DNA of 64,000 bases from Zygnema cylindricum. Taxonomy: Eukaryota; Streptophyta; Zygnematophyceae; Zygnematales; Zygnemataceae. The DNA lies in assembly GCA_037447655.1 (NCBI GenBank), contig JBBHKE010002299.1, positions 45,972 through 109,971 of the forward strand, read 5' to 3'. Shown one piece after another: positions 1 through 64,000 of this stretch. The notes beneath the pieces were generated by a model. That model saw nothing but the letters and a program-made list of their open reading frames with translations, was not told the DNA's origin and did not search any database. The translations under genes and the position numbers were made by a program. The first letter of the stretch is position 1. The number at the start of each line of letters is the position of its first letter.

Positions 1-424
1 TACTTCCAAAAGAGTTGCCTTTGACTAGGCCTGCTATACTATTAATACTAGCTAGCTGTTAGTCAACCAAGTGCTACACTTATGAACATGTGGACCTTTT
101 CGGTCAATCGACACTTATCCAAACTATATTTTAGAACAGCACAGATTAATCTACTATCTGTTGCGTTGCTATACTGCTACGTTGCGCTGCTATGTTGATA
201 TACCATACTGCTATGCTGCGGTAATCTAACATCGCAGTTGTGATGCTCCGCCATCGCAACTGTAGCAGCCTCCCTACTCTGCTCCAAAATACTCAATCTT
301 GTTACCCTATTACAATGCCTCTCACTAAGGTTGCAGCGTCCCGCTCAATACTATTTACTTAGGGAAAGTGGAGGGTTACACTGCCCCCCACTAAGGTTTC
401 AGCGTCTTATTTACGCAAACTAGA
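1..424. other. No gene seen; GC-alternating low-complexity DNA
   Basis: No supportable coding region. Positions 150-270 hold degenerate short repeats built on gctgc/gttgc steps, similar in texture to 1835-2100. It may be LTR or spacer sequence of the decayed element to its right. Confidence 0.4.
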
Positions 425-1669
425 GTTTATGGAATATCTCGTAAGTTTCTTGTCGAAACTTCTCGAATTCCGCTCGCAGAGTGCCAAATTGTTTTTGGAG
501 TTCCTCACATCTCGCCTCCAAAAGCGTGATGCGGTGATCCGCCGCTAGAAGATGTTGTCGCTCAACCTACCACCTCATCTGTTCATCTCCCTCCTTAGGT
601 GCAATATCCGACGCATCTAATTGTGGGGGAGGGGTTTTGAGTGGAGGCTCATCAGGTTGTGAACTTTAGAGAGCTATGGGTGCTGCAGCTGGGTGTGGTT
701 CTTCTTCATTGAAGGGTTCCCACCTAAGCACTTTCCGTAAATAGAAGGAGATGTGATTCTTGGTTGCTCGGGCTCGCTGTTGTGCGTTCTTTTGGGCTTG
801 CTTGAGTGATCGCACTTACGGTGTAACCTCGGCCTGAGCGATAATACCGTAAAGACGTACATCCCATGGATGATACTGGCGAAGTAATCGAGGGATGCAA
901 TGCGGTAACGATACTGGTCCGCGACAACTTCTACAAACAGCAGAGTGTGAGGATTCAGTTGTACGTAACCCTTGTGGTTGTTCCCTAAATCTTTCGTCTT
1001 CATAAAATTCCTGGCGGGGTGTGAAGGTACGCTAGCACGGATGTGGATTGGTTCTCCGGGTTTTCTTGTGCAACACTTCGTTGGCCACGTTGCCAGATTC
1101 GAATAGAATCGTTTCAGAAAACTTAAGGTGAGGTCAGGGTACTAAGAGTCATTGGGAATTGGGAACAAATAGTCGGGAATTTCTTCCTCCTTTTTGCTCT
1201 CTCCCTCCGTTTCCCTTTCTTCCCATCGGAGGACAAACACCTCATCCTTGCTGGGGTGCTGCTCCTCACCCTTCTTTTAAGAGCTCTCTGAAGATTGTTC
1301 GTGGGCTGTGCCCTCTTTATTCGGGTCCCTCATCACTTCCAAATCAGAGGCGCGTTCCTCCTCTGGTGGAGGAATTAGTTCTTGCTCTGGTTCCTTGGCA
1401 ACTGAGAGAACATGGTCCTATTCATCTTCGCGATCGCCCTCTTTGGTTGGATGACACTCGGGGTCTTGCAAATTTTTTGACCCCTCCACTCTGTTGCTTT
1501 CACCTGTTCCTTCCTCGCTGACAACAGCCTCAACCTGTTTTGTCTCCTCAGTGGTTGTCCTCCTCTCATCAGCCTCTACCATGGCTTTGGCTGCAACCAA
1601 CACTTTATCCGCACGTCTTATCCGGACTAATCTCCTTCTCTTCGGTGGTGGAGAAGAGGAAGATGCCAT
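425..1669 (-). pseudogene. Unidentified decayed gene, possibly gag-like
   Basis: I do not recognise this gene. Read on the minus strand it begins with a basic, nuclear-localisation-like start (MASSSSPPPKRRRLVRIRR), followed by an acidic stretch rich in Glu. Further along (674-1003) is a 109-residue open piece with a hydrophobic middle and a basic, proline-rich end. The last piece (about 430-560) would form an amphipathic coiled coil (LLEARCEELQKQFGTLRAEF). The pieces lie in different frames with stops between them, so this is not a working gene. Basic head, acidic linker and terminal coil could suit a retroelement gag or a host nuclear protein. No zinc knuckle or enzyme motif is visible, and I assign no function. 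Confidence 0.3.
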
Positions 1670-1739
1670 AAAGATGGTAGTGATGGAGAGTTCACATAAC
1701 TCAACGAGGGCGGGTAAGCTGTTCGTGCTATGGTGAATG

Positions 1740-2250
1740 CTCTCGAATCTACTTTTACAAGGGTTGTCGCGCTAGTTCATGACATCTTTAGGGGGTAGAG
1801 TTGTGGGTTTTGTCATTGCGACCCCCATTGGGTCGCAGCGTACGAGAGTACTGCAGTGTTTAATACTTTGTTGATTGCGATACTGCGACGATATCAAAAG
1901 TTCAACTTCGCCAATGCTCGGTTCATAACTTTGTTGTTGCGATTTAGAGTGTCGCCGTTGGGATTCTATGTCACGGCGGCTGTGACGCTATAATTCTTTG
2001 AGAGCGCAGCTCATACGTTGCAATCCCAAGCTACGCAGCGGTAGTGTTGTGATCTTCCATTGGCGCCGCTGCGTTTCTTCGTCAAGTCCCCAAGATGACT
2101 GCAACGATTACTACGTTGCGATTGGACTCCCTTCTATGCCTGTTTCGTCTGCCCCCCCGGTGAGGCTGATTGTCTGCACTCTGCCTAAACCTACGCAACA
2201 ATTCTGGAGCATGATGTCTTGATCGTTAACCCAAAAATCGTCCTCCGCGC
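1740..2250. other. No gene seen; possible LTR of the adjacent gypsy relic
   Basis: This lies just beyond the 3' end of a minus-strand gypsy integrase, where the 3' LTR would be expected. It contains several gttgcga/tgcgac words like those at the left edge of the window. No partner LTR is in the window, so this cannot be proven. Confidence 0.25.
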
Positions 2251-3178
2251 CTTTACCCTTCCTGGGCACCAGATATAGAGAAGAGTCTTGGAATGCCCCG
2301 GTTGTAGCTTCCGAGATTAGAGAATTTCTTCCACTTCATTCTCATCACGAGTACCGTGAACTGGCAGCAGGGACGTATGTCGGAGGTGATTTGGAAAAAC
2401 CGAATCGGGGTCACGAAACTAAAAGGTTTGAGGAATGTCAAGTTTGTAGGCAACGTCCTTCAACTTTGAAAAGATAGTGAATGGCAGAGTAAACATCGGT
2501 GCCAACTTACGAGAAAGGGCACTTCGTAGAGATAGGTTTGTCATCCGCAGCCAAACTTTGTTTCCGACTTTAAAGACAACGTCCCTTTGATGTGCATCAG
2601 CTTCCATCTTTTGACCATCCTTCACATGTTGGTGGGCCTTTGCCGCTCTATCGAGGTTAATGTGAAGTGTTCGTATAAAGTCCAATGCAGTGGGAGTGTT
2701 AGAGCTGGCGGTCAACTAATTTTGAGGAAGAATGGGTTGCCTGCCGTTTAGAGCAAAGGGGGTAGCATTCATTGAAGAACGAATCGCCCTGTTGTACGCC
2801 ACCTCAAGCGCCATCAAATGGTCAACCAAATCTGTTTGCTGTGCCGACACTTAAGCTCGTAGTGCATCCTCTAATGTCCTATTTATTCGTTCAGTCTGTC
2901 CAATTGGTTTGAGGATGATACACTGTGGACATAGCCAACTGCGTCCCACATAGCTTGAACAAAATTTTCCTGAAGTGGCTGACAAATTTCCGATCAGGAT
3001 CGCTAACAATATTTTCCGGAAGTCTATGGTGCCAAAATATTTCTCTGAAGAATAGTTCTGCAACATTTCGAGCCGTTACAGTCAATTTTGTAGGTAAGAA
3101 GTGTGTCATTTTTGAAAGATATGTTGATTTGAGGCAACCGGTGACCCAAAGGAAGGAGAAGAAAAACCATCAGTTGCC
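2251..3178 (-). pseudogene. Ty3/gypsy (chromovirus-type) integrase relic with chromodomain-like end
   Basis: C-terminal part of a gypsy Pol, on the minus strand and split over several frames. The first part (about 3109-2851) matches the integrase catalytic core, with motifs such as THFLPT, SDPDRKFVSHF and VYHPQTN; this is the segment carrying the second catalytic Asp. Next (2715-2419) is the GPY/F-type C-terminal region, seen as VGNKVWLRMTNL, SRKLAPMFTLPFTI and VAYKLDIP. Past a frameshift, about 2340-2225 reads VEEILESRK and then YLVPRKGKGAEDDFWVND, which fits a degenerate chromodomain. In chromoviruses this module steers integration to marked chromatin. Frameshifts and a missing N-terminus show it is dead. 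A copia LTR appears to interrupt its upstream side near 3175. Confidence 0.75.
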
Positions 3179-3937
3179 ATAATATTTAGATTACAAAAGA
3201 GGAAACTCTCACGAAGACCACAAAAAGACCGACTTCACAATGAAGCCCCAAGCAAACCAGACACACACTAGGTGTGCAAATTTTCCACAATATAAAAAGT
3301 ATAACAAGGAAACAGCACGCAGAATTTCACAAGGTTGTGCCAAAAGATCAAAATGATCTTGCAATTCAAAAATGCACAAAAACTGCTTCGCAGTTTTTCC
3401 GTACAATTCATGCTTCCTCTAAAATATTATAAGTCCTACATATACCAAGTGAACCTACATCTGATCTACACCGTACCACAATTACCGTGGTCTTCCGGTA
3501 CACTTAAACATTAATCAAAATAAACATCGCCGTCTACCGTACAAGTATTTACATCAATCCTTAACCCTAGCCGCCACTAAAGTACGCAGTCAAAGTTCGT
3601 CTGCTAAAATGACGGCTCAATCAATATTTCTCTTCCAAAAATGACGGCGAACTCCGTCCGCCGTCGGCGCATTCATTCATCACCGAAGATGAACCTCCAC
3701 GTGTAAATTTGGTCCCTCAAGTAAATCTGTAGTTTGTCAACCAACTCAACCAAGCTTGACTTCCCCACGGACCAACACGTATACATGGAGTGTACCGACT
3801 CTATGAACTTCTTTGGAGTTACATACCACACCAAATCTTATCAATGTCGACTCATTCTGGACATAAAACTAACTAAGTCTATAATCTCTTTCTCACACAC
3901 GAGATAAAAAGAGGACTAATGTTTTCCAAAACCAACA
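3175..3937 (-). repeat. 3' LTR of copia relic Cop-H (left edge uncertain)
   Basis: On the minus strand a purine tract (GGTTTAGGGGAG) is followed by TGTTGG, the usual start of an LTR, so the right edge at 3937 is well placed. The left edge is only a TG near 3175; no TSD is visible. No ORF inside. Confidence 0.55.
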
Positions 3938-4737
3938 CTCCCCTAAACCTTTAGACTCTCTCAACCACTAAGTCCACATGCCTCTCTACAAAATTTTAAC
4001 TTAGGTGCAGGTAAAGGCTTAGTCATCAAATCTGCTACCATCATCTCATCGGGCAAATAAGTGAGTTTTCAAATTGTGTTCACCACCTTCTCACTTACAA
4101 AATTCAACTTGATATCAATGTGCTTACTTTTCAAGTGGTGACTTCGGTTAGATGCAATCGCTATAGCTGCGTGGTTGTCACACCACACTATTTGAGGCCC
4201 AAATTGCATAAAATGAAGTTCTTAAAGCAGAGACTTTACCCAAAGTAACTCGTTGACACATGAGTTGGCTGCCATGTATTTAGCCTCCATTGTAGTTTGG
4301 GCTGTGACTTTTTGAAGCTTGCTGCTCCAGTAACATGTTCACTTCCGATCTTGAGAATGAATCCGGTATTGGAGCGGCGGCTTGGCATGTCTTTGTAGCT
4401 CGCATTGCTCCAATTCTGAATCTTGACCTTTTCTCCACCGAGAGCAAGTCGTAGATTCTGTGTCCCTACAAGATACTGAAGCACCCTCTTTGCTGTTTTC
4501 CAATCGAATCTTCTTGGATTGTGTAAACTCCGGCTTAGAGCGCCAACTGCTGCCGCAATATCCGAGCTTGTGCACTCTATGGAGTAGATTAGACTGCCGA
4601 CAATCTGACGATATGGAATGGCAGCCATAGAATTTTCTCCCGTGATTCCAAGGTGTCATCAAAAATGACTCCTCCCTCGGTCTCCATGCCTTCCACCTTT
4701 TGCTTCTATTCCATGGGAGTGGCAATTTATCATGCAC
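3938..4737 (-). pseudogene. Ty1/copia RNase H relic (Cop-H)
   Basis: C-terminal end of a copia Pol on the minus strand, in at least two frames. It starts with the RT/RNase H connection (YRQIVGSLIYSIECTSSDIA), continues with RVLQYLVGTQNLRLALGG and ends with VWCDNHAAIAIASN, SHHLKSKHIDIKLNFV and VADLMTKPLPAPKLKF, the usual copia RNase H finish just before the polypurine tract. The catalytic block normally read as SDASYGD is here SNASYKD, so the first RNase H acid is altered. The rest of Pol is absent at 4737. The sequence is closest to Cop-D in this window. Not functional. Confidence 0.8.
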
Positions 4738-4740
4738 GAT

Positions 4741-5412
4741 TATTTATTGCCTATGGAGGATTTTCGACCCTATTACTACTTCGTTGGATGTGGTTTCGGA
4801 CCAATTTTGGAGTAGGTCAATATTAAGCCGATAGTGCACCAAAAGCCATTTTTGAGAGACGATTATGAACACAAAGATTATTGTTTTGTTCTGTAATCCA
4901 AATCCCTATTGAAGTCTATAAAGAATAGCTAATAGAACTTTATTTCACTTAATTTGGATAATTAAGCTAGAAGATATGTGAGGTCAAAGTAGTGTTTTGG
5001 TGCATATTGTAGAAACTTTGACGTTCAATATCTTTTCAACGGCTAAGTTAAACATGCTGTATTTTAAATTGATACATATAACTTTTTAATACCTTTCTAA
5101 TGAATGTTTGTTTGGATTGTTCAGATAGAAATTATTAGAGATATGACAGTTTCTGTAAACTGCATAATCTAGGTTAATTATTGACTTTTTGAAGTAATGA
5201 TTGCTTTTGCCGGTTGGAAATTAGTACAGGCTGTCCAACCGACTTTTCATAAGTCAAAATTTCTGTCGTTTTCGGGAAATAAACATAGAATGAGTCCTGT
5301 AGTGTCAGATTTTTTTGCTAAGTATTAGTTCTAAGTACTTTAGGTTGTTCGAATTCAATATTGTCTTGGAAAATGAAGGCTCAAAACTGTCTCTCAGTTC
5401 TGTCGCCTTCCA
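4741..5412. other. AT-rich stretch without a gene
   Basis: No supportable coding region. It sits between the copia relic and the first copy of the Gyp-F terminal repeat and may include the U3 part of Gyp-F's 5' LTR. The 3' copy has nothing alike at the matching place, so this cannot be confirmed. Confidence 0.4.
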
Positions 5413-5976
5413 AAACCTGAACTTACCAGAAAAGAGCTATTTTGCCAGCCTCCCTTTTTCCATCTTTGGATCATGTTGGAGTTGCCTTCCAGTTAGTCAA
5501 TTTGTGTCTTGTTTGGCAACAAGGATACTTGGGGCTTTCTGATTGCAATAGTCCTTGGGATTCTAAAAGAGGGAGTTGGACGGATCCCTTATTGGGAGGG
5601 ATCCGTGGGATTACGGGACCTTTGGAGTTTGATCACGGGAGTTTTTCTGTAGCCTCAGTTTGCTCCTCTGGGTGGGTCAAAACCCTTATTAAGTTAACAT
5701 TCGGGGACGCTTGAATGCTACTTATTTTGTGCTTAATTATTTGGAATATGTTTATGCATTGTGGTGAATGGCTTCTGTTTGAGTAGGGTAAGAGGCAATA
5801 TTGTTAAGTCTGCAAAGATTGTTGTCATAACATGCTGTCATAAATGTTATGGCAGTCTAAATTATTTCCATTTTGATTTGATTTGTTACTTCCCAGGATT
5901 AGGGTTATGGTTGACTTTCTTTTGTTTAAAGTTGTTAGCATAGCCCACTGAGCTTGATGATATTAAAGCTCGCAGT
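5413..5976 (+). repeat. Gyp-F 5' terminal repeat (LTR part)
   Basis: Matches 17907-18475 almost throughout, for example gccttccaaaacc at its start and tgatattaaagctcgc at its end, with small indels. As the same sequence flanks the coding region in direct orientation, it is the LTR or its R/U5 part. The left limit is only where similarity to the 3' copy stops. Confidence 0.7.
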
Positions 5977-6125
5977 TAGACAAAACTGAGAGACCGTGCA
6001 TTGTTGTGTTTTATAAGGTGCACTTGTGTCTCTGATTTCAGTTTATTTTTATTTAAAAATGTAAAAAAAAAAATATAGATGGATGTTGGAATAAAAGGGG
6101 AGGTGGGGGGGCACCTCGTAAAGAC
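5977..6125 (+). other. Gyp-F 5' leader
   Basis: Non-coding stretch between the 5' repeat and gag. It contains an A-rich run (6061-6074). No convincing tRNA-complementary primer site was found directly after the repeat. Confidence 0.45.
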
Positions 6126-7918
6126 ATGTTTGGAACCCCGGAAATGGGTGAAACTAGCTCTTCCTCCCGGAGGGCTGGCCAAATTTCTGCAAATTCGGGG
6201 ATGCCATCGGTGCCATCGGTTTCCCTTACAGGTGGGGGACAAGACATTCCAAATCTCCCAAGTCCTCCCCCAATTTCTCCACTTCCGTCCACTCCTCCTA
6301 TTAGGATGTCCACTGAAGATTTCCCCACTCTAGCCGAATCTATCGAGCGAAGACGAGCATCTTGGCCATTTCCACCAACTAGAAGGGCTTCACATTCTCC
6401 TTCTTCTTATTCGGCTGCTTCTACTCACTCTCCTATAATTGGACCAGCTACCCGCTCTAGGCAACCCCACCTTAAGTTCCTGGTTCCACCACCAGATTTA
6501 CATGACACCGTTGGGAGGAACGAGCTTAGGGATTTGTATGGGCAACAATCACGTGATCACAAGGGTCCTAAAGATAGTCATAGAGGAGCTAGGTCGAGAG
6601 CAGATGTGTCAAAATCATGTAGGAGCCAGGGGAGGGAAAAACCAAAGATGTCTCCACTACCACATTCTGATTTTTTGTCTGCCGAATCCGTTACTTTGGG
6701 GAGCGGTTATAGAAGACAAAACCCGAGAGATCTAACACCTAAGATGCCTATATTCGACTTAGGGGATCCCTCAACATTGAATTTTCCCACATCTTCATCA
6801 CCTTCTCCCAATTTTGGCAAGGTTTCGTCGAAAGAAGTGATAATTGCTGATAATCTCTCACCCATGGGGGAGGGAGAAAATCAAGGGCAAAGAGGGGTAG
6901 TTTCGAAATTTTAGTTGTAGAAGATATACAACCTAATTTACCGGTCCAGATTTCGGAGTTTCCTGAGGTAGAGGGAAAAACATAAACACTTAGAGAACCA
7001 CTTTTTAGGGAAGGAGAGGAAGGGGACCGAGAGGATGCACCCGTGGTTGCACAACGAGATAGGAGTCTTTTCTCCAACAAATCGGCAGGTATTGGAGCTA
7101 TAGTAGAGAAGGAGTAAGGCGTTGGTGGAACAGGGCCGAGAGATGACTTAGTTCCAAATCCATCATTGGTATTTACTCCGACCAACAATCCAAAACTATA
7201 CTCCATTCTTTTTCGATACAAGTTTACTAGAGCTCCTGATCCAGGGGAAGCACCTTTGGAAGAGATCCCTGACATAGATAAGATTCCAACATCTATTCCT
7301 TCTCGTTTCGAGCATCTTCTCCGAACTCCTTTTCTATTGATCTACTTTTCCCCCAATTATGCGTTAGGTGGGACACCAACGATTTGACTTAACTGGGATA
7401 ATGTTTGCCATTCAGGCTAAATTGACCATTGGGGTAGAGAGGGTTGTTCCAACGGAGTTAGGAAAGAGTGGGAAGGAAAAGGATGGGATTCGAGAGGTCA
7501 GGAAAATTAGAAGGGAAGTAGGGGAATCGTTAAGACCAACAACTGATCTATTGGGGGTTGGGAGTTTTCCAAGAAGAGACCACAAGGGATTATACAGACT
7601 CATGATACTCTTTCTGGATCTGATGCATTGGTACAGGAAAGGACGGGGACAAAAGCAACACCCATTTCATCACCAAATGGAACAGACAATCGGAGAGTTA
7701 GACTTCGACTAGATCCAGGGGTGTTTTTCAAGGAGAATTTTCAGAAAGTACGAGAAAATTTGGAAATTAGGTTGCAACAACTCTCACCCATACCTATAGC
7801 TATACTTGTTATCACTCCCCAGACAAGAACAAACCTTTCTCCTTCCCCTCCTTCTCCCTCTAGCTCCTCCACCTCGTCTTCTACACCATTTTCACCCATT
7901 TCCCCTCTTCCTCCTTAA
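6126..7918 (+). pseudogene. Gyp-F gag, N-terminal part (broken)
   Basis: The first open stretch (6126-6914, 262 codons) is rich in Ser, Pro and Arg and of low complexity, as expected for a disordered Gag N-terminus. After a frame change it continues through 7166-7387 (PTNNPKLYSILFRYKF) and 7628-7918, which ends in a Ser/Pro run. I recognise no folded domain here. It belongs to gag because it precedes the capsid-like part and because its 6717-7292 segment recurs, inverted, before the 3' repeat. Several stops and frameshifts make it non-functional. Start chosen: ATG at 6126, the first one opening a long frame after the leader. Confidence 0.55.
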
Positions 7919-8243
7919 GGAAGTTTACCCCTCAACCCTACATTTAACTCTTTCCATTTCCCTCCTCCACCTAGTGATGATGATAACATTTACACCGGCA
8001 GGGTGATGGAGGTAACATTTTAGAAAAATCAATTTCATCTCATTCCACTCCTTCATCACCATCCACCCCTTCTTCTCCTCCTCTAGAATCCTCGTCATTG
8101 GTCCTTGATTCTTACAGTCCTTCAGAGACACCCGATCCTCTTTCACTGATTAGGAGTTTTTGCAATCTTTAGGGAACCCTATTTCTCCTATTTTTGATAC
8201 CACTTCTTCAGAAAACACAGGATTTCAATTGCCGGTTGAAGAC

Positions 8244-8815
8244 GATTTCTTCATGGGGGATAACTTGAGGTTATTTACAGGGGATGCATCAAGTATTACA
8301 TTTTCTTTGTTTAAACTCTAATGGGAGTCTTTTTATGCCGCTGAAGTAAACAAGTACCGAGGAAGTGTGGTTCTGGCCGACTTAGAGCGAATGTTATTTC
8401 CGATGATGGTAGATAGATTGGTAGGAGGGGCTTTGTCACATTATATGGAGAGGAAGACTAGCTTGAATCCTCCAACTATCAAGATTTGGGATTCGACTTT
8501 AGACAGGTCCCATGTTACTGCGGTGGCTGATCTCGAGGCAACCATCCGTCAGCCTATTTCAGCCACGTACACATTTGGTGATAAGTTACGTGATGAGATA
8601 TTAGCTTAATCCCAGATGAATAGATCTGAGTATGCCGCTATTGCTGCTACGAGGATGGAGGCGAATTCCCAACCTTGTACCACATTACTAGGTATATGGG
8701 AGACTCAGTATACAAAGCGAAATGAGTCTTCTATGAGAGAGTTTCATGAATTTAAACGGAAGCCTGATGAAACTCCTCTCACTATATAGAACCGCCTTGC
8801 TAACCTTTGTGTTCG
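8244..8815 (+). pseudogene. Gyp-F gag, capsid-like part
   Basis: One frame reads MGDNLRLFTGDASSITFSLF, a stop, then an open run beginning YRGSVVLADLERMLFPMM, a pattern like the retrotransposon Gag capsid fold (an FxGD-type start followed by helices). Past a second in-frame stop it continues with MREFHEFKRKPDETPLT and NRLANLC, the usual motif late in that domain. At about 8815 the frame shifts by one to meet the long downstream frame. Capsid would form the virus-like particle. Broken by stops at about 8319, 8607 and 8787. Confidence 0.6.
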
Positions 8816-9424
8816 AATCAGCAAGATATTAAAAATCTGTTGATCATTGCTAAGTTTGAACACGCGTTGTCGAAATCCCTTGACTTGAAGACGACCCGAA
8901 ATTTAGAAAAATGGACAGCTCACAAAGCTCTTAATGCTCTTCCTATCACTGATTTTGATCTTGGTACCGCTGCTCAAAAAAACCATGAACACTTTGCAAA
9001 TCGGGAAGCTCAAGAGAGGACCATGACAGGAAAAGTTTATAAAGAGGAAGCATTTTTTGGATCGAACACTCCTTTTGTCACCAACGCTGAATTGAATGCT
9101 GCCATATCAAGAGCAATGAAAGGGAAGGGAGTAGCAGAGCGGAATCTGCAAGCTCATGGAGCGGATAGACAGATCCTATTCTCATACAACAATTGTGGAG
9201 AGGTTAGACATGGTTGGCAAAAATGTCCGAGACCTTTATCAGTTGAGTTTGCAGCAAAGAGGGCAAAGATTGATGCCAAACAAGATGCTCGGAATGTGGC
9301 ATCTGGAGCTGGTGATCAGAGAAAAGGGAAAGATGGTGGAGGTCGGGACAACAAGAAAGGGGGTGACACCTCAGATGCACAACAGGTGGAATTTCAGATA
9401 ATTCGTCAAATTAGGCTTCCTTAG
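8807..9424 (+). pseudogene. Gyp-F gag C-terminus with first, degenerate zinc knuckle
   Basis: This 205-codon stretch continues the capsid helices (IIAKFEHALSKSLDLKT) and ends in a basic, Gly/Lys-rich tail. Near residue 120 is YNNCGEVRHGWQKC, a zinc knuckle whose first Cys has become Tyr (CCHC consensus C-x2-C-x4-H-x4-C). Such knuckles bind genomic RNA in nucleocapsid. It ends at a TAG (9422-9424) but shares its frame with everything down to 13495, so it is best read as part of one polyprotein. Confidence 0.7.
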
Positions 9425-9451
9425 TTCGACCATCGAAACATTCCTGATGAT

Positions 9452-10192
9452 TTGATGGCAAAGTTCTCTACTCCTAACACGACATGCGAGGCGTGTGGAT
9501 ATCAGAGCCATACGGCGGCTCAATGTTTTCGAAAACACCGAATTTTGAAAGAATTGTTTAAATATGTGAAAACTAATCCTGCTACCGAGAAAGCATTTAT
9601 GAGTATTCCCACTTTTTGTCAAATTTATCTCCTTCGTGGGACATTTCAACCCGAGGGGGAGAGGAACGAGCCCGATCCGGTTTGGGGGGCACAATTCGGA
9701 AATCCAACACCTTTTGAGACGAAATTACAGAAAGAGTTGTTGGAAGTCAAACACAAACTTGATTCATTGATGAGAGAGAACGCAAGCAAGGGTGCTTCTT
9801 CTTCAAAGTCGGCCAGGAAATTAGAGAAAGAGGCACGGTTGGCTTACCTAACTCAGCAAATGGCAGCTTTTCCGACGGAAGATTCATATTCACATGATGA
9901 TCCAGAAGGATGGGAGAGTTCATACCACTCCCGCATGAGTGGATTGTTTGTAGGTGATCCGATTTTGTTTAATGTTGAAATTGGAGAGAGTAGAAGGCAA
10001 TTACGAAAAATCACTAAAGATCAAAGGAAAGACAAGTTACAAGCAAGGACCAGTGATCATGAGAGGAAAGGGCAATCGGACATTCTCTCTTTTACCCCTC
10101 GGCAAGTCTTTTTGAAGACGAAAGTTGGTTTAGGGGTTAAAGCTGATTCTCCACCACCACCTCCACCAAAGGTAACCACTTATAATGATTGA
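9452..10192 (+). pseudogene. Gyp-F nucleocapsid/linker with intact CCHC knuckle
   Basis: Residues 12-25 form a perfect zinc knuckle, CEACGYQSHTAAQC. A charged helical segment follows (FETKLQKELLEVKHKLDSL, then KSARKLEKEARLAYLTQQ) that could form a coiled coil. The tail is basic and ends in a proline run. Same frame as the pieces on either side; the closing TGA (10190-10192) could come from a CGA codon by C-to-T change. A second knuckle with a coiled coil between nucleocapsid and protease is a common gypsy layout. Role: RNA binding and particle assembly, inferred. Confidence 0.7.
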
Positions 10193-10264
10193 ACCGCTGA
10201 TTCCTCCTCACCAGAGACCACTGAAGACAAACCGGACGACTCTTTCACTCCTCTCACCACGCGG

Positions 10265-10990
10265 GTGGATTCTCATTCTACTTCGACATCAGCTCCACCC
10301 ATCCCACCTTCTCGGCCTTCCGCCATGTTAGTGGATCTTCTCATCCCTCACTCTATAGAGTTAGTTCGCACTTTGGCTAACTCCCATCAAATTTCGGATG
10401 AAGAAATCATTTCGGCATTAAGATCTAAGATCACCAGCAGGGTGACATCGACAGATGCTTTTGGAGCACCCATTTCATCTTTCGATTCCAGTTTTGGTAG
10501 CTCGGCGAAGGTTCCAATTACGGATAGGGATTACTCTTCTTTGGCTGTTACATATATTGGTAACTCTTTCGGACACTTTAAGATTAATGGTTTCGGTGGT
10601 TTCCTCCAAACTGTGGTGGATACTGGGGCCCTTCCTAACCTTATCTCTACTAGTGCTTTGGAGAAATTGCCACCCAATTGTAGGCCAAAAGTATTTTACA
10701 CTAAGGTGTGCCTAAGCACGGTTAGTAGTGGTAATCAACCAGTTTTTACTATAATGAAGGGTATGGATATCGAATTTGGAGATGATGCAGGTCAAAAGAT
10801 TTCTATTCGTCTCCCTTTTTTTATGGTGGAGGGCAATCAGTTTGAAATTTTATTAGAAACCCATACATGGTCACTATTGGGAGCCATTGTAGATTTTTGG
10901 AGCGAGCAAATTTGCATTCAGGATTTGTCAACTTCACTCACTTGCCGTGTTTTTGTCCCTCTCACTTTGTGGGGACGTCATCATTCTTAG
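10265..10990 (+). pseudogene. Gyp-F retroviral-type aspartic protease
   Basis: The core is FLQTVVDTGALPNLIS with the catalytic D-T-G, followed by a flap-like hydrophobic stretch and, at the end, FEILLETHTWSLLGAIVDF. In active enzymes that last part usually reads ILG-x-D-h. The family cuts the Gag-Pol polyprotein and works as a dimer. The upstream 80 residues are a Ser/Thr-rich linker. The frame is shared with nucleocapsid upstream and methyltransferase downstream; TAG stops at 10988 and 11102 are the only breaks between protease and methyltransferase. Confidence 0.8.
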
Positions 10991-11149
10991 GAAGCGGCGG
11001 CAGGCTGCTACCCGGTCTACACTAACAATGCTTCCTCAATTCATTCTTCTAAATTTTCCATTGAATCGGAGGATGAATCCACCGACATTGTCCCCCTTAT
11101 ATAGCAATTCCCGATCTCCGCTGAGTGGGAGGAATCCCACAAATGGAGA

Positions 11150-12508
11150 TTGGAGGTAACGGCTTCTTTGAGACGAGGTCACCAAAAAGTGTTAAATGTT
11201 TTGATAGATGAGAAGACATTACCATGTTCGAAAAATGTATCCAAAAGAAGAATCGAATTTCGACATTTTGTTCAGGGGCAGATTTTGACGCCACTTTCTC
11301 GAGAGGTGGTTTATTTGACACCAGAGCCGACAGGGTTAACGGTAGTCTCATTATTTTCTGGCATTAGTACAGATTTAGAAGCTATATTGATGAACGGCCA
11401 CCAGATTAGAAGTTATTGGGCCGTGGAAATTTCATCTTCAGCTCGGGCAACGAGTGAATTTCGATTGTTAGAGCTTCACCGATTGTACCCTCTCCAATTA
11501 CCTGTATTTGCTATTTCACAATCTCATCATCGACTCCCACAAAATATTGACTTAATTACTTCACAAGATATGCGAGATTTGGGGGGGGTAGATTTAGTGA
11601 TAGCTGGTTGGCCTTGTCAAGGATATTCTCAGGTAGGGAAAGGAAGGGGAAATAGTGACACTCGAAGTCGTTTATTCTATCAGATGGTTTTTATCCTCAA
11701 CCTTTTGCAACTACATCACCATAAGCCGTTGGGATACTTGTTGGAAAATGTCTTCCCTGATGCGGATCAACGTAGTAAGGTAGTTACTGCTTGGCAGGAG
11801 ACAATTCACTATTTGGGGGAACCTTTAGTATTTGATGCAGCTCAGATGGGGTCTCGTGCTTTCCGTCTTCGCTCATATTGGACTAATCTTGCTCCTCTTC
11901 CACTATTAAAGGCCGCCGTGGGATTACAAAAGCGTCCGCCAAACCTCACCATCGATCAGATTTTAGACAAAGGCCGTACACCTACTCCTGTCACATCTAC
12001 ATCTCGACAACTATTTTTTGACTGCAACAAATCTGGTCAACCAAGAAACGCACTTCCCACTCTGGTTTCATTTCCTCGGAGCCATGCTTATCGTTTAGGT
12101 TCCCCTGGCATGATCTTTGACACTAATACAAAGAAATGGGATGTGCCCAATATCAATGAACGAGAACGAGCCATGGGTTTTCGCACCAATGCTACTGCCG
12201 CTCCCAATCTCTCCCTTGACACTCGTTGCCGTTTAATTGGTCAAGCTATAGATTTACACCCATTTCAGTGGTTAGTTGGTCTTACACTATCTCATGGTCC
12301 TTTGCATTCTCACCAGCATCGCACTTCATTTTTACAAGCTCCAGCTCGCATAGCTATGCAAGTCACACTAGCGCTTGGGGGGAGGAGAGATAGAAAAAAT
12401 CATCAAAAGATCCAACAACAGAAAACCAAGGAGGGGGGACCAAAAGAACGAGAGAAGCAAGTGCATAAGGTAGAGGATGTTTTGTGGTTGTCTAGAAGGG
12501 TGTTATAG
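11150..12508 (+). CDS. C5-cytosine DNA methyltransferase domain captured in gypsy Pol
   Basis: A 452-codon uninterrupted frame, the longest in the window. Motif order is the standard, non-permuted one: motif I LTVVSLFSGIST (residues 63-74, SAM binding), AVEIS (91-95, motif II acid), motif IV VIAGWPCQGYS (150-160, catalytic Cys156 in P-C-Q), motif VI YLLENV (196-201, the ENV Glu), motif VIII RAFRLRSYW (236-244), a target-recognition region, then NERERAMGF (336-344, motif IX-X side) and RLIGQAID (361-368, motif X). Every key residue is present. The family transfers methyl from SAM to C5 of cytosine. The order excludes the rearranged DRM type. It has the same frame as protease and RT and a single TAG before RT, so it is probably a polyprotein domain. 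The ATG at 11150 is only the first Met after a stop. Basic C-terminal tail (residues 400-440). Confidence 0.88.
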   Translation: MEVTASLRRGHQKVLNVLIDEKTLPCSKNVSKRRIEFRHFVQGQILTPLSREVVYLTPEPTGLTVVSLFSGISTDLEAILMNGHQIRSYWAVEISSSARATSEFRLLELHRLYPLQLPVFAISQSHHRLPQNIDLITSQDMRDLGGVDLVIAGWPCQGYSQVGKGRGNSDTRSRLFYQMVFILNLLQLHHHKPLGYLLENVFPDADQRSKVVTAWQETIHYLGEPLVFDAAQMGSRAFRLRSYWTNLAPLPLLKAAVGLQKRPPNLTIDQILDKGRTPTPVTSTSRQLFFDCNKSGQPRNALPTLVSFPRSHAYRLGSPGMIFDTNTKKWDVPNINERERAMGFRTNATAAPNLSLDTRCRLIGQAIDLHPFQWLVGLTLSHGPLHSHQHRTSFLQAPARIAMQVTLALGGRRDRKNHQKIQQQKTKEGGPKEREKQVHKVEDVLWLSRRVL

Positions 12509-12529
12509 GAAGGAGATAGAGCAAAGGGG

Positions 12530-13495
12530 TTGGGGGGGGACGAGTTTGATCTGTCCCGGTGGACGAGGCCACCGGAGAGTTTTGCAGCTATAGAACCGGG
12601 AAAGTTGGATTGGATTATTGGAGAACGGTTAGAGGAGAGCCAAAAGTCTAGAATTGTGGATCTATTGGGAAGGAATAGGGATGTGTTTTCGTGGGCTGAT
12701 ACAGATGTTGGGATTTACAAGGGCACACCATTTAGGATTGACTTAGTGGACGAATCAACGACAGTTTGGCAAAAACAATATCCTTTGAGCCACTCGGAGA
12801 AAGAATTTGTGAAAGAGAAAGTCCAAAGTTTGGTTGATTCAGGATTAGTACAGGAAAGCACTGGTCTTCATGGGTTTGCCTCCCCAACTGTACTGCCTCC
12901 GAAGAAAGATTCTACAAGGAAGACTGTAGACTTCCGAATGTGTGGAGACTATCGAATGTTAAATGCGGCCACTATATCGGACAAGTATCCTATGCCCACT
13001 CTTGAAGAAATATTTGATGCCTTGGTTGGAGCAAATATATATTCTACCTTGGATTTGAAGCACGGATTTCACCAAGTGCCTATGGAACCTAAGCATTGAG
13101 AGAGGAAAGCATTCTGGGCAGGTAAGAGATTATACGAGTGGTTTAATATGCTTTTTGGATTGAAAAATGTACCCGCAAAGTTTCAACGAGTAATGGATGA
13201 AGCTTTACGAGGGATTGAATGTGCTCGGTGTTATATTGACGACGTGATCATTTTATCTAACAATTTGGAGGATCACCTCCTTCATTTACAAATGGTAATT
13301 GATGCTCTGAGAGCGGCACGCTTAAAGTGTCTTCCAGGTAAAGGTATATTTTGGGTAGACAAAATTTTGTATTTGGGACATGAGGTTACCACTAGGATTG
13401 TAGGTCCACATATGGTCAAAGTCGCCGCCTTAGATGCGTTGCCAGCTCCTACAAATGTATCTTCACCCCGCAGATTTAGTTTCGTGCGTATGTGA
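12530..13495 (+). pseudogene. Gyp-F reverse transcriptase, N-terminal two thirds
   Basis: Ty3/gypsy RT: KLDWIIGERL linker, VDSGLVQESTG, SPTVLPPKKD, FRMCGDYRMLNAATISDKYP (fingers), STLDLKHGFHQVPM (first catalytic Asp) and, after an in-frame TGA at 13097, MLFGLKNVPAKFQRVMDEAL and CYIDDVIILS (YIDD, catalytic Asp pair), then GKGIFWVDKILYLGHEV. The TGA stands where relatives have Arg (KHRERKAF pattern), which fits CGA to TGA. The polymerase copies element RNA into DNA. The frame continues from the methyltransferase with one TAG between. Coding is broken off at about 13478 by an inserted segment. Confidence 0.88.
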
Positions 13496-15030
13496 AATTT
13501 GATGCACACACGACGTTTCGTGCGTATATATTTTACATGATGTACTGTGGAGTTTTGAACATTTTGCGGTTCGGCGGAATTAAATGTACGAGTAAAATTA
13601 ATGGAGCAATTGAGTGGCGCGAAATGTGAGAGGAAATGGACGGCGGATTGCGAAGCGATCCGACGTGAGATAATCGACGAAGATAAAATGGTACGTCGCA
13701 CGTAAAGTTCATAATGCGACACGTGGGATATATAAAAAGGACGCCGCCGGTACATAGAATCTTTTTTGGGACATGTGTACTTATTTTTGGCAGGCGCATT
13801 TATGACGAGGAACAAAAGTGCGGTACGGACAATTTCGGATGGTTTGACGAGGTTTCGACAAGTGGATTTTTATGACCACGCGGCGCGACATCAAGGGTGC
13901 CGATTAAGAGCGACGGACGGCGGATATAGGCCGCCGAGATTTTTTATGTAGTGGTGACGCGAAATCGCGTCAATCACACGATATTTATTTTTGGACTTTC
14001 CGGATTGTTTGACAAAATTTGAGGAGTGTCGTTGAGTGACTCATCATGAGTCTGCATAAGATTTTGTGAGATTTTGTGTACCTGTAAATTTTTGGAAAGT
14101 ACGGTTCGACAAGTGATTCGTGGTACACGTGGAAGGCGGACGGCGTCCGCCGATATTTTTAAGGGATCTCATTATCTTTAATGACGTATTATTAGGTGGA
14201 CCGTACATATGCGATGTCGGTTCACTACGTGGATTTATCTACGAGTTCATAAGCGAGTTGTCGCGTATGACGCGTATTTTGCGGATGCGTCGGTATAAAT
14301 ATTTGAAACAACATTGTCTTGTCTTACGTGAATTAATATTTTAGTGTTGATTATTACAGTTTCTATTTAGGTGGTCAATTAGGGTTTCGGTATTTTAATC
14401 TGTGTGTATGCAGTGTCGTACTTGCAGACAAGTGTACTCTTATGATTGGTCGACTCTCAGGTGTACATTTACAGTTATGATTATTTGTCGTAATAGGTTT
14501 TCATGATGTAATACTACTTAGTGGAAGTTACGTTGGCTATTTTGACATGTAGCGATTCATTGACAGCTCACAAGTGTACATATATAGGAATGAGCTTTGT
14601 TAGGAATTAATCATCAATGCTTAGCATGAAAAGTAGGGACTGAAGATGTAGACTTTTAGGGTTGCCGATTAGGTCATGCACTTTGAATGATATAAAAATT
14701 ATTTGATTATACTTTTTGTTTATGTGTGATGCATTTGTCTGTTATTATTTATTTATGTTATTTTATATATGTTTGATATGCATTGTTTATGCATTAGTCC
14801 TAGGGTTTGTTTATGTCCATTATTCCATCAAACCTTAGATGTTGTCATAGGGTTTATTTATGTTGATTATTCCATGAAACCCTAGTTGTTGTTTATTGCA
14901 TCAGTGTATGCATGTATGTTAAATGGAGGATGTATTTCATATGATTTTTCGTCGACCTATTTTTGCTTAGTTTCTTGCATGATAGTTTGGGTGGCTTCTG
15001 CGGTCTATTTTAGACCAAAGAACAGCAGAT
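13478..15030. mobile_element. Uncharacterised 1.55-kb insertion in the Gyp-F RT
   Basis: It splits the RT between the thumb (APTNVSSPR) and its continuation (VSSLRTF). The flanks repeat imperfectly: 13456-13477 and 15030-15051 agree at about 18 of 22 bases, a long target duplication. The insert has no convincing ORF. It holds GC-rich palindromes (cggcggatataggccgccg at 13918-13936; cggacggcgtccgccg near 14138) and TATA-like tatataaaaa (13729-13738). Near its right edge is a hairpin, ggtctattttagacc (15002-15016). No poly-A tail and no TG/CA LTR ends are seen. The long duplication argues against a solo LTR and for a non-LTR-type or other unclassified insertion. Confidence 0.5.
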
Positions 15031-15045
15031 GTTTCTTCACTCCGC

Positions 15046-15526
15046 ACATTTTGAAGGGTTAGCCAACTATTATAGACGATTTGTTCCAGAGTTTAGCAGC
15101 CGAACTCAGGCCCTCAATTTACTCTTAAGGAAAGATCAAGAGTGATAATGGAAGGAAGAACAAGAAGAGGCATTCCAATTTTTGAAGAATGCGCTAAAAG
15201 AAAGTCCGATTCTTCGTATGCTAGACCATTCTCGACCATTTATTCTTTACGTTGATTGGAGTTGATTCGGATTAGGGGCCGTATCAGCTCAGCTTGATGA
15301 TTCAGGAGCCGAATACGTGGTGGCCTATGCAAGCCGGAGCAACAAAAAGGCGGAGGCCTCTTATAGTAGCTATCATGGGGAGCTTCTGGTAGCTGTTTGG
15401 GTCATCAAACACTTCCGACCATATCTTTATGGCGTTCATTTCACCCTTATCACCGATCACCAACCTTTGAAATGGATAATGGAGAATAGTAAGCTTACAG
15501 GGAAACTTGCTCGATGGGCTTAGATA
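15046..15526 (+). pseudogene. Gyp-F RT thumb and RNase H
   Basis: Resumes the RT after the insertion: LANYYRRFVPEFSSR, then FQFLKNALKESPILRM (connection) and RPFILYVDWS, the start of RNase H. The open part 15317-15523 reads VVAYASRSNKKAEASYSSYH, GELLVAVWVIKHFRPYLYG and TLITDHQPLKWIM, with the TDH and DHQPL motifs typical of gypsy RNase H. In-frame stops at about 15143, 15263 and 15521 break it. RNase H removes the RNA strand during reverse transcription. The Gyp-G copy has the same TLITDHQPLKWIMENSKLTG block. Confidence 0.85.
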
Positions 15527-16537
15527 TTGCAAGAGTATGATTATGAGATAATTCACCGAGCCGATGAGACCTATGGTAATGCAGAAGGTCTTAACAGAAA
15601 CCCCGATCCCTCTTCTGTTGATGTTACAAGAGCAAGGTACGTTGAGGATCCTATTTTGGGGGTTGGAATCGTTATGGCAGCAACATTATTCTCTTTGCTT
15701 CGTAGAAAAAAGGGGGAACTTTTTGTATTAAGGGCAGAGGTGGAAGAGCAAGCCCCATTGTCAGCTGACACGGTTGACATTTTTGATGATTTAGACACCT
15801 TGAAATCCAATCAGCAAGGGTCAATTTTACCACATTTAGAGGGGATCCAGAAAGCTAAAGTTCTACAGAGGATGTCAGCTTACACTTGGGATAAGGGGGT
15901 TCTCTTAATGGTTTGGCCGGATGGCGTCAAGAAGGTAGTTCCACCACCTGGTGATCAAGAAACGTTAGTCATCAACCTCCATGAGCAATGTGGTCATTTC
16001 GGTCAGAAGCATACCGTTTCTTTGGTTGCAGCATCTTATAGGTGGCATGGTATTCGAGCACAAGTGAATCGAGTTATTCAAGCATGCTTAACATGCGATC
16101 GAGTGAAAGTGGCATTTGACAAGAAAAGTGGTACCGAATTACATTCTCTTTCCATTCGGGGAATGTTTTATCGTTGGTCATTTGACTTGCTAGGGCCCCT
16201 TCCGACTAGTCGACGAGGAAATCGCTTCGTGCTTGTGATGATAGAGCATTTTTCTAAGTGGATTGAGCTCGTGGTGCTACCTCGGAAAGAGTCTAAGTTT
16301 GTGGGCGATGCCTTTTTACAAAGAGTGCTTGCTCAGTTTGGGGCCCCCGCGGAAGTTTTAACCGATCAGGGTTCCAAAGTTGCTGGGGATTTTTCGACTT
16401 TGATGGAGCAATGTTTGATTGATCACCGAATTACTAGTAGAGATCATCCTCAAGCTGATGGGTTAGCCAAACGTTGTGTCCAAACAGTCAAGAGAGCACT
16501 CCGAAAATATGCGCTCGAGAAGGATGTGGGGGATTAG
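15527..16537 (+). pseudogene. Gyp-F integrase with catalytic Glu lost
   Basis: After a linker with NRNPDPSS, the zinc-binding HHCC module reads NLHEQCGHFGQKHT (two His) and ACLTCDRVK (two Cys). The catalytic core has RWSFDLLGPLP (Asp 1) and EVLTDQGSKVAGDF (Asp 2). The third acid should follow in GLAERC, as in the Gyp-G copy, but here the codon at 16469-16471 is AAA, giving GLAKRC. GAA to AAA is one G-to-A change. Integrase inserts the cDNA into host DNA and needs all three acids, so this copy is inactive. Stops after YALEKDVGD (16535) separate it from its C-terminal domain. Confidence 0.88.
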
Positions 16538-16619
16538 GATTGAAGGGTTCCTTAGATTGCTATGGGCTATAGGTTTAGTAGACAATCATCTCTTCACAGT
16601 CACAACCCTTAATTTATGA

Positions 16620-17243
16620 TGTTTGGCAGGCATCTTATTCTCCCAGGATCTGCCTCGGCCCAAGCCACTGTCTTACCGGAGATGGATAGTAAAGGGACAG
16701 TAGAAAGACTAATTACCGCTCGAGCGTAGGTTTTTCATCGAGAGATTCCAATAGCCATGGGCAATTTGCAAGCGGCCCAACACAGAGATCAACTTTGGTA
16801 TTCCCACCATTGGAGTGGCTCTTACGTTCCTGGACAACGACGTTTTTAGCCACGGGATTTTGTTTATCGGATGCGGTAGAAAAAGGATACTTTGGATATT
16901 TTTTGCAGGCCGGATTATTTTGAAGGTGGTTGTGGTTTCCCCTAAAGGAGTGTTCACATTGGAAGGGGCTGACGGCAAAAGAGTCAAAGATAATCAAATT
17001 AATGTGGCTCCTTGCCACCTTCGAGGGCTCGAGGACGAGCCAACATTACATTTCACTTATTTTCCCTCTCCTCCCATTTGTTCTAATTCTCCCTTGTGTG
17101 CCCCTGGTTACAAAACTACAGACATATTATTATGTGAGGCATGCACACGAGCTTGGCATTCTTCCTGTTTACCTAAGGATTAAGCAGGTTGGGACCAACT
17201 TGGCAGACCTTGGTTTTGTGGGGAGTGTGAAATGGGTGTTTGA
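16620..17243 (+). pseudogene. Gyp-F integrase C-terminal domain ending in a PHD finger
   Basis: The decayed C-terminal domain is seen as MGNLQAAQHRDQLWYS, FVYRM and, further on, NQINVAPCHLRGLEDEPTLH, matching Gyp-G block by block. From 17079 comes a PHD zinc finger: ICSNSPLC, then ILLCEACTRAWHSSCLPKD and, after an in-frame TAA (17181), RPWFCGECEMGV with a stop at 17243. The Cys4-His-Cys3 order and the W-F-C-x2-C finish are diagnostic. The first Cys pair is spaced wider than usual (C-x5-C). PHD fingers read histone H3 tails; here one stands where chromoviruses have a chromodomain, so a role in targeting integration is inferred. The segment is broken by several stops and frame changes. Confidence 0.8.
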
Positions 17244-17275
17244 ACTTTGGTTTTGATGGCTTTTTAGGACAAGGA

Positions 17276-17290
17276 CCTAAGAAGGGGGGA
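17276..17290 (+). other. Gyp-F polypurine tract
   Basis: Purine-rich run ctaagaaggggggaa right after the Pol stop, followed by TGATTCAGG, a plausible LTR start. Polypurine tracts prime plus-strand DNA synthesis. Gyp-G has a matching run at the same place (56788-56803, minus). Confidence 0.65.
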
Positions 17291-17334
17291 ATGATTCAGG
17301 AGTGAACCGGACAGTCCCAACATTTGGGAAGGGG

Positions 17335-17904
17335 TTGGTAACTTTTCTATGTCAAGGATCTCTTCCAAAGGTGCTTCCCTTGGATCAAGAGCTCTAACAA
17401 ACCTGTTCCGAAAAAGAATGGAGTCTAGTTCCAGATTGTTGGTCGGAGTAAGTACAAATGATGGATTTGGAACTAAGTCATCTCTCGGCCCTGTTCCACC
17501 TACGCCTAACTCCTCCTCCAATATAGCTCCAATACATGCTGATTTGTTGGAGAAAAGACTGCAATCTCGCTATGCAACCATGGGTGCATCCTCTCGGTCC
17601 CCTTCCTCTCTTTCCCTAAAATGTGGTTCTCTAGGTGTTTTGTTTTTCCCTCTATCTCAAGAAACTCCGAAATCTGGACCGGTAAATTAGGTTGTATATC
17701 TTCTACAACTAATTTCGAAACTACCCCTCTTTGCTCTTGATTTTCTCCCTCCCCCATGGGTGAGAGATTATCAGCAATTATCCCGTCTTTCGACGAAACC
17801 CTGCCAAAATTGGGAGAAGGTGATGAAGATGTGGGAAAATTCAATGTTGAGGGATCCCCTAGGTCCAATATAGGCCTCCTAGCTGTTAGATCTCTCGGGT
17901 TTTG
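17335..17904 (-). repeat. Inverted copy of Gyp-F gag
   Basis: On the minus strand this reads the same protein as gag 6717-7292, e.g. DLGDPSTLNFPTSSSPSPNF, LSPMGEGENQ and PTNNLELDSILFRNRF. Identity looks near 88-90 percent by eye. It lies about 45 bp after the polypurine tract and directly before the 3' terminal repeat, so it sits where U3 of the 3' LTR should be. A read-through transcript would carry sense and antisense gag. It may be a rearrangement scar or a retained feature. Confidence 0.85.
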
Positions 17905-17906
17905 CC

Positions 17907-18475
17907 TTCCAAAACCTTAACTTATCTGAAAAGAGCTATTTTGCCAGCCTCTCTTTTGCCATCTTTGGATCATGTTGGAGTTGCCTTCCAGTTAGTCAAT
18001 TTGTGTCTTGTTTGGCAACAAGGATACTTGGGGCTTTCTGATTGCAATAATCCTTGAGATTCTAAAGGAGGGAGTTGGACGGATTCGTTATTGGGAGGGA
18101 TCCGTGGGGTTTCGGGACCTTTGGAGTCTGATCACGGGAGTTTTTCCGTAGCCTCAGTTTGCTCCTCTGGGTGGGTCAAAACCTTTATAAAGTTAGCATT
18201 CGGGGACGCTTGAATGTTACTTATTTTGTGCTTAATTCTTTGGAATATGTTTATGTTTTGTGGTGAATGGCTTTTGTTTGAGTAGGGTAGGAGGCAATAT
18301 TGTTAAGCCTGCAGAGATCACTGTCATAAATGTTATGGCAGTCTAAATTATTTCCATTTTGATTTGATTTGTTAATTCCCAAGATTAGGGTTATGGTTGA
18401 CTTTCTTTTGTTTAAAATTGTGAGCCTAGCCCACTGAGCTTGATGATATTAAAGCTCGCGGTTAGAATTTGACAA
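17907..18475 (+). repeat. Gyp-F 3' terminal repeat (LTR part)
   Basis: Direct copy of 5413-5976. Similarity begins at gccttccaaaacc, immediately after the inverted gag copy, and ends near cgcggttaga. The copies differ by scattered substitutions and short indels, so the insertion is not recent. Confidence 0.7.
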
Positions 18476-19535
18476 AACGTACAATTTCACCTCATTATGA
18501 CATTTGCATTACGCGGTTATTTATAACGTAGTTATATGAAAACGGCCTGTACTAAATCATTATATGTGCTTTTTTACTTAATAAAATACAATTTTGTATG
18601 TTCAGACACCGTCCCTACGCCACACTATTTAAAATGGCACTATATTAGAGTTATTAACACTCTTTCAAAAAGTACCTTAAATAACGTAAAAAATAATTTA
18701 GAATAATATGCTCTATTTATAGTGGTAGAGTCAAAATTTGGGGTGACTGAATTAGCGTATATAACTCTAATTACGATTCATGGTGTACAGTACACCACGA
18801 ATCGCTCGCTATTAGCGTCAGTAAAGCTAATTCGGTGCCCCCAAATTTTTCCCCAAATTCTCAAGTATAATTAATAACTTTATTTTTTCATTAACGCTTT
18901 TTACGGTTTTTTTTCAATTAGCGTTAATAGCGAAATTACTTTGCGATTTAAATTGTATGGTGTACATTTAGTGTTCGACCATACAAAAATGTACCTTTTT
19001 AAGTTAAAAAAAACAAAAAATGGTTTAACATAATCGGGCATGTATATTAATGTGCCCTATAAAAAGGGATGAAATCGGGTTGTCAAAAATCACGTTCATA
19101 CATATTCGTCCGACAACCGCATGGTTGACCGTATGAAGGTATGATTTTTGTACAATTTGTCAGATTTTATACTTGTACTTATATAAGTGTAAACATATTT
19201 ATGGCCAGTTTCTTTTTTTTAGAGAACCCCAAAGTAGAGTTAGTAAAATATTAGAGTAAATGTTTTGTTTGAAAATTTTGAGATTCCCAGTTAGCATTAA
19301 TAACACTAATTTTTTTTTAACGCTATATAATTCTTGATGCTAATTGCGATTCGCCGTGTACTGTATTGAAAAGGTCGACTTCGTGGCAGACCGAAAACTA
19401 CCAAAACGTCTTTTTAAGGCGACACACGACGATACTCACCTCCCATCGCGATATGTGAGCCAAGGCACTAAGGTACTATAGGCGACGTCATTCGATATTC
19501 GCCACGAGGCGCTACGAAATTTCAATACTTGGATT
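18476..19535. other. AT-rich non-coding DNA with a palindrome-rich dispersed repeat
   Basis: No gene. Segment 18530-18840 resembles 26800-27060: both have cacactatttaaa, a run like gttattaacacta, then gaattagcgt followed by gattca and a GTAC-rich close. A further partial copy is at about 19210-19370. Palindromic words include ggtgtacagtacacc (18781-18795). Confidence 0.55.
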
Positions 19536-19608
19536 TGTTGAAATTTAAGTATTTTCTAGGTCTAGTTATTGTAAAATAAAAGGCAAAAAGGTGACAGTGA
19601 TAGCCTGC

Positions 19609-19670
19609 CTCTAACTCTTCTCTCAAGTCCCCACACTTGTCGCAGTCACTAAAGACGAGAGGAGTTAGAG
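19609..19670 (+). other. Conserved LTR head hairpin (Cop-E 5')
   Basis: Arms ctctaactcttctctc and gagaggagttagag pair around a loop with acttgtcgcagtcact; gccatggct follows the 3' arm. The loop is shared by other families, whose arms differ but still pair. Confidence 0.6.
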
Positions 19671-19749
19671 CCATGGCTGAGGAGGAGTTAGAGCCATGGC
19701 TGCCTCGGCTATCCAAAGAGGACAGGACGGACAATCTTGATAGAGATAC

Positions 19750-19832
19750 AAAAGGTCTGACGGACCCTGGATTTGATCCTCTACCTGCCGTCCGTCAGAA
19801 TAGCAGGTAGCTTTATCCTATAAGTCTAGGAC
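19750..19832 (-). ncRNA. Antisense tRNA-like module (Cop-E 5')
   Basis: Read on the minus strand: an A-box-like TAGACTTATAGGAT, a B-box-like GGATCAAATCC and a TTTT run. The B-box lies inside a 10-bp inverted repeat, tctgacggac/gtccgtcaga. Possible Pol III unit; transcription is not shown. Confidence 0.4.
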
Positions 19833-20742
19833 CAACGCTAGGATATATGGAGTTTGACAAATATATAAATAGTTACACACAGACTAATTTGTTTAACAGG
19901 AAATAGATACGTAGTTCATAGATACAATTTTAGATACGTACGGAGTGCAATTTTATGTATTGTATAAAACGGATACCACGCATTTGTTTGGACCACGAAA
20001 CAAATACCGCGTGTCTATTTTCAACAACTAGAAATATATTCGGTTTTTATTAGAGGGCCACGATAGGCGCCGCGATCACGGAATATGTACTTTTGGTGTT
20101 TTACGGTCATCGCCACGTCAAGGGACACGTGGCGCATCAACATTGGATTGCGGCAACTCCAAAGATTACGCGAACAAATCATGTTATGACATGTGTCAAC
20201 ATTTCGGCCATGTAGTATAATAGCCTTACAGAAAGTACACTGGCACCTGTACTTTTCTATACGACTGAATAATGTTAATGGTGCCGTACATCAGTAGATA
20301 GAGTTTAGAGAGAGATAGGACTTAGAAAATTTAGTAGGTAGCCACCTCTCTATGAGAGATCTCCAGTAGAACAGGTCAACTTTGACCCTCTATAACTTAC
20401 TGCTCAGGGGAGCAAATTCAGAGATTTTTTTTGCTTCGGACTCAAGGGAGTCAAGTCTTCACAAGGGTGTATTCGGTCAGAGTGTTTGCCAGCCAGGGTG
20501 TTTGCATTTCTAAGGGAAAGTCAAAATGGGGAATGTTATCTAAAAGTCATATTCTAACTTTTTACTTTATGGTGTAACTAAGCACACAAAAAGTTTTATT
20601 TCACAGGGGTGAAGCTATAATGGGGTTGTGATTGTCAAGGGGGCAATCATTTGGGTTTTCAATCAACTTGAATTCGGCACTATCTAGATAAGCTATTTAT
20701 GAGTTGCCTACTTTGAGGACCAATGGAGGTCTTAGAGTTTCA

Positions 20743-20755
20743 GGTTATGGACCCA
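20743..20755 (+). other. Primer-binding site, initiator tRNA-Met anticodon arm (Cop-E)
   Basis: GGTTATGGACCCA right after the LTR, one mismatch from GGTTATGGGCCCA, which is complementary to the anticodon stem-loop of eukaryotic initiator tRNA-Met. The gag ATG (20747) lies inside it. Confidence 0.75.
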
Positions 20756-21964
20756 CCATCTAGGGTGCCTATGTTTGATGGAACAATCTTCACTTATTGG
20801 GAGTTCACAATGGAGGGATTACTTTTCGAAAAGCACTTATGAGGAACTGTTTCGGGACAAGTGAGGTGTCCGCCCCCAGGCTTTAGAGGAACTCACTATG
20901 AAGAATCATCTGGGACTTTCCAGAAAACCAAGTGGAGTAAGGATGCAACGGAAGGTGAAGGGAAAATTATTACCAGGGAAAGGGGAAAAGGGGAGAAGGA
21001 TAAAGGGACACCTATGGTGAGGGGAGCTAGGCTCTAGGCTACGGTTGCACTTGTGAGGATTATAAAAGAACAAAAAACTGAAGAAAATGACATAACAATT
21101 TGGGAATATAAAAATACTATAGCAAAACATCTCATACTTAGATATGTGTCTAAGTCCATAGCTATCACTCTTTTAAATCTAACTAAGTCTTCGGAAATCT
21201 GGGAAACAATTATTCAAATTTATAAGAGTGAGACTATACAGTGGCAGTAGTTAGTAAAACAAGAGATAGAGGCCTATGTTTTTAAAGGCGGTAGCATGAT
21301 AGAGTTTTACAATGATATTGCTGCATTATATTTTGGGCTTGCTACTGCAGGATATGTTGAATATGCGGTGAGAAAGATTAACACACTAATCATGAAACTT
21401 CCACATGACAACGAAGACATAATTTAACGTATGCAGGAATACAGTGCTCCTCATGGACTTGGAGCATTATCATGGGAATGATTCTTGTGAGGGAAAGCAC
21501 CTTGGAGCTTCATAAGGGAAGTGACACGGTGAATGCACTGATAGATGGTGGTGACTGGCGGAAGCATGGTAAGAGGAATGATGGTGATTGGCGGAAGCGT
21601 GATGAGAGGAATGATGGTGACTCGCGGAAGCATGATGAGAGGAAGAAAGACAAAGGTAAACCATACCGAAAATTTGGTGGAAAGAGAGGGAGAGGAAAAA
21701 AAAGTGGAGCTTTCAAACAAAGGGGTTTGCTTCTTTTGTAGGGAACCTGTTCACTATTTGGAGGAATGCCCTTGTTTCGAAAAACTTAGAAGTTGGAACG
21801 TGGATGAGGAGGAACAAGGGGAAGAGGAGAAAAAGGATGAAGATATTTTGGAGCTTTTCCGCATCGGTATTATGGGGAAGAGAGAAAAGCACACAAAAAT
21901 TCCACGGAAGCAACAGTGTGATTTTGGAGGTATAAAGGGAATTAAAGAGGGAGGAGAAACTTGA
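20747..21964 (+). pseudogene. Cop-E gag with zinc knuckle
   Basis: Starts at the ATG within the primer site (MDPPSRVPMFDGT), the usual opening of copia-type Gag. Later come FTYWEFTMEGLLFEKHL, NTIAKHLILRYVSKSIAITL and INTLIMKLP, the UBN2-type Gag pattern. A hydrophilic stretch (about 21545-21650) has three tandem GDWRKH/R-type repeats. The knuckle CFFCREPVHYLEEC (21732 on) fits C-x2-C-x4-H-x4-C. An acidic tail follows. Stops and frame changes (near 20838, 21037, 21248, 21425) break it. Gag would package the RNA of the element. Confidence 0.8.
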
Positions 21965-22001
21965 GGGAGTTCAAAATATTGAGGATAGTTTCATAGATAT
22001 T

Positions 22002-22634
22002 TTGGAAACACAAAACTGGTTGGAAAGGGGAACTTCAACGGATTGCAAGGATAGGGGAGAAGATGAATATTTAATGAAAGGTTTAGGGAAGGAGAAATAC
22101 TTTTTGGTAATAAAAATAGAAAGTGATAGTGGAAAGAATTCCATGGGAGAGAGCGAAGAAAGTTCAGAAAATGGGGTAATTATCATAGATAAAAATATGA
22201 GTTTGGAAGATGTAGATTTTATGAGGAACTTAGTGGGAACTTTTGATTTAACGATAAATTTGGGGGGTAATGGTTTTGACATCACTAATGGGAGTGATAC
22301 CATCTATCAAGAAGTGCCTGTAAAAGGGTTAGCATTTGGGTTTGTGTTGCAGATTGGAGATGGGGCTGACTGTTTCAATTGCAAGAGGAAAATTGGATTT
22401 TGTGTGGATGGAAAAGAGATGAGGTGGATAAAATCTTTGCTCGGATTTATGAAAAGTGGCGTGCAAAATAAAATGTATGATCAACAAGATAAAATTATTT
22501 CGGATCATCTAATGCACTTTATTAAATATAAAAGTATTCCGTTAAAGCTTCATGAAGGAAAAAGGAAAAAATATATATATATATATATATATGTATTTGT
22601 TTTTTCGATGGGACTTAAAAGAAAAATAGACTAG
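22002..22634 (+). pseudogene. Cop-E RT/RNase H remnant in an open 210-codon frame
   Basis: Residues 25-60 (GKEKYFLVIKIESDSGKN) follow the RT palm end of related copia elements. Residues 60-80 (VIIIDKNMSLEDVDFMRNLV) follow the RT-RNase H linker. From about residue 83, DLTINLGGNGFDITNGSDTI and WIKSLLGFMKSGVQ follow RNase H. The YVDD block, protease and integrase are absent, and the CDNQAAI block is YDQQDKI. It is thus a shrunken, probably inactive Pol tail, yet it has no internal stop. An (AT)n tract (22567-22591) near the end is translated as a Tyr/Ile repeat. A polypurine tract (22640-22647) follows. Confidence 0.65.
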
Positions 22635-22719
22635 AAAATAAGGGGAGTGTTGAATTTCAAGTATTTTGAGGTTTAGAGATTGTAAAATAAAAGGCAAAAA
22701 GGTGACAGCGAGAGCCTGC

Positions 22720-22784
22720 CTTTAACTCTTCTCTCAAGTCCTTACACTTGTCGCTGTCACTGAAGACTAGAGGAGGAGTTAGAG
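22720..22784 (+). other. Conserved LTR head hairpin (Cop-E 3')
   Basis: Arms tttaactcttctct and agaggaggagttagag; loop acttgtcgctgtcact. A loop change here (cag to ctg) is outside the stem. Confidence 0.55.
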
Positions 22785-22840
22785 CCATGGATGCCTAGGC
22801 TATCCAAAGAGGACAGGAAGGCCAATCTTGATAGAGTTAG

Positions 22841-22925
22841 AAAAGGTCTGACGGACCCAGGATTTGATCGTGGTACTTGCCGTCTGTCATAATAGCAGGT
22901 AGTTTTATCCTATAAGTCTAGGACC
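22841..22925 (-). ncRNA. Antisense tRNA-like module (Cop-E 3')
   Basis: Same layout as in the 5' LTR: TTTT (complement of 22841-22844), a B-box-like element with the last base changed (22860-22870) and A-box-like TAGACTTATAGGAT. Confidence 0.35.
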
Positions 22926-23839
22926 AATGCTAGGATATATGGAGTTTGACAAATATATAAGTAGTTACACGCTGACTAGTTCGTTTAACTGGAAATAGAT
23001 ACGTAGTGCATGAAAACAGCTTTAGATAAGTACGGGGTACAGTTTTATGTATTGTATGAAACGGATACCGCGCATTTGTTTCGACCGCGCAACAAATACC
23101 GCGTGTCTATTTTCAACGGCTAGAAATATATCCGGTTTTGATCGAATGGCCACGATAGGCGCTGTGATCACGGAATATGTACTTTTGGCGTTTTACGGTC
23201 ATCGCCACATCAAGGGACACGTGGCGCGTCAACATTGGATTGCTACAACTCCGGAGATTACGCGAACAAATCCGGTTATGACATGTGTCAACATTTCGGC
23301 CATGTAGTATGATGGCCATACAAAAAGTAGACTGGCACCTGTACTTTTCTATTCCACACAATAATGTGATTGGTGTCGTACGTCAGTAGACAGAGTTTAG
23401 AGAGAGATAAAACTTAGAAAATTTAGTAGGTAGCCGCCTCTCTCTGAGTGAGCTCCTATAGAAAAGGTCATTTTTGACCCTCCGTAACTTACTGCTTAGG
23501 GGAGCAAATTGAGAAATTCTGCTTGCTACGGACTCAAAAGAGTCCAAGCTACACAAGGGTGTAGTCTGTCAGAGTTTTTGCACGCTAGGGTGGCTGCATT
23601 TCTAAGGGAAAGTCAAATTGGGGAATGTTATCTAATAGTTATATTCTGACTTTGCATTTTGTGGTGGAACTGAGCACACAGAAAGTCTTATTTCACAAGG
23701 GTGAAGCTATAATGGGGTTTTGATTGTCAAGGGGTCAATTATTTGGGTTTTCAATTAACTTGAAGTCGGCACTATCTAGATAAGCTTCTTGTGAGTTGCC
23801 TACTTTGAGGACCAATGGAGGTCTCACAGTCTCAGGATT

Positions 23840-25690
23840 TGACCTCCATAACGCCTCGTGACATACTATAATATATTTTTTGAATTTTTTGAATTACGGT
23901 AATCTTGGGTTTGGCATGTTCAACAAAATTGAGCTGGTCAAGAATCCAAGGTGGTGAAGACTTTGCCTAGAGCTCTAAGTGTGATACCCACTGCACCATC
24001 ATACCTCATTTCACTTTTACTGGGTTCTAAGTGATTTATTCCAAGAAAATTTCAAGTATCGGCAAACAACTTCTGTTTATTTAAAAGCTTCAACACAATT
24101 TATAACAAATTATGCGCAAGTGTTACCATAACATTGGAGAGATATTAGTCATACATTAACATCACTCAAGAGCATAAAGAGACAAACAATAGGCATAGAT
24201 AAATTAATCTACAAAATGTAAGTTACACTTTAAGCCGTACAGCTTCATAGCCACATAACACATGTGAGCCATGCCTATATTTTAGTAGAAGAAAACTCAA
24301 CTATTTTATAGATGCGATTAAGAATTAAAAAGTTTGCACATCGTTGTATTTTTTTTGGGGCTCGTTTTTGCAAAAACTAAGTGACCGTTGACTACGAAAA
24401 ACTATAAAGAAAGAACTCTATATACCTTCAGTTGTTAATTTTACCTTTGTGATTTATCTAAAGAACCTCGCATTTGTGTACTATGGAGTTCATATTGTTA
24501 GTTGTCAATTTGTACCAAGTTTGTACATATTTTTTTCAGATTACTATTCACTTTCATGCACTCTTTCCAAATTGCATGATCACGAAAGCGGTATTACTTC
24601 TTCTTAATCTTTTATCTTCTCATCAAAATTCAACCAATATTCGAACATGTCTAAAAGCCGGTTTTCAAAATTGGTGCCGACCATATCTTGTCTAAAGGAT
24701 CGTTATTATGTGATTCATTAAACTTAGTGACAAAAAAATCGTTTTTTGAATTTAAAATCTCTTTAACTTAGCTCACACGATGGCACTTCGATAGAAGGTG
24801 TATCTTCTTAGGCTACGTTATAAGCCTTATATTTATGTGACAAGAGTGTAGTTTCCTTCTCCCACCCTCCTATAACTAATTCACTCACAATTGGAGCAAA
24901 TCTTACTTCGATGTAAAAACGATAGGATCGTATGCCACCAGGGAGCACTCAACCTAAAAAAGGAAGCACTCACAGCTTACAAAACAATTGCGTAGACATC
25001 AAATTACCATAAACAACAACTCAACAAAATTACATATTGATGAGATCGATTTTTTTTTCACTCTCTCTTAGTCTTAAGTATAGTTTTTTTCTAACTTAAT
25101 CGCAAAATAGTTCCAACATTATTCTACAAGAAACAACACCAAAACTGTGTTTGAAATAAAAGTACATTACAAAAGACATGTCCGCCATACTAAACAAGAT
25201 GACATACACATTATACTAACACGGGGCACTTCACTTAAACGAAATTGTTTGTCGGACCGAGAGCACGACACCATGTAGCAAGATGCAGGATACTAAATAA
25301 TATCGCACAGAACCAATTTAACATGACTAAACATATCCTTACAAAGTGATACCAGACACGAACACTCGGCCTATGCGGCGATTCTAATATTATCTTATTT
25401 TTACCCCTTAGACGAAGTAAATTTATTCAAAATCTTTTGGCCATTTTGATGCTCATCCAATTTTCATCTATGGATGTGTAACTCATCCCAAATTTATAAA
25501 TTTTTTTTGTTAAACACATGTTATAAGAGTTTTGTGCATGTTGTCTACAAGTCATATTACATGCATATTGTATTAGCCAATTATTTTGCACTATAAAATT
25601 GTGGAAACATCCCCTTATTTTTCTTAATTTTTTTAAGTATATTTTAGTCTCCGTTGACTAGTTTTGACTTTGACAATTTTTACACCGTTC
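23840..25690. other. AT-rich stretch without a gene
   Basis: No supportable coding region, LTR pair or RNA gene. Many short A and T runs. Confidence 0.5.
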
Positions 25691-27060
25691 GGAGTAATTC
25701 ACGGTGAATCGCTATTAGTGTTAAAAGATAAATAGTGTGAAGGAAAAATTAGTGTTATTAACTCTATTTTGGGTTAAAGGGCTTAACGCCAACAATACAT
25801 TAACGCTAATTTATACATCTAATTTAGATACATATTCCCATAGTGTAGCTGCTATTGACCGAGGGCGCTTTCCCATGGCAGCGACACTCACTTTAATGTC
25901 TCGACGCCGTTATCTAGCATTTTTTTTGTATGTTTGCACATAAAAACAAGCAGTTTTAGTACAAGTTTTTTTGTACACTACACTATAAAAAAATAGCCTA
26001 AATTGGAGTTGTTAACCCTAATTAAACCGTATCTTTATTCGCTTGAAGTAAAAAATAAAATTATTAATTCAATTTTAGGTTGGAGGGTCAAAATTTGTGG
26101 GCGCCAAACTAGTGTTATCACACAACACTAATGGCTATTCACGGTGTAATCCAAAAATTAAAAGGACGAACCGACAAATCCATCTATAGGACCAATTTAG
26201 GTCCTCAAAGCGCCAAATTTGGATGCCATCGGGTAGGGAAAAAAATGTCACGCTGACTCCAAAAGTATTGTGGATTTTTTACATTCTGTCGCTTTAACAT
26301 GTGGCTATCGGTAAATTCCTATTGCGGACATAATAACTAAATATTAAAAAACATGAGTTTGTATGTCCAATTTCAAAACTTTTAAGGGCAATTCTGTATC
26401 CACCCACCTGTGTCACTCAAACCACGGACGGTGTCTATTATTTATTTATTTATGAACAAAATGCGACATTACATTGGCATAAACGTAACTCTAAGTACAC
26501 GGCGAATCGCTATTAACTTCAAAGATTAAATAATCTATAAAAATAATTAGTGTTATTAACACTAATTGGGAATTTGAAAATTTAAAAAAAAAAAAACATA
26601 TATTATATTTTTTTAATAATGGTAATTTGGGTTTTTCAAAAAGAAAAAAAAAACCTTAAACATGCTTACACAAATATAGGTATCCGTAAAAAATCTTTGA
26701 AATTGTACATCGTCGCTTAATTTTAACGTCTGTACGAGTTAGACTATTTTATGTTAATTAAAATTTTCACTTTCTTCTTCTACACATTCATACGCACGTG
26801 CGCACCTATGTTAAATTATTTTATGTACTTTTTCACTTAGAAAGGTACAATTTTGTACGGTTTGACATCGACCGTACACCACACTATTTAAATCGCAGTG
26901 TACTTTCGTTATTAACACTAATTGGCACAAAACCCTTAAAGGCGTAAAGAAAAAAAAATATTAATGCTATTTGAGAATTTGGTTAAACTTTGGGGAATCG
27001 AATTAGCGTTCAAAACGATAATAGCGATTCACTTTATACTGTACCTTGTTGTCAGCGGTA
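25691..27060. repeat. Degenerate copies of the palindrome-rich AT repeat
   Basis: The words acggtgaatcgctatta (about 25700), ggctattcacggtg (26131) and acggcgaatcgctatta (26499) recur, and 26800-27060 aligns with 18530-18840. No coding capacity. The unit looks like a non-coding dispersed family. Confidence 0.5.
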
Positions 27061-27759
27061 AATTACATATTGCTAGTTGTTGAAAGCACATGGATGTTTC
27101 ACAACTGGCGGTCTCTGAGAAGACTGCTGAAGTGCACCATACAGTACTATACCCGACAAAAAAATGGTAACGCAAACAAGGTATGTCAAAAGAACCACTA
27201 CTAAGGGTGAACCTCCATCAGGCAAAAGGTGAGGTTCACTACTGGAAAAGTGCATTTTCGTACAGGGCCAGCGCATTTTCGTACATGGCCGTACTGTTTT
27301 TTTTTATTTTTATAAAACATGATTACTGGAGATTCATCAAGATTCTCCAAAATTTTGGGCGAGTATTTCGACCGTTCGATTTCGAGTTTTCGAAGCAAAC
27401 GCTCCTTCTGTCCGGTGTGTGGCAAGTCTCCTCAACTCTCCCCAAGAAGAGACTTGCTACACACTGGAATTTTCGATTGGTACACTTGGAAGCAACATAT
27501 ATGATTCACGCGCGGACGAGCGATTACAATCGAACATTTTACAAAGGTCATGTTTACAAAGGTCATGTGCCTTCGTACAGGATGGATTCAAATCTTCGAA
27601 AAGCGACGAAAAAATCTTTGACGGCGGATATCCCTCTGACGCTACACCGCGAATCGTAATTAGAGTAAATTACTCTAATTCGGTCGCTCGAAATTTCGAC
27701 TATATCACATCAAATAGAGTAATCGATTCTAATTTTTTCATTATTCTAATTTAGGTGAG
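27061..27759. other. No gene recognised
   Basis: A short duplicated motif, gcattttcgtaca (27251-27294), and one 158-codon open frame (27183-27659, plus) without recognisable motifs. Probably chance or a decayed repeat. Confidence 0.35.
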
Positions 27760-28195
27760 GTTTAAACAGATGGCCTCTAAGAGAGAGGGCTTTCAAAAAA
27801 GTGTAAGTTCTAAGAACCTACTCATAGCCCCTCTAGACCATTCAAATTATCATAAGGTACATAATGTATATATAAAGTACGGTAGCCGCCGTACTTTATG
27901 TACGAAATAATGTGACACTTTTCTCGGTCTGCCACTTAGGGAAAAAGTCGTCTTCGTTCTGTCCTTTTCTTCTTTAGCATCCTATAGGATGGTGCCACGT
28001 GTCACTTTTCCTCCAATTTGGCGAGGTGTTGCCAAAAAGTCTTTTCTGCATGCCGACACTCACGCGTGCCGATTGTTCGTAATTCGGCAATTTATGCTCA
28101 TCGTTCGATCTTGACGGCGGGCCGAATAATCTTTGCTGACCGTTGAAATTCCAAGGCCGTGGTTCCATGTTGACTGTTGAATTTTGTTGAATTAT
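27760..28195 (-). repeat. Cop-I-type LTR fragment
   Basis: Follows Cop-I's LTR (compare 46508-46920): gatggcctct, the inverted repeat aaagtacggtagccgccg..cttt (27874-27897), tgccacgtgtca and gttgaccgttgaat-type words. It stops where Cop-C begins. Confidence 0.7.
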
Positions 28196-28268
28196 TAGAT
28201 TTACAAAGTATTTTCTAGGTCTGAATAGCTTAAATGAAAATAGAAAATAAAAAACATAGGTAGTCTAC

Positions 28269-28332
28269 CTCCACCTCTTCCCTCTACCCCCCATACTTGT
28301 TGTAGTCACTAAAGGAAAGAGAGGGTGGTGGA
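28269..28332 (+). other. Conserved LTR head hairpin (Cop-C 5')
   Basis: Arms ctccacctcttccctct and agagagggtggtggag pair around acttgttgtagtcact; gccatggct follows. The stem sequence differs from Cop-A and Cop-E at many positions on both arms. Confidence 0.6.
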
Positions 28333-28391
28333 GCCATGGCTGCCTTGGCTCCTTAGGCAGGTCAGAAGAAGTGACATAAGTCACTTCTAAC

Positions 28392-28467
28392 AAAAAGATT
28401 GAGTCAGGCAAGTCTCGAACCTCCTACCGATAGAGCGAGGTATAGCCGTCCACCTTAGCCAGTCTGT
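28392..28467 (-). ncRNA. Antisense tRNA-like module (Cop-C 5')
   Basis: On the minus strand: A-box TGGCTAAGGTGG, then B-box GGTTCGAGACT about 30 nt on, then TTTTT (complement of 28392-28396). The closest match here to tRNA internal promoter consensus, but no acceptor stem is seen. Confidence 0.45.
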
Positions 28468-29193
28468 GGTTGAAGTCCGTTAGAGTACATGGAGTATGAT
28501 TAGTATTTAAATATTTCAGAATTCACTAATCAAATTAACGGAATTATGGATAAGTAACATAGAAACAAAATGAAATATAGTGCGAAAGTGAAACCGCACG
28601 AAATAAATTTACTGTACATTGATTTTCAACGGCTAGCATTAAAAGCCGATTTGGAACCGACGGCATGCATCATCCTCAAGATCCCATAATGGTTGCTTTG
28701 GCGGTTTTTGGGCGTGACATGACCTAGAGCCACGAGGTAAGATAACATTGGGTAGTAGGAATCCTGGAGGGCATGAGCGCGAATTCGGAGGAGACAGGCG
28801 TCACTCAATGGAGGAGTCATACACATACCCTACTGAAAGTACATCGGCCACAGTACCTTTTTGTACTTTAAATTTATTTGAATAGCTCGTACATCAGTAG
28901 ATACGGGTTGTGAGAAGGGTTTAGGACTTAGGAGAATTAGGAGGTAGCCGCCTCTCTCCCACAGAGCTTGTATATATTTTGACATCTTTGCCAATTGATA
29001 ACTTATCGCTTGGTTCGGCGTTTTGAGTGATTTCTTTTGCAACGCACTCAAGGTATTGAAGAATGAATAGGGATGCAATCAGATTGCTTGTTTGCCTACT
29101 TGGGTGTCTATGATCCTAGCTGAAGAAGGGTAAGCCAAAAACTATCTTGAGGCTTCCTAAAAGTTGAAGTTGAATGGGGGACACACAATTGTA

Positions 29194-29206
29194 GGTTATG
29201 GGCCCA
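29194..29206 (+). other. Primer-binding site, initiator tRNA-Met anticodon arm (Cop-C)
   Basis: Perfect GGTTATGGGCCCA at the LTR end. The gag ATG (29198) is inside it. Confidence 0.8.
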
Positions 29207-30300
29207 CCCTCTAGGGTGCCTATCTTCAACAGATCTGGTTTATTTATTGGGAAGCCATGATGGTTCGGGCATTGTGTGAAAAATGATACTAGGGTATCAT
29301 TAGTGGACAAATAAACATCCATGTTAGGGAATTCCACCATGGTTTAGTGGAGTGAGATTTTCCGCAGCACTATCTGCTCCAACGAAGGAGGCAGACAGCG
29401 GGGACAGCAGTGACTCCAAAAAAGGGAAATGGAAGGAGACACCTCTTACACCTATCGCAAGAGTACTTGAAGCGGCGGCCGTGAAGTTCGAGGAAAAATA
29501 TATTCAAATGGGGGAGTATACAAACATAGCAGCCAGGCACCTCATTTTGAGGCATCTTACTCAAGCTTTGGCAACATCCCATCTCCACATTTTCAAGGCC
29601 GAGGAGTTGTGGGAGACCTTAGTGGAGATCTATAAAGCCAGTAACATTCAGGAGCTTTTGTTGGTTGAGCAACACTTAGGGGGGTATACTTAGAAAGGGG
29701 GGAAAATGCTAGACTATTGTAATGACCTCTCTTGTTTGTTAATGGAGATGGAGAGTGGCGGGTGAACTGGTACAATGAAGATGAAAGTCAACACCCTCAT
29801 CATAAAGCTACCTACTGAGTCCGATAACATAGTGTATCGAGTGCAGAAAATGGATGAAAGTTTGTGGAAGTGGAACACATTGGCCTAGATGATACTTGTG
29901 CAGGAGAACAATATCGAGATTCGGAGAGGAGGAAAGAAAGTTCAAGTTGTAGCTGCTGGAACGGACCGCTAGGGGAAGGATTTAAGGAAGCCATACTGCA
30001 ACTTCAAGGGAGAGAAAGATCAAACTGGAAGACCGAGGCCTCCAAAGGGCCTTTGTCATTTCTGCAAAAAGCCGGGACACTTCATAGCTGATTGCACTAA
30101 ATTGTCGGAGCTGAGGCTCCAAGAAAACCATGGAGGAGGTTCTTGCGGGGGAAAGAAGAATGCACTTGTGGTCACACAAGTGAAAAGGGAGACCGAGGAG
30201 GATGAGTCCTCTAAGGAGGAGGATGGAGAGCTTCTTGATGAGAATTTGGAGGAGAAGGAGATTCCTCGAAAACAAAAATGTGCTCTCGGAGCCATTTGGG
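29198..30300 (+). pseudogene. Cop-C gag
   Basis: Opens as MGPPSRVPIFN at the primer-site ATG and then loses frame. An open piece (29352-29693) holds NIAARHLILRHLTQALATSH, LWETLVEIYKASNIQ, a UBN2-type Gag core. After a stop come CNDLSC-like and INTLIIKLP-like blocks, and a knuckle region (about 30050-30100) reading CHFCKKPGHFIADC, an intact CCHC. An acidic segment (TEEDESSKEEDGELLDENL) leads into protease. Frameshifts and stops throughout. Confidence 0.8.
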
Positions 30301-30317
30301 AACCTCCACAGGAAGGA

Positions 30318-31268
30318 TAAATCATCGATTCAGGTGCATCCATGCATATAGGTCGTGACAGGCACCTCCTTACCAAGGTAAGAAAGATCCCCAATGTAGA
30401 GATAGAGTACACGGGTGGGAGAGTAGTTATTACAGATCTAGTTAGATCAGTAGATCTAAAAGTCTTAGTAAAAGGTAAGACTTCTATACTCACTTTCTCA
30501 GATGTACTTTATATTCCTCAGCTGAGCAAAAATCTTGTCTCCACTTCTGTATAAGATGATAAGGAGTTTGATAACTTCACTAGAAAAATGGAGTCTTTAT
30601 AGCTAAATATGGGGATGAAGTCTACTTCACATCAGATAAAGGTAGCCAAGAAATGTTTAGGCTTAATCTGAGTAATGAAAAGAAGAATGCTTACTATGTT
30701 GGTGTCCCAAACTTGATGATTTGGCATAATCGGTTGGGGCAGAGGGAAATAAGAAAGCTTTGTGTAATAGAAGGCATTCAGTTTGGTGATAATGAAATGG
30801 TTGAGGATTGTAGTGGCTGTGCCCAAGGTAAGGCCCACAAACTCCCCTTTCCTTTTCAAACAGATAGGAAAAAGGTTTTGGGTTGAAACCATGAACTGTG
30901 CTAACTACATTAAGAATAGAGTCCTTATCCCAGCCGTGAAAAAGATGACACCTTATAAGAGATGTGATGGAAGAAAACCAAATGTTTCTCACTTGAAAGT
31001 ATTCAGTAGTCAAGTTTATAGTCTTGACACGGATAGGAAGAATTGGAAACTAGTTGCTAACGGGAAACCGAGATATTTTTTGGGATATGATGAGGATGTC
31101 AAGGGTTATAGAGTCAATGACTTAGCTCAAAAAGATATCGTTCTGGTAAAACACCTAATTGTCATGGATGAAAGGAAGCCATTTGATCCCTTCAAATACA
31201 CTAAGAAGATAAGAATAAACTTTGAGTTCGAGGGTGAGGAAGAATCAGATCTTTCGGAATGGACATGA
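30318..31268 (+). pseudogene. Cop-C protease and integrase remnant, catalytic core deleted
   Basis: Protease: IIDSGASMHI with catalytic DSG, then VEIEYTGGRVVITDLVRSVD and VLYIPQLSKNLVSTSV. Next the zinc-binding pre-integrase module: MIWHNRLGQ and DCSGCAQGKAHKLPFP. There the normal DLVHTDIW core should begin, but the sequence jumps at about 30858 to KRFWVETMNCANYIKNRV, the segment after the catalytic Glu. The whole D-D-E core is therefore gone. The C-terminal part follows (VSHLKVFSSQVYSLDTDRKN, LGYDEDVKGYRV, VKHLIVMDE). Not functional as an integrase. Confidence 0.85.
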
Positions 31269-31479
31269 GTGAAAAAGGGATTGCACATTCAGAGAGATCC
31301 ACGATGAGGGAGACATACCAGAATCTGCCCATATTCCTATACACTTTGAGGAGACAGAGGAGGAGGAGACGCAACCGACTTCCATGGATAGGGGAGCGGA
31401 TGAGACGGTGAGGAGGAACCCGAGTCTTCCCTCCATCCCAGCATCGGACTTTGAGGGAGGACAAAATAGCTGCAAAAGG

Positions 31480-32330
31480 CTGCAGGAAATAGGCCACTCA
31501 CAAAGTAACTAAATTGTCTCACCGTGATGAGCCTTTGTTAAACTCACAGGCAATAGATAGGCCGGAGAAAGACAGATGGGTTAGAGCCATAAATGATGAG
31601 ATGGCATCCATCTTGGAAGTAAGTAATTGGGAATTGGTGGACTGTCCTTTGAACAGAAAATCGATTGGGTACAAATTGGTGTTTAAACTGAAATTGAACC
31701 CAGATAATACCATTGAAAGATATAAGGTTCGGTTGGTAGGAAAGGGGTTCACCCAAAAAGAGGGGATAGATTATGAGGAGACCTTTGCTCTTGTACTTCG
31801 GTTCCCATTAGTAGGGATTCTCATTAGTCTGGCTGCAGCGGAAGACATTGAAATACACCAGATGGATATAAGGACCGCCTTCCTCAATGGTGAGTTAGAG
31901 GAAAAAACTTAAAACGACAACCAGAAGGGTTTGTAGAGGAAGGAGATGAGAGCAAAGTCTGCAAACAAATAAAGTCCTTATATGGACTGAAGCACGCTAA
32001 CAGACAATGGAATAAGAAGTTAAATGAGTTTCTCACCGGTCTGGTATATATTCAGATCAGTTTTGACCATTCTATTTCTATGTTTGAGGATGAGAATGGT
32101 GTTATTGTCATTGCAATTTATGTGGATGATTTGCTAGTATTAAGCAAGTCTATGGAAAAGATCTTAGAAGCAGATTTGACATGAAGGATTTAGGGGAGGC
32201 AAAATACATGTTGGGAAATCAAATAAAAAGAGAGAGAGAGAAAAGGATTATCAGACTTACTCAGAAAGAAGCTATAGGAAATATGCTTGAAAAATTCCAA
32301 ATGGAAAAGGCAAACATTTGAACCACTCCC
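31480..32330 (+). pseudogene. Cop-C reverse transcriptase
   Basis: Copia RT: RWVRAINDEMASILEVSNWE, FKLKLNPDNTIERYKVRLVG, KGFTQKEGIDYEETFA, IHQMDIRTAFLNGELEE (first catalytic Asp), then, after a stop and frame change near 31910, SLYGLKHANRQWNKKLNEF and VIAIYVDDLLVLSKSM (YVDD) and YMLGNQIKR. The RT is nearly full length but split by a stop near 31910 and further frame changes, one directly after YVDDLL. Confidence 0.88.
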
Positions 32331-32399
32331 ATGGACTTAAGAAAAAAAGTGAGGGAAGTGTAGAAGGAGGGATAATCTTAGATGATCAGATGAGTCCAG

Positions 32400-33055
32400 A
32401 AAAAAGACAATTTATGAAGTCTATTCCTTACAGGTAGGTTGTAGGAATCTTAATCTACTTTATGAATTACACTAGACCTGACATAGCAACAACAGTTGGA
32501 GTCCTCAGTAGGAGTCTTAATGATCCTTTCAAGAGAGACTAGGAGGCAGCTAAGAGAGTAATGATATATCTGGTGGAAACCAGGGATTTATTGTTACATT
32601 TGGAAGGAGAGCACACTGACATCACCACTGGGAGTGATGCCAGTTATGGGGATGCACCTATAAGAAGATGCACTTCTAGGTATGTTTTGTATGTCGGGGA
32701 AGGTGTTTGCTATTGGAGTAGCAAGCAACAAAAGGTGGTTGCTCAATCCATTATGGAGGCATATTACATGGCCTCTTGTTCAGCTGTGAAAGAGTTGATG
32801 TGGGTCAAATCTTTATTGCAAGAACCGAGGTATATGAAAGAGGGAGTGCAAAAAGTGTTTTGTGATAATCAGGGTGCTATTCCCATTGCAGCCAATCCAA
32901 AACAACATTTTAAGGCTAAACATATGGACATAAAATAAAGTTTAGTGAGGGAAGTGGTCGAAAACAAAATTATGAATCTTGTGTATAGGGGTGATGGGGA
33001 AATGGTGGCTGATATGATGACCAAACTTATGCCCTCTCCCAAGTTTAAATAGTGT
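32400..33055 (+). pseudogene. Cop-C RNase H
   Basis: Starts with KRQFMKSIPYR and YFMNYTRPDIATTVGVLSRS; the open part 32561-32938 has TTGSDASYGDAPIRR (first acid), CYWSSKQQKVVAQSIMEAYY (Glu) and VFCDNQGAIPIAANPKQH (Asp), then KAKHMDI, a TAA, and MVADMMTKLMPSPKF. The catalytic acids are present although stops break the frame. A polypurine tract (33098-33109) follows. Confidence 0.88.
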
Positions 33056-33109
33056 AGAGGAAAATGTGGATTAAAGGAGAAACTAAAATTAGACTAAAAA
33101 TAAGGGGAG

Positions 33110-33864
33110 TGTTGAAATTAATAGATTTTGAAGGTGTTTTCTAGGTCTAAATAGATTAATATAAAAGCAAAAAGAAAAGCGTAGTCAGCGTGCCTCCACC
33201 TCTTCTCTCTAGCCCCCATACTTGTTGTAGTCACTAAAAGAATGGAGCCATGACTGCCCTAGCTCCATAGGCAAGACTAAAGAGTGACATAAGTCACTCT
33301 CAAAATAATGTTGAGTTTGGCAAGACTCGAACCTTCAACCGGCAAAGCGAGGCATAGCCGTCAGCTCTAACCGGTTTGTCATCGGAGTTTATAAGACTAC
33401 ATAAGGTTTGAATTCTATTTAAACAGTGTTAAATGACTTCAATCTGATTAACGAAATTACAGATGCAGATCAAATAGACTAGTTAAAATATAGTGCGAAT
33501 CTGAGTCCGCACGAAACAAATTTACCAAACATTAGCTTCAACAGTTATTGTTAAAAATCAGTTTGGATCCAACGGCTCGCATCATCGTCGAGATCGCGAA
33601 ATGGCATCTTTGGCGGTTTTCGGGCGTGATATGATGTGGCGCCACGTGGCAAGATATCATTGGGAAGTAAGAATCTCAGAGAACATGAGGACAAGTCCGG
33701 AGGAGACAGACGTCCACTCGAAAGCCTTATCGTACACATGCCGTAAAGAAAGGACACCGGCCAAAGTACCTTTTTGTACTCTACAGTCCTCTAATTGGTT
33801 CTTTTGTTAGTAGATAGGGGTTGTGAAAGTGGTTTAGAACTTAGGGAATTTAGGGCGTAGCCGC
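33110..33864 (+). repeat. Cop-C 3' LTR, first part
   Basis: Starts TGTTGAAATTAATAG after aaaaataaggggag and follows the 5' LTR until it is cut at 33864 by Cop-B. The head hairpin has lost most of its 3' arm here. Confidence 0.85.
33302..33376 (-). ncRNA. Antisense tRNA-like module (Cop-C 3')
   Basis: On the minus strand: A-box-like ACCGGTTAGAGCTG, B-box GGTTCGAGTCT and TTTT (complement of 33302-33305). Confidence 0.4.
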
Positions 33865-34138
33865 TACAACACTGTGTCCCACATTGGACTATAAAGTTTA
33901 AGAAACTTCTAGACAATTTTTGACTGACCCACTTTTAACTAGAACCAGTGCTACCCAAGCAAGCAAACAGACTGTTTAATAGTACCCTTGTGTAGGCGAG
34001 TCACCCGTGAATCTGCATTAAAAAAAATCACACAATACGCCCAATCAGGCGATAAATTATGAAGTGGAAAAGCTACCAAAATATGTACAAGCTCATTGGG
34101 AGAGAGGCGGCTACCTCCGTAATCTTCTAAGTCCTAAA
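33865..34138 (-). repeat. Cop-B 3' LTR, part 1 (LTR end)
   Basis: Matches 59718-59991 of the 5' LTR (tacaacactgtgtccc and on). Cut by Cop-D after CTAAA. Confidence 0.85.
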
Positions 34139-35121
34139 TGTTGTTCTACAACCACCGTTGCAAGTGGAGGCCCACCGTGAGTAGTGGATGTAGACATAGA
34201 CTTCAACAAAAACTACCAGAAATCATATAAAACAACCAATTTTGATATAACACAAAAAGTGCTCACATTTTTGAAATATCAACAAAATACACACCAATAT
34301 AGTATCACATGGAGTCTGCTAATTCCCAAAATTGCAGCCCAATTGAACCAGTATACCATAAGATACAACACTTGGAAGTTTCCCAAAAACTGTCCCTTAG
34401 AGAGTTAGATCTCAATACTCGATGATACAAATTTGACTAAGTCATTAACTTTATACTCACAAAGAGTATCTACTGAAAACTAACTAATCAGATTTCTACA
34501 CCTAGAACAACAGTACTGTACTATACTACGACAAGGTACGGAATCAATACACTATTGTACTGTGAGAACGTCCAAACCCTATTTGACTACTAGACAAAAA
34601 TATACGTAGTGGAACACTAAATTCTAATTTGCTACGCTATAAACTAATGTGCTTTAGATATACAAATGGTTTCCTGTACAGTAGTGTTCCAGGTGCTTAG
34701 TCAGTGGTGGATGCAAGCGTCTAGCCGACTGCTGATAAAGTGGTCCTTGTCACCCGAGGTCGTACAAATTGAAGAGTCATTTTGTGGTCATGTGTGAATC
34801 TCGTCCGCCGACTCAGTTCTCATCTACGATCATCGTTGTTCTCCCAGATAACTGGTTAAGTCCCCGTCCATCTGATTCTTCAACATTGTTCGTCCGATGT
34901 GTGACGCGTGGTAAAGTATGTTGGCGACTTTCCGTGAAACCTGTATGATATTTATATTCTGACGCGTGTCTTTGAAAAAGTACAATACACTCAAAAAGTA
35001 CTATTGCTAGTATCACACTAACTGAGGTAAGCATTACAACTTTACCTAGACCAAATATTCTAAGTACTTGGTCTCTCCTTACAGCTCTATTTAGTGAGTA
35101 TCATGATTTCTTATTTCAACA
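34139..35121 (-). repeat. Cop-D 3' LTR
   Basis: 983 bp; a polypurine tract (AGATTTAGGGGAG on the minus strand) adjoins at 35122. Confidence 0.9.
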
Positions 35122-35144
35122 CTCCCCTAAATCTTTAGACTCAC

Positions 35145-35830
35145 TTACTCACTCAAACCAATAGAATCTCTAAAATATTGCAACTTAGGAGCTGGAAGAG
35201 CTTTAGTTAACATATCAACCACCATCTTTTCATCCGGTAAATAACTCATTTTTTTCACTCTTGCAAGCATATATTCTCTTACAAAGTGTTGACTGACATC
35301 CATATGTTTGCTCTTAAAGTGATGACTAGGGTTAGAGGCAATAGCAATGGCTGCTTGGTTGTCACACCAGATAACTTGAGGACCGGTTTGCATATACCCA
35401 AGTTCCTGCAAAGTGGCATTAACCCATAGAAGTTCTTTGAGGGCAAAAAAGGCTGCCATGTATTACGACTCTATTGTAGACTGAGCCGTGACCTTCTCTA
35501 ATTTGCTGCTCCAGCAGCAAGTTCCATTCCCAATCTTCAGAACGAAACCGGTTGTATATTTCCGGCTTGGCATATCTCCATAGCTGGCATCGCTCCTAGT
35601 TTGCAGTTTTACCTCTCCCCCTCCGAGTATAAGCTTGAGGTTTCGGGTACCTGCCACGTATCTCAGAACCCTCTTTGCTGCTTCCTAATCTGCTCTTTTA
35701 GGATTCTGAAGGCTTCTACTTAATACTCCTACAACTGCAGCGATGTCAGGCCTCGTACAATTCATAAAATTAATAAGACTTCCCACTACTTGTCTGTACG
35801 GCTTTGTAGCCATAAACTCGGCCCCCCCCT
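35145..35830 (-). pseudogene. Cop-D RNase H
   Basis: Minus strand. Begins with KPYRQVVGSLINFMNCTRPD and RVLRYVAGTRNLKLILGG, then RSDASYGDMPSRK (first acid) and CCWSSKLEKVTAQSTIES with a stop where the block should read EAEYMA. It resumes with ALKELLWVNATLQELGYM, VIWCDNQAAIAIASNPSHH, KSKHMDVSQHFV and MVVDMLTKALPAPKLQYF. Catalytic acids are largely kept; two in-frame stops break it. Confidence 0.88.
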
Positions 35831-35899
35831 GATTCTAAGCTTCCACTAACCATTATGCCTGAGTCTGATTCACCCCCCTTCAACTTATGCTTCACTTCC

Positions 35900-36703
35900 A
35901 TGGGAGTTACAGATCCCTTCACATCCTTCATCTCAAATTTTCAAGCATGTTCCCTATAGCTTCTTTCTGGGTTAGCATAATCAATCTGTTATTTCTATCC
36001 CTTTCAACCTGTATGCCCAGGATATATTTAGCCTTACCAAGGAACTTAGACCTCAAAGCTGCTTTAATACGATTTATTTCATCTATGGATTTGCTTATTA
36101 GTAAATGATCATCCACATATACAGCGATATAAAGAATCCCATCTTCCCCTTGTAAGACATATACTGAATGATCTGAACTGATTCTTTTTAATCCTAGATT
36201 AGTTAGAAATTCATCTAGCTTTAGATTCCATTGTCTGGGGGCTTGTTTCAGCCCATCAGAGATTTTTTTTGTTTACAGACTGACTTTTCTTTTCTTTTTT
36301 CTTCATACATTTCAAGCTGCTGCATATAAATAGTTTCTTCTAACTCTCTATGCAAAAAGGTTGTCTTAACATCCATCTGATGAATTTCCATGTTAACTAT
36401 AACAGCTAAACTCAACAAAGTTATGACAGTAGGAAATCTGACGACTGGGGAGAAGGTTTCCTCTAAGTCAGTACCTTCTTTCTGGTTGTACCCTTTGGCC
36501 ACAAGTTTGTCCTTATATCTTTCGATAGTGTTGTCCTGATTCAGTTTTACTTTGAAGACCCACTTGCTTCCAATGGCTTTCCTCCCCGAAGGCAAGTCCA
36601 CCAGCTCCCACGTCTGTGCCTCCATAATTGATTTCATCTCATTGTTGGCCGCCTCAATCCAGTGGTTTCTCTCCGGTGATAAGAAGGCCTCTTTGATGGT
36701 CAT
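35900..36703 (-). pseudogene. Cop-D reverse transcriptase
   Basis: Minus strand: HWIEAANNEMKSIMEAQTWE, SKWVFKVKLNQDNTIERYK, KGYNQKEGTDLEETFSPVV, IHQMDVKTTFLHRELEETI (Asp) and, after a frameshift near 36250, an AVYVDDHLLISKS block (YVDD) and KAKYILGIQVERDRNN. The stretch between carries a lysine/glutamate-rich slip (EEKRKEKSVCKQKK) that marks the frame break. Confidence 0.88.
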
Positions 36704-36717
36704 AGACTCCCCTGATG

Positions 36718-37967
36718 CTATAGAAAAAACAAAGTGAGAACCAGTTTGCAGACGACTGCTAGATCTTCTTCCCCTGGAAATTTTGAGGCTGAAATGGTTG
36801 GCAATCTCCGATTTCGTGGTGTTGAAACAACTACAGGATTCGAAGGTGTAGTAGTCTGTTCCTCGTTAGTGCCATGTAGGTGAGAAGGATCCGTAGTAGG
36901 AACAAGCGGTGTAGTAGGAGAAGGCGTACTTATGGGAGGGGGTTGCACTGGAAAATGCACTTGTTGTTGATGGTGAAAAATGACATACTCTTGTTTATTA
37001 TTTTCTGTTGCATCCTTTTTGACTTTGAACAGATCAACCGAATCTTGATCATCTTTAATCTGAATATTTCGAGACACAAAGATTTTTTGTTTATCTAAGA
37101 CATACACTCTATACCCCTTCGCATTATCATCATACCCCAAGAGAATACCTGGTAAGCCTTTAGCTAAGATATAGCACTTACTCCTAAACACTTTAAAGTG
37201 ACTAACATCTGGTACCTTTCTGTCCACAGCTCATAAGGTGTAGAGCTGAAAGATCTAGATGCTACTCTATTCTTTATACAGGCCTCACAGTTTAGTGCTT
37301 CAGCCCAGAATTTGAAATCTATACCCTTGTCTGCAAGCATCGACCTAGCAACCTCTGTTTATATCCTCTTTAATCTTTCAAAAACTCCATTCTGCTCAAG
37401 AGTATATTGAACCGTCAGATTGTGACTTATACCTTCATCAAGTCGAATTTGCTTAAACTCTGTCGATGTGTATTCACCACCAATATCCGATCTGAACGCC
37501 AAGAGTGGAACTCCGTGTAGTTTCTAAGCCCAGACTTTGTAGTGCTTGAAGTGAGTGAACACTTCACTCTTGTTCTTCACAAAATAGACTTTGGTGTACT
37601 TGGAGAAATCTTCAGTGAAAGTGACCATGTACTGTTCTCCTCCAGCCGATGGTACTTGGGATGTGCGGAGGACATCCGAATGAACGAGCTGTAGAACTTT
37701 TGTGGATCGGTTTTTCCACTCTTGTGGGAATGGCAATTTATGAATTTTACCTAGTGAGCAGCCATCGCAGGTTTTCACAGACTGAGATGTGAGAGAAACA
37801 CCTTTAACTTTCCCAGCATTCACCATTTTCTTCAAACTTTCATAATTGATATGTCCTAACCTTTTATGCCATAACTCATTCTCAGATGACACACTCAAAT
37901 ACAAAACATATTTTTCTTTGAATTCAAACATGTCCATCCTGTACATTTTACTGACATCTCTTGACAT
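36718..37967 (-). pseudogene. Cop-D integrase
   Basis: Minus strand. Pre-integrase module: ENELWHKRLGHINYESLKKM and KTCDGCSLGKIHKLPFP (HHCC). Core: LQLVHSDVLRTSQVPSAGGE (first Asp), then, past a stop at 37524, DIGGEYTSTEF (second Asp) and LEQNGVFERLKRI (Glu). The C-terminal part 36718-37227 has VSHFKVFRSKCYILAKG and LGYDDNAKGYRVYVLDK, then a proline/threonine-rich linker to RT. All three acids are readable but stops and a frame change intervene. Confidence 0.87.
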
Positions 37968-38290
37968 CTCTTGTTCCTGTTACTGCTATCTTGCCTAGCT
38001 TACTAACAACTTGTCTCCCCCCTTTAAGGGTGACCTCAAAACTGTTACTCTCTACTAAAGAAGTAGAAAAGAGATTCTTTTTAAAATCTGGAACATGTTC
38101 AACATTGTGGAGAGTTTTTTCTACAGACTTTCCCCCCACTTCTACCGTTAGAGATACATCACCTTGTGTCTATGACTGGACATCCATGCCACAGGTATAG
38201 TAGATATTTTTCGGATGAGTTTGCTTTAAATTTGTAAAAATAGCTTTGTCCCAACACATGTGTGCCTATGCCCTGGTATCGAAGATCCAT
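37948..38290 (-). pseudogene. Cop-D protease
   Basis: Minus strand: GGWIFDTRA then AHMC, where the catalytic DTG has become DTR, followed by VGGKSVEKTLHNVEHVPDFK and NLFSTSLVE, the usual copia protease end. The changed Gly and a stop indicate an inactive enzyme. Confidence 0.8.
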
Positions 38291-39237
38291 CCACCGTCTT
38301 TGGGACCCTCCATTGCTGCCGCCATAGCAAATAACTCCGCATCTACTTCATTATTGAAGCTCAGAGATGAATCTGCATCATCTGCAAAGGTTGAAAAAAG
38401 TGCATTTCCGCGTGATGGATTGCCAGAAAAGCCTTGGTGAAACTTGCTTTGTTGCCATCCAAGCTTGTATAAACCAGTTTCATTCGCCTTTTTAAGTTTT
38501 GGATAGTACCTATAACCATGTCGTTTCTCAAAACAATAAAAACAAGCGTTAGAAGACTGCCTATTTGGCCTCTGACTACCTTGATTAAACTTGTTCTGAT
38601 TCGGGTTAAATTGGTTTCTGTTCTGATTAAACTGATTTTTCCTCTCAAGGTCTGTACAGAGAGCCTCTACTTTCTTTTCACCATCAAGGACCTTACTTGT
38701 AGACTCTTCCTCCAGTATAAGATTATAAGCTAACTGAAAAGTCCAGTTAGACTTATTATGCTCTTTTAAAGGTGTAGACACTCCCTTCATATGACTAGGG
38801 AGACCTCTAATAAGTAAAGCAACTTGATGGAACTCCATAAAAGTTCCACCAGCTAAAGAGTGTGCATCAATGTGTTCCCTAAACTTATCAGAATACTCGG
38901 CCATAGATCTCCGCGAGTATTTGTAGTCCTAGATCCTACCAGCCACCAGAAGCTCTTTTTGGACGTTCGCCTTTTCGTGGGAGGTTTTCAGGGAAGTCCA
39001 AATCTCGCTCGCCATTTTCATCTTGAGCCGAGACATAACCATACTCTATGAGACACAAAGAATCAAATTGTTTCGAGCAAGAGAGGTTTTCTTAGCCCAG
39101 CTTGGATCCGTTTCAGCAAGAGATCCATCCAAGTATCCCATCAAGTCAGCAGTTTCAAAAGATGATTAAACCATAATTGCCCACTATGCATACTTTTGGC
39201 CATTGAAGAAAGGAATTTGGACAAAAGGCCCATAACC
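38266..39237 (-). pseudogene. Cop-D gag
   Basis: Minus strand. Gag opens beside the primer site, read as PFVQIPFFNGQKYA, then MGYLDGSLAETDPSWAKK. The open part (38266-38904) has SDKFREHIDAHSLAGGTF, QVALLIRGLPSHMKGV, an Asn/Gln-rich repeat (NQFNQNRNQFNPNQNKFNQG) and CFYCFEKRHGYRYY, a CCHC knuckle whose last Cys is Tyr. The primer-site ATG is out of frame with this reading by one missing base. Confidence 0.82.
39227..39237 (-). other. Primer-binding site (Cop-D)
   Basis: GGTTATGGGCC on the minus strand next to the LTR, 11 bases of the initiator-tRNA-Met match; one C seems lost after that. Confidence 0.7.
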
Positions 39238-40235
39238 TGTTGTTCTACAACAACAGTTGCAAGTGGAGGTCCAGTTCTAGAAGTGGATGTAGACATAGAC
39301 ACCAGCAAAAGTTACCAGAAATCCTATCAAACAGCCAATTTTGATATAACACAAAAAGTGCTCACAATTTCCAAATATCACCAAAATCCACACTAATATA
39401 GTATCACATGCAGTCTGATAATTCCCAAAATTGCAGCCCAATCGAGCCAGTATACCATAAGATACAACACTTGGAAGTTTCCCAAAAACTGTCCCTTAGA
39501 GAGTTAGGTCTCAATACTCAATGATACAAATTTGACTAAGTCATTAACTTTATACTCACAAAGAGTATCTACTGAAAACTAACTTATCAGATTTCTACAC
39601 CTAGAACAACAGTACTGTACTATACTACGACAAGGTACGGAATCAATACACTATAGTACTGTGAGAACGTCCAAACCCTATTTGACTACTAGACAAAAAT
39701 ATACTTAGTGGAACACTAAATTCTAATTTGCTACACTACAAACTAATGTGCTTTAGATATACAAATGGTTTCCCGTACAGTAGTGTTCTAGGTGCTTAGT
39801 CAGTGGTGGATGCAAGCAACCACCCGATAGCATATAAAGTGGTCCAGGTCACCTGAGGTCGTACAAATTGATGAGTCATTTTGTGGTCTTGTGTGAATCT
39901 CGTCTGCCGACTAAATTCGCATCTACGATCATCGTTGAATGTTGTAATATCATTCTCCCAGATAACCGGTTAAGTCCCCGTCCATCTGATTCTTCAACAG
40001 TGTTCGTCCGATGTGTGACGCGTGGTAAGTATATCGGCGCCTTTCCGTGAAACTTGTATGATGTTTATATTTCGACGCGTGTCCTTGAAGAAGTACAATA
40101 CACTCAAAAAGTACTATTGCTACTGTCATACTAACTGAGGTATGTATTACAACTTTACTGAGACGAAAAATATTCTAAGTACTTGGTCTCTTCTCACAGC
40201 TCTATTTAGTGAGTATTAAGATTCTTATTTCAACA
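39238..40235 (-). repeat. Cop-D 5' LTR
   Basis: 998 bp; ends ACAACA before the primer site; CTAAA outside. Confidence 0.9.
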
Positions 40236-40494
40236 CTAAACCCCTCTCACAACCGCTATCAATTGATGTACGAACAAATCAGAGGACTGTAAAGTACAGA
40301 AAGCTACTGTGGCTGGTGTACTTTGTATACAGTATGTGTAAGACTTGGCCATTGAGTGGACGTCTATCTCCTCCAAACTCGCCTTCATGCTCTCCGAGAT
40401 TCTAACTTTCCAATGTTATCTTGCAATGTGGCGCCAGGTCATGTCACACTCGAAAATCGCTAAAGCGCCAATTCCACGATCTTGGCGATGATAG
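40236..40494 (-). repeat. Cop-B 3' LTR, part 2
   Basis: Continues part 1 across Cop-D (cccctctcacaacc and on), matching about 59992-60246 of the 5' LTR. Cut by Cop-I. Confidence 0.82.
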
Positions 40495-41596
40495 TGTAAT
40501 TGTGTGACCTCTATTGGTACACAAAATGTCCAACTTATGTGAAGCCTCTAAGATAGTATATGCACTTTTGACTTTGACGAAAAAAAAATTCCACCCTGGG
40601 ACGCAAAAATTTTGACTTAATACACCCTTGTATAGCTTAGACTCTAGTGAGTGCGCTGAAAAAGGAATCACTGAATTTGCTCACCTAAGCATTAAGTTAT
40701 GGCTCTTCAAAGACAACATATTTGTACAGATGGCCTCTAGAGAGAGAGGACCTTTCAATATTTTTATAAGTCATGAAAAACTCCAAATAGCTATTCTAAA
40801 CCAATCAAAATAGAGTACCCTAGTTATCGTACATACAAAGTACAGAAGCCGCCGTACTTTATGTACAGATATATTCGGCACCACTCCCGGTCTGCCACGT
40901 GGCTAATAAGTCAAACTCATTCTGTGCCTTTTCTCTTCGGCATCCAATAAGATGATGCCACGTGTCATTTCCTCCCATTTCGCCGAATTGCTCCCTGATA
41001 GTTGTTCCGGCATACCGACACTCATGCGTGCCGTCCGTTCTTTTTACAACGATCGATTTCAGCCGTTGGATCTAACGGCGCGCCGAATAAATGTTGATCG
41101 TTGAATTTCACCGGTCAATGTTTCGTGTTGACCGTTGAATTTTGACGGTCAATATTCCGTGTTGACCGCTTGAAATTCGTTCTCGCTTTGAGAATTGTCG
41201 ATCGAGACATTTAATTTCGTCCGTCGAAATTAAATGTTTGTTTCATTAAATTCGTGCGGTACTACATTTCGTGCGGTACCACACATTCCATGTTGCGTTT
41301 TGTTTCGTAGGATGTTAAATGGAATATGCCGTAGACTTCACTTTAAACAAGTATCAAATAGAATGCAAGCAACGATTCATCAAGACCTAACGGATAAGGC
41401 GGGCGCCTAGTCCGTACGGTTGTTGACCAGAGGTTACATGATCAAATCCTGTCTGTGGCAACATTACTTTTGCAGGAGCCTTATCTTTTGCCTATCTTCT
41501 TATCTATATAAGGCAGACATGGCTGCCTGTATTTCAGTGACACGACAAAATGAGAAAAGACCCAAAAGATGAATATAAAAGTATCATTTTTCAACT
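40495..41596 (-). repeat. Cop-I 3' LTR
   Basis: 1102 bp; polypurine tract GAAAATAAGGGGA (minus) adjoins. Inner features: inverted repeat aaagtacagaagccgcc..cttt (40837-40860), G-box ccacgtgg (40898-40905) and two tandem 34-35 bp units with ggtcaa/ttgacc pairs (41112-41180). Confidence 0.87.
41387..41471 (+). ncRNA. Antisense tRNA-like module (Cop-I 3')
   Basis: On the plus strand, antisense to the element: A-box-like CTAACGGATAAGGCGGG, B-box-like ATGATCAAATCCT, then TTTT (41468-41471). Confidence 0.35.
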
Positions 41597-42640
41597 ATCC
41601 CCTTATTTTCTAGTCTTTCTTTTCTTTCTGTCCACACTTCTCCCTACAAAATTTTAATTTGCGAGAAGGAACCGGCTTAGTCATCATATTTGCTACCATC
41701 TCTCCATCCGGTCTATATTCCAAACTAATTATTTTATTCTGAACCTTCTCTCTAACAAAGCTCAAACGAATTTCCATATGATTTGCTTTAATGTGATGTT
41801 TTGGGTTTGCTGCAATTGCAATCACAGCTTGATTGTCACAAAAAACTTTTTGCACTCCGCTCTTCATATATCCTAATTCTTGAAGCATAAATTTTACCCA
41901 CAAGGGGCAATATACTCAGCCTCTATGGTGGACTGAGCAATCACCTTTTGTTGCTTATTGCTCCAACAACAAGCCCCATTCCCAACATAAACACATACCA
42001 AGAAGTACACCTCTTCATCGGAGCATCCCCATAAATAGCATCACTCCAAGTGGTGATGTTAGTATTATCCCCTCCCAAATGCAACCATAGATCTCTCGTT
42101 CCTAACAAGTGGAGAAGGAACCGGCTTAGTCATCATATCTGCTACCATCTCTCCATCCGGTCTATATTCCAAACTAATTATTTTATTCTCAACCTTCTCC
42201 CTAACAAAGCTCAAACGAAAATCCATATGCTTTGCTTTAAAGTGATGTTTTGGGTTTGCTGCAATTGCAATCGCAGCTTGATTGTCACAAAATAATTTTT
42301 GCACTCCGCTCTTCATATATCCTAATTCTTGAAGCAAAGATTTTACCCACATAAATTCTTTCACAGCCGAACAAGAGGCCACATACTCAACCTCCATAGT
42401 GGACTGAGCAATCACCTTTTGTTGCTTACTGCTCCAACAGCAAGCCCCATTACCAACATACAACACATACCTAGTAGTACACCTTCTCATCGGAGCATCC
42501 CCATAACTAGCATCACTCTAAGTGGTGATGTTAGTATTATCCCCTCCCAAATGCAACCATAGACCTCTCGTTCCTATCAAGTATCGCATGACCCTTTTGG
42601 CTGCTTCCCAATCTTTCTTCCTAGGATCATTCAGACTCCT
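41597..42640 (-). pseudogene. Cop-I RNase H with tandem duplication
   Basis: Minus strand. The copy next to RT (42112-42560) reads CCWSSKQQKVIAQSTMEVEY, ELMWVKSLLQELGYMKSGVQ-like block, LFCDNQAAIAIAANPKHHFK and MVADMMTKPVPSP. The same 449-bp unit is then repeated (41663-42111) with few changes (VFCDNQAVIAIAANPKHHIK, MVANMMTKPVPSRKLKF). Only the second copy reaches the natural end before the polypurine tract. The duplication gives two RNase H C-terminal halves in tandem and puts stops between them. Confidence 0.88.
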
Positions 42641-43528
42641 TCATAATACTCCTACAGCTGCAGCTATATCAAGACGAGTACAACTATTTGCTTTTTCCAT
42701 TTGAAATTTTTCAAACATATTCCCAATAGCTTCCTTTTGAGTTAGTCTAATTGTTTTCTTTTTTCTATCTCTCTCTATTTGAATTACCAAAATGTACTTT
42801 GCCTCTCCCAAATCTTTCATTTCAAATCTACCTTGTAGATCCTTTTTCAATCTATTAAATTTCTCCATTGATTTACTCAAAACAAGCAAATCATCAACAT
42901 ATATGGCAATGAAAATTATACCTTCCTCGTCTTCAAATAAGTAGATAGAATGATCCGAGCTGATTCGAATATATCCCAAACTCGTCAAAAACTCGTCCAG
43001 CTTTTTGTTCCATTGGCGTGGAGCTTGCTTTAGTCCATAAAGGGACTTTATCAATCTGCACACCTTACTTTCCTCTCCTTTTTCCACAAATCCTCCGAGT
43101 TGTCGCATGAAGATCTCTTCTTCCAATTCTCCTTGTAATAAAGCGGTTTTGATGTCCATCTGATGCACTTCTATGTCTTCCGCTGCCGCGAGACTAAGTA
43201 GAATCCAGACGGAGGGGAATCTAACAGCCGAAGCAAAAGTCTCCTCGTAATCGATCCCCTCCTTCTGTGTGAACCCTTTTGCCACTAATCTGGCCTTGTA
43301 TCGCTCGATAGTGTTATCTGGATTGAGCTTTAACTTAAATACCCACTTGCATCCTATCGGCTTTCTATCTGGAGGACAATCCACCAACTCCCATGTGTTT
43401 GCTTCCATAATGTAAGCCATCTCATCAGTAATAGCTGTCACCCATCTATCACCTTCCGGACTATTAACTGCTTGCGAGTAAGTCTGGGGTCCGCTCAAAT
43501 GTGACAGATTAGTTACCTTGTTGTTCAC
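42641..43528 (-). pseudogene. Cop-I reverse transcriptase, 295 open codons
   Basis: Minus strand. Almost complete copia RT: RWVTAITDEMAYIMEANTWE, CKWVFKLKLNPDNTIERYKA, GFTQKEGIDYEETFA, VHQMDIKTALLQGELEEEI (Asp), SLYGLKQAPRQWNKKLDEF, FIAIYVDDLLVLSKSMEKF (YVDD), AKYILVIQIERDRKKK and IGNMFEKFQMEKANS. Then it jumps straight to CTRLDIAAAVGVL, skipping the roughly 50 residues that other copies have there. That deletion and the duplicated RNase H are its only large faults, so the RT domain may be intact. Confidence 0.9.
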
Positions 43529-45111
43529 TTATCTCTCTCGAAGTCTCTTACTGCTTCTCCTTCCTCCTTCAAATTCCGATGCTGGGATAGAGGGAAATCT
43601 TGGGTTTCTCTGAACAACTTCACCTTCTCCCCTATCCGTGGAGTCCATCTCCGGACGTTGATCTTCCATTCCTGGTCTTTCCTAGTTTTCTTTCTCGGTT
43701 TGAACTGGATGTTGTGGCTCCAAGAGAGAGTCACTCTTGGTCAGTTTTTCCTCTTTCTTTGCAAGGTCAGGCTTAACTGGAGTTCGATTAGAACAATCTG
43801 AATCTAACTCATTTTCGGATTCAATTCTAATCCTCACCGATTTGGTGTACTTAAAAGGATTTATGGACTTTCCCTTATCCATAACTACCAAGTGTTTTAC
43901 TAGAATTATGTCTTCTCTTCCGAGATCATAAACTCTATATCCCTTTACATTTTCATCACATCCAAGTAAGTATCCCGGCTTTCCTCTAGCATCTAACTTC
44001 CGATCAGATTTTTTTGTGTTTAGACTAAACACTTGACTTCCAAACACCTTTAAGTGTGAAATATTAGGTTTTCTTCCGGTCCATCTTTCATGAGGTGTTT
44101 GGCCTTTTATAGCCGAGGTAAGGACTCTATTTTTGAGAAAGTTAGCATAATTCATAGCTTCTGCCCAAAAACTTTTCCTTATCTTTTTATCCGTCAACAT
44201 ACTACGGGCACTATCACTTAAAGTCCGATTTAGTCTCTCGTCTACACGGTTTTGTTTTGGATTCTTTGGGACAGTCTTTGGTGTTAAACCCTTTCCTCTT
44301 TCAAATAATCCTCAAACTCATTAGAAGTGAATTCCCCCCCATTATCACTCCTCTCTCTTTTTATAGGTGTCTCATGGAGCTTTTCACTCCATGCTTTATA
44401 CTCCTTAAAATAAGCCGAAGCCTCAGATTTGTTTCTCAAGAAATATACTCTAGAGTATCTACACCAATCATCCGTTATAGTAAGCATAAATCTTTTCCCT
44501 CCAACTGATGGCACTTTGGTCGGTCTCCATATGTCAGTATGAACCAAATCTAAAACCTTTTCACTCTTATATGTTACGACCTTTGGAAAAGGCAATCTGT
44601 GGGCTTTTCCTTGTGCACACCCACTAAAATCATCGAAAGTCTTATAATCCCCAAAATGTATTCCCTCAACTACACCCATTTTCTTCATTTTTTCCAATCT
44701 ATCTAGAAGCACATGTCCCAATCTTTTATGCCACATCATCAAATCACTTACACTAGCATAGTAAACTCCCGTCTTTCCATTACTCAAATTCAGCCTAAAC
44801 ATTCCTTGGCTACCCTTTTCAGCTGTGAAGTACACTTCATTCTCATAGCTAGCAACAAAGACTCCTTTCTTAGAACTAGTCTCAAAGCCCTTATCATCTA
44901 AGACCGACGTAGAGATAAGATTTTTGTTCAACTCCGGAATAAAAAGAACATCAGAGAAAGTGACTATGGATTTCTTTCCATGAACTAGGACCCTCAGATC
45001 TACAGATCCTAATGAATTAGTGGTCACTATCCTCCCATCCCCATACTCTATCTCTACAATAGGGATCTTTCTCATTTTGGAAAACAATGGTTTTTCTCTA
45101 CACATATGCAT
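43529..45111 (-). pseudogene. Cop-I protease tail and integrase
   Basis: Minus strand. 44284-45111 is open: MHMCREKPLFSKM (just after the protease DSGAS site), VEIEYGDGRIVTTNSLGSVD, LFIPELNKNLISTSVLDD, then MMWHKRLGHVLLDRLEKM and CSGCAQGKAHRLPFP (HHCC), VLDLVHTDIWRPTKVPSVGG (first Asp) and IKRERSDNGGEFTSNEFEDY (second Asp). After a frameshift near 44290 comes VDERLNRTLSDSARSMLTDK with the catalytic Glu. 43682-44200 gives the C-terminal part (ANFLKNRVLTSAIK, ISHLKVFGSQVFSLNTKKSD, LGCDENVKGYRVYDLGRED). D-D-E are all present in the sequence, but not in one frame. Confidence 0.9.
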
Positions 45112-45234
45112 AGAGGCTCCTGAATCAATGATCCATCCTTCTTCAAGAGCTTATTTCACTCCACCAAAAGCACACTTTTGCCTTCTTGGATTCTTCGGCT
45201 CACCTTTCACCTCCAACTCCTCATTGAGGAGAAG

Positions 45235-46268
45235 TTATCCATCGTCATCATCGGCATCCTCTTCCACGACTTGTGTCACAACGAATGCCTTCTTTTTCTT
45301 TCCGGTTGGTTTTCCAATCGATTCCTCTTTCAATCTCAACTCCGTCAACTTGGTGCAATCCGCCATGTAGTTTCCCGGCTTCTTACAAAAATGGCAAAGC
45401 CCCTTCGGAGCCCTTGGTCCAGATCCGTCATGGTTTCCTCTTCCTCCTCCACTAAAGTTCCCATAAGGTTTCTTGGAATCCTTACCCCCCCAGTCAGTAC
45501 TAGTAGCTAATGCTTGAACACTCTTTCCTCCCCTACGAATCTCAATTGTGCTTTCTCGAACCAAAATCATCCCCACAACAGAATTCCTGATCCAAAGATG
45601 ATCTGACAAATCTTGGACCCTGTTAACAATGTTTTCTCATAATCATCTAGGAGTTTCATTAGCAAAGTATTCATTTTCTCTTTCCCGGTCTCCCGTTGCC
45701 CTGCATTTTCTAACTCCATGAATAACCCAGCCAAATCATTACAGAAATTTAACATCTTTCCCCCTTTGTACACATATGTCTGTACCTTCTGATCTGCTAG
45801 CTTCTGCTGTTGAATCATACTACTCTTATAAATGTCGACAAGAGCTTCCCACATATCGTTTGCCCTCTGCACACGAAAATGAGGTATAGCCACTCCCTGA
45901 GTGAGACGCCCGAGAATAAAATGAGTCGCCACGGTATTGTTGAAATCTCAGATTTCAATATCATTCACCTATGTTTTCTGAACAGGTACTACTGGAGCCG
46001 ATCCACTAGCCATCGGTGTGATTTTCTCCTTCCCTTTGTCTGACATGGTGCTTTTGACAACATCCTCCACCCCCTTTGCCCCTGCAGATCCTCTTGTGAA
46101 CCGAGATCCTCCCAACCCTGGTGGAACTCCCAATTTAGCGGATGGCCGATGCACATGGCCACTCACAATTCCCCATAGCCGTTTTTGAAACAATGCACCC
46201 TTCATCATGGTTTCCCAATAAATGAACCCCGTTCCATTAAATATGGGCACCCTAGAGGATGGGCCCAT
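45235..46268 (-). pseudogene. Cop-I gag
   Basis: Minus strand. Starts at the ATG inside the primer site: MGPSSRVPIFNGTGFIYWE, then MMKGALFQKRLWGIVSGHV. After a stop at 45969, 45567-45932 has THFILGRLTQGVAIPHFRVQ, MWEALVDIYKSSMIQQQ, YVYKGGKMLNFCNDLAGLF and MNTLLMKLLDDYE (UBN2-type core). 45235-45609 holds LCHFCKKPGNYMADC, a knuckle with His changed to Asn, then GKKKKAFVVTQVVEEDADDD. A fuller Gag than in sister copies, but broken by frameshifts. Confidence 0.86.
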
Positions 46269-46272
46269 AACC
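46260..46272 (-). other. Primer-binding site, initiator tRNA-Met anticodon arm (Cop-I)
   Basis: Perfect GGTTATGGGCCCA on the minus strand; it includes the gag ATG. Confidence 0.8.
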
Positions 46273-47385
46273 TGTAATTCTCTGACCTCCGTTGGTTCAC
46301 ACAATGTCAGCTTATGTGAAGCCTCTAGGATAGCATATGAACTTTTTATTTTGACAATGAATAAGTCCCACCCTGGGACGCAAAGTCTTTGACTGACTAC
46401 ACTCTTGCGTAGCCTAGACTCCTCTGAGTCCGCTGAAAAAAGAACCACTGAATTTGCTCACTTGAGCATTAGGTTATGGCTGTTCAAAGAAAACATATTT
46501 GTATAGATGGCCTCTGGGAGAGAGAGGACTTTTCAATATTTTTCTAAGTTATGAAAAACTCCTGATAGTTATTTTAAACTAATCAAAGTAGAGTACCCTG
46601 ATTATCTTACATACAAAGTACAGAAGCCGCTGTACTTTATGTATGGATATATTCGGCACCACTCTTGGTATGCCACGTGGCTAATAATTCAACGTCATTT
46701 TGTCCCTTTTCTCTTTTGGCATCCAATAGGATGATGCCACGTGTTATTTCCTCCCATTTCGCTGAACTGCTCCCTAATAATCGTTCCCGTATACCGGCAC
46801 TCATGCGTGTCGTCTGTTCTTTTTACGGCGATCGATTTTTGTTGTTGGATTTGACGGCGCGCCGAATAAATGTTCACCGTTGAATTTCACCGGTCAATGT
46901 TTCGTGTTGACCGTTGAATTTCGACGGTCAATATTCCGTGTTGACCGCTTGAAATTCGTTATCGCTTTGAGAACCGTCGATCGCGACATTTAATTTCGTC
47001 CGTCGAAATTAAATGTTTGTTTCTTTAATTTCGTGCGGTACTTCATTTCGTGCGGTACCACATATTCCATTTTGCGTTTTGTTTCGTAGGATGTTAAATG
47101 GAATATGCCATAGGTTTCACTTTAACAAAGAATCAAATTGAATGCAAGCAATGATTCATCAAGTCTTAACGGATAAGGCGGGCGCCTTGTTCGTACGGCT
47201 GTTGACCAGAGGTTACATGATCAAATCATGTCTGTGGCAACATTACTTTTGCAAGAGCCTTATCTTCTGCGTATCTTCTCATCTGTCTGAGGCAGACATG
47301 GCTACTTGTCAATTCTCAGTGACTACGACAACTATGAGAACCGCATGACCCAAAAAGATAGAATATTAAAATTCATTTTTCAACA
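46273..47385 (-). repeat. Cop-I 5' LTR
   Basis: 1113 bp, TGTTGAAAAATGA to AATTACA on the minus strand. Inverted repeat aaagtacagaagccgct..cttt (46614-46638) and the two 34-35 bp ggtcaa/ttgacc units (46890-46958). Confidence 0.88.
47165..47250 (+). ncRNA. Antisense tRNA-like module (Cop-I 5')
   Basis: A-box-like CTTAACGGATAAGGCGG, B-box-like GATCAAATCAT (47219-47229), TTTT (47247-47250), antisense to the element. Confidence 0.35.
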
Positions 47386-47683
47386 CGTGACTTCGGATCC
47401 AAAACGACTTTTAATGATAGCCATTGAAAATAGATGTCCGGTAAATTTGTTTCGGGCGGGTTCACGTTTGCACTGTTATCTAACTAGTTTCTATTTTCCT
47501 TATCCGTATTTTGATTAACCTGATTAGCGAACTCTTACATATTCAAATAGTTATCATACCCTATGTACTTTAACGGACTTCAACGACAGACCGGCTAAGG
47601 CTGACGGCTATGCATTGCTCTGCCGTTTGGAGGTTCGAGTCCTGCCGCACTCAAACTTTTGTTAGAGGTAACTTATATCACTT
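47386..47683 (-). repeat. Cop-B 3' LTR, part 3
   Basis: Continues the Cop-B LTR after Cop-I (compare 60247-60541). Cut by Cop-A after CACTT. Confidence 0.85.
47580..47660 (+). ncRNA. Antisense tRNA-like module (Cop-B 3')
   Basis: On the plus strand: A-box-like CCGGCTAAGGCTG (47591-47603), a perfect B-box GGTTCGAGTCC (47632-47642) and TTTT (47657-47660). A good tRNA-type T-arm context, but no pairing acceptor arm. Confidence 0.45.
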
Positions 47684-47758
47684 TGTAGAAATTAATGGTC
47701 CATTTAGAGTATTTTCTAGGTCTAAATTGAAATATAGAAAGAAGCCGAGGCAGTCTAC

Positions 47759-47824
47759 CTCTAACTTTTCTCTCCAACTCTCAAACTTGTCGCAGTCACT
47801 GAGAAATTGGAGAGGGAGCTAGAG
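47759..47824 (+). other. Conserved LTR head hairpin (Cop-A 5')
   Basis: Arms ctctaacttttctctccaa and ttggagagggagctagag, near 18 pairs; loop acttgtcgcagtcact; gccatggct follows. Confidence 0.65.
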
Positions 47825-47887
47825 CCATGGCTACCTAGGCTATCCAAAGGTTTACGGGAAATATATATTAGTTAGTGGTTTATTTAC

Positions 47888-47975
47888 TAAAAGGTATGTG
47901 CCGGCCACAAGATTTGATCCTAGTACCTGCCGAACGGCAAGCAGCCGTTAGCCGGTAGCCTTAGCCGTTAAGTCT
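47888..47975 (-). ncRNA. Antisense tRNA-like module (Cop-A 5')
   Basis: On the minus strand: A-box-like TAACGGCTAAGG, B-box-like GGATCAAATCT, TTTT. The arm tgccggcca/tgccg can close a stem around the B-box. Confidence 0.4.
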
Positions 47976-48738
47976 TTAGCTAGTGTTATGTAATATATGG
48001 TTTGATATTTAATTAAACATTCATACGTAGGATAGTTCATTTAACTGAAACTATTTACGGGAGACATAGATCCAGTAATGTAAAAGTACGGATTACGGTA
48101 CGGATAAGAAACTAATACCGCGCATTTATTTCTTTAGTGAAACGAATACCGCGCATGTATTTGTTACGGCTACGATTAAATGTGAATCTAATCGGACGGC
48201 CGAAGTTAACGCGGAGATCGCGGAAGAGGATTTCGGCGGTTTTTGGTCATCGCCACATCGGATGACATGTCGCGGAATGACATAGGATCGCGGCATCTCC
48301 GAGGATTAAGGGAGCGAATCCGGACATACCACATGTCGACATTTAGGCCATGTCGTACAGTGTCCTTACATAAAGTACACCGGCAACTGTACTTTTGTGA
48401 TCGGAACTGTGATCTGATTGGCTCCGTACATCGGTAGATAGAGTCTGTGAGAGAGATAGGACTTAGAAAAATTAGGAGATAGGACCCTCTCTCCCAGAGA
48501 GCTTCAGTACAAAAGGTCAACTTTGACCCTCCATAACTTACTGCTCAGGGGAGCAAATTTAGAGATTCTTTTTGCTATCGACTCAAGGGAGTCTTGCCTT
48601 TACATGAGTGAAGGTGGTCAGAGTTATTGTCTGCCAGGGTGGCAGTTGTTTTTGCTGAAACACAAAAAGGCCAGGGTTATCCTAGAGGCTTCTTGGAAGC
48701 TGTCCACTTTGAAGACTTATGGAGGTCTCTGAGTTACA

Positions 48739-48751
48739 GGTTATGGGCCCA
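48739..48751 (+). other. Primer-binding site, initiator tRNA-Met anticodon arm (Cop-A)
   Basis: Perfect GGTTATGGGCCCA after the LTR; gag ATG at 48743. Confidence 0.8.
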
Positions 48752-49850
48752 CCCTCTAGTGTACCAATCTTTAGTAGAACTGGCTTCATATACTAGGAAA
48801 GTATGATGATAGGAGCTCTATGCGAAAAAAGGTTTTGGGGGATAGTGAGTGGACAGTTGGGGCGTCCATCAAGTCTTGGAATCCCTGAAAGGTTTCGAGG
48901 AAGCAAATTCACTAGGAAAGAGGATTCACCTTAAACGGAGGAAACAAAGGAAGGAGAGGTGATGGACAAAGGAAAGGAGAAGGAGACGACCACACCAATA
49001 ACAACTGGTTTGGTATTCATGTCACCTATTCCGAGGAAAGAGGAGAATGATACTGAAACCTAGGACTTCAACAATATGTCGGCAAAGCACTTCATCCTAT
49101 GCGATCTCACTCAAGGACTTGCATGTACTCATTTGCAAGTAGAAAGGGCATCCGATCTTTGGATGGCTCTCATAGAGATGTACCGAAGTGGTACGATTCA
49201 GCAACAACAGTTGGCTGATTAGAAAGTTAATGAGTATGTATACAAAGGGGGAAATATGTTGGATTTTTGCAATGAGCTTGCTACACTCTTCATGGAGCTA
49301 GAGAGTGCGGGAAAAGATTTTAGTGAAAAAGAAAAGGTTAACTGTTTACTGATGAAGTTTCCTGATGAGTTCGAGAACATAGTCAACCGTGTGCAGGACT
49401 TGCCGGACTCAAGGTGGATATGGAACTCAGTGGCAGGGATGATTCTCGTTCGATAGAATATAATTGAGATCCGAAGGGGAGGAAAGAGTGGCCAAGCCTT
49501 GGCAATAACGACTGATTGGAGGAACAAGGATTCCCGAAAACCGGTCGGAATCTATGGGGGTAGGGAGCAAAAAAAACAGGCCGACGAGTTCGAACCAAGG
49601 GCTCCCAAAGGTTTATGTCATTTTTGTAAGAAACCGGGGCACTATATGGCAGAGTTCACTAAGCTAACCGAGCTTCGGTTAAAGTAGGGGCAGACCAGTG
49701 GTACCCCGAGAGGAAAGAAAAAGGCCCTTGTGACAAAGGTACATGAGGCGGAATCCGAGGACGAGGACGATGAGCTCCTTTTAGATGAGGAGTTGGAGGC
49801 GAAAAACGAGGTCGAAATTCCACGAAGGCAGAAATGTGCTTTTGGTGGAT
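48743..49850 (+). pseudogene. Cop-A gag
   Basis: MGPPSSVPIF at the primer-site ATG, then stops at several points. Recognisable blocks: SAKHFILCDLTQGLACTHLQ, LWMALIEMYRSGTIQQQQ, YVYKGGNMLDFCNELATLF, VNCLLMKFPDEFENIVNRV, GLCHFCKKPGHYMAEF (a knuckle with the last Cys changed to Phe), then the acidic ESEDEDDELLLDEELEAKNE. UBN2-type Gag of the same kind as Cop-I. Confidence 0.86.
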
Positions 49851-51140
49851 TGAAAGGTGAAGCAGGCTGGATTGTAGATTCAGGTGCCTCTATGCACATG
49901 TGTAAAGATAGGCACTTGTTCACTAAGATAAAAAAGATTCTCACCGTAGAGATAGAGTACGGGGATGGGAGGATAGTCACCACTACTCTTGTCGGATCGG
50001 TAGATTTGAAACTGTTAGTAGAAGGAAAGACATCCATAGTAGCATTCTCCGATGTATTGTTTATTCCAGAGCTGAACAAAAACCTCATCTCTACATCTGT
50101 ATTAGATGATAAAGGTTTTATTACTAGCACTAGGGAAGGAGTCTTTACTGCTAGTTTTGGGGAGGATGTCTATTTTATTGCTGAGAAAGGTAGCCAATGG
50201 AGGTTTAGGCTGATTTTAAGTAATAAAACGAAGAAACTTTATTATGCTGGTGTTCATGATATTATGATGTGGCATAAGTGGCTTGGGCATGTGAATTTAG
50301 AGAAGTTAAGAGAGAAGAAAAAGATGGGAGTAGTTGAAGGGATTCAATTAGGTGAGAATGAGAATATAAGTGATTGTAGTGGATGTGCTCAAGGTAAAGC
50401 ACACAGGTTACCCTTCCCGAAAATAGCCACCTATTATGGAGAAATGATTCTAGATTTAGTACACACGGATATTTGGGTACCAGCCAAAGTACCTTCACCT
50501 GGGGGGAAGAGATTTATGATGACTATCACTGATGATTTGTCTCGGTATTCCAGGGTGTATTTTTTGAAGGAATAAGTTAGAGGCTCAGGAATATTTTAGA
50601 CAATATAAAGCATGGAGTGAAAAACTCTATGAAACCCCAATCAAGAGAGTAAGGAGTGACAATTTTGGAGCGTATACCTCTGACCAGTTTGAGGATTTTC
50701 TGAGGGAAGATGGAGTCCAACAACAAAATACAGTTCCAAAAAACCCGGAACAAAATGGGGTAGCTAAAAGGTTAAATAGAACACTAAGTGATAGTGTTAG
50801 AAGTATGTTATCAGATAAAAAGATAGGAAAAAGGTTTTGGGAAGAAACTATGAAATGTGTCAATTACCTCAAAAAAAGAGTTCTTACTTCAGCTATAAAA
50901 GATCAAACACCTTATGAGAGATGGACAGGCCGGAAACTAGACATATCTCACTTAAAGGATTTCGGCAGTTAAGTATTCAGTCTAGAAACAGATCGGTCCA
51001 ATTGGAAGCTAGATCCTAAAGGAAAACCGGGATACTTATTAGGATGTGATGAGGATGTTAAAGGATATAGAGTTTACGATCTAAAAAGGGAAGATATAAT
51101 CTTAGTAAAGCATCTAGTAGTTAGGGATGAAGGAAAGTCT
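49851..51140 (+). pseudogene. Cop-A protease and integrase
   Basis: The open frame reaching 50575 has WIVDSGASMHMCKDRHLF (DSG), VEIEYGDGRIVTTTLVGSVD, LFIPELNKNLISTSVLDD, IMMWHKWLGHVNLEKL, CSGCAQGKAHRLPFP (HHCC) and ILDLVHTDIWVPAKVPSPGG (first Asp). After a frame break near 50575 the second acid block and the Glu block (KRLNRTLSDSVRSML, with Glu changed to Lys) and KFWEETMKCVNYLKKRV-like text follow, then LGCDEDVKGYRVYDLKRED and VKHLVVRDEGKSVDP. Not functional. Confidence 0.87.
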
Positions 51141-52175
51141 GTGGATCCCTTCAAGTATACAAAGTCAGTAAATATCAGATTTGAGTCAAAAAATTCCGAT
51201 GACTTTGAGCTTCCTAACTATCCAAGTTTTAGAGAAGATGACATTCTTGCAGGTACAAATCAGACCGAAAAGAACTCGGCTGTGGAAACTCCAGTGACAA
51301 CTCTACCCGAAGCGAAAGACGTGGTGGAAATTGATTCGGAATCAAGGGATAGGGGAGAAGCCGAGTTTGTTCGAAAGAATCCAAGAGAACCATCTATTCC
51401 GGCCTCAGATTTTGAAGGGGGGAGGAGAAGTAGCAAAAGACTGCAAGAAAAACAGGTTATTAACAAGGTAACTAAACTATCTCATCAAGATGAACCTCAA
51501 ACTTTTGGAGAGGCGATGACTTGTCCAGATAGAAACCAATGGAAGACAGCCATGAATGAGGAGATGGCCTCAATTATGGCAGCCGATACTTGGGAGCTGG
51601 TGGATTGTCCACCTAACTGAAAACCAATCAGTTGTAAGTGGGTTTTCAAATTAAAATTAAACCCAGATAACACAATCGAGCGCTACAAGGCCCGATTAGT
51701 GGCAAAGGGATTTATACAAAAAGAGGGAATTGACTACGAGGAAACCTTTGCCTTGGTGGTCAGATTTCCCTCCATTTGCATACTTCTCAGCCTGGCAGCA
51801 GGGGAAGACATTGAAGTGCACCAGATGGACTTCAAGACAGCCTATTTGCATGGAGAATAAGAAGAGGAGATCTTCATGCGACAACCCGAAGGGTTTGTGG
51901 AGTAAGGAGAGGAGAGTAAGGTATGCTAGCTGATTAAATCTCTTTATGGTTTGAAACAGGCGCCTCGACACTGGAATAAGAAGCTTGATGAGTTTCTTAC
52001 CGGTCAAGGATATATCCGGATCAGCTCAGATCACTCAATCTATGTTTTCAAAGGTGAGGAAGGTTTTATATTTATTGCAATATATGTTGATGATTTGCTT
52101 GTTTTAAGTGAATCAATGGAAAAAATTAATAAACTCAAAACCGATCTTAAAGGGAGATTTGAAGTAGAAGTCTAA
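51141..52175 (+). pseudogene. Cop-A reverse transcriptase
   Basis: Linker 51141-51470, then QWKTAMNEEMASIMAADTWE, a TGA at 51618, FKLKLNPDNTIERYKARLVA, KEGIDYEETFALVVRFPS, VHQMDFKTAYLHGE, a TAA, EEIFMRQPEGFVE, SLYGLKQAPRHWNKKLDEF, FIAIYVDDLLVLSESMEKI (YVDD) and LKGRFEVEV, where it is cut by a deletion. Several nonsense changes are visible. Confidence 0.88.
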
Positions 52176-52742
52176 ATTCTCCCACTAAGAGGGATTCGGA
52201 GGCAGCTAAGAGAGTCCTTAGATATTTGATAGGAACTAGGGATCTTTGGTTGCATTTGGGTGGGGAGAATACTGACATCACTTGGAGTGATACCAGTTAT
52301 GGTGATGCTCCGATGAGGAGATGGACTTCTAGATATGTATTATATGTGGGTGATGGGGCTTGCTGTTGGAGTAGCAAACAACAAAAAGTTATTGCTCAGT
52401 CTACCATGGAGGCTGAGTATATGGCCTTTTGCTCTGTTGTAAAAGAATTGATGTGGGTGAAGTCTTTGCTTGGAGAGCTTGGTCACCTTAAGAGTGGTGT
52501 GCATAATTTTTTTTGTGATAATCAGGCAGCAATCGCTATTTCTGCCAATCCTTAGCATCATTTTAAAGCCAAACAGATGGACATCAGACTCAGCTTTGTT
52601 AGATAGAAAGTAGAAAACAAAATAATCAGTTTAGAGTACCGACCAGATAGTGAGATGGTAGTAGATATGATGACCAAACCTATGCCTTCCCCTAAGTTAG
52701 TTTTCTGCAGGGAGATGTGTGGTCTGAAATTAAACATTGACT
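52176..52742 (+). pseudogene. Cop-A RNase H
   Basis: Starts after the deletion with EAAKRVLRYLIGTRDLWLHL, then ITWSDTSYGDAPMRRWTS, CCWSSKQQKVIAQSTMEAEY, LMWVKSLLGELGHLKSGV, FFCDNQAAIAISANP, a TAG, then MVVDMMTKPMPSPKLVFC. The catalytic acids are all present apart from the stop. Polypurine tract 52745-52757. Confidence 0.88.
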
Positions 52743-52831
52743 AGAAAATAATGGGAGTGTAGAAATTAATGCTCCATTTAAAGTTTTTTCTAGGTCACAA
52801 TAAAAATATAGAAGAAGCCGAGGCAGTCAAC

Positions 52832-52897
52832 CTTTAACTTCTCTCTCCAACTCTCAAAGTTGTCGCACTCACTGAGAAATTGGAGAGGGAGCTAGAG
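52832..52897 (+). other. Conserved LTR head hairpin (Cop-A 3')
   Basis: Arms ctttaacttctctctccaa and ttggagagggagctagag. Confidence 0.6.
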
Positions 52898-52960
52898 CCA
52901 TGGCTACCTAGGCTATCCTGAGGTTTACGAAAATATATATTAGTTAGGGGTTTATTTACT

Positions 52961-53050
52961 AAAAGGTATGTGCCGGCCACAGGATTTGATTCTAGTACCA
53001 GCCGGACGGCAGGCAGCCGGTAGCAGGTAGCCTTAGCCGTTAAGGCTTTA
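52961..53050 (-). ncRNA. Antisense tRNA-like module (Cop-A 3')
   Basis: Same layout as in the 5' LTR; B-box-like AGAATCAAATCC, A-box-like TTAACGGCTAAGG, TTTT (complement of 52961-52964). Confidence 0.35.
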
Positions 53051-53810
53051 GCTAGTGTTATGTAATATATGGTTTGATATTTAATTAAACATTCATACGT
53101 AGGATAGTTCATATAGCTGAAATTGTTTACGGGAGACATAGATCCAGTAATGTTAAAGTACGGATTACGGTACAGATAAGAAACCAATACCGCGCATTTA
53201 TTTCTTTAGTGAAACGAATACCGCGCATGTATTTATTACGGCTACGATTAAATGTGAATTTAATCGGACGGCCGGAATTAACGCCGAGATCGCGAAAGAG
53301 GATTTCAGTGGTTTTTGGTCATCGCCACATCGGATGACATGTGGCCGAATGACATTGGATCGCGGCATCTCCGAGGATTAAGGGAGCGAATCCGGACATA
53401 CCACGTGTCGATATTTAGGCCATGTTGTACAGTGTCCGTACATAAAGTACACCGTTAGCTGTACTTTTGTGTACGGAACTGTGATCTGATTGGCTCCGTA
53501 CATCAGTAGATAGATTTTGTGAAAGAGATAGGACTTAGAAAAATTAGGAGATAGGACCCTCTCTCCCAAAGAGCTTTTGTACATAAGGTCAACTTTGACC
53601 CTCCATAACTTACTGCTCAGGGGAGCAAATTCAGAGATTCTTTTTGCTAACGTTGCAGGGGAATCTTGCATTTACGGGGGTGAAGGTGGTCAGAGTTAAT
53701 GTCTGCCAGGGTGGCAGTTGTTTTTGCTGAAACACAAAAGGGTCAGGGTTATCCTAGAGGCTTTTTGGAAGCTGTCCACTCTGAGGACTTATGGAGGTCT
53801 CAGAGTTACA

Positions 53811-54001
53811 CACTTCCTCTGACCTGCTAAAGGAGCAAAGGCAGCCATGGCTCCACCACTCTCTCTTCCTTTAGTAACTAATATAAGTATCAGTTCTAGA
53901 GAGAGAGAAGGTGGAGGTACGCTGCCACTGATTTTCATTTTTCTATGATTTTCATTCTTTTTAGACTTAGAAAATACTTCCTAAGTCTAGTAATTTCAAC
54001 A
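53811..54001 (-). repeat. Cop-B 3' LTR, part 4 (LTR start)
   Basis: Follows part 3 across Cop-A and ends TTCAACA (TGTTGAA on the minus strand), then the polypurine tract. Confidence 0.87.
53851..53917 (-). other. Conserved LTR head hairpin (Cop-B 3')
   Basis: Minus-strand arms ctccaccttctctctctct and agagagagtggtggag; gccatggct follows. Confidence 0.6.
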
Positions 54002-54715
54002 CTCCCTTTACGTTCTAGTCTAATTTCAACTTCTCATTTAGTCCACACTTTTCTTTACAATATTTTAACTAGGGAGACGACACAGGTTTGGTCATCATTA
54101 TAGCTATCATTTCTCCATTAGATTTATACACAAGATTCACAATTTTGTTTTCAATTTTTTCCCCTCCAAAACTCAACCTTATGTCGATATTTGTAGCTTT
54201 CAAATGATGTTTTGGATTCGCTGAAAATGGAGTTGCAACGTGATTATCACAGAAGACTTCATGCACCCCTTCCTTCATGTACGTCGATTCGTGTAACAAA
54301 GACTTGACCCACATCAATTCTTTCACAGCAGAACAAGAGACTATGTACTCAGCCTCCATGGTGGACTGAGCAACCACCTTTTGTTGCTTGCTACTCTAAC
54401 AGTAAGCACCTTCCTCCACAACCAAAACATTCTCATAAGTGCATCTTCTCATAGGTGCATCTCCATAACTAGCATCACTCCAAGTAGTGATGTCAGTGTG
54501 CTCTCCTCCCAAATGCAATAATAATTCCGTTATTCCCACCATCTCTCATGACTCTCTCAGCTGCCTCCCAGTCTCTTTTTCTATGATCATTAAGACTCCC
54601 ACTGAGGACTCCAACTATTGCTGCTATGTCCGACCAAGTACAGTTCATAAAGTAGATTAAGCTTCCAACAACCTGCAATTCTGATTCCTCTATTGGACAA
54701 CATAATTCAGGAAAC
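54002..54715 (-). pseudogene. Cop-B RNase H
   Basis: Minus strand: QVVGSLIYFMNCTWSDIAAI and LSGSLNDHRKRDWEAAERVM, then SDASYGDAPMRRCT-like, MVAQSTMEAEYIVSCSAVKE, WVKSLLHESTYMKEGVHEVF, CDNHVATPFSANPKHHLKAT and MIAIMMTKPVSSP. It stops abruptly at the left edge of Cop-E2, which begins at 54716. Frame changes separate the pieces. Confidence 0.87.
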
Positions 54716-54777
54716 TGTTGATATTTGAGTATTTTCTAGGTCTATTTTATGATAGGAAAATAGCAGAGGCAGTTTGC

Positions 54778-54842
54778 CTCTAACTTCTTCTCCAAGCCCC
54801 CACACTTGTTGTGGTCACTGGAGGCTGAAGAGGAAGATAGAG
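54778..54842 (+). other. Conserved LTR head hairpin (Cop-E2)
   Basis: Arms ctctaacttcttctcc and gaagaggaagatagag; loop acttgttgtggtcact; gccatggct follows. Confidence 0.55.
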
Positions 54843-54897
54843 CCATGGCTACCGAAGTTGTCTAGAGAGAGAGGTAGTAGAATATGAGTAGATTTAC

Positions 54898-54985
54898 CAA
54901 AAGGAATGACGGACCCAAGATTTGATCCTGGTACTTGACGTCCGTCATAGTAGCCATTAGCTTTGTCCATTTAGTCTAGAACTTG
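54898..54985 (-). ncRNA. Antisense tRNA-like module (Cop-E2)
   Basis: On the minus strand: B-box-like GGATCAAATCT inside the stem tgacggac/gtccgtca, then TTTT; A-box part is weak. Confidence 0.35.
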
Positions 54986-56018
54986 AGCTAAGGTATATAG
55001 GGTTTGATATCTATTTAAACACATATACGTAGGTTTTCCCATTTAACTTGATTACGATCTATAGGACATAGAAACACTTGTACTATAAGTACAAGACGAA
55101 ACAAATAATACGTACATTTGTTTCGACGGTTCGTATTTAATACCTGTATCAATCGGACGGCCGTGGTTAGCGCCGGTCTCGCGGAAAGGACAATTTGGCG
55201 GTTTGTGGACTCCGCCACTCCGAATGACACGTGGCAACAATGTACGGGATTACGGAATTTCGGGAACGATAGAAAACAAATCCAAAAGTGACAAATGTCA
55301 CACTATGGCGACATCGTACGATGTACGTATAGAAAGTACTCCGACACTTGTACTTTCTTGTACGGTACCATTTTTTTGACGCGGCATGACCTGGCGCCAC
55401 GTGGAGAGATAAGATTTTGAGGCAAGAATTATGGAGATTATAAGAGCGAATCTGGATAAAACATGTGTTAACTTTTTAGCCATGTCGTACGATGACCGTA
55501 CAAAAGATACACCAGCATCTGTACCTTTATGTACTATAAATTAATGCCCTTGGTCCGTACCTCAGTTTTAGAGGATTAATGGAGGGGTTTAGGACTTAGA
55601 ATATTTCTGGTAGGTAGGTGCCTCTCCCAAAGAGCACCTTGTATAAATGGCAAACTTTGGCTAGCCATAACTATCAATTCAGTTCACCAATTTCAATGAT
55701 TCTTTTTGCTGCCGACTCAAGGGAGTCCAACCTACACAAGGGTGCAGTTGGTCAGACTATTTGCCTGCCGAAGTGGCTTCATTTCTAAGGGAAAGTCAAA
55801 GTGGGTGAATGTGTCCAAATCTGATATTCTAACTTTGCATTCTGTGGTGAAACTGAGCACACAGAAAGTCTTCTTCCACAGGGGTGAAGCTTTTTTCGGG
55901 TTCTGACTGTCAAAGGGTCAGTCATTTGGGTTTATATCAAGCTAGATTCGGCACGACCTAGATTAGCTTCTTTTTGGATCTGCGATTTCTATGTCGCATT
56001 GGAGCCCATAGAATTTTA

Positions 56019-56503
56019 GGTTATTGGCCCACCATCTAGGGTGCCTATGTTCGATGGAACAGACTTCACTTATTGGGAGTTTACGATCGAGGGGTTGCTT
56101 TTCGAGAAGCACTTATGGGGAATTATTTCAGGACAAGTGAGGTGTCCGCCATCGGGCTTTGGAGGATCTCACTATGGAGAATCATCTGAGGCTGCCCAGA
56201 ACACCAACCGGAGTTCAAATGCAACGGAAGGTGAAGGGAAAATCATTGAGTGGAAGGGGAAATAGGGGAGAACGATAAAGGGACACCTATGGTGAGGGGA
56301 GCTAGGCTCTCGGCTACGGTTCCACTTGTGGGGGTTATAACTGAACTAAAACCTGAAAAAAATGATAGGAATATTTGGGAATATAAAAACACTATAGCAA
56401 AACATCTCATACTTAGATATGTGTCTAAGTCCATAGCTACCACTCTTTTAAAGCTAATCACGTCTTTAGAGATATAGGAAGCACTAATTCAGATTTATAA
56501 GAG
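56019..56503 (+). pseudogene. Cop-E2 gag, N-terminal part
   Basis: The primer site is mutated (GGTTATTGGCCCA), so the usual start ATG is lost; the first ATG in frame is at 56041 (MPMFDGTDFTYWEFTIEGLL). Next EKHLWGIISGQVRCPPSGF, a stop at 56263, then NTIAKHLILRYVSKSIATTL. Broken off by the Gyp-G LTR. Confidence 0.82.
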
Positions 56504-56787
56504 TGTCGAGCGTGCCTGAGTAACGTAAAGGAAGGGCTCACAACTCGAAACCGCCGACATCGGAGTTCTGCAAATAACCCCCAAATGCGAATGCTTCCCA
56601 GAATAAGGATCATGCCCACTGCTGACCCCCCATCTTTCCCATATATATGCATGCAAAGATATGAGAGACACCTGAACCGAGGGTAAGAGTAAGTGCATGG
56701 GAAGGCAAAAAGATCTCCTCTCCCTCTTCCTTTCCCATTGGGCTGGGGAAAGGGATTTGGGTTCTCGATAATCGGGTCGGTTCCCCA
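56504..56787 (-). repeat. Gyp-G 3' LTR
   Basis: Short LTR with TG/CA ends. A diverged copy is at 62660-62930. Confidence 0.7.
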
Positions 56788-56831
56788 ATTTCCCCCCCTC
56801 TTAGTCAGCCGTAACTAAGAAAAAAAAAAAA

Positions 56832-57929
56832 TTACCCGCCCAATTCACAGTTCCCGCAGAACCATTGATTAGGGGATGGAGAGCGTGATTCCCACGAGGA
56901 GGGGAGACATGCTGGATGCCAACACTAACCGCACTGATTGCAGACCAAGATGTCGTGCTGCGGGGAGGACAGGTTGCATAATGAAGAACAGGGAGGAGGA
57001 TCGGAATAGTAAGTCAAGTGGAAAGTGGGTTCGTCTTCCAATCCTCGGAGATGGCAAGGGGCCACATTGATCTGATTCTCTTTAATTCTTCGACCATCAT
57101 TCTCGTCCAAAGTCAGAACTCCCTTGTTTGAGACTTCCACCACTTTCAAGATCACCCGCCCGGCAGAAATGCCAAGCATGTCCTTTTTTTGTTGCATTTG
57201 ATATACAAAGTCTCGTGGCATAAATCGTCGCTGTCTGGGCACATAATTCCCGTTCCGGCGCTGGGAATACCACAATTGATCCCGGTGTTGTGCCGTTTGT
57301 AAATTTCCCATGACGAGAGGCATTTCTTGGTGGAAGATTTTGGCACGATCGGCGATCAGTTTTTCGACAGTCCCCTTGTTATCCATTTCTGGGAGGAGCA
57401 CAGCTTGGGCCGAGGCAGCCCCGGGCAGAATGGGATGTCGTCCGAATAAAATGAAGTAAGGGCTATACTAGTGGAGGGAATCCTGTCTGCTGAATTTGTA
57501 TCCCATGGCAATTCAAGGCACCCTTTTGTCCCATTCTCCCAAGTCCTCTTCCACGGCATATTTCCGTAGTGACCGTTTCAGTGTGTGTACGCACCTTTCG
57601 GCCAAACCGTCGGCTTGAGGGTGGTCGCGACTGGTAAGTCGATGGTCGATGAGGCATTTCTCCAAAAGATTTGTAAATTCTCCGGCGAATTCAGATCCCT
57701 GGTCTGTCAGAACCACTGCTGGCGCTCCATATTGTGACAAGACCCTGTGCAAGAAAACGTCAGCGATGGACTTGAACTCCTTTCGGGGCAGAACCACAAG
57801 CTCTATCCATTTTGAGATATGTTCAATCATGACTAGGACGAAACAATCCCCACGTCTGCCAGTCGGAAGAGGTCCCAAAAGATCCAAAAACCACCGATAA
57901 AACATCCCCCGGATAGTAAGAGAAAGCAA
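56832..57929 (-). pseudogene. Gyp-G integrase with terminal PHD finger
   Basis: Minus strand. 57513-57929: FLDLLGPLPTGRRGDCFVLV (first Asp), VVLTDQGSEFAGEF (second Asp), GLAERCVHTLKRSLRKYAVE (catalytic Glu present). A frame change leads to 56925-57401: MGNLQTAQHRDQLWYSQRRN, FVYQMQQKKDMLGISAGRVI, VLTLDENDGRRIKENQINVA and LRGLEDEPTFHLTYYSDPPP. Then the PHD finger: CSSLC, ILVCNQCG, a TAG, CWHPACLPSSWESRSP and NQWFCGNCELGG with a TAA at 56832. All eight zinc ligands (C4HC3) can be read. The core D-D-E is intact. Confidence 0.88.
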
Positions 57930-58633
57930 CTCAGTCCCGCCCTTTTTGTCAAAGGAGGCCTTAACTCGATCACAGGAAGAGCAAGTCTGTACAATTCGGT
58001 TGACTAGGGCCCGTTACCCGTGCCACCAATAAGAACCTGTAACTGGGGAAGTGGTCCGCTTCTGCCCGAAGTGTCCTCATTGCTTGTGGAGATTAGTAAT
58101 CAGAGTTTCTCGATTTGATGGAGGAGGAACCACTTTCCTCGTACCGTTTGACCATTTCCGGAGGAGAACACCTCGGTCCCATTCATACGCCGCCATCCGG
58201 GTCTGAACTTGGGACAATTAAAATCAAACCAAATGGGGAAGAGGGGATTCCTGCTGGATGGATTGGAGAGCCTCGGAGTCGTTCCAGATGTTTTTTCGTC
58301 CGGCTCATATGGGTGCCTGCCCCTCAACATCTACTCCAAAAGTGGACAATGCCCCCCCAGATGGAGGAAGCCAAATTAAGGCGGAGGATGCTCGAATAAG
58401 TCCCAAACTGATTTCGGGGTCTTTGTCATTCTGAGCCTCTGTGGAATCGAGTGTGGAAGGATCAGGGTTTCGGCTAAGTCCGTCGGCATGCCCATGGATT
58501 TCCCCTGCCCGGTGAACAATGCTGAAATCATATTCCTGCAGGATAAGCACCCATCTGGCGAGTTTGCCGGTCAACTTACTATTCTCCATGATCCATTTCA
58601 GGGGTTGGTGGTCGGTGATCAGTGTGAAACGGA
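57930..58633 (-). pseudogene. Gyp-G RNase H end and integrase zinc-binding region
   Basis: Minus strand. RNase H: RFTLITDHQPLKWIMENSKL, GKLARWVLILQEYDFSIVHR and GEIHGHADGLSRNPDPST, with no stop. A linker like that of Gyp-F (VDVEGQAPI) follows. The zinc-binding region (about 58090-57940) is decayed: NLHKQ, a stop, GHFGQKRTTS and CSSCDRVKASFDKKGG. RNase H begins exactly at the junction with Cop-B gag (58633), so everything before it is missing. Confidence 0.85.
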
Positions 58634-59717
58634 TCTGTTTCGAAGGAATATCCTTCTCCTCTAGGTTCTCGTCAAAAAGAAGCTCCCCATCCTCGTCAGA
58701 GGACTCATCCTCTTCAGTCTCTACTTTCACTTGTGTAACTACAAGTGCCTTCCTCTTCCCTCCGAAAAAACCCCCTTCGCGGTTCTCTTAGAGCCTCAGC
58801 TCCGACAGCTTGGTGTAATCTACTATGAAGTTTCCCAACTTTTTGGAAAAATGAGAAAGACCCTTTAGAGGCCTTGGCCCTCCACTATGATATTTTTCCC
58901 CTTTGAATACCTATACGGCCTCTTCGAATCCTTCCCCCATCGGTCTGTTCTCGTAGCTAGAGCTTGAACGTTTCTTCCTCCTTTCCTTATCTCAATCGTG
59001 TTCCCCTAAGTTAGTATCATCCAGACCAATGTGTTCCACTTCCAAAAATTGTCATCCATTTCTTGCACTCAGTTCACTATTTTCTTATACTAATAGGGCA
59101 ATTTCATGATGAGCGTATTGACTTTCAACTTCATTTTGCCTGTCCCCCCGGCACTCTCCATCTCCATATACAAACAAGAGAGATCATTAAGGTAGTGTAA
59201 CATTTTCCCTCCCTTGTAAGTATAGTTCCCTAACCTTTGTTAAACCAGCTGTAGTTTCTGAATGGTACCAGCTCTATAGATCTCCACTAAAGTCTCCCAC
59301 AACTCCGTTGCTTTAAAAATTTGAAGGTGAGAGGTTTTTAAGGATTTGATGAGATGGCTCATAATGAAATGCCTGGCATTCATTTTTGTGTATTTCGGCA
59401 TTTGAATATCGTTTTCCTCAGTCTTCACGGCCGTCGCTCCAAGTGCCGAGCCGATAGGAGAAAGAGGTGTCTCCTTCCCTTTCCCCTTTTCAGACACACT
59501 ACTGTCTCCACAATCTGCCACCTCTGTTGGGGCAGATGTTGCTCCAAAAAACTTCACTCTATCAAACCTTGGTGGAGTTCCCTAAAGTGGACGTTTCACT
59601 CGTCTGCTGACAACACCACAATATCGTTTTTCACACAAAACGCGTGTAATCATGGCTTCCCAATAAATGAACCCCAATCCGTTGACGATGGGCACCCTAA
59701 AGGGTGGGCCCATAACC
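58634..59717 (-). pseudogene. Cop-B gag
   Basis: Minus strand. Starts at the primer-site ATG (59713). The open part 59240-59557 has MKFFGATSAPTEVADCGDSS, MNARHFIMSHLIKSLKTSHL and LWETLVEIYRAGTIQKLQLV (UBN2-type core). Next come YTYKGGKMLHYLNDLSCLYM, INTLIMKLPY-like and a knuckle region that has lost its Cys residues (FSFFQKVGKLHS). The final EEDESSDEDGELLFDENLEE runs straight into Gyp-G RNase H at 58633. Close to Cop-C gag. Confidence 0.85.
59705..59717 (-). other. Primer-binding site, initiator tRNA-Met anticodon arm (Cop-B)
   Basis: Perfect GGTTATGGGCCCA on the minus strand next to the LTR. Confidence 0.8.
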
Positions 59718-60435
59718 TACAACATTGTGTCCCCCATTAGACTACAAAATTCAGGAAGCTTCTAGGCAATTTTTTACTAACCCACTTTCAAGTAGAACCA
59801 CTGCTACCGAAGCAGGCAAATAGATTGTTTGACTACACCCCTGAGCAGTCTGGTCTCCCCTGACTTCGCAGTGAAAAGAATCATAGAATACGCCCAACAA
59901 AGCGATAAGTTATAAAGTGGCAAAGATGCCTAAATATATACAAGCTCATTGGGAGAGAGGCGGCTACCTCCTCAATCTTCTAAGTCCTAAACCCCTCTCA
60001 CAACCCCTATCTACTGATGTACAAACCAATCAGAGGATTGTATAATACTGAAAGGTAATTTGGGCGGTGTACTTTTTGTACGGTCTGTGTACGACTCGGC
60101 CATTTAGTGGACGCCTGTCTTCTTCAGACTCGCCCTCATGCTCTCCAAGATTTCCTGCTTTCCAATGTTTTTTTGCCACGTGGTGCTAGGTCATATCATG
60201 CTTGAAAACCTCCAAAGCGCCCATTCCGAGATCTTTGCGATGATGCGTGCCGTCGGATCCAAATTGAATTTCAATGCTAGCCGTTGAAAATAGTTGTCCG
60301 ATAAATTTGTTTTGTGCAAGTTCACGGTCGCACTGTCATCTAACTAGTTTGTATGTTCTAATTTGGTTAATCGGATTACTGAACTTTTACATATTCAAAT
60401 TGTAATCATACCCCATGTACTTTAACAAACTTCAA

Positions 60436-60512
60436 CGACAGACCGACTAAAGTTGACGGCTATGCGTTGCTCTGCCGTTCAGAGGTTTGAGTCCTGTGAA
60501 ACTCAACCTTTT
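60436..60512 (+). ncRNA. Antisense tRNA-like module (Cop-B 5')
   Basis: A-box-like GACCGACTAAAGTTG, B-box-like GGTTTGAGTCC (60484-60494), TTTT (60509-60512). Confidence 0.4.
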
Positions 60513-60570
60513 GTTAGAGGTAACTTATGTCACTTCCTTTGACCTGCCTAAGGAGCAAAGGCAGCCATGG

Positions 60571-60636
60571 CTCCACCACTCTATCTTCCTTCAGTGAGTA
60601 CAACAAGTATGAGGTCTAGAGAGAGAGAAGGTGGAG
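60571..60636 (-). other. Conserved LTR head hairpin (Cop-B 5')
   Basis: Minus-strand arms ctccaccttctctctct and agatagagtggtggag; loop acttgttgtactcact. Confidence 0.6.
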
Positions 60637-60721
60637 GCAGGCTGCCACTGCTTTTCCTTTTTACGTACTTTTCATTCTATTTAGACCTAGAAAATACTTC
60701 TTAAGTCTAGTAATTTCAACA

Positions 60722-60968
60722 CCCGCCTCCCTCCCAATAAGCTTGTATAAATATTGACATCTTTGCCACTTTAAAATTAATCGCCTAGTAGGGCGTTTTC
60801 AATGATTTTTTTTTGTTGCGCACTCATGGGAGTCCAGACTACACATGGGTGGTGCCAGATTGTTTGTTTGCCTACTTCGGTAGCATTGATCGTAGTTGAA
60901 AGGGGTTAGCTAAAAACTATCTAGAGGCTTCTTGAATTCGGTATTCTAATGGGGGACACAGAATTACA
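60722..60968 (+). repeat. Cop-C 3' LTR, second part
   Basis: Resumes with cccgcctccctcccaataag and follows the end of the Cop-C 5' LTR to ACAGAATTACA. Confidence 0.8.
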
Positions 60969-61437
60969 CGACTCAATTGCTGCAATTGGCACCAACGCAG
61001 GTTACACCGTGAGGCGTGAAGTTTCCTATGTATTACCTCCTCGCTCCTAGTCTAACGACCTTCGAAGTCCTCGGGTTGACTTAGTTTTCCTTCACAGGGC
61101 TGGGAGGACTTTTGGTGGTGTCGTGCTAACGAATCCGACTGGGACCCACGTTTCTTCTCGCGCGGCGGTACATACAGGCATGGCGGCTTGGACAGAGCAA
61201 CATCTAAGGAACGTGATTACGCTCATTGAGACCCGGCGGACTAATTCATGCCATATGCTGCAAAAAGATTTCAGTTCTTTGGACAAGTCTTTTGATGACT
61301 TCCCTCGTAACTATGGAAAGAAAACATTTGAAATCCGTGATCCCGAAGCCCTCTCCCGAGCCTTCTCGTTGCATTTTGACGTCAACGTGTATCAGTAGCT
61401 CTTCAACGAGCCCAAGCCGCGGCCCTTCTAGGGCGGA
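60969..61437 (+). pseudogene. Fragment with PD-(D/E)XK-like pattern, origin unclear
   Basis: One frame reads IGTNAGYTVRREVSYVLPP, a stop, then SPRVDLVFLHRAGRTFGGVV, LTNPTGTHVSSRAAVHTGMA and, to 61398, FEIRDPEALSRAFSLHFDV. The spacing of Glu, R-x-D and the beta-strand-like VDLVF..VVLTNPT looks like a restriction-endonuclease-like fold, as found at the C-termini of some non-LTR retroelements. I am not sure of this. It is flanked by the Cop-C LTR end and a Cop-E-type gag, so it is a stranded fragment. Confidence 0.3.
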
Positions 61438-62038
61438 GCACGATGTAAAACAAAAAATAGAGGCCTATGTTTATAAAGGCCGTAGCATGATAAAGTTTTG
61501 CAATGATGTTGCTGCATTATATGTTGATTTTGCTAGTGCTGGTTATGTAGAATCTTAGGTTAGAAAGATTAACACACTAATCATGAAACTTCCAGATGAG
61601 TACGAAAACGATGCATGAAATGGATTACTCCTCATGGAATTGGAGCACTAACATAGGGATGATTCTTGAGAGGGAAAGCACTTTGGAGCTTCGTAGGGTA
61701 AGTGACAGGATGAATGCACTGACAACTGGTGGTGACTGGCAAAAGCATGATGAGAGGAATAATGGTGACTGGCGAAAACGTGATAAGAGGAAGAAAGATA
61801 AAGATAAGCCTTATCGGAACTTCGGTGGAAAGAGAGGAAGAGGAAAAGAAAGGGGAGATTCGATAGGAGGGGTTTGCTCTTTTTGTAGGGAACTGGGCCA
61901 CTATATGGCGGAATGTCCTTGTTTGGAAGAGATTAGAAGTTGGAATAGTAATGAGGAGGAAAAAAAGGAAGAGGAGAAAAAAGATGAAGATTTTTTGGAG
62001 CTTCTTCACATCGGTAGTATGGGGAAGAGAGAAAAGTG
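61438..62038 (+). pseudogene. Cop-E-type gag fragment (Cop-E3), zinc knuckle intact
   Basis: Starts in the middle of gag: KIEAYVYKGRSMIKFCNDVA, INTLIMKLPDEYEND, then 61596-62075 with ERESTLELRRVSDRMNAL, two GDWQKH/GDWRKR repeats (Cop-E has three), KDKPYRNFGGKRGRGKER and CSFCRELGHYMAEC, a perfect CCHC knuckle, and an acidic tail (EEEKKEEEKKDEDFLELL). Its start falls at about the point in gag where Cop-E2 breaks off, so both may be parts of one old copy. Confidence 0.8.
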
Positions 62039-62115
62039 CAATTCTGTGACCTCCATAGGTGCACAAAAATTGTAGCTCACTTGATGTCTCTACGATAATT
62101 TGAAATGCCCTTCTT
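62039..62115 (-). repeat. Cop-I-type LTR end fragment
   Basis: tgcaattctgtgacctccat resembles the end of the Cop-I LTR (46273 on); similarity fades by about 62115. Confidence 0.5.
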
Positions 62116-62656
62116 CCCTTTGAATCAACTGCCTCCCACTCTTTCCTTCTCCACGGTCTCACAAAACCCTATGAATTTTTTTTATTATCCTCCTTTTTCT
62201 ACCTGATTATCCCCTAACCTCACTCCCCTCACCCTCTTCGACCGTCGCCTCCTTTCCCTTTCTTTCCTCTCCCAATGCCGTCTTCCCCTCCCTCTCCTCA
62301 CTCAAAAAATTCTCTTCCCTAAAACCCTCGCCTTTTTCCTCTTTATCGCCCTTATCAAAAAATATTAGTTTTCGTTTTATTCTCCTACATTTGTTCTCTA
62401 CCTTTTCTCGTGCCTCACTTCCCCCACCCTCTTTTACCGCCGTCTCTTTCCCCCCCTCTTCTACACCCGATACCGCCTTTCCATCCTCATCCTCTATTGG
62501 AATTTTTTCTTCCTTACTCACCTCACCTTTTACCGCCTCCTCCCTGCTCACATCTATCGATTCACCCCTTTCATCTGTTACCACTTCCGATAAAACCCCC
62601 TCTTTTGCTACCTCATTCAAATTGGTCTCTTCCCTTCCTCCCCCAACCGGTGTCAA
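62116..62656 (-). other. Acidic/basic low-complexity open frame
   Basis: On the minus strand an open frame of more than 140 codons, rich in Glu, Lys and Gly, with two related stretches (GKETAVKEGGGSEA and GKEATVEEGEGSEV). The plus strand is C/T-rich. It lies next to the Gyp-G-like LTR, in the place of a gag N-terminus for a minus-strand element. No domain recognised. Confidence 0.3.
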
Positions 62657-62659
62657 CCC

Positions 62660-62930
62660 TATCGAGCGTGCCTGGGAAACATAAGAGAAGAGCCCACAGC
62701 CAAAAATAGTGTACATCGGAGTCCTACAAATAGCCCCCCAAATGCGGATGCTTCCCACAATGGTAATAATGCCTATTTTTGCTCCTATCCCTCTCGTAAT
62801 CATGCATGCAAAACATGGGAGATGTTGGACATAAAAGTACATAAATGCATCGGAACGTGGGAAAAGGTAACTACTTCCCCCTCTGGATGGAAAAAGGTGA
62901 TTGGGTCTTGATTATCTGGCTGAGTCCTCA
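62660..62930 (-). repeat. Diverged Gyp-G-like LTR
   Basis: Aligns with 56504-56787 over its length (atcgagcgtgcctg, cccaaatgcg, catgcatgcaaa). No TSD is seen (aaccc and attcg). Confidence 0.65.
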
Positions 62931-64000
62931 ATTCGCTGATCTGAGGGAAGCCGAACAAATGCTACTCCAAACCCCTCTAAACTTCAAGGGAATGCTCAAA
63001 ATGTACTCCAAACTCAATAACTCCGGAGCAAAAAAGGACTCTCAGCGAGTACACAGATGAACTCCCACGCAGAAATATAATAAACTATCAATATAATAGG
63101 CTCTTTCAGGTTTAACAATATCACCTTTCCCCATAAAATAGAATATAAGGGGCAATTATGAATAATTGCAATGCAAGCTAAACATACCCTGTAAATAAAC
63201 GATGACACAAAGCAGAGAAGATCTCACCCCTCAATGGTACCGAAATTGGATAAGATCCACTTTAACCCCTCCGCTTTCGCGGCTTGGACACGGCAAGACT
63301 CTTCTCCGTTTGAAGCAGCAAAAGGCCAAAATCGCCCAACAGGGTAGATAGTGCCGACTACGACTCCCACAAAAAGACAGATTCCAAAATAGAGATGGCA
63401 ATAGAGTCCAAACACGCAAGCCAAAAGTTCTCCAATAGAAGGTTTGCTTGGAATTTCCTGGGGGTTTTCTCAGGAGACACTAGTGAAAAGCAACCTGTCT
63501 CCTTTGGACCCAAGTGCCTTATACATCAAAGTTTGTCCGGTTGCAGGTACAAAAGGTCAACGTCATGCCACTAGCCAATCAGCGGAGAGCAGATGCAATT
63601 GAACTGGCATAGGACAAATTAAGCCGTATTACACATGGGGCTGAAAGTTATACTCCCAACAGCGGCTAGATCCGCTGCCGAAAGTCATAGTTGGTTCCAC
63701 TATTAGATGACAAAGTACTGAAATGACGTGAAAACGTCAAACTTTGACCTATGTTCATTAATGGACCCTAGGTCGGTTGAACCTAAACTGAAGTCCTACT
63801 GACTCCTAACAGCATAATCTAAATAACAATCCCAAAAGTTACGTGGAATTCCACAATGTACCCTCCACTAGGGCTGGTGGAAACTGGTCCTAGGCAACAA
63901 AACTGCCATCTTTGAGACGGAGCAACTTTGCTGTCCAACCTCCGTTAGGCGTGAACTCAAGTGCGTTGCGCTCAGTATTGGAGATACAGAGAAATGGTCC
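62931..64000. other. No gene recognised
   Basis: No coding region, LTR partner or RNA gene that I can support. Short open frames on the minus strand near 63220-63424 show no known motif. Confidence 0.4.

Follow-up and report, generated by a model that had tools for sequence, protein, structure and literature searches.

What a retrotransposon would do with a cytosine methyltransferase of its own is the question raised by a locus of Zygnema cylindricum, which lies within a window of 64,000 nucleotides (the whole stretch of DNA that was analysed). Transposons are the usual targets of DNA methylation, and here a large family retains its own methyltransferase (MTase) across three diverged groups. 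The preliminary description had placed a full-length C5-cytosine MTase inside a Gypsy Pol, between protease (PR) and reverse transcriptase (RT). This was borne out by a stop-free frame of 467 codons that matched PF00145 (E value 9.7e-13; 48.7 bits, cut-off 22) and by the recurrence of the PR-MTase-RT order in 19 of 20 copies fetched from the source genome, the remaining copy (L026) showing no PR. The order PR-RT-RNase H-integrase, with an rve/H2C2 integrase, is that of Ty3/Gypsy elements (Table 1). The element is almost certainly a Gypsy retrotransposon with a DNMT3-type MTase and a member of a kind already known, KnitGypsy-Dnmt3 of Klebsormidium nitens (de Mendoza et al. 2018; PMC5890265); the sections of that paper drawn on here agree with the statement in the preliminary description that MTase capture by retrotransposons was known in charophytes.

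Table 1. Features of the window copy, and repeats of the clade-2 copy C1374 in the coordinates of that copy
Feature	Position	Strand	Basis or remark
A repeat, 5', LTR-like	4730..5980	+	start common to 3' A repeat of relatives
Gag N-terminal region, stop-broken	6303..7341	+	tblastn matches in L009, L013, L014
Gag C-terminal region, two CCHC-like zinc knuckles	8804..10189	+	translation; matches in relatives
Aspartic protease, DTGA at 10619	10493..10987	+	motif; Asp_protease_2 matches in relatives
C5-cytosine methyltransferase, predicted DNMT3 type	11105..12508	+	PF00145; DNMT3A best PDB match
Gypsy reverse transcriptase, YIDD ~13232, stop at 13097	12509..13492	+	RVT_1
Interruption of Pol, ~1.6 kb, between RT and RNase H	13480..15020	.	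frame loss and spacing; approximate edges
RNase H	15149..15520	+	RT_RNaseH E 1e-26; RT_RNaseH_2
Integrase (H2C2 and rve)	15524..16537	+	E 4e-12 and 2e-9
Integrase C-terminal piece, presumed GPY/F-like	16905..17030	+	stretch conserved in relatives
PHD finger, C-terminal end of Pol, one internal stop	17079..17228	+	PF00628 E 1e-5, X at stop
Inverted copy of gag 6705-7290, 92%	17334..17916	-	rearranged 3' side of window copy
Second copy of 3' part of A, direct	17904..18466	+	92%; K2P 0.061, no safe date
C1374 A repeats	20607-21797; 35677-36866		
C1374 B repeats	31308-31632; 35349-35680; 36868-37084		

The core MTase motifs named in the preliminary description were confirmed, with SLFSGIS at about 11348-11368, PCQ at 11612-11620, ENV at 11744-11752, RxR at 11864-11872 and a motif X-like RLIGQ at about 12230, in canonical, unpermuted order. 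PR, MTase and RT had also been read as one frame; the frame is indeed shared (the DTGA motif of PR lies in that of the MTase), but it is discontinuous: two stops (10988 and 11102) separate PR from MTase, a third (12506) precedes RT and a fourth (13097) falls within RT. Further in-frame stops occur at 9422, at 10190 and after 15000. RT matched RVT_1 in two pieces, the first (from 12509) at 7.6e-6 (26.2 bits, under the cut-off of 29.6) and the second (13100-13492) at 1.1e-14. The window PR piece itself had no Pfam match, and the same region of relatives matched Asp_protease_2 at values slightly under the Pfam cut-off (L017, 7e-5; L031, 3.5e-4). The C-terminal region of Gag has zinc knuckles at 9194-9226 (first cysteine lost) and 9488-9529 and gave no convincing match against Pfam. 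The C-terminal integrase piece is one that we take to be GPY/F-like. Window positions 4730-5435 align to L009 directly 3' of its PHD finger, and L013 is colinear with window 4730-6555; the 5' A repeat probably ends near 5980, at the edge of the shared piece. The range covered by the preliminary description ends (at 13495) where about 1.6 kb interrupts Pol, and the PHD finger went unremarked there.

The window copy is dead, because in-frame stops flank its MTase and about 1.6 kb breaks its Pol. The second RT piece and RNase H are separated by 190-220 bp in all 18 fetched relatives with both matches, and by about 1770 bp in the window. An alternative genetic code was rejected, as each of the three stop codons occurs in frame. 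The 3' side is rearranged: an inverted gag piece there abuts a partial A repeat, at a place where L009 and L014 have a B-to-A junction, and the A repeats were for that reason rejected as plain LTRs of this copy. Since a similar piece also lies inside the PR of L011, and since the 3' A is joined to inverted gag, the K2P distance gives no safe date. An alignment-free structure prediction for the window MTase reached a pLDDT of 33, too low for use; Rfam and tRNA scans gave no matches, and viral contigs held no relative.

To classify the enzyme, a profile of 11 MTase pieces (one a short C-terminal fragment) was searched against PDB. DNMT3A (8e-19) and DNMT3B (7e-17) were matched best, followed by the weaker matches DRM2 (8e-7), HaeIII (1.2e-6), HhaI (1.5e-6) and DNMT2 (6e-6), and no DNMT1 chain reached 0.01. 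Among C5 methyltransferases with solved structures, the predicted enzyme is DNMT3-like. It nevertheless differs from DNMT3A in sequence (the genome copies are 28-42% identical to a DNMT3A piece of 116 aa), and from both DNMT3A and DNMT3B in having no ADD or PWWP Pfam match and a PHD finger at the far end of Pol. The plant enzyme DRM2 is related, but its match is much weaker and DRM motif order is permuted (PMC5890265), whereas the order here is canonical. A closer host DNMT3 gene was sought with the DNMT3A piece, a search that short exons could escape, and none stood out over the retroelement copies among the 150 of 481 candidates scored.

The PDB matches bear directly on whether the domain is a one-off insertion, a capture artefact or a bacterial contaminant. 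A match to the bacterial superfamily model NCBIfam dcm (2e-12) could be taken for such an origin, yet it scored 47 bits where the cut-off is 101, and DNMT3A lies far ahead of the bacterial HaeIII and HhaI (about 1e-6), which indicates a non-bacterial enzyme. In the source genome (353 Mb, 2689 contigs) at least 95 matches to the window MTase were found when 91 of the 1871 first-look candidates were scored, and chance is thereby excluded. Among the scored matches there were two groups by identity to the window MTase, at about 63-93% and 45-54%; a PF00145 search of the genome (123 of 782 candidates scored) indicated a third group, and two clade 3 copies were 38% identical to the window MTase. The 20 fetched copies, mapped with window pieces, came from the better-scoring MTase matches, so they are biased toward well-kept copies, which favours low dN/dS. 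From the other direction, 150 of 2581 RT candidates were scored and six loci lacking a listed MTase match were taken; all six had MTase sequence upstream of RT, although L033 kept only the C-terminal third and L038 was partly masked by N. No Gypsy copies without the MTase were found at equal RT distance among loci from the scored RT matches. The two refutation tests set in the preliminary description, domain-free copies of the family and a bacterial placement of the enzyme, both came out in its favour, and the one-off or contaminant account is refuted. The MTase module of this Gypsy family is real, long-kept and selected. A 5743-aa frame on C961 was rejected as an artefact of N.

Selection was assessed by pairwise dN/dS. 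For the MTase the median was 0.22 in clade 1 (5 pairs, 4 copies) and 0.25 in clade 2 (35 pairs), near the PR values of 0.12 and 0.24 in the same clades; the clade 2 medians for RT, RNase H and integrase lay below that of the MTase, at 0.14-0.16. With L013 and L014 added, the clade 1 value rose to 0.37 (13 pairs), because both are frame-shifted over a middle stretch, and the pair of the window copy and L010 gave 0.51. Purifying selection on the MTase is compatible with a working role. In MTase (22 sequences) and RT (21) trees, both without outgroup, clade 1 was grouped with support of 1.0, while its support in the RNase H tree was only 0.78. Clade 3 formed a single long branch in the MTase and RT trees, beside clade 1 in the former and next to L025 within clade 2 in the latter, a conflict that may be a long-branch effect. 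The trees are compatible with a putative joint descent of MTase and RT, against which the placement of clade 3 counts.

The catalytic site is not the same throughout the family. WPCQ is kept in 17 of 17 inspected MTases of clades 1 and 2 and ENV in 16 of 17 (DNV in L023), and AGWPCQG has 171 exact matches in the genome. In clade 3, all six sequences read (L031, L032, L042-L044, and L045, in which a stop replaces the W of the motif) have Glu for the Pro of motif IV, giving ECQ. AGWECQG has 76 exact matches in the genome, using both GAA and GAG; these 76 are a count of motif sites, and clade 3 membership was read for the six sequences. Reversed controls of both motifs gave 0 matches. To our knowledge, the Pro of the catalytic PC doublet is near-universal in C5 methyltransferases, and its replacement by Glu makes catalysis by clade 3 doubtful. 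Several PF00145 matches at AGWECQG places sit in long open frames. The clade 3 copy L031 has one open frame of 2395 aa, which runs from about 700 residues before the protease motif to the PHD finger and holds protease, MTase, RT, RNase H, integrase and PHD; no gag part was identified in it by similarity.

Long open frames such as that of L031, together with ECQ in six of six clade 3 sequences and at 76 sites with both Glu codons, would be expected if the MTase were conserved for a task other than DNA methylation, such as RNA methylation, nucleic-acid binding or particle structure, with the PHD finger alone handling chromatin; RNA methylation has been raised for SymbioLINE in the sections of PMC5890265 drawn on here. 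Such a task is an unlikely explanation for the family, as its nearest relatives are DNA methyltransferases and the motifs in clades 1 and 2 (WPCQ, 17/17; ENV, 16/17; 171 AGWPCQG sites) are intact. The likeliest role of the MTase would be methylation of the element's own new DNA.

A possible route for such self-methylation can be outlined. The MTase would be made within Gag-Pol and would stay with RT or be cut out near it. It could then methylate the element's own cDNA in the particle, as the authors of PMC5890265 proposed in the text consulted, or, after docking of the integrase-PHD end on nucleosomes, the newly inserted copy. A new copy would arrive pre-methylated and may resemble self DNA or be silenced at once. 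The PHD finger would read the H3 tail and steer integration or the enzyme. In the window copy function would have been lost, with host methylation and deamination wearing the family away. As a whole, the explanation that the copy in the window is a dead member of a large Ty3/Gypsy family with PR-MTase-RT order and a terminal PHD finger, together with this self-methylation mechanism, is one to which we give slightly better than even confidence.

The PHD finger forms the end of Pol in all three clades and was matched in 14 of the 20 fetched copies; the other six were truncated, cut by the end of the locus or without a match. In relatives PF00628 was matched at 2e-11 (L031), 2e-6 (L009) and 9e-5 (L017; 22.8 bits, under the cut-off of 24). 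The nearest fingers in PDB were those of PHF12, KDM5, BAZ2B and BHC80, several of which read unmodified H3K4. In chromoviruses, a chromodomain occupies the C-terminal place in Gypsy Pol. The element resembles them in having a chromatin-reader-like domain on Pol, but that domain is a PHD finger and not a chromodomain, and an MTase is added; the chromodomain is named as an accessory domain in the part of PMC6338049 used. No description of a Gypsy element combining a PHD finger and an MTase was found in the literature searched, including the consulted parts of PMC6338049, PMC5890265, PMC12344493 and PMC9998398, and PHD occurs 0 times in the main text of PMC5890265.

A broader reading is that a retroelement joins a DNMT3-type writer to an H3-tail reader in order to set the chromatin of its own insertions, with one clade having recoded PC to EC; this is tentative, and we regard it as possible rather than probable. 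If true, the writer-plus-PHD polyprotein would echo the ADD-plus-catalytic design of animal DNMT3, and the EC doublet, retained at 76 exact AGWECQG sites, would be an active-site form so far undescribed among C5 methyltransferases. With an MTase of its own and a likely chromatin reader, the family makes any gain of a transposon from methylation testable within one genome, where informative contrasts are offered by PCQ against ECQ copies and by sister elements lacking the MTase domain.

Traces of methylation were sought as C-to-T decay. Relative to six clade-1 copies, 42 of 67 changes specific to the window copy were C>T or G>A. Rates were 14/152 at CHG, 7/142 at CG and 21/733 at CHH; CHG differed from CHH (p = 0.0009), while CHG versus CG (p = 0.18) and CG versus CHH (p = 0.20) were not significant. 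In 12 of 14 clade-2 copies the counts were 157/5383 at CHG, 96/3672 at CG and 180/13792 at CHH, so CHG and CG each decayed about twice as fast as CHH. These scars match plant-type host methylation of silenced copies. Because CHG scars are as frequent as CG scars or more so, they give no pointer to CG self-methylation, and they are uninformative about the enzyme of the element itself. The genome encodes Lhc proteins; for one of them (L040), three plant chains deposited as chlorophyll a-b binding protein and taken here as Lhcb3 scored 316-322 bits, other LHCII chains, those of Chlamydomonas type among them, about 281 bits or lower, and a two-domain chain named LHCI-2 reached 376 bits in sum with 208 for its best domain. 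Lhcb3 is a marker of streptophytes, and the host is green and probably a streptophyte. The clade-2 pattern could also be cited for a host benefit, in which the MTase marks new copies for CHG/CG silencing and lowers their cost, so that tamed elements persist, as proposed in PMC5890265 (in the sections used). The genome has a DNMT1 RFD domain, so CG marks could be maintained, which counts for taming as well. However, any silenced plant element is expected to show the same scars, and taming is in our judgement an improbable account of the module.

Comparison with the published Dnmt3 retroelements was made on described layout, the place of the MTase being compared as inside Pol, and it extends to the consulted text of PMC5890265. 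KnitGypsy-Dnmt3 is alike in its LTR Gypsy domain set, an unpermuted Dnmt3-type MTase inside Pol, A-coding-B-A-B repeats and purifying selection. It differs in copy number, being reported at fewer copies in K. nitens than its counterpart in Symbiodinium, whereas 247 exact motif sites were counted here in 353 Mb. SymbioDIRS-Dnmt3 likewise has a Dnmt3 in a retroelement Pol and A-coding-B-A-B repeats, but it is a DIRS element with a tyrosine recombinase, in place of the RNase H and rve integrase seen here. The SymbioDIRS-Dnmt3 enzymes carried out de novo CG methylation in yeast; the KnitGypsy-Dnmt3 domain gave none there, a result called inconclusive as human DNMT3B also failed (PMC5890265). The consulted part of PMC12344493 names Copia and DIRS as the retrotransposon families with DNMT3 and cites for this the 2018 paper, where the family given is Gypsy. 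No mention of the ECQ form was found in the sections of PMC5890265 consulted, and within the sources used we found no published account of the PHD finger, of three clades at such copy number or of an ECQ-for-PCQ clade.

The repeat arrangement, which PMC5890265 gives for DIRS and likewise for KnitGypsy-Dnmt3 in the text consulted, is invisible in the window copy because its 3' end is rearranged. It was found in C1374, where A, coding region and B are followed by B-A-B (Table 1). The two A repeats of C1374 are 98% alike and have the ends TGTC...GACA, and no target duplication was seen by eye. On the 3' side, L027 has B-A-B and L022 has B-A. At the inner B/A junction of C1374 both ends are present with two bases between them, so that the junction would resemble a joined-end circle. 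C1374 also has one further B copy and 3.7 kb preceding that copy.

A PHD finger was found 3' of the integrase in all three methyltransferase (MTase) clades of the Gypsy family, namely in the window copy (17079-17228) and, among related loci fetched from the source genome (G000), in L009, L017 and L031. The clade 2 example (L017) scored slightly under the Pfam cut-off, and the PDB fingers closest to that of clade 3 were PHF12/KDM5/BAZ2B/BHC80. ECQ replaces PCQ at the catalytic motif in all six clade 3 MTase sequences inspected (L031, L032 and L042-L045); AGWECQG is present at 76 exact sites genome-wide, with Glu encoded by both codons.

The repeats that flank the coding part, the LTR-like A repeat and the B repeat, were observed in the order A-coding-B-A-B, together with an rve-type integrase, in one element at G000 C1374:20607-37084 (L029, L017 and L030). 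The termini of this element are TGTC...GACA, and no target duplication was found on inspection by eye. An additional B copy and 3.7 kb are present that do not fit this layout. A stretch of approximately 577 bp recurs at three places, bounded identically each time, as tabulated, and may be an independent mobile unit.

Copies of the recurrent stretch, and retroelements elsewhere in the window
Feature	Position	Strand	Remarks
~577-bp stretch, A repeat	window 5403-5979		
~577-bp stretch, rearranged 3' side	window 17904-18466		
~577-bp stretch, within L011 protease	L011 5936-6499		
Second Gypsy integrase fragment	window 56991-58634	-	61% identity to first, over integrase
Several broken Copia elements	window 30000-52500	both	RVT_2, Pol_BBD, SH3_retrovirus

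Other repeats stand in place of the upstream part of the second Gypsy fragment. The broken Copia elements show ~72-80% mutual likeness and are nested amid other repeats.
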